Shown piece by piece: positions 1-42,473 of a stretch of 42,473 nucleotides of DNA (positions are counted from its first letter, which is position 1; every line of letters begins with the position of its first letter). The position numbers and the translations under genes were made by a program. The stretch lies in the NCBI GenBank assembly GCA_947302205.1, contig CAMYVD010000014.1, positions 1-42,473 of the forward strand, given 5' to 3'. The notes beneath the pieces were generated by a model, which was not told the DNA's origin, did no database searches, and saw only the letters and a list, made by a program, of their open reading frames with translations. Origin of the DNA: an uncultured Bacteroidales bacterium. GTDB lineage: Bacteria > Bacteroidota > Bacteroidia > Bacteroidales > F082.

Positions 1-1630
1 TTTCCGCTTCTTTGCCGTTTGAAATCACCTTCCAAACATAAACTCCTTCAGCCCATTCTCCAGCATTAATCCCCGTCACATTCTCTGCAATATCCTGCCT
101 ATGAACCAGTCTCCCATTCACATCATACACCTCCACAAAGGCATTCTGTAATCCCGTCCTAATATTCAGCACATCCTTCCCTGGATTGGGGTAAGCGATG
201 GCCATCTTCAGTCCATACTCATGCGCTTCCTCGATGCCCACAAAGGCCTCGGCAGGGATTTTGGTGACGGTAGTCCAGTGTTGCGTTGTATTGTCAAGGT
301 TTTTCGATGAGAAAACAAGGAGCGTTCCGCCATCGTGAGTTGAAATAATACTGTAAGCCAAACTATTGATATTGCCTTTGTCCAAATCATAAAACAACGT
401 TGAAATAGTATCCAAGTTGGCATCAAGTCGTTCAATCATTATCCAAGAGTCCTCGTTGAAAAAATAGCCGTAATTCAAAGTGTAGCAGAAATAGAGTTCA
501 TCGTTATTTGTCGTTGAAATCGACCTTTGCCGAGCTGGACAATCGTATGAATCCGTGCTTCTTACCCGACATTGCAATGCCATAACAGAAGGTGAAGGAT
601 CGGCAATATTATCATCATAGTCATAAATTCTGACATCGGCTTGCTCATCGCCGTATTCGCGCTCAATCTGGGTTGATAAATAGGTCGTTCCATGTCGGCT
701 TCGGGCGACACTCATTTTTGAGAAGGTGCGATAATCAGAGACATCGGTATGGCTGAATTGCTTCGTTTTCAAGAGATTCAAATTGTTGTCAAAATAGAGA
801 GCTTGACCTTGAACGGATGCATTGGTGGTGTTGAATCTGCCTGGATAATACATCAAGTAGCCGGAATCTGTTTTCACCAAATGACAACGACCAAGCAGAT
901 GCTCAACAGCACCACCTCCGCCATTCGAGACGTTCTCATATCCAATCTGATCAATAAGTTCCCCTTCAAAAGTCATTCTAAACATAAACAAAGAATCAGG
1001 ACCTCTTGGGTGGTCAACATCGTGGCTATATGCTTTGAAATAAGCTCCAACTATTACCCCATCGTCAACCAAAGGGGAAAACAGGCAGAGCGTACCGCAT
1101 TGCTCATTCGGATTCAATTGCCACGATGAGTTTTGAACTTCAAAAGTGTCAATCTTTATATGATGTTCGAAACACTCCGTAATGTTCATTTGTTCATCCA
1201 ATTTGTACAATCCGAGAATAGCGTCATCAGGTGGATTGTCGTAGTTCAAGAAATAATTGAAATACGAGAAATCATGGTCGGGATTATAGGCCATCAAAGC
1301 AAACAACTGGCCATCGTGTTCAAAAGTATAAGGATTTGCAGCTCGATATGCGGGCTTAAAGAATTCGTTATATGCCAACTCCTCGCCATTAGAAGAGAAT
1401 TTTCGCAATGCTGGATGAGGTGAATAAAAATCCCCGTAACCGCTTTTGAAGAAATGGCAGCACGACGCGACTACGATCCCATCCGAAGTCTCGTAAGCAT
1501 CCAGCATATGGGTGATTTCATTCTCACTGGTATAGTATTCGTAAGATTGTTCCCACTCCTGTCCAAAGGCATTGCCCCCGAAAAGCAGCGCGAGGGCGAA
1601 AACGATTGAAATTCCGTGTTTTGTGCTCAT
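1..1630 (-). CDS. T9SS-sorted secreted protein, 3' end cut by window edge
   Basis: The minus frame is open from the ATG at 1630 to base 1, so the stop codon lies outside the window; about 543 residues are visible. A signal peptide is clear (MSTKHGISIVFALALLFGGN, then AFGQ). The last ~80 visible residues form a T9SS type A sorting domain: an AYPNPGKDVLNIRTG stretch, VEVYDVNGRLVHRQ, and WAEGVYVWKVISNGKE at the edge. The middle holds aromatic, beta-rich sequence without a motif I recognise. It starts 4 bases after the stop of the next T9SS gene (1635-3134), so the two are probably cotranscribed. That neighbour is a paralogue: the C-terminal ~200 bp are near-duplicates. The expected product is exported to the surface or released; function unknown. 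Confidence 0.85.
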   Translation of the reverse strand, partial: MSTKHGISIVFALALLFGGNAFGQEWEQSYEYYTSENEITHMLDAYETSDGIVVASCCHFFKSGYGDFYSPHPALRKFSSNGEELAYNEFFKPAYRAANPYTFEHDGQLFALMAYNPDHDFSYFNYFLNYDNPPDDAILGLYKLDEQMNITECFEHHIKIDTFEVQNSSWQLNPNEQCGTLCLFSPLVDDGVIVGAYFKAYSHDVDHPRGPDSLFMFRMTFEGELIDQIGYENVSNGGGGAVEHLLGRCHLVKTDSGYLMYYPGRFNTTNASVQGQALYFDNNLNLLKTKQFSHTDVSDYRTFSKMSVARSRHGTTYLSTQIEREYGDEQADVRIYDYDDNIADPSPSVMALQCRVRSTDSYDCPARQRSISTTNNDELYFCYTLNYGYFFNEDSWIMIERLDANLDTISTLFYDLDKGNINSLAYSIISTHDGGTLLVFSSKNLDNTTQHWTTVTKIPAEAFVGIEEAHEYGLKMAIAYPNPGKDVLNIRTGLQNAFVEVYDVNGRLVHRQDIAENVTGINAGEWAEGVYVWKVISNGKEAE

Positions 1631-1634
1631 GGTA

Positions 1635-3134
1635 TTATTGTTTTATCCATTTTCCAGTTTCTACTTCCTTGCCGTTTGATATCACCTTCCAAACATAAAC
1701 TCCTTCAGCCCATCCCCCAGCATCAATCCCCGTCACATTTTCCGTAATGTCCTGTCTATGCACCAGCCTACCATTCAAGTCATATACCTCCACCCGAGCA
1801 TCCTGCAACCCCGTGCGGATATTCAGCACATCCTTCCCCGGATTGGGATAAGCCACCGCTACCGCAAAGCCAGCGTCGTGGGCTTCTTCGATATCGGTTA
1901 AAACACCTTTGCTGATTTTATAAATCACATTTTCTTCTGCATAGGTTATTCTGTCCCATCCTTCCAAGCTCACAAGGCATCCTCCTTGCGGACAGGCACA
2001 TATCTTCCTTGGGCAAAGTCCTCTTTGCTCATTGTGGTAATAGATCTCTCCTTTTTTGTTCATGTTTTCATCAAGCCAGGCAACATAAAAATTTGCATCG
2101 AGTGGCCCCATACCCAAATACCAATCCATCTCTCCCAAGAAATATATATCGCCATTGGGACAGAAAACAATCTCGCGTCCTTCCGAGGTAACTCGTCGAT
2201 GCGCTCCCCAAACATCTTTTTGCTCTACGAAGGCTGTGTCAAACATAATCATGAGTATCTCCTTCGATATTTCTGGCTGTTGGTTTATGGCTGGACACGA
2301 CACCGACCCAATCGCGTAAAGCTTGCCGTTATATGGATTTGCCCGATATCTTCCGCCTCCGTCACTAATCATAATGGGATACGTTTTGTTGTTTATGTTT
2401 GTCTTCATATAGACGGTGTTTAAATCGCCGTCCAAATGATACCCATTGACATAACAAGGGCCTTCGGGTGTCTTTTCATACAGCATGATGCGGCAACCCA
2501 AAGAATCAGCGGCAGGCACCATCCCGCAGAAATAATAAAACTGGGAGTTGTGCCATATTTTTTCCTGTAAGAGAGCCCCTTCTGTATCGAATTTCAGAAG
2601 ACGAACACCCATTACGTTCCCAAGATTCCAAAGACTTTCGGGGATATAGGATATCACCATGCTACCGTCTTTAAGTATTGTCGCGCTGGTCATCCTCGCT
2701 TCCCAGAAGTCGTATAGGACAAAGTCATCACATTCCCACTCCAGGTCTTGGACTGAGAGCGTCATGTCCTCATCAACTGTCATGAAATGGAATGTCGAGG
2801 TAGAGCCAACGGTTTTTGAGTAAAAGAAACCGATTGTACCATCCTGCCGCCGCATGAATTCGCTACGGTAATTATAATGAGCGTTGGTTTCGGAATAGTG
2901 TGCCGAGGCTATCACAGTTCCGTCATCCTTCAGTTTCAGAAGACTGATAGACTGAGGGCTGCTTCTTTCGTCCATCACGAGTACATCCTCATCGTTTACA
3001 TAACACATGTTGCGAGGCAGGAAGCTTTCATCAAACTGGATGATTTCTTCCAACTCTGGTTCCTGCGCCTGCATCGTCGCCCCTCCCGCCAACATCAGCA
3101 GGGCAAGCAGGGCATAAATTCTAATTGCTTTCAT
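1635..3134 (-). CDS. T9SS-sorted secreted protein, paralogue of the adjacent gene
   Basis: 499 residues. The signal peptide is MKAIRIYALLALLMLAGG...MQAQ. The central ~380 residues are beta-rich and contain sentence-like repeats such as GTIGFFYSK and GGRYRANPYNGKLYAIG, which suggests a propeller-like fold; this is inference from pattern only. The C-terminus (about 420-499) is a T9SS type A domain with AYPNPGKDVLNIRTG, ARVEVYDLNGRLVHR and a final GKWIKQ. It lies 113 bp downstream of the beta-barrel gene, behind a terminator-like hairpin, and 4 bp upstream of its paralogue. The signal-peptide DNA nearly matches that of the beta-barrel gene (3248-5590) although the mature proteins are unrelated. 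Catalytic function unknown. Confidence 0.9.
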   Translation of the reverse strand: MKAIRIYALLALLMLAGGATMQAQEPELEEIIQFDESFLPRNMCYVNDEDVLVMDERSSPQSISLLKLKDDGTVIASAHYSETNAHYNYRSEFMRRQDGTIGFFYSKTVGSTSTFHFMTVDEDMTLSVQDLEWECDDFVLYDFWEARMTSATILKDGSMVISYIPESLWNLGNVMGVRLLKFDTEGALLQEKIWHNSQFYYFCGMVPAADSLGCRIMLYEKTPEGPCYVNGYHLDGDLNTVYMKTNINNKTYPIMISDGGGRYRANPYNGKLYAIGSVSCPAINQQPEISKEILMIMFDTAFVEQKDVWGAHRRVTSEGREIVFCPNGDIYFLGEMDWYLGMGPLDANFYVAWLDENMNKKGEIYYHNEQRGLCPRKICACPQGGCLVSLEGWDRITYAEENVIYKISKGVLTDIEEAHDAGFAVAVAYPNPGKDVLNIRTGLQDARVEVYDLNGRLVHRQDITENVTGIDAGGWAEGVYVWKVISNGKEVETGKWIKQ

Positions 3135-3154
3135 CGTATTATTCTTTTATCTAA

Positions 3155-3228
3155 AAAACTAAAAAGCCACCGAAAGACCTCAAATCGCCTTTTGTCGCCG
3201 ATAGAGCAGCCGAGGCTCTCGATGGCTT
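3155..3228 (-). terminator. Intrinsic terminator-like hairpin downstream of the beta-barrel gene
   Basis: On the minus strand the arm at 3226-3212 (GCCATCGAGAGCCTC) pairs, with a few G-U and bulge positions, with the arm at 3181-3166 (GAGGTCTTTCGGTGGC). TTTTTAGTTTTTTAG follows. The loop is about 30 nt and can form its own small stem. The position fits termination after the 3248-5590 gene, about 30 bp before the start of the next gene. Confidence 0.55.
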
Positions 3229-3247
3229 GTATTATTCATTAGTTTCC

Positions 3248-5590
3248 TCACATCCTTTGTCTTTCTTCCTCTCCCGCCAAACTTCCACGGTACTTGCTAG
3301 TCTTGGCCTTCAGACGGTACCGCACGGTCAGGTAGATTTCGCGTGAATCGTCAGTGCCGTTCTTGGTAATGCGTAGCCTCGAATAATAGTTCTCGTAACA
3401 ATAGCTCGTTTGGTTGAACAGGTCACTAATGCCTAAAGTCACCGTTAATGACTTGTCGAAGAAGGCTTTTTGGACGGAGAGGTTGCACACCCAAGCATCC
3501 TTGAAGCGGTAGGAGATACCAGAATGTCCTTTGCCTGAATAATACAGGTCGGCGTTGATGGTCCAATCCTTGGGCAAAACGAAAATATTGGAGAAAGAGC
3601 CAAAAGGAGTTATCTTGTCGAAATGAACGATTTCGTCCTGGCTTTCAACGGAGAACCATTGTTTGCTGAAACCTACCGACAGTTTGGGGTTCCAAACGCC
3701 AATCGTCGGACTGGCCGACACCATCGCCCACATCTGCGGAATGCGGTCGAAGTTACGAGGCTGCAGCAGAGAGACATACGACGAACCTTCGACAGGCTCA
3801 GCCCATTCAATGATGGCATTGCGGGCATCCTGAAAACCTGCGGAGAACTGCATGAACTTCCACGAGGCCATGAGCGAGAAATCATGAATCAGCCAAGGCT
3901 CTAACAGGGAATTTCCAGTCTGCAATGTGAAGCGGTTGATGTATTCCACCGAGTTTCGCAGGTCGCGGTAGGACGGGCGGCTGGTCTTCGCGGAATAACT
4001 CGCCATGAGTTGCACCTTATCGATTTGCATTGAAAGTGAGGCACTGGGGAAAACATGGTCGAACTTGCGGCTTTGGCCATCAATGGGTTGGTCTTGCTCG
4101 TAATAGTCATAGGCTGCGTGTTCATAGCGGCAACCTACGGCAAACGAGCCGATGACCGTCTCGCTAAAAGGCACCATGCGGCTATATTCCACAAAGGCGG
4201 CAAGATTCCTGTCTTTAATCTGGGTGAACGAAGTTTCGGCATACTCCGAATGGCTGATGTAGTCGTCACGGCGAGAGGTGAACGAAGCCTGACCGCCATA
4301 CGAAATCTCACCGCTGAAAAGAGGTGTGCTGAGGGTCAGTTTGCCAGCCAAAAGTCTGTTCTTGACTGGGTTTTCCCATTGGATGACTCGGTCGTCCCAC
4401 TCGCTGCTATGCTCAATGCCGTTGCTATGGTTAGTCTGGCCGTTGCTGAGGAAATCGGCATTGAAGTCAATCGAAGTGTTTCCCAATTTACCGAGATAGA
4501 AGGCATTGACACGATGCCCCATGTCGTAATCGTACCGCAACTGTTGACGGCTTTCCAACTGGTCATAATAGGCACCGTCCATCTTGACAACACTGTTGAT
4601 GTGAATGGAATCGTCCATCAAAGCCCAGAAAGTCGGGCAGTAACGTATGCCAACGATGTTTTCATTACCGAAGGAATAGTTGGCCTCAAACACGCTGTTG
4701 ACGCGGGCTTCCCTCATGTTCTCCTTTACGGTGTATTGTTGTATCCAGTCGTTTTCCACTTTGTTTTCCTGAATGAAGCTGGAATGCTGCAAATACGTCA
4801 CATCCCTATAATCGACGGTGGCCAACAGTTGCCAGCCTTTCTTGCGATAGTTGAGGCTCACGATGTCACGCAAGTCTGTGTTGGCCGCCGACTGATAAAC
4901 TGATGAGCGCACATCCACGCCCAAACCCTCATTGGGATTCTTCTTGGTGACAATGCGCACTACCGCCCCAACTGTGGCATCATACTTCGCTCCCGGATTA
5001 GTGACCAGTTCCACGCGCTGTATGTCCTTGGCGTTGAGTTGCTCCAGTTCACTATGGTCGCGCACCTGCCGCCCGTTAATGTAGATTAAGGGTTCGCCTT
5101 TGCCGAACACCGTCAGTTTGTCGTTGTTTTTGACAATGCCTGGAATTTTGCCCAACACATCGTCGGCTGCACCCACCTCGGCAAGGATGCTGTTCTCGAT
5201 GGTGGTCACTTGTGCATCACCTTTAATATATACCTCAGGCAGACCCGCACTAACGGTCACTTCATTGAGGCTGACGGCATCACGCTCAAGCTGGATGGTG
5301 CCCAAATTGGTTTGCGTTCCCGAAAGAGGCAACCATTTGTCCTTGTAGCCAATGAAGGACACCCTCAGCAAAGCCGCATTTTGCGCCTTTTTCATTTGAA
5401 AGGCTCCGCTTTCGTCAGTGACACAGCCACTTAAAAAAGCCGAGTCCCGGCTCATCTGCACCACATTGGCGTAGGGAACAAATTGGTTGGTTTCATCAAC
5501 GACCTTTCCGCTGATGTTCTGCGCTTGCATCGTCATCCCTCCCGCCATCATCAGCAGCGCAAGCAAGGTGCAAAATCTAATTGCTTTCAT
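3248..5590 (-). CDS. Outer-membrane beta-barrel (TonB-dependent-receptor-like) protein
   Basis: 780 residues. The signal peptide ends around MQAQ (residue 24). Residues ~26-110 are a CarboxypepD_reg-like beta-sandwich (GKVVDETNQFVPYANV, then VSFIGYKD). Residues ~120-220 are a plug domain (DDVLGKIPGIVK, PLIYINGRQV, then VELVTNPGAKYDATVGAVVRI). The rest is alternating amphipathic strands of a barrel, matching what I know of the OMP_b-brl_3 family (PF14905). A TonB box is not obvious. The ATG overlaps the stop of the upstream GLUG gene as ATGA (5587-5590), which implies translational coupling. Likely an outer-membrane transporter or channel; the substrate cannot be told, and there is no SusD partner. 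Confidence 0.88.
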   Translation of the reverse strand: MKAIRFCTLLALLMMAGGMTMQAQNISGKVVDETNQFVPYANVVQMSRDSAFLSGCVTDESGAFQMKKAQNAALLRVSFIGYKDKWLPLSGTQTNLGTIQLERDAVSLNEVTVSAGLPEVYIKGDAQVTTIENSILAEVGAADDVLGKIPGIVKNNDKLTVFGKGEPLIYINGRQVRDHSELEQLNAKDIQRVELVTNPGAKYDATVGAVVRIVTKKNPNEGLGVDVRSSVYQSAANTDLRDIVSLNYRKKGWQLLATVDYRDVTYLQHSSFIQENKVENDWIQQYTVKENMREARVNSVFEANYSFGNENIVGIRYCPTFWALMDDSIHINSVVKMDGAYYDQLESRQQLRYDYDMGHRVNAFYLGKLGNTSIDFNADFLSNGQTNHSNGIEHSSEWDDRVIQWENPVKNRLLAGKLTLSTPLFSGEISYGGQASFTSRRDDYISHSEYAETSFTQIKDRNLAAFVEYSRMVPFSETVIGSFAVGCRYEHAAYDYYEQDQPIDGQSRKFDHVFPSASLSMQIDKVQLMASYSAKTSRPSYRDLRNSVEYINRFTLQTGNSLLEPWLIHDFSLMASWKFMQFSAGFQDARNAIIEWAEPVEGSSYVSLLQPRNFDRIPQMWAMVSASPTIGVWNPKLSVGFSKQWFSVESQDEIVHFDKITPFGSFSNIFVLPKDWTINADLYYSGKGHSGISYRFKDAWVCNLSVQKAFFDKSLTVTLGISDLFNQTSYCYENYYSRLRITKNGTDDSREIYLTVRYRLKAKTSKYRGSLAGEEERQRM

Positions 5591-7113
5591 TGTATCATTA
5601 TCTTATTCGTGGAAATTTTTCCTTCCGCATCTGTGATGCGCAGCAGATAAACGCCCTGTGACAACTCCGCCACAGATATTTCATTCGTCCCCTGCATCCT
5701 CTTCACCGCCTGTCCAAGAGTATTATAAACTTGTACTTCTGTGATTTCAGCTCCTTCTATTGTAACCTTCTCCTTGGCTGGATTGGGATAAACCGAAACC
5801 GCTTCAGCAACCTTTTGGTTTTTTGGAATATCCGTGATGTCAAGGTCGCAAAGCACGGGTAGCTTGTTGGGCAAGAATGTGGCTGATTCATAGCACCAAT
5901 AGTTGTAATCCTCACTGTTTTCCTGACCAAGCACCCAATCAAACAAAGCTTCGCCAAGCTCATTTGTCCAATATACATATCCCGTATGGCTCGTGACACT
6001 TACTGAATCCTTCAATTCCCAAAAGGGCGATTGGAAATAAGGCGTTGGCTCAAAGTTCATGATCTCAGTGATTTCACCTTCGTAGGAGGCCACTACCGCT
6101 TCTTCGTCATGCCACATACCATATTCATTATATGACCAAGTGTTGTAATAACAATTCTTGATAACACCCCAGTTCTGCCAACAGAGGCCCATTCGAGTAA
6201 CCACTCCAAAAGGATACCAATCACCAAACCAGTCACCGATGTATGAGTAACAATTTTCAATCACGCCTGTACTATAATTGTTTGTGGCTATTCCCGGATA
6301 GATGTTCATAGCGACATTCAATGAATCGGCAATGGAGGCACAGTTCTCAATTGTGCCGTTATTGTTCCATACGAAAAGGCTGAGATGTTCGTGCGAATCG
6401 CCATCATAATCCACCTTATGAACAACGGCCATGCAGTTTTTGATGATGCCGTCGTTGTTGTAACCAAAAAGGGCACCGTCTTCTTCTCGATGGTCTTTGT
6501 AAATCTCGTCAAACTCCACATAGCAGCGGTCGATGACAGTCTGTCTTGGTTCCGATTCTGTTTCAAGCGTTTCCGCATTGGCAAAAAACTTGCCATCCCT
6601 AAAGTTACGGCCTTCGGCATAGGCGTGGCGCAGGACCACCTTCTCAATCCGGGCACCGCAAAGTGTGCCGAAAAAACTCAAAAAAGGATTATCATACCAA
6701 AGATCGTGTTCTAAATACAGATTTACTCCTCTGATAATAAACCCATTACCGTCAAATGTACCGCAGAATTTGAGTCTGTCAGGATTGGGATCGTCATAAT
6801 AATTTGTCCCTTGGGCGATAGCAGTCCAAAGGGCAGCCGACATGTCAACATTGGCTTCAAGGGTTACTTTCTTTCCGTTGAAGTCATCGGCTTCCTGTCC
6901 GTTAAGGCCGTTCACCGTGGAAATGAGCCAGGCCAAAGCCTCGGCAGAATAAAGATGCACGTCTCCATTGGCATCCTCAATATAGCCAAAAGGCTGTTGG
7001 GTTACCACATCCGTCCAATACTCGGTCGGCAATTCATGGTTTTGTGCTTCCATCGTCACCCCTCCCGCCATCAGCAGGAACGCAAGCAGGGTGTAAAGTC
7101 TTATTCTTGTCAT
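5587..7113 (-). CDS. GLUG-repeat protein with T9SS sorting domain
   Basis: 508 residues. The signal peptide is MTRIRLYTLLAFLLMAGG...MEAQ. The motif FCGTFDGNGFIIRGVNLYL around residue 110 is typical of GLUG/beta-helix surface proteins. At least four GLUG-like turns follow: GIIKNCMAV, GTIENCAS, GVIENCYSY and GVIKNCYYN. The C-terminal ~80 residues (VYPNPAKEKVTIEG, VQVYNTLGQAVK, SQGVYLLRI) are a T9SS type A sorting domain. This is the first gene of a minus-strand set; it overlaps the beta-barrel gene by 4 bp and has a good -7 box at 7135-7142. GLUG proteins are often adhesins or peptidase-associated surface proteins; no catalytic motif is visible. Confidence 0.88.
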   Translation of the reverse strand: MTRIRLYTLLAFLLMAGGVTMEAQNHELPTEYWTDVVTQQPFGYIEDANGDVHLYSAEALAWLISTVNGLNGQEADDFNGKKVTLEANVDMSAALWTAIAQGTNYYDDPNPDRLKFCGTFDGNGFIIRGVNLYLEHDLWYDNPFLSFFGTLCGARIEKVVLRHAYAEGRNFRDGKFFANAETLETESEPRQTVIDRCYVEFDEIYKDHREEDGALFGYNNDGIIKNCMAVVHKVDYDGDSHEHLSLFVWNNNGTIENCASIADSLNVAMNIYPGIATNNYSTGVIENCYSYIGDWFGDWYPFGVVTRMGLCWQNWGVIKNCYYNTWSYNEYGMWHDEEAVVASYEGEITEIMNFEPTPYFQSPFWELKDSVSVTSHTGYVYWTNELGEALFDWVLGQENSEDYNYWCYESATFLPNKLPVLCDLDITDIPKNQKVAEAVSVYPNPAKEKVTIEGAEITEVQVYNTLGQAVKRMQGTNEISVAELSQGVYLLRITDAEGKISTNKIMIQ

Positions 7114-7134
7114 AGCATAAAAGTTTTAGACTTC

Positions 7135-7142
7135 CAAAACTA
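7135..7142 (-). promoter_or_regulatory. -7 box for the T9SS/beta-barrel operon
   Basis: Minus-strand TAGTTTTG is a full match to the Bacteroidetes TAnnTTTG element. The start site would fall near 7130, leaving a leader of about 17 nt before the ATG at 7113. A TTG lies about 22 nt upstream of the box, slightly far for a -33 element. Confidence 0.55.
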
Positions 7143-7189
7143 TAACAAAAAACCATGAAAAAAGCAACTTCTCGGGCCAATCCACCTTT

Positions 7190-7212
7190 TTCTCAAAGAT
7201 TGCCTTTGAGAA
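7190..7212. repeat. Perfect 9-bp inverted repeat downstream of the TPR-LuxR gene
   Basis: TTCTCAAAG and CTTTGAGAA are separated by 5 bases. It lies 27 bp after the end of the regulator gene and 77 bp upstream of the T9SS gene start. No U-tract follows it on the minus strand, so it is either a weak terminator or an operator-like dyad. Confidence 0.45.
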
Positions 7213-7238
7213 TCAATAGGTTACAACAGCACCGTCCA

Positions 7239-8864
7239 CTAAATAAACCGCTGCATCAAGTCCTTTACAGCCTCGATTTGGGTCTTTTTCTTAATGCTGG
7301 AGCGGTGTTTTGCCACCGTATTCTCACGCAATTCAAGGATGTCGGCGATCTCTTTCACACGGAATGCGAAATGAGAGAGGACACAGACATCAACCTCCGT
7401 GTCGGTCAAATCAGGATAAGCCGCTTTCAGTTTCGCTACAGCTTCAGGATGTGCCTCGCTGAATGCCTCAAAAATGCGTTTCGCCTTGTTGCCGAGTTTG
7501 TCCTGATAGATGGCCGTCACCTTCGTCAAAAGAGCATCATGCTCCTTCGCCTTCAAGGCATCCTGTGCCGCCTCCAGCTGTTTGCTCGATTCTTCTTGTT
7601 GAAGCTTTAGCCGTTTGCCATAGCCCCGCCGTGCCACCACGAACGCAATGGCCGCCAGCAACAGCAGTCCCGCAATCGCCATCCAAATCCAGCGGTTACG
7701 CTGCACTGCCCTGCGGTGCTCCTCTTCCTTGGCTCGATCCTGTTCCCATTGCAGATGCTGCTGATACAGCTCGTTGAGTATCGATACCCGTGCTTTGTTC
7801 TCGCCCTCCGAAAGCTCGTTATCCGCGATAAAAACGGCATATTGGTCAGATTTTAGCGAGTCGCCCAGGTTTTGGTAAATGGTTCGCAAATAGGGCGACA
7901 CCGCCCTTTGCCGCACTACATCGTTGTTGTTTTCAAACACAGAGGCCAGGTAAAACAATGCCGAATCGTATTGTCCTTCAAGGGAATAAATGACACCCAA
8001 AGTAGTGTATCGCGCCAGCAGTTCATTCTCGTCAGTGGCTTGGGCTATCATGCGTTTCAAATCTTTGATGGGAGCCTCGACATGATGGTGAATATCATAA
8101 TCAAGCAGGGCTTTATAGGAGACCAAATCCCTGAAAACCGCATTGTTGGTATCGTGCAACTGACGTAGAGCTTCGTCGAAATAATACTCCGCACTGTCAC
8201 TTTGGCTTAGCTTATAGTATTGTTTCCCAATAAAAAGCAACAAACAGGATCGGTTGTTCGGTGAACATGGCTCGATGTTGTCGAAAACAAGAGATTTCTT
8301 GAAACAGGCGATAGCGGGTTCCTGCATAAATTGGCTGGCGAACAATTCCCCTATGCGGCTGTAGGTTAGGGTCATGAAACGAGGCAGATGTTTGGGCTGT
8401 AGAGCCGCAAAATCTTGCGTTTCCACATACGGAAAATGCGTCTCCACAATCTCCAACACTTTCAAGTATTCCCCACACGCCTCAACCACGCTATCCCGTT
8501 CATAGCATCCCACACCATTCATATAATGCGCCCGGGCGGACAAAAACGCATTGTCGCCGTTGTCAAAGTAATCAACCGCCTTTAGCAAGTCCTGTCGATT
8601 GCTTTGTGCATAATTGTTTTTATACAGCAGCTCCGAAATCAGCAGCTGGCAATAGTGGCCATCAAACTCATCCAGGCTATCCGCCCTGCCACTCTCGGTA
8701 AACTCCAACATCACCTTCAAAGCACTGTCGGGTTGCTTCCACATCAGGCTGTCGATATCTTCCAGCTCCCGGCACGGCCTCTCCATAGGCTCCACACTCG
8801 TGTTGCATGCTGCCAGCATCGCCAGTCCAACCCAAAGGCCCATGATGTACAAAATCCGTTTCAT
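7239..8864 (-). CDS. TPR lipoprotein with membrane helix and LuxR-type HTH regulator domain
   Basis: I start it at the ATG at 8864 (541 residues) because that gives a lipoprotein signal, MKRILYIMGLWVG..MLAAC, with lipidated Cys20. The longer open frame upstream runs into the divergent promoter region. Residues ~30-370 are helical TPR-like repeats (ALKVMLEFTESGRADSL, SDSAEYYFDEALRQL). A single membrane helix spans ~392-412 (WIWMAIAGLLLLAAIAFVV), followed by a coiled coil. The last 56 residues are a LuxR/GerE-type HTH (LTDTEVDVCVLSHF, VKEIADILELRENTVAKHRS). The layout implies a periplasmic sensor and a cytoplasmic DNA-binding end. It is upstream of and codirectional with the T9SS locus, which it may regulate; that link is inference. 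Confidence 0.85.
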   Translation of the reverse strand: MKRILYIMGLWVGLAMLAACNTSVEPMERPCRELEDIDSLMWKQPDSALKVMLEFTESGRADSLDEFDGHYCQLLISELLYKNNYAQSNRQDLLKAVDYFDNGDNAFLSARAHYMNGVGCYERDSVVEACGEYLKVLEIVETHFPYVETQDFAALQPKHLPRFMTLTYSRIGELFASQFMQEPAIACFKKSLVFDNIEPCSPNNRSCLLLFIGKQYYKLSQSDSAEYYFDEALRQLHDTNNAVFRDLVSYKALLDYDIHHHVEAPIKDLKRMIAQATDENELLARYTTLGVIYSLEGQYDSALFYLASVFENNNDVVRQRAVSPYLRTIYQNLGDSLKSDQYAVFIADNELSEGENKARVSILNELYQQHLQWEQDRAKEEEHRRAVQRNRWIWMAIAGLLLLAAIAFVVARRGYGKRLKLQQEESSKQLEAAQDALKAKEHDALLTKVTAIYQDKLGNKAKRIFEAFSEAHPEAVAKLKAAYPDLTDTEVDVCVLSHFAFRVKEIADILELRENTVAKHRSSIKKKTQIEAVKDLMQRFI

Positions 8865-8868
8865 GTTG

Positions 8869-8876
8869 CAAAAATA
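8869..8876 (-). promoter_or_regulatory. -7 box directly abutting the TPR-LuxR start codon
   Basis: Minus-strand TATTTTTG matches TAnnTTTG and is followed by CAAC and then the ATG. A TTG lies 17 nt upstream of the box. If used, transcription would begin at or within a base or two of the start codon, giving a leaderless mRNA. Confidence 0.45.
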
Positions 8877-8905
8877 GTAAAATCCATAAAATTCAATTAT
8901 TTTTG

Positions 8906-8913
8906 TAATTTTG
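8906..8913 (+). promoter_or_regulatory. -7 box for psuK-psuG
   Basis: TAATTTTG matches TAnnTTTG. The expected start site is near 8917, about 23 nt before the psuK ATG. No convincing TTG is seen at -33. It shares the 75-bp divergent region with the TPR-LuxR gene. Confidence 0.45.
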
Positions 8914-8939
8914 TACCCAATAATCAAAACACCCATACC

Positions 8940-9800
8940 ATGAGATTCTGTATCATTGGCGGCGCTAACGCCGATATCATAGCGACAACCTTCAATCATT
9001 TCATGCCTAACGACTCCAACCCGGGAACCATACGTTTGATGGCTGGCGGCGTGGCGCGAAACATCGCTCACAGCCTTGCTCTGCTTGGCAACCAGACCAT
9101 CTTTTTAGGCCTCTTCGGCGGTGATACCTTCGGGTGGTTCACTGCGGACGTTTGCCGTAAGGCCAAGGTCGATATCAGCCTCAGCGACGCGGCTCCCGTA
9201 GGCACCCGTTCCTGCTTCCTCAGCATCAACAACTGCGACGGCGAGATGATTGGCGGCGTGTCAGACATGGTCTCCGTCGACGGCATCACCCCTGAGTGGA
9301 TTGCCACCAAGCTCCAGAAAGTGGGCCCTGTCGATGCCTTCATCGCCGACACCAACATCCCTGCCGAGAGCCTGGCTTTCCTGATCGACCACGCCTACGC
9401 CCCACTCTATGTTGACGCCGTTTCAGGCGCCAAGGCGCCGAAGGTTCGCCTCGCATTGTCCCTTTCGGCAAAAAAGCACATCCATACGTTGAAGTGCAAT
9501 AAGCTGGAAAACGAAATCATCGGTGAAATCGATGGCATCGGCCGTCGGTTTGTCAGCAAAGGTGCAGAAGGCGTAGACGTTTATGAGAAAGGCAAGATGA
9601 CGCATTTCGACGCCCTCCCCTGCCAAGTGGTCAACACCAACGGCTCAGGCGACGCGCTGATGGCCGGTATTGCCTTAGCAGGCCCTCAAGCCTCCATTGA
9701 GGAAGCTGCCCGCATCGGCCTGAGATTAGCGAAAATCACTACCGAATGTCCCGAAACCGTCAACAAGCAACTGAAGCAGCTCTATGAAGAATTATCTTGA
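8940..9800 (+). CDS. psuK: Pseudouridine kinase (PfkB family)
   Basis: 286 residues from the ATG at 8940; the upstream extension of the frame is not coding. The start MRFCIIGGANADI, then MAGGVARNIAHSLALLGN, matches the ribokinase/PfkB N-terminal signature. NTNGSGDALMAGIA near the C-terminus is the PfkB anion-hole signature with the catalytic Asp in GSGDA. Kinases of this type phosphorylate pseudouridine to pseudouridine 5'-phosphate. The specific call rests on the 17-bp overlap with psuG, the enzyme of the next step. It acts in the cytosol on pseudouridine from RNA turnover or uptake; no dedicated transporter is in the window. Confidence 0.88.
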   Translation: MRFCIIGGANADIIATTFNHFMPNDSNPGTIRLMAGGVARNIAHSLALLGNQTIFLGLFGGDTFGWFTADVCRKAKVDISLSDAAPVGTRSCFLSINNCDGEMIGGVSDMVSVDGITPEWIATKLQKVGPVDAFIADTNIPAESLAFLIDHAYAPLYVDAVSGAKAPKVRLALSLSAKKHIHTLKCNKLENEIIGEIDGIGRRFVSKGAEGVDVYEKGKMTHFDALPCQVVNTNGSGDALMAGIALAGPQASIEEAARIGLRLAKITTECPETVNKQLKQLYEELS

Positions 9801-10695
9801 CCTCTCCCCTGAAGTGGATGCTGCCTTGAAGGCCGGCAAGCCTGTGGTGGCACTCGAGTCAACCATCATCTCGCATGGCATGCCCTATCCACAGAATGTG
9901 GAGACGGCGCTCAAAGTGGAACAGACCATCCGCGAAGGCGGCGCCACACCCGCTACCATCGCCATTATTGGCGGCAGGCTGAAGGCCGGACTGACCCCTG
10001 AAGAGATTGAATATCTTGGCAAGAAAGGCACTGCCGTCACTAAGGCATCGCGCCGCGACTTGCCCGTGCTCGTAGCACGTGGGCAAGACGGTGCTACCAC
10101 CGTCACCACGACGATGATCATCGCCGCCATGGCTGGCATCAAGGTCTTCGCCACTGGCGGCATCGGCGGCGTGCATCGCGGCGCTGAGACCACCATGGAC
10201 ATCTCCGCCGACCTCGAAGAGTTGGCCCGCACCCCCGTCATGGTCATCTGCGCCGGCGCCAAGTCCATCCTCGACCTCGGCCTGACCCTCGAATACCTGG
10301 AGACCAAAGGCGTACCCGTCATCGGCTACGGCACCGAGGAACTCCCCGCCTTCTACACCCGTAAAAGCGGCTTCATGGTGGATTACCGTGTGGACAGTCC
10401 TGAAGAGTTAGCTGCCATCTTCAAAGCGAAACAAGAGATGGGCCTCGGCGGCGGCATGCTCGTCACCAACCCCATTCCCGAACAATATTCCATGGATCCC
10501 ATGCGCATCAACAAAGCCATCGACGAAGCCGTCGCCGAGGCCCAACAACGCGGCATCCACGGCAAGGAGACAACGCCATTTCTATTAGCTAAAATCAAGG
10601 ATATCACTGGCGGCGACAGCCTCGCCTCCAACATCCAACTGGTGCTTAACAACGCCAGACTTGCGGCCAAGACAGCCGCAAGTCTGATCGGTTAA
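9784..10695 (+). CDS. psuG: Pseudouridine-5'-phosphate glycosidase
   Basis: 303 residues, the usual length for PsuG. Recognisable family blocks are VALESTIISHGMPYPQN near residue 25, KASRRDLPVL, the glycine-rich ATGGIGGVHRGAE, CAGAKSILDLG..LEYLET, and NPIPEQYSM. The enzyme splits pseudouridine 5'-phosphate into uracil and ribose 5-phosphate. The start lies inside the last codons of psuK, so the two are translationally coupled. It converges on the beta-barrel gene with only 3 bases between the stop codons, and its last codons contain a 12-bp stem (10656-10686). Confidence 0.95.
   Translation: MKNYLDLSPEVDAALKAGKPVVALESTIISHGMPYPQNVETALKVEQTIREGGATPATIAIIGGRLKAGLTPEEIEYLGKKGTAVTKASRRDLPVLVARGQDGATTVTTTMIIAAMAGIKVFATGGIGGVHRGAETTMDISADLEELARTPVMVICAGAKSILDLGLTLEYLETKGVPVIGYGTEELPAFYTRKSGFMVDYRVDSPEELAAIFKAKQEMGLGGGMLVTNPIPEQYSMDPMRINKAIDEAVAEAQQRGIHGKETTPFLLAKIKDITGGDSLASNIQLVLNNARLAAKTAASLIG
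10656..10686. repeat. Strong 12-bp stem-loop inside the 3' end of psuG
   Basis: CAGACTTGCGGC and GCCGCAAGTCTG pair perfectly around the 7-nt loop CAAGACA. There is no U-tract on either side. It sits at the convergent psuG/beta-barrel junction, where no other terminator is visible, so it may limit read-through or protect 3' ends. Confidence 0.5.
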
Positions 10696-10698
10696 TCA

Positions 10699-13311
10699 TT
10701 ATAAGGAATCACCGGCTTCTGTATCGCCTTCCTTAGCACGCTGCTCGAGTTCCATCTTACCGAAACGCAAGGTAATGCCAGCCGAGATGTAACGGCTGTT
10801 CAACATCTTTCGGGTGCTGTCAGAGAGATACAATGGGTTGGTATTGCTCGAACCTGAACCGATCTTGGCTCCCCAGTTGAAGATGTCCTGCACGTTGATG
10901 AACACTGACAGACGACGCTTGAAGAAATCGCTGCGGGCGCCAATGTTCAGGAAATAACGTGCCTTGCTCTCGCTCATCAAGCCAATCGTGGGCGATCTGT
11001 AATTGGCCGAAGCCGTCAGCTGGAACTGGTTGAAAATCTTTGCCCATGCGTTAATTCGGATGCTGTACGACCATTTTTCAGTGGTCTCGCCATCCCAACG
11101 GTAACCATAGTTATAAAGGTTGGCAAAGAGCCTCACGTTGAAGAATCCCGAAGGACGGTAGGTCATGTTGACCGAAGTGCCGTAACGCCATGAGGAACCC
11201 AAGTTGTAAGGAACGGTATAGGTGACGAAATCGTTCAGATACTCATCGTATTCAGATTCCCTCAAATCATCAATCAGGTTGGTACTCAAGCTACCGTAAG
11301 CCTCAACGCCCACGTTGCCAAAGTTATCGAAAAACTTCTGCCAACCCGCTTCCATATTGTGGGTAAAGCCGTTCTTCAAGCCATTGGGATTACCTGTTGA
11401 ATAGCTCTGCTCGCCATATCTGCGGTAGGTGCTGATCTGATCCTCGTCGGGATGCGACATGCGCAACGAGTAGTTCAGTTTGAAGTTATGCATATCTTCG
11501 GTACGGTATGTCAGATGGATAGAGGGGCGCACATTCCAGAAGAACAAGGTATTCCTATCGGCAAATGGCATTTCACTGATGTAATCGTAAAACACACGGT
11601 CGCCACCGCCGCCCACGCCTGTGCTCAGCGTGAATCCACCCCAGCGGTGAGTCCAGTTGATGTCAGCGTTCACGCTGGTCTCACTGCCATTGAAATGGTA
11701 GGTACGAAGCACGTCAATGCTGTCATAATTCAAGCCTCCGTCGTTGGAATAATAGCGCTGATAGTCGTTGTTATGCTGCTGATGATCGGCACGCAAGCCA
11801 TAGCTGAGTTCGCCATCATCGCTGTAAGGACGGTTGTAACGGGCATCCAAGCTGACGCCGTAATTGAACTGGTCAGTCAGCAGATAGCGGTTCTCGTCAC
11901 GGTCTTTGTAAACGTCGTAGAAACGGTTGTACCACTGCTTACTGGCGTTTTTCGAGATTCTGGAGTTCACGCCAATGCGAAGATTATGGCCTTTCTCATC
12001 GAACTTCTTGGTGTAGTCGACGCCAAAGTGGCCAAAGCCCGACTGGCCTCTGGTGGTGTCGCCGATGCTATAGCTTGAGACACTGTCGACAGGGATGTAA
12101 AACTCCCAATCCTCAAGACGGCTGCTATAGTTTTTGCTGTTGTTGTAGAAACCGCCTGCGTCAACAGAGATATCGCTCATGGAGTCAATTTCGTAATCGA
12201 CATTCGCGAAGAAGTTTCCGCTGATTCTACGGTTATCCTCATTTTGAGAGGAAGTCTTGTACCAAACGGTGTCGTACACACCTTCTGTATCGGTCTTTTG
12301 GCGTGTCATCTCCCATCCCTCAACGGTGTTAAGTCTATCGCTGTAACGACCTGAGGCAAACAGGTTAATGCTCAGTTTCTCCTTCTTCCACATGTAGCTG
12401 ACCCAAGGCGAAACGAAGGGCTGGTTGGAGCCGTTCACACCGAAGCTCACGAACTGGTTGCTCTTGATGTGGGCCGATGTCACGATGTTGATCACAGCCT
12501 CGGCATCCGTGGCATACTTGGCTGAGGGGTTGGTGATGGTCTCAATACGGGCAATGGCGTTGGCGGGCAACGTCTGGAGATAGGTCTTCAGGTTTTCCTC
12601 GGTAAGCTTCGAAGGCTTGTCGTTGATCCAGATCTCCACGCTCGACACGCCCCTGAGGGTGATATTGCCTTCCACATCGACTTCCACGCCTGGGGCATTC
12701 TGCAAGGCATCCTCGGTGGTACCCGTCTGGATCGACGGGTCTTCGGTGACGTTGTACACGAGTTTCTCTCCGTCCATGGCATAAATTGGGCGTTCGGCGC
12801 TCACGGTAACCTCGCCAAGCGAAATCATGCCCGACTTGAGACTGAGTGTTCCAAGGTCGGTGTTGTTGGAAACATGGAACGGTTTCACGAAATTCTCATA
12901 GCCGATGGCTGACACACGAAGCAGGAAAGCGCCCTGAGGTACATCGGTAAGCTCAAAACGGCCATTGATGTCGCTGATACCGCCTTTCACGAAGGTCGAA
13001 TCGATGGAATCGAGCACTGCCAGGTTCACATACGGCAAATACTCGCCGGTCTTGGCATCGCGCAACAATCCAACCACGGTGAAGGTATCCCCTTCCCTGA
13101 CTTTTTTCTTCTGTTTGATGGGTTTGTTGGCCTGTTCTTGGTTCCAACCGCCTCTGTCATCGCCAAAAGGCGGACGGCCTCCCGGAGGACGACCTCCGGG
13201 TGGACGGCCTCCGGGAGGTCTTCCTCCGGGAGGAAACTGGGCCATACACAAAACTGCCGACATGACGAATGTCGTCAACAACAATGCTCTATACAAAAAC
13301 GATCTTCTCAT
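10699..13311 (-). CDS. Large outer-membrane beta-barrel protein with N-terminal PPGGR repeat
   Basis: 870 residues. The signal peptide is MRRSFLYRALLLTTF..LCMA, cut before QFPPGGR. The mature N-terminus has four PPGGR units and then a basic stretch (KPIKQKKKVREGD). A CarboxypepD_reg-like domain follows (~75-160: VVGLLRDAKTGEYLPYVNLA, FLLRVSAIGYENF). The plug is at about 165-275 (EDALQNAPGVEVDVEGNITL, VEIWINDKPSK, IETITNPSAKYATDAEAVINI). The rest is barrel strands, as in OMP_b-brl_3 proteins; the mature protein ends EAGDSL. A full -7 box lies at 13331-13338. Probably an outer-membrane transporter; no SusD or substrate gene is adjacent, so the substrate is unknown. Confidence 0.88.
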   Translation of the reverse strand: MRRSFLYRALLLTTFVMSAVLCMAQFPPGGRPPGGRPPGGRPPGGRPPFGDDRGGWNQEQANKPIKQKKKVREGDTFTVVGLLRDAKTGEYLPYVNLAVLDSIDSTFVKGGISDINGRFELTDVPQGAFLLRVSAIGYENFVKPFHVSNNTDLGTLSLKSGMISLGEVTVSAERPIYAMDGEKLVYNVTEDPSIQTGTTEDALQNAPGVEVDVEGNITLRGVSSVEIWINDKPSKLTEENLKTYLQTLPANAIARIETITNPSAKYATDAEAVINIVTSAHIKSNQFVSFGVNGSNQPFVSPWVSYMWKKEKLSINLFASGRYSDRLNTVEGWEMTRQKTDTEGVYDTVWYKTSSQNEDNRRISGNFFANVDYEIDSMSDISVDAGGFYNNSKNYSSRLEDWEFYIPVDSVSSYSIGDTTRGQSGFGHFGVDYTKKFDEKGHNLRIGVNSRISKNASKQWYNRFYDVYKDRDENRYLLTDQFNYGVSLDARYNRPYSDDGELSYGLRADHQQHNNDYQRYYSNDGGLNYDSIDVLRTYHFNGSETSVNADINWTHRWGGFTLSTGVGGGGDRVFYDYISEMPFADRNTLFFWNVRPSIHLTYRTEDMHNFKLNYSLRMSHPDEDQISTYRRYGEQSYSTGNPNGLKNGFTHNMEAGWQKFFDNFGNVGVEAYGSLSTNLIDDLRESEYDEYLNDFVTYTVPYNLGSSWRYGTSVNMTYRPSGFFNVRLFANLYNYGYRWDGETTEKWSYSIRINAWAKIFNQFQLTASANYRSPTIGLMSESKARYFLNIGARSDFFKRRLSVFINVQDIFNWGAKIGSGSSNTNPLYLSDSTRKMLNSRYISAGITLRFGKMELEQRAKEGDTEAGDSL
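13174..13233 (-). repeat. Tandem repeat, four 15-bp units encoding PPGGR
   Basis: Units at 13174-13188, 13189-13203, 13204-13218 and 13219-13233 differ by one to four bases. Each carries an internal near-palindrome (CCTCCGGGAGG). The repeat is in frame in the 870-residue beta-barrel gene. Confidence 0.85.
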
Positions 13312-13330
13312 AGGTGAAAAATATTTTCCG

Positions 13331-13338
13331 CAAAGTTA
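13331..13338 (-). promoter_or_regulatory. -7 box for the 870-residue beta-barrel gene
   Basis: Minus-strand TAACTTTG is a full TAnnTTTG match in the 55-bp gap after the thioesterase gene, with a leader of about 16 nt. No good -33 element is seen. It suggests that this gene can be transcribed independently of the thioesterase. Confidence 0.5.
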
Positions 13339-13366
13339 CACAAAACCAATCATACTCGATGGCGTT

Positions 13367-13774
13367 TCAGACCTCATTTTTGCCGTTTTGGATCTTCTCA
13401 AACAGCTCTGGCAACCTGCGGGCGATGACTACGGGCTTGCCGTTCTCCATAAAGCAATGGGTGCTCTGTCCGACACACACGGTCTTGTCGCCCACCCGCA
13501 TCGTGTAGGTAAACTCAAACTTAAGGTCTTGTATGTTGCTGATGTTCACCTCCACTTCAATGACATCCTTGAATGTGGTCGGGCGCTTATAGTTGCAACT
13601 GATGGAAATCACGGGCGACACGACACCTTCGGCCTCAATCCGGTCGAAACCGTATCCCAACTGGTCAAGATAGTCCACCCGGGCTTCTTCCATGAAACGA
13701 ACGTAGTTGGAATGGTGAGTGATGCCCATCCGGTCACACTCGTAGTATTTGACTTCGTGCTTGTAAGTATTCAT
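13367..13774 (-). CDS. Acyl-CoA thioesterase, 4HBT/YbgC-like
   Basis: 135 residues, normal for a single hotdog-fold domain. The opening VKYYECDRMGITHHSNYVRF contains the 4HBT signature, with Asp in YxxCDRMG and the HHSNY helix. EARVDYLDQLGYGF and the mid-protein ISCNYKRPTTFKDVIEVEV are also typical. Such enzymes hydrolyse short-chain or aromatic acyl-CoA or acyl-ACP thioesters in the cytosol; the exact substrate cannot be read from sequence. A -7 box lies about 40 nt upstream (13813-13820). Confidence 0.88.
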   Translation of the reverse strand: MNTYKHEVKYYECDRMGITHHSNYVRFMEEARVDYLDQLGYGFDRIEAEGVVSPVISISCNYKRPTTFKDVIEVEVNISNIQDLKFEFTYTMRVGDKTVCVGQSTHCFMENGKPVVIARRLPELFEKIQNGKNEV

Positions 13775-13812
13775 AAATCAGGATTTTACTTTTTCAATTT
13801 AAGAATTGACCG

Positions 13813-13820
13813 CAAAAATA
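13813..13820 (-). promoter_or_regulatory. -7 box for the thioesterase gene
   Basis: Minus-strand TATTTTTG matches TAnnTTTG and gives a leader of roughly 35-40 nt. It lies in the 128-bp divergent, AT-rich gap shared with the flavodoxin operon. Confidence 0.45.
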
Positions 13821-13843
13821 GTTTTTTTTGGATTGGGAATCGT

Positions 13844-13860
13844 TATTTTTTGTATTTTTA
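13844..13860 (+). promoter_or_regulatory. Probable promoter region of the flavodoxin-to-glucan-synthase operon
   Basis: Two overlapping near-matches to the -7 box are present: TATTTTTTG, with one extra base, and TATTTTTA, with A in place of the final G. A TTG lies 17 nt upstream of the second. This is a weaker match than the other promoters in the window. Confidence 0.3.
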
Positions 13861-13902
13861 CACCTTTAAATAGAATCTAAACACAACAAAACACATTTCA
13901 TT

Positions 13903-14736
13903 ATGAAAGCATTGAAATTCATGTTGGTCCTTGCGACCGTAACGATGGTCGCCGTATCCTGCGGCCCCAAGAAGCCAAAAGCTTTGGTCCTCTATTATTC
14001 ACAGACGTCAAACACCAAGGCCGTGGCCCAGGAGATTGCCAAACGGATGAATGCCGACATTGAAGAGATTGTCCTCGTAAATCCTTACGACGGCGACTTC
14101 CAAGCCACCATCGACCGTTGCCTTCAGGAGCGCGAGCAAGGTGTCATCCCTGAAATCAAACCCATCAAATCGAACCTTCAGAAGTACGAAACCATCTTCA
14201 TCGGCTATCCTGTGTGGTTCGGCACCTACGCTCCGCCTATTGCCGCCCTGTTGGATCAGATCGACTTGAGTGGCAAGACCGTTGTCCCCTTCTGCACCTT
14301 CGGCAGCGGCGGTTTATCCTCAAGCGTTCAAGACTTGGTCCAAAAGCTTCCCAACTCAAGGATTCCTACGGGCTACGGTGTCCGCGCTGCACGTTTGGCA
14401 GCCATGCCCAACGAAGTTGACCAATTCCTGAAAGAAAACCAATTGATCGAAGGCAATGTCATCAGATTGGGAGATTTCAACGAAATGCAGCCGGTGACTG
14501 AAGCCGAAGAGGCTATCTTCAACGCTGCCGTTGGCGACTATCCAATGATGCATGCCAAGGCCGAGTATGTCTGCTCACGCGCCATCCTCGGTGGCACCGA
14601 ATACCTTTTCATCGCTTCAGACCTTCCAAGAGAAGACAATCCTGACATGCCTCCAGCGGGCCAAATGAAGGTTTATGTCAACGTAATGGACGGTCAAGCC
14701 CCTGAATTCACCCAAGTAGTTAGACAAAGACAATGA
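13903..14736 (+). CDS. Flavodoxin-like lipoprotein
   Basis: 277 residues. The N-terminus is a lipoprotein signal (MKALKFMLVLATVTMVAVSC, Cys20). After a short basic linker comes a flavodoxin fold: the FMN phosphate loop YYSQTSNTKAVAQEI (~30-45), FIGYPVWFGTYAPPIAALLD (~105-125) and the third FMN loop FCTFGSGGLSSSV. Residues ~175-277 are an extension without a recognised motif. The enzyme should bind FMN and shuttle electrons or reduce a quinone-like substrate, but anchored outside the cytoplasm. It is the first gene of the operon; its stop overlaps the guanine deaminase start as ATGA. Confidence 0.85.
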   Translation: MKALKFMLVLATVTMVAVSCGPKKPKALVLYYSQTSNTKAVAQEIAKRMNADIEEIVLVNPYDGDFQATIDRCLQEREQGVIPEIKPIKSNLQKYETIFIGYPVWFGTYAPPIAALLDQIDLSGKTVVPFCTFGSGGLSSSVQDLVQKLPNSRIPTGYGVRAARLAAMPNEVDQFLKENQLIEGNVIRLGDFNEMQPVTEAEEAIFNAAVGDYPMMHAKAEYVCSRAILGGTEYLFIASDLPREDNPDMPPAGQMKVYVNVMDGQAPEFTQVVRQRQ

Positions 14737-15212
14737 TTGTTACTGAACAAGATAAGATTTTCATGCGCGAGGCCATCCGTCTTGCCGACGAGAGTGTTCG
14801 GAACGGCGGAGGGCCTTTCGGGGCCGTCATCGTAAGGGATGGTGAGATCATTGCAGGCAGCTCCAACAGCGTCACCATCGACAACGATCCCACCGCCCAT
14901 GCCGAAGTGAATACCATTCGCCAGGCATGCCGCAAGTTGGGTACCTTCGACCTCTCCGATTGCGTGATCTACACTTCCTGTGAGCCCTGCCCCATGTGCC
15001 TCGGTGCCATCTATTGGGCTCATCTCCGCTGCGTGTACTACGGCAATACCAAAAAGGACGCGCGCGACATCGACTTTGCCGACGACTTCATCTATGAAGA
15101 GCTTGACAAGCCCATCGACCGCCGCTCCGTGCCGTTCATCCATTTGCTCAACGAAGAGGCGTTGAGTTCCTTTAAGCTTTGGTCGGAAAAAACAGATAAA
15201 ACAGAATATTAA
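14733..15212 (+). CDS. guaD: Guanine deaminase (cytidine-deaminase fold)
   Basis: 159 residues. It follows Bacillus GuaD as I recall it along its whole length: GGPFGAVIVRDGEII, NDPTAHAEVNTIR, YTSCEPCPMCLGAIYWA and FIYEELDKP. The zinc ligands are His56, Cys86 and Cys89, and Glu58 is the proton shuttle. It converts guanine to xanthine and ammonia in the cytosol. It overlaps the flavodoxin gene by 4 bp and precedes the small lipoprotein by 6 bp. A broader nucleoside or tRNA-adenosine deaminase is less likely, given the DDFIYEELDKP block. Confidence 0.88.
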   Translation: MIVTEQDKIFMREAIRLADESVRNGGGPFGAVIVRDGEIIAGSSNSVTIDNDPTAHAEVNTIRQACRKLGTFDLSDCVIYTSCEPCPMCLGAIYWAHLRCVYYGNTKKDARDIDFADDFIYEELDKPIDRRSVPFIHLLNEEALSSFKLWSEKTDKTEY

Positions 15213-15218
15213 ATTAAT

Positions 15219-15509
15219 ATGAAGAAAGTCGTCAGAAACATTTGGATCGGCCTGTTATCAGGACTGGCTTTCATTGTGGGCTGCACCACACAGAACAAAG
15301 TCAACAAGAACGAGAGAGAGGAAAAGCGGCAGAAAATCGTCCAGCTCACCCAACAGCTCGATTCCATCAACTCCATCCTCAAACGCCGCGAAGGGGCCTG
15401 TGTTTATGGCTCTCCGGAGGTCATTGAACAGTTCGGTGCGGAGACCAGAAGATTGAGACAAGAGGCCGAGGACCTCAAGCAACAAATCAAGGAACTGAAG
15501 GATGAGTGA
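15219..15509 (+). CDS. Small coiled-coil lipoprotein next to radical SAM enzyme, possible substrate
   Basis: 96 residues. The signal MKKVVRNIWIGLLSGLAFIV ends in the lipobox IVGC, giving lipidated Cys22. After it come a basic/acidic heptad helix (~31-57), the short non-helical motif REGACVYGSPEVIEQFG (~57-73) with a second Cys (C61) and Tyr63, and another heptad helix to the end. It overlaps the radical SAM gene by 8 bp. From memory, NCBI models TIGR04133/TIGR04134 describe a Bacteroidales radical-SAM/lipoprotein pairing in which lipoproteins carry a YGxP-type motif; the YGSP here suggests kinship, but I could not check it. Mature function unknown. Confidence 0.75.
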   Translation: MKKVVRNIWIGLLSGLAFIVGCTTQNKVNKNEREEKRQKIVQLTQQLDSINSILKRREGACVYGSPEVIEQFGAETRRLRQEAEDLKQQIKELKDE

Positions 15510-16575
15510 GAAGCTCGGCCTATATAAAAGGCTGATGCTCGAACTTAACCGCGCCACGCTGCAAGACCGGATCGAAGAGCACGAGCTGCACCAGTTGTTT
15601 TGGGAATGTACCCTTCGGTGCAATCTCAACTGCGTGCATTGTGGCTCCGATTGCCGCATGCTCTCCGAGAAAGACGACATGCCTCTTGCAGATTTCGTCG
15701 GCGTGCTTGATGAAATCAGGCTGCATGAAGACCCCGCCAAGGTGATGGTCATCACCACCGGCGGCGAGCCCACCGTGCGCCCCGACCTGGCTGCATGCGG
15801 CAAAGCCATCTCCCAACGCGGTTTCGTATGGGGCATGGTTTCCAACGGGATGCTGCTCACCCCGCAAAAACTCAACGAATACGTCGACGCAGGCCTGAAA
15901 TCCATTGCCGTCAGCTTCGACGGCTTTGAGGACGACCACAACTGGATGCGGGGCAATCCCAACAGTTTCAAGAACGTACTCATCGCCGTGGAAGCGCTCA
16001 AGCAACATCCTGATCTTACCTGGGATGTCATCACCTGTGTCAACCAACGCACCATCCAATACCTTCCGAAGTTCCGCGACTATCTCATTTCATTGGGCAT
16101 CAAGCGGTGGCGACTGTTCACTGTGTTTCCCTTCGGACGTGCCGCCAACGAGCCTGATCTCAAACTTTCCAACGAGCAATTCGTCCAGATGATGGAATTC
16201 ATCAGGCAGACCAGGCTCGAAGGTAGGATCCGCGCCGATTATGGCTGTGACGGCTTCTTGGGAAGATACGAGGGCGAAGTGCGCAACCACTACTACTCGT
16301 GCAGTGCCGGCATCAACGTGGCCTCCATCCTCGCCGACGGCTCCATCTCTGGCTGCCTCAGCATCCGCAGCGACTACCATCAGGGCAACATCTACCGGAA
16401 TAATTTCTGGGAGGTGTGGCAAAACCGATTCAACGTCTATCGCGACCGCAAATGGATGAAGACCGACCAGTGCGCCCAATGCAAGATGTGGCGCTACTGC
16501 CAAGGTAACGGCTTCCACCTGCGCGACGGCGAAGGCAAGCTCCAAGTGTGTCAATACAACATGATTCAAGGATAA
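15502..16575 (+). CDS. Radical SAM enzyme with C-terminal SPASM-like domain
   Basis: 357 residues. The [4Fe-4S]-SAM motif is C40-NLN-C44-VH-C47, with extra cysteines at 36 and 51. VITTGGEPTVRPDL carries the GGEP SAM-binding segment. The C-terminal part has CSAGINVASILADGSISGC, then C324-x2-C327-x5-C333 and C350, as in SPASM domains that hold auxiliary iron-sulphur clusters. SPASM enzymes usually modify peptides or proteins, as do AlbA, PqqE and anSME. The start lies inside the preceding lipoprotein gene, making that protein or a relative a plausible substrate. It is followed after 18 bp by the glucan-synthase-like gene. Confidence 0.9.
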   Translation: MSEKLGLYKRLMLELNRATLQDRIEEHELHQLFWECTLRCNLNCVHCGSDCRMLSEKDDMPLADFVGVLDEIRLHEDPAKVMVITTGGEPTVRPDLAACGKAISQRGFVWGMVSNGMLLTPQKLNEYVDAGLKSIAVSFDGFEDDHNWMRGNPNSFKNVLIAVEALKQHPDLTWDVITCVNQRTIQYLPKFRDYLISLGIKRWRLFTVFPFGRAANEPDLKLSNEQFVQMMEFIRQTRLEGRIRADYGCDGFLGRYEGEVRNHYYSCSAGINVASILADGSISGCLSIRSDYHQGNIYRNNFWEVWQNRFNVYRDRKWMKTDQCAQCKMWRYCQGNGFHLRDGEGKLQVCQYNMIQG

Positions 16576-16593
16576 CAACAACACTCCATAGAT

Positions 16594-19500
16594 ATGAAAA
16601 GCACCTACCGCATCTTTAAGGACAGCATAAAAACCATCACGGACTACTACTTGTTACTTGTAGAGGAGACCAAGTCGCAACGCCTCGTGGGAAGCACCAA
16701 CGAATGGGTTTTGGACAACTACTACATGATCAGCGAGCAGGAGAAAGTGCTGAAGATCGACTTGCAAAGCAGGAGTTTCAAGAAGCTCGAAGGCGAACGG
16801 ATGAAACAGCTGGAGTCGCTGCTCCGCGAGTTCCTGACACGTTGCCATTACCAGATCGACAAGGGTATGTTTTTCAACTACCTGCTTCAGGAACAGGAAA
16901 ACAGCAAGGATTACCTGTCCTATCCTGAAGTATGCGCACTGCTTCCATTGATGAAATGTATCCTGCTCAAGGAGTTGGCCGAACTCTGCAAGCAACTGAA
17001 AGAGAGCAATGCCTATCACTACTCCCCCACCGACAGCTCCTTGGCCAACATGGACAAGCTGAACGTGGCCGCCCAGCAGAACCTGACGATGATGAACCTC
17101 TTCAACTCGTTGAAGAAGATGACCAAACTTCCCGTTTCGGAGTTGATCGACACCGTGAGCTATTCTGAGCAGATGCTGAAAGCCGAGAAGGCCGGCATGT
17201 ACGACGAGATGTACGACCGCACCAAGGACGACTACCGTGCCATGATCACCCGGTTGTGCAAGAAGCAAAGGATCAAGGAATACGATTTCGTGAAAGCGTT
17301 GGTGGCCAAGGCTGACGAAAAAGGCGAGCATGTGGGCTGGCAGCTGTTCCCACCAAAAAGATGGAACGCCCGTGCGCGTTGGTACATTTGGATTGTGGTG
17401 CTGCTCACCCTTGGGTTGGCCCTCGGATTTGCCTGGTGGGCCACTTCCAAGCAAGGATTTAGCTGGCTCACTGTACTGCTAACCATCATCATGTGGGTGC
17501 CGATGAGCCAAATCGTCATCGACTTGTTCAACCAACTGCTCTATAAGATCCACAAGCCTGTCAACACTTTCAAGATCAAGTTCAAGGACGGCTTGATTCC
17601 CAAGGAATACGCCACCATGGTCATCATGCCGACCATTTTGAAGAACAAGGCCAGGACCGTCGAGTTGCTTGAACAGCTGGAGGTCTATTACCTCTCCAAT
17701 ATCAATCGCGCGAGCGAAGGCCAACGTTTGGAGAGCCGTCCGCAGAACATCTTCTACACCCTCATCGGCGATGCCGCTGCAGGTCCCAACGAAAACATGC
17801 CTTGGGACGAAGAAGTGGCACAGGCTGGTCTGGCCAAAGTGGAGGAGCTGAACAAGAAATACGGTGCCCCCATCTTCAACTTCGTTTACAGGAGACGTGC
17901 TTGGAGCGATGGCGAAAACTGCTGGCTTGGCTATGAGCGCAAGCGTGGCGCCATCCTGCATTTCAACGATTTGGTTTTAGGCAACACCACGGAGGGTGAG
18001 CGCCAAAAGCGTTTCCGTTGCGAGACCATCTGCCAGTGGTCAGAAGGAGCCGTGCCTCCCATCCAGTTCATCATCACCTTGGACACCGATACCGAGTTGG
18101 TGCTCTATTCCGCCCAGAAACTCATCGGTGCCATGGCCCATCCTCTGAACCGTGCGCAACTCTCGCCCGACGGCAAGCGTGTCAACGCCGGTTACGGCAT
18201 CATGCAGCCTCGTGTCAACGTGGATGTGGAAGTCACCAACAAGAGCCGCTACGCCCAGCTGTTTGCCGGTCTCGGCGGCCTCGATGTCTATACCACCGCC
18301 TCGTTTGAGCTGTATCAGGACATCTTCAATGAAGGCAGTTTCTGCGGCAAAGGCATCTACGACCTGAAGGTATTCCAAAAGGTGCTGAAAGGTACCTTCC
18401 CTGAGAACCTCATCCTCAGCCACGACTTGATTGAAGGTTGCCACATCCGCTGCGGCTTGATCAACGACTTGGAGTTGTTTGACGACAACCCGTCCAACTA
18501 TATCGACGACGCCAAGCGTCACCACCGCTGGACCCGTGGCGACTGGCAGATTATCAGTTGGCTGTTCAACAAGGTACGCAACGAGCAAGGCGTTAAGGTA
18601 AAGAATCAGGTGAACACCATCGGTCGCTGGAAGATCTTCGACAACCTGCGCCGTTCCGTGTTGAGTTTGGCCTTGATGGTGATCCTCTTCGTCGGCTTCA
18701 GCAGCCTCACATGGTTCCATCCCGCATGGTTCCTGCTCGTGGCATTGGTCGCCGTGGCCAGCCCTATCGTATTCTTTATTTTGGGACAGCTTACCACTTT
18801 GCCTCGTTTTGGCAAGCGCTACCACTACTATGCCACATTGATGCGCGGCTTCCGGGTGATCATTTACCGCTCTCTGGTTCAGTTCGCCTTGCTTCCCAAA
18901 GAAGCTTGGATGTACACGGATGCCTTGGTTCGCGCTTGTTATCGCATGTGGTTCAGCCACAAGAATCTACTCAACTGGATTACCAGCGACGAAGCTGCCA
19001 AGAGCACCAAAGGCACCCTCGGCGACTACATCGGCAAATTCTGGTTCAACTATGTGGCTTCAGCCCTCTTGATCCTTCTCTATATTTCGAACCCTGTCAA
19101 CACGCTCGCCCTGCTGGCCATGCTCTTCTGTGTCATCTCCTGGTGCGGCGCGCCATTCCTGATGTTCTGGCTGGGCAAGAAATTCCAAGACAGAAAAAGG
19201 CTCAACACCAAAGAGACTGAGGAAATCCGCCAGCTCGCCAAGGATACATGGCATTTCTTCGACAGCCTCATCACTGAGGAGACCCATTACCTCATTCCCG
19301 ACAACTATCAACTCAACCGTCAGAAGAAAGCCGACTACAAGACCTCGCCGACCAACATCGGCTATTCCATCACCTCCATCATTTCCGCTTCGGAACTCGG
19401 ATTCATCACTGAAGAAGAAGCCATTGAACGGTTGGGCCATATCATCGACACCGTCGAGAAGCTGGAGAAATGGAACGGTCACCTCTTCAACTGGTATCAC

Positions 19501-22500
19501 GTCAACACCCTGAAGGCGCTGCCGAATTTCTTCATCTCCACCTGCGACAGCGGCAACTTCATTGCATGTCTGTATACCTTGAAGGGATTCTTGTTGGAAG
19601 ACAGAAGTCGGAAGGAAGAAGCCAGCAGTTTGGTTGAACGGGTTCAAAAGCTGATTGAGGAAACGGATTTCTCCAAGCTTTACAATCCCGAACTCGACGT
19701 GTTCAGCATCGGCTACGACTATGGCGCCCATGCCCTCCTGCCCTACCATTACAACAACTTCGCGTCCGAGGCTCGCCTTACCAGCTTCCTCACCATCGCG
19801 CAAGGCGATGCGCCATACAAGCACTGGTTCTGTCTCGACAAGACTTTGGTTCAATACAAAGGCTACAAAGGCGTGGCTTCGTGGTATGGCACCCTGTTCG
19901 AGTACTTCATGCCACTCATCTTCCTGCCCACCTACAAGCACACCCTCATGGACGAGACCTACAGCTTCGCCGTCAGGGCACAGCGGGCATTCATCAGAAA
20001 CGTCAATGAAGCCTTGCCATGGGGTATCTCTGAGACCGCCTATAACGAACTGGACGATGCCAAGAACTATAAGTATCATGCCTTCGGTGTGCCTTACCTG
20101 AAATTCCAGAACACCACGCCTGACCGCATCGTGATCTCGCCTTACAGCTCCTTGCTGTCGATCAGCGTCAACGACCGTGCCGTTTACGACAACCTGCAAC
20201 GCTTCAAGAGCCTCAACATGTACGACAACATGGGCTTCTTTGAGAGCTACGACGAGGACGATCACGTTCCTGTACTCGCCCATTACGCTCACCATCAGGG
20301 GATGATCCTGGCCTCACTCGCCAACTACCTCGGCGACCATTGCCTACAGCGCTACTTCATGCAGGAGCCCGTCTTCAAATCCATGGAGACTTTGCTCAAG
20401 GAGAAGGCTCAGGTACAGCCCTACATTGACCTGAAAGTCACCCAATACAAACGTTACAAATACTCCAAGGTGCAGACTGAGAGCGACGCCCGTGACTATG
20501 ACGGCATTGCCACCGTCCCCGAAATCGGCGTGGTCAGCAACGGTCAGTACACCGTATTGCTCAATGACCGAGGCTCAGGCTTCTCGCGATATCGCAACAT
20601 CCTCATCAACCGTTACCGCAAAATCACGGCCGACCATTACGGCACCTATTTGTATATCCGCAACCTCCGCGACGACAAGCTTTGGTGCAATACCTACTCC
20701 CCGCTTGATGTGATGCCGTCGCAATATCGGGTAAGCTTTGCTTCCGACAAGATCAGCTTCATGCGTGTGGATGGTGACATTGAGACCAAGACCGAGATCA
20801 CGGTGTTGAAGGATTATTTCGCTGAGATCCGCCGGATTACCTTCACCAACAACAGCGAACTTGATGTCGATTTGGAAATCACAAGCTATGGTGAAGTGGT
20901 GATGGCTCCACGGGATGTCGATGCCGGCCACCGCGTCTTCAACAGCATGAAGATCTTTAGTGAGTATGACAGCGAACACGAATCCCTGATCTTCAGCAAG
21001 CCTTCACAAATCGAAAACGAAGGCTATGACTATGTCGTCCATAAGCTCTTTGTGGATAACGACGGTTCTGACAATCAAAACAACATGGTGAGTTACGAGA
21101 CTTCAAGAATCAAGTTCTTAGGCCGAGGCGGCAGCATCCGTCACGCCCATGTCATCGACAACCACCGCACGTTGAGCAACACCGTCGGCACTACCCTCGA
21201 CCCCATCATGAGCATGCGCCGACGCATCCACATCCCTGCCGGCAAAGCCGTCTCCGCTTTCATCATCACCGGTTTTGCAAGAGCCAAGGAGCAGCTCTTC
21301 CATCTTGTGGACCAGTACCAGAATGCCGTTGACGTCGAAGACGCCTTCAAGAAAGCCTCGGTGTTCAACAACATGCGTACAGACATGTCGCTCCTGAAGG
21401 GCTCACAGATGCGGCTCTACAACAGCATCTCGAAATACATCCTCCAGACCGCTACCTTCGGCAACAAGCGCCAAGAAGTCCTGGCCAAGAACAGGCTCTC
21501 GCAAAGCGGCTTATGGCGTTTTGGCATCAGTGGCGACCACGCCATCGTGCTGATGGAAATCGACGACATCGATAAGTCAGGCTTCGCCAAGGAGATGCTT
21601 CGCGCCTTCGAATATTATAAGGTACACGGTCTGGTGCTAGACCTCGTCTTCATCAACGACGTGCCTGGCAACAACCACGACGGCCTCACCCACTTCATCC
21701 GTAACATGGCCAACACCGAGCATCTGTGGGCTACGCACGAACAAACTGGACAGGTGTTCATCCTCAACGGCAATGAAATCAGTGAGGAAGAGCGCATCCT
21801 GCTCCGCACCGTGGCCCGCATCGACTTCAACGACCATGAGCGCATTGAGCAGCAGCTGCAAAACCTCGAGGCCGCCAACCAGCAGTATCAGGACAAGGTG
21901 GAATACCCGGTGATGAAGCCCAGCGCCCAGTTCCACGTTTGGAGCACCCTCGACTTCTACAACCAATACGGCGGTTTCGACAATGTCGGTCGTGACTATG
22001 TGGTCACCAACACCAACACGCCGATGCCTTGGATCAACGTCATCGCGAACCCAAGATTCGGCTGCATCGTCAGTTCCACCATGGCGGGATTCACTTTCGC
22101 CTACAACGCCCAGCAGTTCAAGCTGACGGGTTGGAGCAACGACATCGTCCGCGACAATGCTTCGGAAATGCTGCTCATCAACAAGAAGCAGTTTGTCCCA
22201 GCCACGGCACGCCACGGCCAAGGCTTCTCCTCTTTCGATGCCCAATATGACGAGCTCAATGTCAAAGTTCGTGTATTCGTGGCCACCGAACGCCTTGAGA
22301 AATACTATCAAATCAAGATTGAGAACAAGACCAACGAAGCTACCGAACTCCAGCTCGACATGGTGTATAAGCTCGTGATGGGCACCACCGAGGAGAAGAC
22401 GGCACGTTACCTCTACTCCGAGTGGGACGAGAACTCCAACAGCATCTTTGTCCGCAACGTCTATCACGATCAGTATCGCGACACATGGGTACAACTCACC

Positions 22501-24174
22501 GCCTTATGCGAGGAGGATCCCGAGAAGCAATACGACTATTCGCTCAAATTCCCGAACCGCAAGCGTTTGGGCATGAAGATGCATATTCCCGCCAAGGGTG
22601 TGCGTGAGGTGGATTTCATCATCGCCGTTATCGAGGATCGCAATGTGGCACCGGCCAACTACAGCACTGCCGCCATCTACAAGGAGTTCGACGCCGTAAC
22701 CCATTTCTGGGATGAGAAACTCGGCACCATCCAAGTGGAAACGCCTGACAAGTCGCTCAATTACATGTTGAACCGCTGGTACCTCTACCAAGTGTATGCC
22801 TCCCGCCTTTATGCACGCACCGGCTTCTACCAAGTGGGCGGTGCCACTGGCTTCCGCGACCAGCTTCAGGATGTCATGAGTTGCCTCTACGGCGATCCCG
22901 GCTACGCTCGTCGCCAAATCCTCGACCATGCGGCGCACCAGTTCCCTGAAGGCGATGTGCTGCACTGGTGGCACGAGAACCTTAAACTGGGTGCCCGCAC
23001 TACCTTCAGCGACGACTACCTGTGGCTCGTTTATGTCACTTACCAATACATCAAGGTCACCGGCGACCTCAACATTCTCATGGAAGAGGTGCCGTTCTGC
23101 CAGGCCGAGCAGCTCGCTCCGAACGAGACTGAACGCTGCCTGAATTACTCGGCATCCGACACTAAAGTCACGTTGTTCGAACATCTACGCCGGTCCATCA
23201 ACCGCTCCATGGGACGCATCGGCGCCCACGGCTTGCCGCTGATGGGCTGCGGCGACTGGAACGACGGCATGAGCCGCGTCGGCATCGGCAACAAGGGCGA
23301 GAGCGTGTGGGTGGCCTTCTTCCTCTGCGACCTGCTGCCCAAGATGGAAGAACTCACCCAGAAGATGCCTGATGCCGATCTCAGCTACTGCGAAGAGCTG
23401 AGTCAGTTCCGCAACCGCCTCGTCAAGGCTCTGCAAGACAATGCTTGGGACGGTTCCTGGTTCCTCCGCGCCTTCTTCGACAACGGCAACCCCATGGGTT
23501 CACGCAACAACACCGAGTGTCAGATCGACCTTATCTCCCAAGCATGGAGCATACTCACCGATGTCGCAACGCCCGAGCAGAAACAGTCCATCTTCCGAGA
23601 GACTGACAGCCGCTTGGTCAACCGTGCGCATGAGATCATCCAACTTCTCACGCCTCCATTCAAGCACTCCGCCGACGATCCGGGCTACATCATGCAATAT
23701 CCCGAAGGCGTCCGCGAAAACGGTGGCCAGTACACCCACGGCGCCATGTGGTACATCATGGCACAGCTCAAGGAAGGACGCATCGACATGGCTTACTTCC
23801 TCTACTCGCTGATCAACCCGATACACCGCACCCAAACCCTCGCCGATGTGCTGAAATACAAAGTGGAGCCTTACTGCATCGCAGCCGACATCTATAGCAA
23901 CCGTCAGCACCCCGGCCGCGGCGGCTGGACATGGTACACGGGATCAGCATCCTGGGCCTACAAGACCGGTATCGAGAATATCCTCGGCTTCCACAAGGAA
24001 GGCGACACCCTCACCATCGACCCGCATGTACCCACTGACTGGGAAGGATTCACCATCCGTTACCGCTTCGGCAGTAGCACTTACGTGATCCATTACAACA
24101 CGCCGAGCGCCCACATCGCTCCTACTGTCATTCACCTTGTGGATGATGGCAAGGAACATGATGTGATCGCTTAA
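16594..24174 (+). CDS. Cyclic beta-1,2-glucan synthase-like protein (GT84-glucoamylase-like-GH94)
   Basis: 2526 residues, close to the NdvB/ChvB/Cgs family (usually about 2800). Residues 1-250 are soluble and helical. Membrane helices lie at about 263-312, 690-738 and 820-868. Between them is the glycosyltransferase, with D497-T-D499-T and a QxxRW-like RHHRWTRGDWQ (642-652). Residues ~940-1270 are glucoamylase-like (STCDSGNFIACLYTLKGFL). Two beta-sandwich regions follow, and a GH94 phosphorylase-type domain with G2220-DWNDG contains the candidate acid Asp2224. In Brucella and Agrobacterium such proteins start, extend and cyclise beta-1,2-glucan at the inner membrane. The product here is inferred, not shown. 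Last gene of the operon. Confidence 0.88.
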   Translation: MKSTYRIFKDSIKTITDYYLLLVEETKSQRLVGSTNEWVLDNYYMISEQEKVLKIDLQSRSFKKLEGERMKQLESLLREFLTRCHYQIDKGMFFNYLLQEQENSKDYLSYPEVCALLPLMKCILLKELAELCKQLKESNAYHYSPTDSSLANMDKLNVAAQQNLTMMNLFNSLKKMTKLPVSELIDTVSYSEQMLKAEKAGMYDEMYDRTKDDYRAMITRLCKKQRIKEYDFVKALVAKADEKGEHVGWQLFPPKRWNARARWYIWIVVLLTLGLALGFAWWATSKQGFSWLTVLLTIIMWVPMSQIVIDLFNQLLYKIHKPVNTFKIKFKDGLIPKEYATMVIMPTILKNKARTVELLEQLEVYYLSNINRASEGQRLESRPQNIFYTLIGDAAAGPNENMPWDEEVAQAGLAKVEELNKKYGAPIFNFVYRRRAWSDGENCWLGYERKRGAILHFNDLVLGNTTEGERQKRFRCETICQWSEGAVPPIQFIITLDTDTELVLYSAQKLIGAMAHPLNRAQLSPDGKRVNAGYGIMQPRVNVDVEVTNKSRYAQLFAGLGGLDVYTTASFELYQDIFNEGSFCGKGIYDLKVFQKVLKGTFPENLILSHDLIEGCHIRCGLINDLELFDDNPSNYIDDAKRHHRWTRGDWQIISWLFNKVRNEQGVKVKNQVNTIGRWKIFDNLRRSVLSLALMVILFVGFSSLTWFHPAWFLLVALVAVASPIVFFILGQLTTLPRFGKRYHYYATLMRGFRVIIYRSLVQFALLPKEAWMYTDALVRACYRMWFSHKNLLNWITSDEAAKSTKGTLGDYIGKFWFNYVASALLILLYISNPVNTLALLAMLFCVISWCGAPFLMFWLGKKFQDRKRLNTKETEEIRQLAKDTWHFFDSLITEETHYLIPDNYQLNRQKKADYKTSPTNIGYSITSIISASELGFITEEEAIERLGHIIDTVEKLEKWNGHLFNWYHVNTLKALPNFFISTCDSGNFIACLYTLKGFLLEDRSRKEEASSLVERVQKLIEETDFSKLYNPELDVFSIGYDYGAHALLPYHYNNFASEARLTSFLTIAQGDAPYKHWFCLDKTLVQYKGYKGVASWYGTLFEYFMPLIFLPTYKHTLMDETYSFAVRAQRAFIRNVNEALPWGISETAYNELDDAKNYKYHAFGVPYLKFQNTTPDRIVISPYSSLLSISVNDRAVYDNLQRFKSLNMYDNMGFFESYDEDDHVPVLAHYAHHQGMILASLANYLGDHCLQRYFMQEPVFKSMETLLKEKAQVQPYIDLKVTQYKRYKYSKVQTESDARDYDGIATVPEIGVVSNGQYTVLLNDRGSGFSRYRNILINRYRKITADHYGTYLYIRNLRDDKLWCNTYSPLDVMPSQYRVSFASDKISFMRVDGDIETKTEITVLKDYFAEIRRITFTNNSELDVDLEITSYGEVVMAPRDVDAGHRVFNSMKIFSEYDSEHESLIFSKPSQIENEGYDYVVHKLFVDNDGSDNQNNMVSYETSRIKFLGRGGSIRHAHVIDNHRTLSNTVGTTLDPIMSMRRRIHIPAGKAVSAFIITGFARAKEQLFHLVDQYQNAVDVEDAFKKASVFNNMRTDMSLLKGSQMRLYNSISKYILQTATFGNKRQEVLAKNRLSQSGLWRFGISGDHAIVLMEIDDIDKSGFAKEMLRAFEYYKVHGLVLDLVFINDVPGNNHDGLTHFIRNMANTEHLWATHEQTGQVFILNGNEISEEERILLRTVARIDFNDHERIEQQLQNLEAANQQYQDKVEYPVMKPSAQFHVWSTLDFYNQYGGFDNVGRDYVVTNTNTPMPWINVIANPRFGCIVSSTMAGFTFAYNAQQFKLTGWSNDIVRDNASEMLLINKKQFVPATARHGQGFSSFDAQYDELNVKVRVFVATERLEKYYQIKIENKTNEATELQLDMVYKLVMGTTEEKTARYLYSEWDENSNSIFVRNVYHDQYRDTWVQLTALCEEDPEKQYDYSLKFPNRKRLGMKMHIPAKGVREVDFIIAVIEDRNVAPANYSTAAIYKEFDAVTHFWDEKLGTIQVETPDKSLNYMLNRWYLYQVYASRLYARTGFYQVGGATGFRDQLQDVMSCLYGDPGYARRQILDHAAHQFPEGDVLHWWHENLKLGARTTFSDDYLWLVYVTYQYIKVTGDLNILMEEVPFCQAEQLAPNETERCLNYSASDTKVTLFEHLRRSINRSMGRIGAHGLPLMGCGDWNDGMSRVGIGNKGESVWVAFFLCDLLPKMEELTQKMPDADLSYCEELSQFRNRLVKALQDNAWDGSWFLRAFFDNGNPMGSRNNTECQIDLISQAWSILTDVATPEQKQSIFRETDSRLVNRAHEIIQLLTPPFKHSADDPGYIMQYPEGVRENGGQYTHGAMWYIMAQLKEGRIDMAYFLYSLINPIHRTQTLADVLKYKVEPYCIAADIYSNRQHPGRGGWTWYTGSASWAYKTGIENILGFHKEGDTLTIDPHVPTDWEGFTIRYRFGSSTYVIHYNTPSAHIAPTVIHLVDDGKEHDVIA

Positions 24175-24192
24175 TGATTCTTCATTGCGAGG

Positions 24193-27120
24193 CTAACTCA
24201 CAACGCTAACGATACTACTGGATTGATTTCCTTCCTGAATCACCTGAATCTGGACGGGAATACTTTCCTTCACGGCTTCCACGTGGCTGATGATGCCCAC
24301 ATGGCGGCCATTGGCGCGATGCAAGGCACGAAGCGTGTTGATGGCATTCGACAGCTCCTGTCCGCTGAGCGAGCCAAAACCCTCATCGATGAACAAGGTA
24401 TCAACGGCAAGGTTCTGCCCGATGTCCGACAGCGCCAGAGCCAAGGCTAACGACACCAAGAAGCTCTCGCCCCCACTCAAGGTGGAGACTGGACGCGTGG
24501 CGTAGCCTTGATAGGCATCCACCAACGACAGGTGCAAGGTACCTTTCACCACCTCAAGCGAATAGCGATGATGCAGTGTCTTCAGATAATGGTTGGCGGA
24601 ATGAAGCAGGTTGCCTAAGATGAAGCTCTGGGCAATCTTTCGGAACAGACTGCCGTCGGCACTGCCGAAATGATCGCAGAGTCGTTTCCATTGGGCATAC
24701 GACTCTGTCAATGCCGTGACGCGTTGCTGCAATGCCTCCTTGTCTTTGCGCTGGGTGGCATCCAACTCCAACGCTTTGGTAAGCTCCACCCCCTCCACCT
24801 TCAAGGCATTGATGCGCTTCTCAATGTCGGCAATCCTCGCATCGAGCAATTCGGGAGTATCGTTCACCTGCAAAACGGCCAAACGCTTTTCAGCATCCTG
24901 CTTTTTCTGCTCAGCCGCCGTCTTCAGTTGACGATTGGTATTCAATCTTGCAAGCAAGTCGTTCCAATAGGCCGAAAGCCGTTCCATGTCTTGCAATTCA
25001 TCCACTTTCAACAAATCCCAGGATGGCAACACCAAGGCTATCCTCGACTGAAGCTCCTTCACTTCCTGAAACGTTGTCTCACACTCTTTCAGCTGACGGT
25101 CAAGTTCTTTGACGCGTTCCTTGTCGTCCATGAACCGCTTGGCTTCTTCCTTCAGTTGATTGGCAAAGGAGGTCATGTCGGCATGCCAATCCACCGACCA
25201 AGTTTGATCCTTGCCAAGCATGGCATCCACCTCCTGCCCCATCTCGCTGACGTTCTTTTCCAACTCGGCGATCGCGGCCAATTGGTTCAGCTGGACCCGC
25301 TTCTCGTTAGTTTGGGTCTCTAAACGCTCCGCTTCCGCAATGCGAAGCCCCAATTGAGAGACTTCGTCTTCTTTCGCCTGCTTCAGAGGCTTCAACCTTT
25401 GCGTCGCTTCAGGCATGGTTTGAACACCCTGCTTTGAGGCATCCGTCAGGAAACGCTGTGTCTCCCGTTGAAGTTCCGCACCGGACTTCGCCAGATTATC
25501 GGCGTTCTGTCCATGTTGGCGTTTCTTGGCTTCAATATTGGCTTTCAATCCATTCAACTGATTCGTCAGGGCTTCCACTTCCGACTTCTGGCGCTCGTAT
25601 TTGGACAGGTTTTCCAAATAGGCTTGATCCAACTCCGATTCCACGGGCAGTGCCTGTTGCAGCGTCTGTTGGCAAACGGGACACACACAGCCTTCCTTTA
25701 AGGTGGCGCGGATTTGTTTCGACCATTGGCCAATGGTTTGGGCACTCAGGTTTTTGAGGGTCTCCAGCGAAGCAAGTAACTCCTTCCCTGCCTTCAGCTT
25801 CTCCTGATGGACAGGCATGGCCTGCTCAAGCTGTTCCACTTCGCCCCAAAGGTCTTTGTTTTGTCGTTCAAGTTCTTCTTGTTGCCTGCTCTGACTGGTC
25901 AGGACATCCAATCGGGTCAGCAGGTTCTGAAGTTCATTGACCGTCTTGACGAGCGTGTCTTTTTGGGTACGCAAGCCAGGCAGATTCAAGGCTTTCAGCC
26001 GTTCCTCATCGGCTTTCAGTGCCGCCTCCAATTCGTTGAAAGCAACCTTAGGAGCTTCCTGACGTTTCAGTTGGATCTGCTGTTGTGCCTTGTAAATCGA
26101 CCGCAGCAGTTGGAGTATGGCTTGGCTCTGTTCATAGACACCGGTCTTCTTTTCTTGGCTTTCAATCTTATGATGGAGGGACTCAAGCTGAGTCTTCATG
26201 CTTTGCATCCGCAGTTCCAAGCCTTGTTTGCCTTTCAGTCCAACTTCATAGTTAGGTTTCAATCGGGTCTCCACCTCTTGGTCCAGCCGTTGGATTTCGG
26301 CCTGCCGTTCTTCCATCTCTTTCAGGTCACGGCGAGCCTCCACTGCTTGTTCCCACTCCTTGACCAGAACGGCATTTTCAGTAACAATGGCTTGATTTCT
26401 GGCGGTTTTCGCCTGAATTTCTTCTTCGCTCAACAAAGTGATACCACTGAGTTTTTCCGACTCAACTTTCAGGCTTTCGCGTCGCTCTTTGGTACGTTCA
26501 AAAATCCTTGCGCCGATCTTTGAGAAGATCTCAGTTCCAGTAATCTTTTCCAAGATGGCGGCTTTCTCGCTCTCGTCGCTTTTCAGGAACTTGGTAAACT
26601 CACCCTGAGCCAATATGGTAGTGCGGCAAAATTGTTCAAAATCGAGGCCGACAGCTTTTTCAACGGCATTACGGATGCCCTTGTCCTTGTTGGTGCTGCC
26701 AACCAATAGTGCTCCCGAAGTCAGGTTATGCAGGGTCCAAACATCCGAGCTGAGCGCAGAAGTGGCTTTTTTCAAGGCGCCACGCTGCACATGCCATTCC
26801 GCTTCATAGCGATTGCCGTCCGTGCCGTCAAACACCAATCGGGCACTTGCCTCACCGGTGTTTTGGCGCATCAGTTGCCTAGGGTCGCGACCCGAAAGGT
26901 TGTCATCGTTGGCATCGATCCTGTCACGGGTGCCTACATTGACACGAGGCGTGGTGCCATATAAGGCCAGGCAGATGGCATCGAGAATGGTGGATTTGCC
27001 AGCGCCGATCTTGCCGGAGATCAGGAACAAGTCGCTACTCTTCAAGGGCTCGGCATCGAAGTCGATGAAGGCTTCCTCAATGGAAGCAATGTTATGGATA
27101 TACAACTGTTTAATCCTCAT
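24193..27120 (-). CDS. sbcC: SbcC-like ATPase of the SbcCD nuclease
   Basis: 975 residues with the full SMC/Rad50-like layout. Walker A is G36-KIGAGKST; long coiled coils run from about 180 to 830; the zinc hook is C480-PVC483 near the middle. The C-terminal ATPase lobe has the ABC signature LSGGESFLVSLALALALSD and Walker B LFIDEGFGSL. With SbcD it cleaves DNA hairpins and double-strand ends. It overlaps sbcD by 11 bp and is the last gene of a nine-gene minus-strand set. It converges on the glucan-synthase gene, with 18 bp between stops and no visible terminator. Confidence 0.95.
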   Translation of the reverse strand: MRIKQLYIHNIASIEEAFIDFDAEPLKSSDLFLISGKIGAGKSTILDAICLALYGTTPRVNVGTRDRIDANDDNLSGRDPRQLMRQNTGEASARLVFDGTDGNRYEAEWHVQRGALKKATSALSSDVWTLHNLTSGALLVGSTNKDKGIRNAVEKAVGLDFEQFCRTTILAQGEFTKFLKSDESEKAAILEKITGTEIFSKIGARIFERTKERRESLKVESEKLSGITLLSEEEIQAKTARNQAIVTENAVLVKEWEQAVEARRDLKEMEERQAEIQRLDQEVETRLKPNYEVGLKGKQGLELRMQSMKTQLESLHHKIESQEKKTGVYEQSQAILQLLRSIYKAQQQIQLKRQEAPKVAFNELEAALKADEERLKALNLPGLRTQKDTLVKTVNELQNLLTRLDVLTSQSRQQEELERQNKDLWGEVEQLEQAMPVHQEKLKAGKELLASLETLKNLSAQTIGQWSKQIRATLKEGCVCPVCQQTLQQALPVESELDQAYLENLSKYERQKSEVEALTNQLNGLKANIEAKKRQHGQNADNLAKSGAELQRETQRFLTDASKQGVQTMPEATQRLKPLKQAKEDEVSQLGLRIAEAERLETQTNEKRVQLNQLAAIAELEKNVSEMGQEVDAMLGKDQTWSVDWHADMTSFANQLKEEAKRFMDDKERVKELDRQLKECETTFQEVKELQSRIALVLPSWDLLKVDELQDMERLSAYWNDLLARLNTNRQLKTAAEQKKQDAEKRLAVLQVNDTPELLDARIADIEKRINALKVEGVELTKALELDATQRKDKEALQQRVTALTESYAQWKRLCDHFGSADGSLFRKIAQSFILGNLLHSANHYLKTLHHRYSLEVVKGTLHLSLVDAYQGYATRPVSTLSGGESFLVSLALALALSDIGQNLAVDTLFIDEGFGSLSGQELSNAINTLRALHRANGRHVGIISHVEAVKESIPVQIQVIQEGNQSSSIVSVVS

Positions 27121-28288
27121 CGTCCAATCCTTTCATCACTTCGTTAAACAGCACCATCAATTCCTCATCACAGGCTTCACCTTTGGATTCAAGATACAGC
27201 TTGGCCACTTCCGCAGGGGTCATCTGTTGGAACTCCGTGGTCGTCATCACCTGAAAACCGTTGTTTTGATTCGGCTGCGACTTGCGTTTCGCATTGATCA
27301 GACAGAAACGGCATTGCTTTCGTGAAGCAATCTGCTGAGCCTCCGCATTCGCCATCACTGGCAAATGGTCCTCAACCAACACATTCAGACGGATATAGGC
27401 TGGGATATCGTCAGGGAAAGCCTCAAACTGTTGTCTCACCGTCTCCCATTCCCCAAAGCCCTCCAGGGGCAGGTTCACCAACGGACGCGGGTTGTCCATC
27501 GCCATGGTGCGCACCAATGGACTATCGCCATGATGTGCCAATTCCACGATGCTCACGCTATGTTCCTTGTCACCCATAGCCTCATCGAAGCTGACGGGGA
27601 TTGGGGTACCGCAATAGCGTGCCCTATGGTTGGCGCCATGGACGAATTGTATGCGATGGATATGGCCAAGGGCGATGTAATCATAGCCTTCGCCAAACAC
27701 CTCGGCACTTTGGCAGTCGATGCCGCCGACCATGGCCTCCGTCGCATTTTCGTGTCCCTTGAAATCGCCACCCGTAATGGCTAAATGAGCCATCAGCACC
27801 ACAGGGAGTTGCGTCGTACGATTCATCTCGTCCACTTGCGCTGAGAGACGCCTGAAGAATTCTTCAGGCATGTTGCGATCGGCAGCGTATGGCACCGCCA
27901 CCACATAGCCTTTGTCCCCTACCTTAATGATATAGTCGTTGGGATCAGCCTCTCGGCTCACGTTGCCCAGCATGCTCACGTTCATCCGTTCCCAAGGGGA
28001 ATGGAAAATCATCAGCTTACTGCTGCTGTCATGGTTTCCAGCAATGCAAATGATCCGCATCGTCGGACAGGCTTCATGAATCTTGGTCAGGGCATCCGAA
28101 AACAGGGTTTGCACTGATGACGATGGCTGGGTGCTATCATACACGTCACCCGCCAAAAGAAACACATCAGGTTGTTCCTCACGCACCAACGCCGCCATCT
28201 GGTCGAGCATGGAAAATTGCTCTTCCCTGCGGTCATAGTTGTACAACACATGACCCAGATGCCAGTCGCTGGTGTGCAAGATCTTCAT
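27110..28288 (-). CDS. sbcD: SbcD-like exonuclease subunit
   Basis: 392 residues. I use the ATG at 28288 rather than the in-frame TTG one codon earlier: it overlaps the upstream stop as TGATG and gives the canonical MKILHTSDWHLGH. Metallophosphoesterase motifs are D8-W-H10, AGDVYDST and AGNHDSSSK, followed by ALGHIHRIQ. These residues hold two metal ions for the Mre11-type nuclease. The C-terminal ~120 residues are the cap/SbcC-binding part. It is translationally coupled to both neighbours. Confidence 0.95.
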   Translation of the reverse strand: MKILHTSDWHLGHVLYNYDRREEQFSMLDQMAALVREEQPDVFLLAGDVYDSTQPSSSVQTLFSDALTKIHEACPTMRIICIAGNHDSSSKLMIFHSPWERMNVSMLGNVSREADPNDYIIKVGDKGYVVAVPYAADRNMPEEFFRRLSAQVDEMNRTTQLPVVLMAHLAITGGDFKGHENATEAMVGGIDCQSAEVFGEGYDYIALGHIHRIQFVHGANHRARYCGTPIPVSFDEAMGDKEHSVSIVELAHHGDSPLVRTMAMDNPRPLVNLPLEGFGEWETVRQQFEAFPDDIPAYIRLNVLVEDHLPVMANAEAQQIASRKQCRFCLINAKRKSQPNQNNGFQVMTTTEFQQMTPAEVAKLYLESKGEACDEELMVLFNEVMKGLDDED

Positions 28289-28812
28289 CAATGCATCTCG
28301 TAGGTGTTAACAATGCCAATGGCTTCTTCCAACACCATCTTGACGATTGCGCTGTCTTTCAAACGATAAGTCAGCTCCACCGATTTGTAACCGCCTCTTG
28401 GCACCTTACCTTTGACGGTGATGACCACATGGCGCATGCCATCTTTCTCCGTAACGGTGGTCTCTGCATTATTATCGATAGCAGCCTGCTCCCAGTTGCC
28501 CGAGATGCAGTTCAGCAATGTGGCGCGCTGCAGTCTGACCATCGGGACTTTTGAAGCGTCCAAAATGGTCTGAGTGCCATTGAGGTTCATCGACACCGTA
28601 TTGCCTGAGATGTAAAAGAACTCACCAAGAGGATCAGTGTAGTCCATCGTCAGGTGATCAACGCCGTCAAAACTCAAGTGGCCTGCCATCTCAGTGGTCT
28701 TTCCCGAGACCTTTACCACTCGTGTTTGGGAAAAATCAGCATCATATTGCTTTTGTGCGAAAGCCACTACTGAGAGCAGCATCGCCACGATCATCAATCC
28801 AAAACGTCTCAT
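28288..28812 (-). CDS. LolA-like outer-membrane lipoprotein carrier family protein
   Basis: 174 residues. The signal peptide is MRRFGLMIVAMLLSVVAFAQ. The mature part begins YDADFSQTRVVKVSGKTTEMAG and continues GHLSFDGVDHLTMDYTDPLGEF, the beta pattern of the LolA/LolB half-barrel (GxLxFxxPxxLxxxYxxP). LolA-fold proteins chaperone acylated molecules across the periplasm. It is probably not the housekeeping LolA, because it is wired into an operon with an acyl carrier protein and an MMPL exporter; LolA paralogues with MMPL exporters are known from aryl-polyene-type clusters. Its start overlaps the ACP stop as ATGA. Confidence 0.75.
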   Translation of the reverse strand: MRRFGLMIVAMLLSVVAFAQKQYDADFSQTRVVKVSGKTTEMAGHLSFDGVDHLTMDYTDPLGEFFYISGNTVSMNLNGTQTILDASKVPMVRLQRATLLNCISGNWEQAAIDNNAETTVTEKDGMRHVVITVKGKVPRGGYKSVELTYRLKDSAIVKMVLEEAIGIVNTYEMH

Positions 28813-29036
28813 TTTTTCAAGCTATCTAAAAAAGCGACCACGTCGCCAACGGTTTCAAACTTGGCCAATTCCTGATCGGGAATCACAATGCCGTAATCGT
28901 CTTCAAGGCGCATTAAAAGTTGGAGGATATCCACCGAATCGGCGCCGAGGTCTTTTTTGATTTGCGCATCAAGGGTCACCTTTTCCGGTGCAACTCTAAG
29001 TTGACGCGCTAGGATTTCTTTTACTTGTTCGTACAT
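28809..29036 (-). CDS. Acyl carrier protein
   Basis: 75 residues, acidic and helical, with the phosphopantetheine site LGADSVDILQLL; Ser34 is the attachment residue, and the Ile/Leu run replaces the DSLDTVEL of housekeeping AcpP. It is not next to fabF or fabD as the fatty-acid-synthesis acpP usually is. It sits one base after plsX and overlaps the LolA-like gene by 4 bp. This suggests a dedicated carrier for the operon's own acyl chemistry, loaded by PlsX or another donor, but it could still serve general lipid synthesis. Confidence 0.92.
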   Translation of the reverse strand: MYEQVKEILARQLRVAPEKVTLDAQIKKDLGADSVDILQLLMRLEDDYGIVIPDQELAKFETVGDVVAFLDSLKK

Positions 29037-29037
29037 G

Positions 29038-30057
29038 TCAATATTCGTAATGTTCGTATTTCATGATTATTTCTTCCATTTTCGATGACAATGAACTGAC
29101 CTCCATCTTGTAGGCTTGTTCAATGCACTTCTCCACTGCCACCGCCTTGCTTGAGCCGTGTCCCTTGACCACCGTTTTCGAAGTTCCCAGCAACACGCTG
29201 CCGCCATAGTTCTGGTAGTTCATGAACTCCTTCTCGTCGGCGAACATCTTCTTCATCAGGAAGGCACCCATCTTGTACAAAGTCCTCGAATAGATGTCTT
29301 TCTTCAGCTTCTTCAACAGTTCAAGAGCGGTTCCCTCCGTGGTCTTCACCAGCACGTTGCCCGAGAAGCCGTCGCACACCACCACGTCGTAGCTGCCTGA
29401 CAGCAAATCGCGGCTCTCCATATTGCCCACAAAATGGATTTCGGAGGTCTCTTGTAACAAAATGTATGCCTTTTGTCGTATCTCGTCACCTTTTTCTGCT
29501 TCTTTTCCTACATTCAGCAATGCAACTCTCGGTTTTTCAATGCCATAGACTTGTTGCATATAAAGGCTCGACATGATGGCGAACTGGCGCAGATGTTCCG
29601 GAGTCACCTCCACGTTGGCACCACTGTCGCAGACACCCACGATGCCACCGTCCATGGTTGGCAGGATGGGACAAAATGCCGGACGGATCACGCCTTTCAC
29701 GCGACCGATACGGGTCAAGGCCGCCGCCACCAAGGCGCCAGTGGAGCCCGTGCTCACCATGGCGTTGATGTCTTCACGGTCACGCAACAACCGCACAGCC
29801 TTGATCATTGAGCTTTCCTTTTTCAGGCGGATCACGTCGATAGGACGCTCATCGCAACCGATCACCTCAGGAGCATGCACAATCTCCACCCGCTCCGCAT
29901 CGTAGGTTTTTCCAGCGAGATAGTCCTGAATGGTTTTCTCGTCTCCTGTAAAAATCAGATACAAATCCGGGGTCTTGGCCAATGCAGCCAAAGCACCGTC
30001 AATATTGGCTTGCGGGCTATGGTCACCCCCGAAACAGTCAATCAATATCTTAATCAT
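29038..30057 (-). CDS. plsX: Phosphate acyltransferase PlsX
   Basis: 339 residues, the normal length. The start IKILIDCFGGDHSPQANIDGA matches PlsX (usually DAMGGD). MVSTGSTGALVAAALTRIGRVKGV, RPAFCPILPT, VCDSGANVEVTPEHLRQFA, ALLNVGKEAEKG and VCDGFSGNVLVKTTEG are all classical blocks. PlsX interconverts acyl-ACP and acyl phosphate. In many Bacteroidales plsX lies in rpmF-plsX-fabH; here it follows the fatty acid kinase parts and precedes an ACP. The 1-bp gaps on both sides indicate coupling. Confidence 0.95.
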   Translation of the reverse strand: MIKILIDCFGGDHSPQANIDGALAALAKTPDLYLIFTGDEKTIQDYLAGKTYDAERVEIVHAPEVIGCDERPIDVIRLKKESSMIKAVRLLRDREDINAMVSTGSTGALVAAALTRIGRVKGVIRPAFCPILPTMDGGIVGVCDSGANVEVTPEHLRQFAIMSSLYMQQVYGIEKPRVALLNVGKEAEKGDEIRQKAYILLQETSEIHFVGNMESRDLLSGSYDVVVCDGFSGNVLVKTTEGTALELLKKLKKDIYSRTLYKMGAFLMKKMFADEKEFMNYQNYGGSVLLGTSKTVVKGHGSSKAVAVEKCIEQAYKMEVSSLSSKMEEIIMKYEHYEY

Positions 30058-30058
30058 A

Positions 30059-31186
30059 TCACACTAATTTCTTGACAAAACAACGGTAACGCTTGACCAC
30101 TTGTGAATCGAAACGTTTCCACAGGTTCAAGATGGGATAATTGTCCTCTAGGTTAAGGTTGGTATCGGCATACTCGATATTCTTCCGCTGAAGCATGTCG
30201 ATCAAGCCCATGCATACCACGACACTGATGCCACGGTTGAACCAAATGGGATCAACGCCCACCAGGCAAAGGTCAAGAACCCTGGGGCTCCTCATGGTTT
30301 TCAGCACCCTATACAGTGCTCCCGGGGTCAAATGACCGCCTGATTTACGAACGGCATCGGCGATTCCGGGGAATGCCAAGCCGAAACACACCATCTTGTC
30401 GTTCTCATCCAGGATGACCGCCGCATTTTCCACGTGGATGACCAACTTGAAGTTCTCGATCATCATCTTTTTCATGCCTTCAGTGAAAGGCACCGTGCCG
30501 TAAAGCATGGCATACGACTTATCCAGCAGTTCAAAGATGCCGTCTGCATATTTATTGAGGAAATCCTTGGTATTCTTGGACTTTCCGATATGTAGGTTGT
30601 ATCGCTTCAACACAAATTCGGCCAACCGATGCATCTCGCCGTCATAATCCTTGGGAACACGGATGTTACTACCCGTCCAATCTACTTCTTTCTGGTAACC
30701 GTAGTTCTCCAGATAGGTCTGATAGTAAGGATAATTGTAATTTTCCTCGAAGGTAGCCGGCTGGTCAAAACCATCAATCAACAAGCCTTCACGTTCCAAG
30801 TCGGAGAAGCCCAAGGGGCCAACAATCTCTTCCATGCCTTGCTGGAGGGTCCAGTCTTCCAAGGTCTTTAACAAAGCCCTGGCCACTTCCTCGTCCTCAA
30901 TGACATCGAACTTCGACAAGCGTACCCGCTTTTGGTTGTACTTCTGGTTGGCCGACTTCTGGATGATTCCGGAGATGCGTCCAGCCATCACGCCATCCTT
31001 ATAGGCGTTGAAATAGACACTTTCGCAAATGTCGTTATACACGAAATCCTTGCTAAAGATCTTCTTTTCATCCATGTACAACGGCGGAGCGTAATACGGA
31101 TTGCCTTTATAGAGTTTCAACTGAAAGTTGAGGAACTCCTTCTGTTGTTTTTTGGTTTTAACCTGCTCAACTGTAATCATAATCAT
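30059..31186 (-). CDS. GNAT-fold acyltransferase-like protein
   Basis: 375 residues from the ATG at 31186, chosen because it forms an ATGA overlap with the upstream DegV stop; an ATG at 31180 is possible. The N-terminus KKQQKEFLNFQLKLYKGNPY, then YAPPLYMDEKKIF, the core SVYFNAYKDGVMAGRISGII and EEIVGPLGFSDLEREGLLIDG resemble a long family that I recall being annotated as N-acetyltransferase or acyl-CoA N-acyltransferase. It has no signal peptide or membrane helix. Between a fatty acid kinase and plsX-acp it could transfer an acyl chain to an amine, but no substrate can be read from it. A housekeeping or non-lipid role remains possible. Confidence 0.65.
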   Translation of the reverse strand: MIMITVEQVKTKKQQKEFLNFQLKLYKGNPYYAPPLYMDEKKIFSKDFVYNDICESVYFNAYKDGVMAGRISGIIQKSANQKYNQKRVRLSKFDVIEDEEVARALLKTLEDWTLQQGMEEIVGPLGFSDLEREGLLIDGFDQPATFEENYNYPYYQTYLENYGYQKEVDWTGSNIRVPKDYDGEMHRLAEFVLKRYNLHIGKSKNTKDFLNKYADGIFELLDKSYAMLYGTVPFTEGMKKMMIENFKLVIHVENAAVILDENDKMVCFGLAFPGIADAVRKSGGHLTPGALYRVLKTMRSPRVLDLCLVGVDPIWFNRGISVVVCMGLIDMLQRKNIEYADTNLNLEDNYPILNLWKRFDSQVVKRYRCFVKKLV

Positions 31187-32052
31187 CTGTGTTTTGCGTG
31201 GAAGCAGATGCCGATGGCATTGGGACCACAATGGCTGCCGATGGTCGGATTGACTGCATTGACCATGATGTTCAAATCGTCACCGAACTTCTCCTTTAGC
31301 AAGCGCTTGGCTTCCTCAACAATCTCGGGACAATCGGTATGGCCGATCAACACACGGTGGGCTTTCACGTCCTCACCGAGTTCCTCCACATACTGCACCA
31401 AACGGGCAAGGGCCTTGGCACGACCTTTCTCCTTGCCGATCGAGACCATTTTACCCTCGTCGTTGAGGTAAATGATGGGACGGATGCCGATGAGGCCTCC
31501 CATCGTGGCAGCCAAGCCACTCACACGGCCGCTGCGGCGGAAGAATTTCAGATCATCGGCGAAGAAATACATGGGGAACTTCGGCACTTCAACCTTAGCC
31601 CATTCCAAAATCTCTTCAGCGGTCTTGCCGGCTTTATACATATCGGCACATTCAAGCACGATGTTGTAGGACAAAGCGGTAATGCCCAAAGTGTCAATAT
31701 GGTAGAACTTCCTTTCGGGATATTTTGCCAAAAGCTTGTCCACCGCCTGCCCCATGATGGTAAAGGTATTGGACGTGCCTGACGAGAAATGTACATAAAG
31801 GATGTCGTTTCCTGCCTGAAACTCTGGCTCGAAGTACTGGCAATAAGCTTCTTCGCTCATGGCGCTGGTGGTCGGCATGGTGCCGGCACGCAGCATATCA
31901 TAAAACTTGTGGTCATCGAATTCTTCAAAGTCTACGTATGGGTAAACCACTTGGTCACCTATGGTGTATGGCATGCTGATCATCTTGATGCCATATTCGG
32001 CACACTCCTTGGGAGTGATGTCGCAATCCGTATCGCTAAAAAATACTAACAT
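31183..32052 (-). CDS. DegV family fatty-acid-binding protein (FakB-like)
   Basis: 289 residues, the usual DegV length. The first strand FFSDTDCDITPKECAEYGI, the lipid-contact PTTSAMSEEAYCQYF (Thr62-Ser63), FSSGTSNTF (~89-96), DDLKFFRRSGRVSGL and the last HCGPNAIGICF correspond to the conserved blocks around the fatty-acid carboxylate in DegV/FakB. It would present a bound fatty acid to FakA for phosphorylation. It overlaps fakA by 7 bp. The first block reads SDTDCD rather than the more common TDSTxD. Confidence 0.88.
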   Translation of the reverse strand: MLVFFSDTDCDITPKECAEYGIKMISMPYTIGDQVVYPYVDFEEFDDHKFYDMLRAGTMPTTSAMSEEAYCQYFEPEFQAGNDILYVHFSSGTSNTFTIMGQAVDKLLAKYPERKFYHIDTLGITALSYNIVLECADMYKAGKTAEEILEWAKVEVPKFPMYFFADDLKFFRRSGRVSGLAATMGGLIGIRPIIYLNDEGKMVSIGKEKGRAKALARLVQYVEELGEDVKAHRVLIGHTDCPEIVEEAKRLLKEKFGDDLNIMVNAVNPTIGSHCGPNAIGICFHAKHR

Positions 32053-33686
32053 AATACAAAGATATAATCATAAACCGGCTGTGTGCCGTTGTTCAACATA
32101 ATTTCCAAATTCTTGTAAGTCGCTGTCAAGTCGGCAACGAGTTTTTCCGCTTCCTCTTCAGGAACGTCCTGGCCAAAGAACACCAACAGCACGTCGCGTG
32201 AGGCGGCATCAAGGCGTTCGCAAAGGGCCTTGGCAGCCTCCAAACGGTTTTCGGAAGCCGAAAGGATCCTTTTGCCGCAGTAACCAACGAAATTGCCCGC
32301 ATGCACCGTCACGCCCTCCCCTTCCGCATCGCGGATGGCCGTTGACACCATGCCCGTACTCACGGATTGCATGATTTCGTTTACGCTTTCAACGACTGCT
32401 TCGATGTCATTCAATGAACGGTCCACCGAACCTACGCCATAATAGCCCTCGCCAATGGTGGTTGAAGGCATCACGCGGATGTCGGCCTTATCGTACAGCC
32501 CAGCCGCTTGGTCAGCCGCCATCTTGATGTTCGAGTTGTTCGGGAACACCAAGATATGCTGGGCGTTGATGCGTGCAAAGGCATCCAGAAAGTCCTGGGT
32601 GGAGGGATTCATGGTCTGACCGCCGGCAATCACCTCGTCAGTGCCCAATTCCCGGAAGGCGTTGATCAATCCCTCACCTGAAGCCACGGCCACAATGCCG
32701 TATTGCTGTTGCGGCTTTTTGAACGAGGCGTTGTTTTGATTCACCGACTGGTGGTGCTGCAACGACATGTTTTCAATCTTGATGGTCAGGAACTCGCCAT
32801 ATTGCTGCATTTCGTTGAGGATGACTCCAGGGGTAAAGGTATGCACATGCACCTTCACGATGCTGCCTTCGCGGAAAGCCACCACCGACTCTCCCACCTG
32901 ATTCAGGTAATCGATGATCACCTGTTCGTCGAAGGTCTCCAAATCGATCTTCGAGCGCATCAGTCGGAGCAGGAACTCGGTGCAATAGCCAAACTCAAGG
33001 GTGCTGTTTTCATCAAACTTGTCAAGCTCCACTACTGGTGCTGACGGCGTTGACACAGGGGCCAACTCCTCCTCGCTGATACGGCCGCAGAGGGCGTCGT
33101 TCATGCCTTGGAAGATGCAGAGTAGGCCGGCACCGCCGCTGTCGACCACGCCAGCATCTTTCAACACCGGAAGCAGTTCGGGCGTATGGTCGAGTGAGAT
33201 TTGCATGGCGCTCAATAGCGTCTCAAAATAAAGGTTAAGGTCGGCTGAGGCATCCGCACCAGCGGCACCTTCACGAAGCACTGTGATGATGGTGCCTTCC
33301 ACGGGAACGGGAACGGCCTTGTAGGCTTCAGTGACAGCCGATGACATGGCCTTGGCGAAGGCTTGGGTATCAGCTACAATCACGCCTTGCAAGCCCTTGG
33401 CCAATCCTGCGAAAATGCGTGACAGGATAACGCCCGAGTTGCCTCTGGCACCCAACAACATGCCTGAAGAGGCTGCCGAGGAGATCTCTGAAAGGGTTCC
33501 TAAATTGTCCTTGAGGGCAGCACAACCCGCCTTCAAGGTCATATGCATATTGTCGCCCGTGTCGCCATCAGGGATGGGAAACACGTTCAAATCGTTGACG
33601 GTGTTCTTTTCTTTTCCCAATGCCACCGCCCCTTGACGAAGCATGGCGGCAAAGGTCAAGCTATCTAATTCTCCTGTTTTTTCCAT
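32046..33686 (-). CDS. fakA: Fatty acid kinase FakA (DAK2/DhaL domain)
   Basis: 546 residues, the same size as Staphylococcus FakA. The N-terminal DhaL domain has NVFPIPDGDTGDNM with the Mg-ATP aspartates Asp40, Asp42 and Asp45, then GARGNSGVILSRIFAGLAKG. The middle and C-terminal FakA domains follow (VKVHVHTFTPGVILNEM, ILVFPNNSNI, VMPSTTIGEGY). FakA phosphorylates the FakB-bound fatty acid to acyl phosphate. A dihydroxyacetone kinase is excluded because there is no DhaK and the protein has the long FakA C-terminus. It overlaps the exporter gene by 22 bp and degV by 7 bp. Confidence 0.9.
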   Translation of the reverse strand: MEKTGELDSLTFAAMLRQGAVALGKEKNTVNDLNVFPIPDGDTGDNMHMTLKAGCAALKDNLGTLSEISSAASSGMLLGARGNSGVILSRIFAGLAKGLQGVIVADTQAFAKAMSSAVTEAYKAVPVPVEGTIITVLREGAAGADASADLNLYFETLLSAMQISLDHTPELLPVLKDAGVVDSGGAGLLCIFQGMNDALCGRISEEELAPVSTPSAPVVELDKFDENSTLEFGYCTEFLLRLMRSKIDLETFDEQVIIDYLNQVGESVVAFREGSIVKVHVHTFTPGVILNEMQQYGEFLTIKIENMSLQHHQSVNQNNASFKKPQQQYGIVAVASGEGLINAFRELGTDEVIAGGQTMNPSTQDFLDAFARINAQHILVFPNNSNIKMAADQAAGLYDKADIRVMPSTTIGEGYYGVGSVDRSLNDIEAVVESVNEIMQSVSTGMVSTAIRDAEGEGVTVHAGNFVGYCGKRILSASENRLEAAKALCERLDAASRDVLLVFFGQDVPEEEAEKLVADLTATYKNLEIMLNNGTQPVYDYIFVLC

Positions 33687-36151
33687 GTTTTTTTCGAAAG
33701 TACACTACGCTTGTAAGCCGGGATCTTCATCAACTGCCTGAACGCAAACGGCTGAAGCGAGTAGGATATCATTATGGTTGAAGCCATTCCAATGAGGGTG
33801 CTGAGACCGATGGACTGGATGGCGGGATGAACTGCGAAGAGCAAGGACGAAATCACAATAACCAAGATGATGGCTGAGAAGAAAATGGCCACCTTATGCC
33901 AGGTGAGCACGTCACGGTTGCCCGTTCGAGCCTCCGAGAGCAAGCCTTCCGTGATGAAGATGCTGTAGTCCACGCCGATTCCGAAGATGAACGTGGAGAT
34001 GATGATGTTGATCAGGTTGAATTCCAAACCAATCAAGGCCATATAGCCCTGCACCATGAACCAACTGACCACCATCGGGATGAACGACAGCAAAGCCGTG
34101 AGGATATTTCGGAACGAAACCAGCAGGATGATCAGCACGAAGATGGATGAAATCCAAACCGCGATATCGAAGTCGTCATGGATCACCTCCACCATGTCCT
34201 TGCAGTAGTAGAACGGGTCAAGGATGAAAGTCCTGGGATTCTTGATCACGGCAGCGGTAATGGGATCCTTATCCTCGAAAATCATGGCCACATCGGTAAA
34301 CACCATGTATTGTCCGTCGGCATTGCATTCGATGAAGTTGCCGAGCAGATTCTCAGGAACGATGCCACTCTCCAACAACGAAGCGGGTTCGTACTCGGAT
34401 TCGATGAGCCACTGGAAATCAGCAAACATACTGGGATCGAGGCCAAGTTGCTTGGCATTGGTCTCCACCAGCGTCATGGTTTCTTGCTTGCGTTCTTCGG
34501 TCCAGAAAGCGTTCCAGGCTTCAATGCGGCGTTCCTGCTCCTCTTGGGTGATAAACAGTTTTGAAATCAAATCGGTATAGGAATGGACGATGCCGGTCTG
34601 CTGCAACGAGTCGAGAATGACCATCAACGACTGGTTGGCAAGGATGGCCTCATCGAAATCGGTAGAGACCGTGGCATAGTACTGGTGCGCAAAACCGTCA
34701 TTGTTTTTGGCATTGAACAGGGCTTCGCTCTCCAGCTCTCCAGGGGAGTTGTAATCCAGGTTACGCAAGTCGCTGTCGAACTTCACCTTCGGTGAGAAAA
34801 CGATGCCCACCGCGATAATGGCCACCATCAGAACAAGGAACCACTTCCTGCGGTCGTAAGGCAACGAGTTGAGTCGGGTGATGTAACGGAACACCACGCC
34901 CCCGCTGTCGGCATGACGCTTGGGCAAGAAGTGAGGTAGGAAGATCAAGGCGAACAATGTGCTTCCTATCAATGCCAACGAGGCGAAAAGCCCGAAGTCG
35001 CGCAGTAAATCACTATCGGTGAGCAGCAAGCTACAGAAAGCGCCTACGGTGGTCAGACATCCCAAAAACACCGGCGTGGACTCATCCAGCAGCAGTTTCT
35101 CAGGATCGCCCACAAAGAAATGGTGGATCATCACATGGAGGCAATAGCTGATGGCCACGCCCAACACGATGGCGCCGAGGCCCAAGGCCATGAGTGACAT
35201 CTCGCCTCTGTACCAGTAAATCACAGCCAACGAGAAGACCGTGCCGTAAACAATGGGCAGCAACATCTTCCAAAGGAAGGAAAAACTCTTGAAGCATAGG
35301 CCTAAGATGATCAATATCAAGATCAGGGAAATACCCACTGTAACCACCAGGTCGTTTTTGATACGGCTGGCATTCGACACACTGCCGATAGGGTCGCCAT
35401 GCACCAATACCTTTACTTCCGGATGAAGCGCCTCAAACTCTTGCTTTGCATTGGTCATCATCTTCGAGAAGTTTTCTGCCGACATGGAGTCAAGGGTCCT
35501 GAAAGCCGGTGCCAGATAAGCGATGGCAACCGTACTGTCGGCGCAGAAGAAATGGCCTTCGATCATGTTATAGCCACCGATGGCACCTTCCAGCAGGTCA
35601 CCGATGATCGCATCCTTCATGTTTAAGGGGTCGTAGGCCACCATCTGAAGCACCTCACCAGTCTCATCTTCCATCAACAAGTCATAATTGGCCTGCATCT
35701 GAGCGGCAGCTACCTCGGGTTCCAACACTTTTGCAATCTCTTGATAAGCGGATGTGTCCACAAACGAAGGAATGTGTTCCAGCACGAAATCCAAGGCGTT
35801 GAGTGCCATCTCCGGCTCCATCTTGTACAGGATGTTTGAGATGTAATGCGTGGCGGAGTCCTTTTCGAAAAGCATCTCCATAAACTCATCCGTCAGTGCG
35901 GCAATCTCCTCGGGAGCAAGGTTTTCGTTGGAAGAGGTGACTTGTATGAAGACCTTGTCCTTCAAGCCAATGGAACCAAAGGCCAACTGACTTTCCACGC
36001 TGGAGGTAGGCAACAATTTGGTGATATCCTCCTCATAATGAAGTTGTAAGCCAAAAAAAACGAACACCAAAAATGAAATACCCATGACCAGGTACATCAA
36101 GCGTTGGTGGTTTTTAAAGAAACGATAAATTGGGATAAAAATCTTATGCAT
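33665..36151 (-). CDS. MMPL/RND-type exporter
   Basis: 828 residues. Two similar halves each consist of one membrane helix (first: YLVMGISFLVFVFFGLQL), a ~200-residue periplasmic loop and five further helices. VVTVGISLILILIILGLCF and the ALGLGAIVLGVAISYCLHVM segment, and in the second half FIFGIGVDYSIFITEG, match the MMPL/sterol-sensing-type core; the D of GVDYS is the usual proton-relay position. Family members export lipids, glycolipids or pigments and are found with ACP, LolA and acyltransferases. It is the first gene of the nine-gene operon, behind a full -7 box at 36175-36182. Confidence 0.9.
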   Translation of the reverse strand: MHKIFIPIYRFFKNHQRLMYLVMGISFLVFVFFGLQLHYEEDITKLLPTSSVESQLAFGSIGLKDKVFIQVTSSNENLAPEEIAALTDEFMEMLFEKDSATHYISNILYKMEPEMALNALDFVLEHIPSFVDTSAYQEIAKVLEPEVAAAQMQANYDLLMEDETGEVLQMVAYDPLNMKDAIIGDLLEGAIGGYNMIEGHFFCADSTVAIAYLAPAFRTLDSMSAENFSKMMTNAKQEFEALHPEVKVLVHGDPIGSVSNASRIKNDLVVTVGISLILILIILGLCFKSFSFLWKMLLPIVYGTVFSLAVIYWYRGEMSLMALGLGAIVLGVAISYCLHVMIHHFFVGDPEKLLLDESTPVFLGCLTTVGAFCSLLLTDSDLLRDFGLFASLALIGSTLFALIFLPHFLPKRHADSGGVVFRYITRLNSLPYDRRKWFLVLMVAIIAVGIVFSPKVKFDSDLRNLDYNSPGELESEALFNAKNNDGFAHQYYATVSTDFDEAILANQSLMVILDSLQQTGIVHSYTDLISKLFITQEEQERRIEAWNAFWTEERKQETMTLVETNAKQLGLDPSMFADFQWLIESEYEPASLLESGIVPENLLGNFIECNADGQYMVFTDVAMIFEDKDPITAAVIKNPRTFILDPFYYCKDMVEVIHDDFDIAVWISSIFVLIILLVSFRNILTALLSFIPMVVSWFMVQGYMALIGLEFNLINIIISTFIFGIGVDYSIFITEGLLSEARTGNRDVLTWHKVAIFFSAIILVIVISSLLFAVHPAIQSIGLSTLIGMASTIMISYSLQPFAFRQLMKIPAYKRSVLSKKTWKKQEN

Positions 36152-36174
36152 CTACTGCCTGCTTTTAAAAGTTG

Positions 36175-36182
36175 CAAAGATA
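36175..36182 (-). promoter_or_regulatory. -7 box for the exporter/fatty-acid-kinase operon
   Basis: Minus-strand TATCTTTG is an exact TAnnTTTG match, with the expected start site near 36170 and a leader of about 20 nt. It is the only good promoter-like element seen between 36201 and 24193, so all nine genes could come from it. Confidence 0.6.
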
Positions 36183-36201
36183 CAAAAAACTTGATTCCTC
36201 T

Positions 36202-36840
36202 TTAAAAAATAGTGGCGAAAATGATTATGATATCCTTGAAAAAAGAATAATTCCGATAATACTCGCAGTTGATCCTGACTTTATCGGGATAAATCTCCTC
36301 ATCGTTGTACTCCGTTGCAATCTCGGCCTCCGAGCGTGGATCGCCGTTGGCCTTGGCTTGCTTCACGAATTCCTCCATAAGCTTTTCCTCGTTGCTATAC
36401 TTGAGTGTGGCCGGTCCTGTGATGCCCGGACGCATATCCAGCACTACCCTGTCGTCACCCTCAAGCAGGTCGGCATAGCCAGGCACATCGGGGCGCGGGC
36501 CCACAAAACTCATGTTACCGATCAGCACATCCCAAAGCTCCGGCAATTCATCCACCTTATGGCGGCGCAACTTGGCTCCCAAGGGGGTGATGCGTGCCCT
36601 GTTGGGATAGGCGATGTTGGTGATTTCCTTTTCGTTGGTCATGGTACGGAACTTATGGATCTTGAACAACTTGCCATGCAGTCCCACGCGCACTTGGGAA
36701 AAAATCACCGATTCCTTGGGATTGGAAAGCTTCACCAACAAGGCAACGACCAACAACGGAAGCGCGAGCACAACCAGTCCCAACAGAGCCACTACCCTGT
36801 CGAAAACAAACTTAACGATGCGGTTGATGCTTGATTTCAC
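36202..36840 (-). CDS. Bacterial sugar transferase (polyprenyl-phosphate phosphoglycosyl transferase)
   Basis: 212 residues with a GTG start at 36840, since no ATG precedes the conserved N-terminus. One N-terminal re-entrant/membrane helix (FDRVVALLGLVVLALPLLVV) is followed by SNPKESVIFSQVRVGLHGKLF, FKIHKFRTM, LRRHKVDELPELWDVLIGNM and SFVGPRPDVPGYADL, the signature of PF02397 monotopic enzymes with the catalytic Asp-Glu of KVDELPQ-type. It would transfer a sugar phosphate to undecaprenyl phosphate to start a glycan. No other glycan-assembly gene is nearby. It follows the peptide-binding lipoprotein after 24 bp. Confidence 0.9.
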   Translation of the reverse strand: MKSSINRIVKFVFDRVVALLGLVVLALPLLVVALLVKLSNPKESVIFSQVRVGLHGKLFKIHKFRTMTNEKEITNIAYPNRARITPLGAKLRRHKVDELPELWDVLIGNMSFVGPRPDVPGYADLLEGDDRVVLDMRPGITGPATLKYSNEEKLMEEFVKQAKANGDPRSEAEIATEYNDEEIYPDKVRINCEYYRNYSFFKDIIIIFATIF

Positions 36841-36845
36841 GTTGG

Positions 36846-36853
36846 CAAAAATA
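36846..36853 (-). promoter_or_regulatory. -7 box abutting the sugar-transferase start codon
   Basis: Minus-strand TATTTTTG is followed by CCAAC and then GTG. If functional, it would give a leaderless transcript separate from lon and the binding-protein gene. Confidence 0.35.
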
Positions 36854-36864
36854 CGATTATTTCA

Positions 36865-38469
36865 TTACAAAGTCACTTTGCGGAGGTCCAGAAGGTTCGT
36901 CGGGTTGCACCCCAATCCTTTCACTCGACTGTTGACAAAGCGGAGCACTTCGTCGTAAAACAGCACCACCACGGGAGCATCTTGCATCATCAGGCTGTCC
37001 ATCTCACCATACAAGCGCTCGCGGGCATCATCGTCGGTAACCGACATGGCCTTGTTGTACAACTGGTCGTAACGCTTGTTTGAGTAATGGGAATAGTTGG
37101 GGCCGTTAGGTGCAAAATTGGCAGTGGTAAACAACGAGAGGTAGTTCTCGGCATCGGGATAGTCGGCTACCCAAGAGGCGCGGAAAAACTGCAGGCTTCC
37201 GTTGGATCTCATGCTCCTGATGGTAGCGGGAGGCATCACCTCCATCTTGCACTTCATTCCGATCTGCTCCACCTGGCTTTGCACAAACTTGCCGATATCG
37301 GCATATTCAGCCGAAGTGGAGAGATTCAGCAGGTAACCCTCCAAATGGAAATCCCTCACCAAGCGCTGGGCTTTTTTCAGGTCATAGTCGTAGCCGATGC
37401 CATCGTTATGACCAGGCAAGCCCTCAGGAATCATGCCACCCGTGCCGGGAATGCCAATGCCATTGCGCAAATAGCGCAGCATCTTGTCACGGTCGATGCT
37501 ATAGTTCACCGCCTGACGCATGGCGCGTGCCCTATCTACACCCAAGCTATCGTCGGGATCAATGAAAAAGCTGATGTATTCCGTATTGAGATAGGGGCCG
37601 GTTATCAAGTCAATCTTGCCTTCATACTTCTGACGCAGCTCGCCGTCGTAGGTCAGCAACTCATCCTTGTAGCGGGCATCGATGCCGGACATGAAGTCGA
37701 ACTTGCCTTTGACAAACTCCAAAAACGCCACCTGCCTATCGATCAAGAAACTGATGGAAACGGCATCCAGATAGGGCAACCGCTCTCCTTTTTCATCCAC
37801 TTCAAAATAACGGGGATTCTTGCGGCAAACGAGCTTCACGCCTTCGTTCCAGTACTGGAAACGGAACGGACCCGTGCCGACCGGATGCCTACGGAAGTCA
37901 TCGCCATAATACTCAACCGCTTCCTTGGGAACAACTGAGGCATAGGTCATGGAGAGGATGCCGAGAAACGGCGGGAACGGCTTGGAAAGTTTCACTTGGA
38001 AAGTGGAGTCGTCGATGGCTTGGAAGGCATAGTTCCCGTCCTCATGCTCAACCATGGTAAAGACCCAAGCTCCCGGTGAACTCAAGCGCTTGTCAACCAC
38101 ACGGTTGAACGAGTAGCGGAAATCCTCTGCCGTCACGCAACGGGGTTCTGGCATCGAGGCATCTTCATGGAAAAAGACGTCATCTCTCAGATGGAAAGTA
38201 TAGACGGTACCATCGTCGCTGATATCCCACGATTTGGCCACCCTTGGCACCACATTCATCTCCTCGTCAAAAGCCACCAAGCTGCTGAAAAGCTGGTTGC
38301 AGGCCCAGATGTGAGGCAAGTCCTTGGCATAAACCGGATCCAGCGTCATGATGCCGCCCGACTCATTGTATTTGAATATGGATAAGCCTTCGTTGGGATC
38401 TTCATGTTTCCCGCAAGAAGCGAGGAACATGAATCCTATCAGCAAAAACGCCCATCTCACCCTTCTCAT
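36865..38469 (-). CDS. Oligopeptide-binding lipoprotein (SBP_bac_5, DppA/OppA-like)
   Basis: 534 residues. The lipoprotein signal MRRVRWAFLLIGFMFLASC has lipidated Cys19. ESGGIMTLDPVYAKDLPH, LVAFDEEMNVVPRVAKSW, GTVYTFHLRDDVFFHED, PVGTGPFRFQYWNEG and MRQAVNYSIDRDKMLRYL follow the family 5 extracellular solute-binding protein pattern. It should bind peptides or related ligands for an ABC importer, but no permease or ATPase gene is present. It starts 3 bases after the lon stop. Confidence 0.9.
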   Translation of the reverse strand: MRRVRWAFLLIGFMFLASCGKHEDPNEGLSIFKYNESGGIMTLDPVYAKDLPHIWACNQLFSSLVAFDEEMNVVPRVAKSWDISDDGTVYTFHLRDDVFFHEDASMPEPRCVTAEDFRYSFNRVVDKRLSSPGAWVFTMVEHEDGNYAFQAIDDSTFQVKLSKPFPPFLGILSMTYASVVPKEAVEYYGDDFRRHPVGTGPFRFQYWNEGVKLVCRKNPRYFEVDEKGERLPYLDAVSISFLIDRQVAFLEFVKGKFDFMSGIDARYKDELLTYDGELRQKYEGKIDLITGPYLNTEYISFFIDPDDSLGVDRARAMRQAVNYSIDRDKMLRYLRNGIGIPGTGGMIPEGLPGHNDGIGYDYDLKKAQRLVRDFHLEGYLLNLSTSAEYADIGKFVQSQVEQIGMKCKMEVMPPATIRSMRSNGSLQFFRASWVADYPDAENYLSLFTTANFAPNGPNYSHYSNKRYDQLYNKAMSVTDDDARERLYGEMDSLMMQDAPVVVLFYDEVLRFVNSRVKGLGCNPTNLLDLRKVTL

Positions 38470-38472
38470 TGC

Positions 38473-40947
38473 TTACCTATCACCTTTAAATCCAATGACT
38501 TCCGTACGCAAATTAAGCAAATACCTGTTGTAGTCGAGGTCGTTCTGATCTTGCTCTTTTTCAAGCGCCAAATCAATCACCTCCATCATATTGCTGACAT
38601 AGTGGAAGGTAAGTCCATTGACAAAGTCTTCCTTAATGTCTTCGATGTCCCGTTTGTTATCCACGGAAAGGATCAGGTCAGTGACGCCATTGCGTTTGGC
38701 AGCCAGGATCTTCTCCTTGATGCCACCCACTGGCAACACACGGCCACGCAGGGTGATCTCGCCCGTCATGGCCAGCTGTCCCTTCACTTTGCGTTGGGTG
38801 AACGCTGAAGTCAGGGCAGTGAGCATGGTGATACCCGCTGATGGTCCGTCCTTTGGCGTTGCTCCTTCTGGCACATGAACGTGAACATTCCATCCATCAA
38901 ATACATCAGGATTGATCTCCAACAACGTTGTATGCGACTTAATGAACTCGTAGGCAATCGTTGCCGACTCTTTCATCACCTCACCGAGGTTGCCGGTCAG
39001 TGAGAGACGTCCTGCGCCACGGCTGAGGCTCACCTCGATGGAGAGGATCTCCCCTCCCACCGAAGTCCATGCCAAACCCGTGGCCACGCCAGGCATGACG
39101 TGCTTCACTTCGTCTTCGTCGTGATGCATCGGAACGCCCAACACTTTGCGCAATTCGTCCTTGGTAACCCTGCGGTCCTTGTTCTCTTCCATCACGATGT
39201 CCTTGGCTCGGGCACGCATCACATCGGCAATGCGGCGTTCCAAGTTACGGACGCCGGCTTCACGGGTGTAATCGTCGATGATGTGCATCACCATGTCCTT
39301 CGAGAAGGAGATCTGCTTGGCATCCATGCCATGTTCCTTGAGCTGCTTGGGAATCAGGTGCCGCTTGGCAATCTCGTATTTCTCCTCGCGGAGATAGCCG
39401 CTCAGGTCGATTACCTCCATACGGTCAAGCAAGGCCGGATGGATAGTTGATAGGGTGTTCGCTGTGGCAATGAACATGATCTTGGAAAGATCATAGTCCA
39501 ATTCCATGAAGTTATCGTAGAAAGTGGAGTTCTGTTCTGGATCGAGGATCTCAAGCAAGGCGGCTTGCGGGTCGCCGTTGATGTTGTTGCCACTGACCTT
39601 GTCGATCTCGTCGAGCACAAACACGGGGTTGCCCGACTTCACCTTGCGCAGGTTCTGGATGATTCGCCCAGGCATGGCACCGATGTAAGTCTTGCGGTGG
39701 CCACGGAGTTCCGACTCGTCACGGATTCCGCCAAGTGACATTCTTACATATTTGCGGTTCAAGGCACGTGCGATCGACTTGCCCAGCGAGGTCTTACCCA
39801 CTCCGGGAGGGCCAACTAGGCAGAGGATCGGTGCTTTCATATCGCTCTTGAGTTTCAGTACGGCAAGATGCTCAATGATACGTTCCTTGACCTTGTCGAG
39901 GCCATAGTGATCGGCATCCAAGATACGTTGGGCACGCTTCAAGTCGAAGTTGTCCTTGGTATAGTCCATCCACGGCAGATCCACCAGATATTGCAGGTAA
40001 TTGAGCTGAATGCCGTATTCAGCGGCTTGGGGATTGGTGCGTTCCAGCTTCTTGAGCTCACGCTCGAAGACCTCTTGCACTTCCTTGCTCCATTTCTTTT
40101 TCTCGGCTTTCTCCTGCAGTTCCTTGATATCGTGTTCATTGGGAGTACCGCCAAGTTCTTCCTGGATGGTGCGCAGCTGTTGGTTCAGCAAGAACTCCCG
40201 CTGTTGCTTGTCGAGGTCGTTCTTCACCTTGTTTTGGATCTGCTGTTTCAGCTCATTCATCTGCTGGGCGGTCGTCAGGATGCCGAGCAGGTTGTTGGCC
40301 ATGTCCACCACATTGGTGCACTCCAGCAGCAGTTGCTTCGATGGCAGGTCAGCCTCCACGTTGCTTGCCACAAAGTTGAGCAGGAACACCGGGCTGTCGA
40401 TGTTCTTGATGGCGAAGTCGGCCTCTTCGGGAAGCCTTTGGTTGCGTGAAATGACCTGGGATGCCAGTTCCTTGATGGACTGGATCATCGCCTTGAACTT
40501 GCGATCGCGTGGGATTTCATCAGAAGCCTGGAAAGGCTGCACGGCGGCGATGAAATAGGGATCGAGCTGTTTGATCTCAACGAGTTCAAAGCGGCTCTTG
40601 CCTTGAATGATGACGGTAAGGTTGCCGTCGGGCATCTGGAAGGTCTTGAGAATCTGTGCCGCCGTTCCCACAGGATAGAGGTCGGCGATGCCAGGATCTT
40701 CGACATTCGCATCCTTCTGAGCCACCACGCCGATCATTTTCTTCTTCCTATAATACTCCTTCACCAGTTGGATGGACTTCTCCCGACCCACGGTGATGGG
40801 AATCACCACGCCAGGATAGAGCACCGAGTTACGCAAAGGCAGTATAGGCAGTTCCTCCGGCACCGTCTCGTTTTGGTCAAGGCGGATATCGTCGATGGTG
40901 AGGACCGGGATGAAATCTCCGTTATTGGAATCGATCATATCTTGCAT
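38473..40947 (-). CDS. lon: ATP-dependent protease La (Lon)
   Basis: 824 residues. The N-terminal substrate domain opens [20 protein letters not shown]. The AAA domain has Walker [21 protein letters not shown] and Walker [11 protein letters not shown]. The protease domain has [11 protein letters not shown] with the nucleophile Ser703 and the dyad Lys746 in [12 protein letters not shown]. It degrades unfolded and regulatory proteins as a cytosolic hexamer. It lies 72 bp after rpmE2; a strong terminator hairpin ends 12 bp before its ATG and no consensus promoter lies between. The ATG at 40938 is an alternative start. Confidence 0.97.
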
Positions 40948-40958
40948 CTTATTTAAGT

Positions 40959-40990
40959 CAAAAAAAGCCCTCGAATCAGCATCGAGAGCT
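40959..40990 (-). terminator. Intrinsic terminator between rpmE2 and lon
   Basis: On the minus strand AGCTCTCGA pairs fully (one G-U) with TCGAGGGCT around a 7-nt loop and is followed by a run of seven T. It is a canonical rho-independent terminator whose T-run ends only 12 bases before the lon ATG. Confidence 0.85.
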
Positions 40991-41019
40991 TTCTATGAAT
41001 TGGTAAAACACCTAGCCAA

Positions 41020-41289
41020 TTACTTGGCGTCCTTCTTTTCGAAGAACTTCTTGTACTTGTTGTTGAACTTATCAACGCGACCAGCGCTGTCGACGAGCTT
41101 CATCTTACCAGTATAGAAAGGGTGTGATGTGCTGGAGATTTCAAGCTTCACCAGAGGGTATTCCTGACCGTCTTCCCAGACGATGGTATCCTTGGTATTG
41201 ATAGTGGAACGTGACAGGAAGGTCTGTTCGTTGGACATATCTTTGAAAACAACCAGACGGTAATTCTTAGGGTGAATGTCTTTTTTCAT
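41020..41289 (-). CDS. rpmE2: 50S ribosomal protein L31, type B
   Basis: 89 residues. [56 protein letters not shown] and [13 protein letters not shown] are the L31 type B pattern. The zinc-binding cysteines of type A L31 are absent, so this is the zinc-independent form, about 15 residues longer than type A. It has a good promoter (box at 41319-41326) and a downstream terminator. Confidence 0.97.
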
Positions 41290-41318
41290 TGCTTTCTTTC
41301 CTTTTAGTTTCGAGGGTG

Positions 41319-41326
41319 CAAAAGTA
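41319..41326 (-). promoter_or_regulatory. Promoter of rpmE2
   Basis: Minus-strand TACTTTTG is a full -7 match, and a TTG lies exactly 19 nt upstream, the usual Bacteroidetes -33/-7 spacing. The leader is about 25 nt with a purine-rich AAAGGAAAGAAAG before the ATG. Confidence 0.65.
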
Positions 41327-41418
41327 CAACTTTTTTTTGAACTGACAACATTTTTTCGGATTTTTTTTCTAAAGAGATAAATTGTTGGAAAAAAGGATTT
41401 TTACACCGTTTTAATTAT

Positions 41419-41426
41419 TATCTTTG
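41419..41426 (+). promoter_or_regulatory. -7 box for serC
   Basis: TATCTTTG is an exact TAnnTTTG match, start site near 41431, with an AT-rich leader of about 65 nt to the ATG at 41495. The rest of the 205-bp rpmE2/serC divergent gap is AT-rich with T-runs and shows nothing else I can name. Confidence 0.6.
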
Positions 41427-41494
41427 CAGCACTTTTAAAGTATATAAACTTAATTAACTAGTTATAAATCAAAACATTTAATCATTTTTTTGTA

Positions 41495-42473
41495 ATGAAA
41501 CAAGCTTTTAACTTCAACGCAGGTCCATGCGTTCTGCCCAAGCAAGCCATTGAAAGCACCGTTAAGGCGCTGTATGATTTCGACAACACTGGCATCGGCA
41601 TCGCCGAGATTTCACACCGCACTCCAGGTTGGGAGCGCATCATGGAAGAAACCCGCCAGTTGTGGCGTGACCTTCTGAACATCCCTGCCGAGTACGAAAT
41701 CCTCTTCCTCGGTGGTGGTGCCAGCACCCAGTTCTTCACCGTTCCCGCTAACTTGATGAAGACCAAGGCCGCTTATCTGCAGACCGGCGTCTGGGCCAAG
41801 AAGGCCGCCAAGGAAGCCAAGTTGTTCGGTAAGGTCGACATCGTCGCCAGCAGCGAAGAGAAGACCTACACCTACATCCCGAAGGGCTACACCATCCCGC
41901 TGGATGCCGACTACTTCCACATCACAACCAACAACACCATCTACGGTACTGAGATCAAGTACGACATGGACTGCCCCATCATGCTCGTCGCTGACATGAG
42001 CTCCGACATCATGAGCCGTCCCGTCGACGTGAAGAAGTACGGCCTCATCTACGGTGGCGCCCAGAAGAACGTCGGCCCTGCTGGCGTGACCTTCGTCATC
42101 GTGAAGAAAGACATCCTCGGCAACATCGGCGACCGCGCCTATATGAACCCGCTGCCGACGATGGTCGACTACCGCACCCACGCTGCTGAAGAAGCCAAGA
42201 ACATCAGCATGTTCAACACCCCGCCCGTACTGCCTATCTTCATGATGCACGAGACCCTCGTGTGGCTGAAGGACACCATCGGTGGCGTCGAGGCCATGAA
42301 CAAGATCAACACCAAGAAGTCCAACCTCCTCTACGAAGAAATCGACCGCAACAGCATGTTCGTCGGCACCGCTGAGAAGGAAGACCGTTCCATCATGAAC
42401 CACTGCTGGGTCATGGCTCCCGGTTACGAGGACAAGCAAGACGCCTTCATGGCCTTCGCCAAGGAGCGCGGCA
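41495..42473 (+). CDS. serC: Phosphoserine aminotransferase, 3' end cut by window edge
   Basis: 326 complete codons are visible from the ATG at 41495. The start MKQAFNFNAGPCVLPKQAIE, then GIAEISHRTPGWERI, FLGGGASTQFFTVPANLM, VADMSSDIMSRPVDV and GGAQKNVGPAGVTFVIV are SerC blocks; Lys191 in AQKNVG is the PLP-binding lysine. The enzyme makes 3-phosphoserine from 3-phosphohydroxypyruvate and glutamate. serA often follows serC in Bacteroidales, but the window ends first. Confidence 0.97.
   Translation, partial: MKQAFNFNAGPCVLPKQAIESTVKALYDFDNTGIGIAEISHRTPGWERIMEETRQLWRDLLNIPAEYEILFLGGGASTQFFTVPANLMKTKAAYLQTGVWAKKAAKEAKLFGKVDIVASSEEKTYTYIPKGYTIPLDADYFHITTNNTIYGTEIKYDMDCPIMLVADMSSDIMSRPVDVKKYGLIYGGAQKNVGPAGVTFVIVKKDILGNIGDRAYMNPLPTMVDYRTHAAEEAKNISMFNTPPVLPIFMMHETLVWLKDTIGGVEAMNKINTKKSNLLYEEIDRNSMFVGTAEKEDRSIMNHCWVMAPGYEDKQDAFMAFAKERG

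Follow-up and report, generated by a model that had tools for sequence, protein, structure and literature searches.

The window analysed here, a stretch of 42,473 nucleotides from an uncultured Bacteroidales bacterium, contains an operon in which a fatty acid kinase, an acyl carrier protein and a protein with two GNAT domains are flanked by genes for an exporter and a LolA-fold protein, raising the question as to which lipid such a set of genes would make, and from what. We consider it reasonably probable that the operon is a fatty-acid-scavenging ceramide synthase module; homology, gene order, co-occurrence and trees were computed, and the enzyme activities are predicted from them.

Organization of the operon

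Seven genes follow one another on the minus strand: an MMPL/RND-type exporter (33665..36151; 828 aa), FakA, the catalytic subunit of fatty acid kinase (32046..33686; 546 aa), a DegV-family protein (31183..32052; 289 aa), the tandem-GNAT protein GNAT1 (30059..31186; 375 aa), the acyl-ACP:phosphate acyltransferase PlsX (29038..30057; 339 aa), an acyl carrier protein (ACP; 28809..29036; 75 aa) and a LolA-fold protein (28288..28812; 174 aa). GNAT1 is taken from its ATG at 31186; its longest open reading frame starts at a TTG at 31231. These positions agree with the initial annotation, as do the junctions, which we recomputed at -22, -7, -4, +1, +1 and -4 bp, and the predicted promoter-like -7 box TATCTTTG (36175..36182, minus strand), located 23 bp before the MMPL ATG and assigned to the -7 motif TAnnTTTG. 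The seven genes had been described as one coupled operon, and while they are coupled to one another, the LolA-like stop overlaps the start of sbcD (27110..28291, minus strand; TIGR00619, 158.5 bits, cut-off 77.65) by 4 bp, and a further overlap of 11 bp joins sbcD to sbcC, so that coupling runs beyond the seven. sbcD is probably co-transcribed with the operon and is not part of the pathway.

FakA, the DegV protein and PlsX are of Firmicute type. FakA contains the Dak2, middle and C-terminal domains (Pfam), scores 521.1 bits against TIGR03599 (cut-off 396.1) and matches 7w7h chain A over residues 10-543 (E 3e-111); it falls below the FakA_VfrB equivalog NF038248 (428.6 vs 975) and is named by its wider family only. 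The DegV protein (PF02645, 201.8 bits, cut-off 27) matches solved FakB proteins, for example 6dke, and scores below the FakB1 equivalog NF038249 (89 vs 350); its position beside FakA suggests that it is FakB. PlsX passes TIGR00182 (337.2 bits, cut-off 243.4), and the ACP passes TIGR00517 (80.5 bits, cut-off 70.45) and shows the serine of a GADS motif. The exporter (PF03176, 62.1 bits, cut-off 20.5) has as its best PDB sequence matches the RND transporter 5khn and HpnN 6wu0, in residues 662-803 only, and scores below the HpnN model TIGR03480 (109.1 vs 751.85), our claim being limited to the MMPL superfamily. The LolA-fold protein shows the LolA-like half-barrel fold and scores below the LolA cut-offs of Pfam (22.1 vs 23.6) and NCBIfam (20.2 vs 112).

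GNAT1 and the ancestry of the cassette

Pfam, NCBIfam and PDB sequence searches with GNAT1 returned nothing above any cut-off, and its identity is drawn from genomic context and from homology to E. coli YghO, with which it shares 27% identity over 383 columns along its full length (E 4e-39); of 31 columns invariant in 30 GNAT-family rows, 22 are identical in YghO. The available passages of PMC9386255 give yghO as the counterpart of Caulobacter CC_1154, a ceramide N-acyltransferase, and the neighbours of yghO in one E. coli record are a class I/II PLP enzyme, an ACP, an epimerase and a fatty acyl-AMP ligase. By this comparison, which was made to YghO, GNAT1 is at the sequence level a full-length homologue of the bacterial ceramide synthase (bCerS/CerS/Aca) YghO/CC_1154. 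The initial annotation had called it a GNAT-like transferase; the reading of GNAT1 as a user of acyl-ACP is still the best one, but the protein has no Pfam family above cut-off and the ceramide synthase homology had been missed. An identity of 27% to YghO does not fix the substrate. In the VIA-align list the tandem GNAT fold is seen in enzymes acting on many amines; no solved bacterial ceramide synthase is among its entries, which rules out nothing.

Conservation of the gene order beyond close relatives, on which the initial annotation had made its reading depend, is borne out. Of 78 loci gathered through exact GNAT1 peptides, a sample that leans to nearer relatives of GNAT1, 55 are titled Bacteroidales or Bacteroidia, and 49 of these have all five genes of the core, FakA-FakB-GNAT-PlsX-ACP, in one conserved order (GNAT identity among the 49 as low as 54%); two of the 23 with other titles have the complete core. 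Elsewhere in Clostridia, locus L133 has the order FakA-PlsX-DegV-GNAT-ACP, unlike that of the window. The union of FakAB with an export module had been singled out as novel for a Gram-negative operon; the core proves to be shared with Clostridia and is no Gram-negative invention, whereas MMPL and LolA-fold genes were found at the cassette in Bacteroidales only, the Clostridial cores having no match to either.

We built quick trees, each with a single support value, for PlsX (55 hand-chosen rows) and for GNAT (rows with >=330 aligned residues and >90 bits, 37 loci being excluded as near-duplicates or repeats), and in both the Bacteroidales copies are nested among Clostridial ones. The PlsX of the Bacteroidales-titled locus L026 falls with the Bacteroidales operons and that of L133 forms a long branch; in the GNAT tree the operon row L046 stands apart from the remaining Bacteroidales rows. 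A separate FakA above TIGR03599 occurs in one of 247 sampled Bacteroidota, the window's own, and a same-genus genome that is 99% complete yields no PlsX at E 1e-20 and no FakA. This last result and the two trees argue that the cassette is accessory and acquired, and the five-gene core was apparently acquired by Bacteroidales from Clostridia. Genome G497 encodes a FakA and a PlsX of cassette type, both near contig ends, and has no GNAT above 35%.

A dedicated plsX had been expected to have a second copy elsewhere, and none was found in the window's genome, which is 88.6% complete; taken alone, this speaks against a dedicated role. We therefore considered whether this sole copy is the housekeeping one and dropped the idea: because the search of the same-genus genome found no PlsX and the tree places that of the window with Clostridial sequences, it is probably not the housekeeping copy of the lineage. 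The parallel expectation for acpP is upheld, with two stand-alone ACP genes on contigs C2 and C9, each beside a FabF-type ketosynthase (read by eye on C2, profile-scanned on C9).

Sphingolipid genes and the acceptor of GNAT1

In the window's genome serine palmitoyltransferase (SPT) is not encoded beside the Fak genes but on another contig, C3, where AMP-ligase, ACP and GNAT2 genes face those for a ketosphinganine-reductase-like protein and SPT. The SPT scores 660.2 against NF047600 (cut-off 640), and the reductase-like gene beside it has NF049977 as its best model (332.3, below the cut-off of 400). In relatives this facing arrangement recurs in 3/3 regions and a GNAT3-SPT-reductase arrangement in 5/5, all of them regions chosen because the matches lay close. 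The near outgroup of the GNAT1 clade includes the Clostridial loci L103, in which SPT, reductase and GNAT are consecutive, and L133, whose Fak-GNAT cluster is 10.5 kb from an SPT-reductase pair; for both SPT and reductase of Clostridia the best-scoring models are sphingolipid ones, though below the curated cut-offs.

We searched the genomes of 49 of the 78 loci and the window's own. SPT or a ligase-ACP-SPT fusion is present in 24 of the 28 Bacteroidales-titled GNAT1 genomes, and the 22 with other titles include 11 with SPT and four with the fusion; in four and seven genomes respectively SPT is missing or represented only by matches of 33-36%, the level of Kbl/BioF. A query alignment of 26 GNAT1-type and four GNAT2 rows, which finds the wider GNAT family, returned a single family row, and no second member, in 13 of the 15 other-titled genomes with SPT or fusion.

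The wider family was also followed through 200 genomes of one Clostridial order, where GNAT and stand-alone SPT occur together in 41, GNAT only in 25, SPT only in 13 and neither in 121 (odds ratio 15.3, p 1.5e-14; kinship is uncorrected and the p-values are overstated). Among the 14 genomes whose GNATs are closest, ten have SPT (p 4e-4, again uncorrected for kinship). SPT is absent from 25 of the 66 strong GNAT holders, a strong GNAT match was found in none of the nine genomes with only the fusion, and counting fusions as SPT lowers the odds ratio to 8.3. From 40 regions hand-picked among the matches, one of which (L156) did not reach its GNAT, only 12 of the other 39 have FakA, DegV, PlsX or ACP near the GNAT; members of the wider family thus function without the Fak genes. 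Contamination of assembled genomes was considered as a source of the Clostridial SPT and is improbable: 54 of the 200 genomes hold an SPT at least 59% identical to a Clostridial SPT that is itself about 50% identical to the window's, so that the Clostridial SPT is a type of its own. As for the GNAT, in locus L029 a GNAT-ACP pair lies behind one unknown gene and dnaN-recF-gyrB-gyrA, an order typical of Firmicutes. By gene content, Clostridia would be able to make their own sphingolipids, partly through single ligase-ACP-SPT fusion proteins.

Because GNAT1 is the third family member of the window's genome, which has GNAT2 (32% identical to GNAT1) in its sphingolipid cluster, it may use an acceptor other than a sphingoid base. 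It could acylate another amine from the same acyl-ACP, and the MMPL and LolA-fold proteins would then export an N-acyl lipid that is not a sphingolipid, such as an amino-acid lipid, a sulfonolipid base or an N-acyl amine. The GNAT1 genomes in which no SPT was found, the need to account for a third paralogue and the many amines served by the tandem GNAT fold are all in keeping with this, but most SPT-bearing genomes with other titles show no other family member, and the near outgroup places GNAT or the Fak cluster with SPT and reductase; we regard this alternative as unlikely.

Less likely still is that FakAB and PlsX simply scavenge fatty acids for phospholipid, supplying PlsY or elongation, with GNAT1 a bystander. 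This is the known Gram-positive route for exogenous fatty acids, as described in the available parts of PMC10146087 and PMC9083066, and the window's PlsX is the sole copy found. Against it, the GNAT gene of both phyla has FakB on one side and PlsX on the other, the Firmicute GNAT also occurs with DegV or ACP where the rest of the core is absent (L045, L064, L069, L070 and L075), the same-genus genome yielded neither PlsX nor FakA, and the operon's ACP is one of several, separate from those beside FabF-type genes. A pigment or polyene-type export locus with incidental lipid enzymes, to which the best NCBIfam model of the LolA-fold protein (flexirubin LolA2, 46.8 vs a cut-off of 125) might point, is highly improbable, as ketosynthase, dehydratase and ammonia-lyase are absent among the seven genes and the Clostridial cores are without the exporter and LolA matches.

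A predicted route to ceramide and its known counterparts

In the ceramide synthase reading, FakB would bind free fatty acid, FakA would phosphorylate it to acyl phosphate, PlsX would shift the chain to the operon's own ACP, and GNAT1 would N-acylate a long-chain base from this acyl-ACP, with either 3-ketosphinganine or sphinganine as the acceptor, to give (keto)dihydroceramide. The steps from free fatty acid to GNAT transfer had been proposed in the initial annotation and are still the best reading, the two other ACP genes having ketosynthase neighbours. The host's SPT and ketosphinganine reductase pair could supply the base, as could the recycling of sphingolipid. Clostridia would be the source of the five-gene cassette, with the MMPL and LolA-fold genes added at its two ends in Bacteroidales; judging by gene order, their products perhaps carry the lipid to the outer membrane, and are its likely route. 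We infer the acyl-ACP donor, the sphingoid-base acceptor, the direction of transfer, the enzyme activities and export. A broader proposal, which we hold only tentatively, is of a ceramide salvage pathway in which a ceramide synthase driven by FakAB-PlsX-ACP joins free fatty acids with recycled or dietary bases. It would have been born in Clostridia and have reached Bacteroidales of gut and rumen, acquiring there a dedicated MMPL/LolA-fold export.

Gut bacterial sphingolipids modulate the host, according to the available passages of PMC10056535 and PMC10865984, and the literature passages on bacterial ceramide synthase leave its acyl donor open. A kinase, PlsX and private ACP around a ceramide-synthase-like enzyme point to acyl-ACP from scavenged fat and name a candidate exporter; if true, free fatty acids in the gut would be linked directly to the second chain of sphingolipids. 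The reading also predicts sphingolipids in Clostridia, for which text searches of an open-licence library returned no report recognisable by title or abstract opening.

Four systems are closest. The rhodobacterial ceramide genes aasR-acpR-spt-cerR-cerS, corresponding to Caulobacter CC_1165, CC_1163, CC_1162, CC_1164 and CC_1154 and found also in the E. coli yghO region, likewise have a specialised ACP with an acyl-ACP supply next to sphingolipid enzymes, and an N-acyltransferase homologous to GNAT1. There a single acyl-ACP synthetase activates the acid, and Spt takes the acyl-ACP as its substrate (PMC11324152, in the passages available), whereas the window's operon would use a kinase and PlsX, and its own enzyme is the N-acyltransferase. 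Firmicute FakA-FakB-PlsX scavenging shares the types of its three proteins with the window and feeds phospholipid, whereas the window's operon adds a ceramide-synthase-like enzyme and an ACP of its own, with an exporter in Bacteroidales. FakA-FakB single-chain fusions of about 600 aa in other Bacteroidota have the Dak2, FakA middle and DegV domains of the window's separate proteins (3/3 scanned) but are fused, and their identity to the FakA of the window is 26-39%, in nearly every case over the N-terminal part only. The AMP-ligase-ACP-GNAT2 cluster of the same genome repeats the operon's layout of activation, ACP and N-acyltransferase, with the difference that a ligase replaces kinase and PlsX, that no exporter lies beside it, and that it sits with the sphingolipid backbone genes.

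Organization and conservation of the operon

Seven genes on the minus strand of the window encode, in order, an MMPL exporter, FakA, DegV, GNAT, PlsX, ACP and a LolA-like protein, with a -7 box upstream and successive junctions of -22, -7, -4, +1, +1 and -4 bp. FakA, PlsX, ACP and MMPL pass curated cut-offs and the DegV protein (FakB by position) passes the Pfam cut-off; the LolA-like protein falls below the LolA cut-offs and has a predicted LolA fold, and the GNAT protein (GNAT1), a tandem-GNAT homologue of the bacterial ceramide synthase YghO/CC_1154, passes no family cut-off in profile scans. Further overlaps, of 4 bp between the end of the LolA-like gene and sbcD and of 11 bp between sbcD and sbcC, make it probable that transcription continues beyond the seven genes. 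Although their functions are unrelated, sbcD and sbcC (24193-28291) are joined to the lipid operon by translational coupling, and they lie likewise downstream of it at locus L010; a 2526-aa ORF occupies 16594-24174 on the plus strand.

Exact GNAT peptides identify 78 GNAT1 loci, 55 of them in records titled Bacteroidales or Bacteroidia. FakA, DegV, GNAT, PlsX and ACP are complete and in order at 49 of the 55; of the six exceptions, three (L017, L025 and L059) run into contig ends, L024 and L042 are without matches to FakA and DegV, and to ACP, and L086 has PlsX on the opposite strand. MMPL is immediately upstream of this core in 36 of the 49 complete loci (more than 2.6 kb of upstream sequence is present in 44), and LolA adjoins ACP on the same strand in 20 and on the other strand in 11. 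The 23 loci with other titles (Clostridia, Lachnospiraceae, Erysipelotrichaceae and the like) contain all five core genes in two cases, all except ACP in two, DegV-GNAT-PlsX in two (L066 in a different order), FakA-DegV-GNAT in two, DegV-GNAT-ACP in one, DegV-GNAT in four, GNAT-ACP in two and a lone GNAT in eight; none of the 23, some of which are cut by contig ends, has an MMPL or LolA match.

GNAT paralogues and sphingolipid genes

The window's genome encodes three members of the GNAT family. On contig C3 an AMP-ligase-ACP-GNAT2 run, with GNAT2 last, faces a reductase-like gene and a serine palmitoyltransferase (SPT) gene; the SPT scores above its equivalog cut-off, the best-scoring model for the reductase-like gene is 3-ketosphinganine reductase, below cut-off, and the AMP-ligase passes no NCBIfam cut-off. 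In near relatives this layout is found again in three of three regions, and GNAT3 lies directly before SPT and reductase in five of five (in L161, ligase and ACP follow behind); both sets were fetched for that very proximity. Physical ties to sphingolipid backbone genes therefore exist for two of the three paralogue lines, and the remaining line, GNAT1, is linked to Fak, PlsX and ACP. On contig C21 of the host, GNAT3, two intervening genes and a 1077-aa MMPL gene form one row (L092:344-7140), a second case of an acyltransferase of this family alongside an MMPL exporter. Contig C10 (L005-L008) carries two NRPS-like ORFs of ~2420 aa, each with two phosphopantetheine domains, and contig C9 (L094:8975-12714) a run of FabG-like gene, ACP, FabZ, FabF and FabH-like gene, of which FabZ and FabF were assigned by scan and the others by eye; this ACP is separate from the one adjoining a FabF-like gene on contig C2.

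We surveyed the host and 49 locus genomes for SPT, counted at 44% identity or more to the host's own. Of the 28 Bacteroidales-titled genomes 24 carry SPT or a ligase-ACP-SPT fusion, as do 15 of the 22 with other titles; neither is found, or only Kbl/BioF-level matches of 33-36%, in G007, G010, G036 and G049 among the former and G018, G027, G038, G041, G045, G046 and G048 among the latter. Thirteen of the 15 have a single GNAT-family row, so GNAT1 must act there if ceramide is made by this route. The reductase directly adjoins SPT in eight of 15 regions fetched from these genomes, and one of the remaining seven stops at the SPT. The fusions, of 1039-1124 aa (L108:5711-8944, L109:6429-9671, L110:8614-11733, L111:1873-5019, L112:3721-7095), come from four Clostridiales- or Lachnospiraceae-titled genomes and one Bacteroidales-titled genome; three scanned with Pfam have AMP-binding, ACP and aminotransferase (SPT-like) domains, and for the other two the assignment, to ligase and SPT only, comes from BLAST matches.

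Clostridial relatives and the origin of the cassette

In Clostridial locus L103, SPT, reductase and GNAT form one row, and in L133 the same five core genes occur in a different order, FakA-PlsX-DegV-GNAT-ACP, with SPT-reductase 10.5 kb away on the same contig. Six Clostridial SPTs and one reductase score best against sphingolipid models, below cut-offs. Among 200 genomes of the Clostridial order around G019, 41 have both a strong match to the wider GNAT family (E-value of at most 1e-100) and a stand-alone SPT (at least 460 bits), 25 GNAT only, 13 SPT only and 121 neither of the two. The odds ratio is 15.3 and the Fisher p value 1.5e-14, which is too small because the genomes are related; without the centre genome the table is 40/25/13/121. 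Counting fusions as SPT gives 41/25/22/112 and an odds ratio of 8.3, none of the nine genomes with a fusion alone having a strong GNAT match. SPT is present in 10 of the 14 genomes of this order with the closest GNATs. FakA, DegV, PlsX or ACP is nearby in 12 of 39 GNAT regions fetched there and none of them in 27, and the Fak link thus marks only part of the GNAT family.

In a tree of PlsX, the copies from the Bacteroidales operons form one group within Clostridial PlsX and separate from 13 further PlsX sequences of the window's order, and a GNAT tree likewise places Bacteroidales GNAT1 within Firmicute sequences. In the window's order PlsX is found in 113 of 198 genomes, the operon type besides the window only in G497 (73% identity; the rest 32-42%); FakA gives matches in 32, of which the host and G497 alone have it at full length, the other 30 matches aligning mainly over the N-terminal part (G544 as two weak pieces). 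Three scanned examples of such N-terminally aligning Bacteroidota matches are single-chain FakA-FakB proteins of ~600 aa with Dak2, FakA middle and DegV domains (L208:2890-4731, L209:4713-6524, L210:5994-7808). The GNAT family is present in 147 of the 198, and among the matches listed none but the window's own exceeds 39% identity to GNAT1. A 99% complete genome of the same genus yields no PlsX or FakA, its closest GNAT relative being 32% identical, and among 247 Bacteroidota PlsX occurs in 203 and FakA above cut-off in one, the window's own. The nesting of PlsX and GNAT and these distributions are best explained by transfer of the cassette from Clostridia into some Bacteroidales.

A proposed route and its alternatives

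From the families of the enzymes, FakB would bind free fatty acid, FakA would produce acyl phosphate, PlsX would load the operon's own ACP with the acyl chain, and GNAT1 would transfer the chain to a long-chain base. Bacteroidales possess an outer membrane. The MMPL and LolA-fold proteins, observed beside the cassette in Bacteroidales alone, may by their place carry the product. We consider ceramide synthesis the probable role of the operon, although some cassette holders have no SPT found, the host carries two further family members, and the acceptor could be another amine, the activity being read from sequence. Production of a different N-acyl lipid by the GNAT is conceivable, if rather unlikely. 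That the operon serves phospholipid scavenging is improbable. Standing apart from spt and occurring in some genomes in which no spt was found, the Fak cassette would suit a salvage of fatty acid and base alike.

Among the open-licence papers listed, no title or abstract opening connects Fak (fatty acid kinase) with sphingolipid synthesis, and none of those matches is a paper on Clostridia making sphingolipids. Spt has been extended to 40 phyla (PMC11334938), in a main text from which the words Firmicutes, Bacillota and Clostridia are absent, and PMC11271967 describes FakAB as a Gram-positive system. The operon would apparently perform the same task as the ligase and ACP beside GNAT2, but with other enzymes, and it differs likewise from Rhodobacteria, in which a ligase and ACP seemingly do this work.
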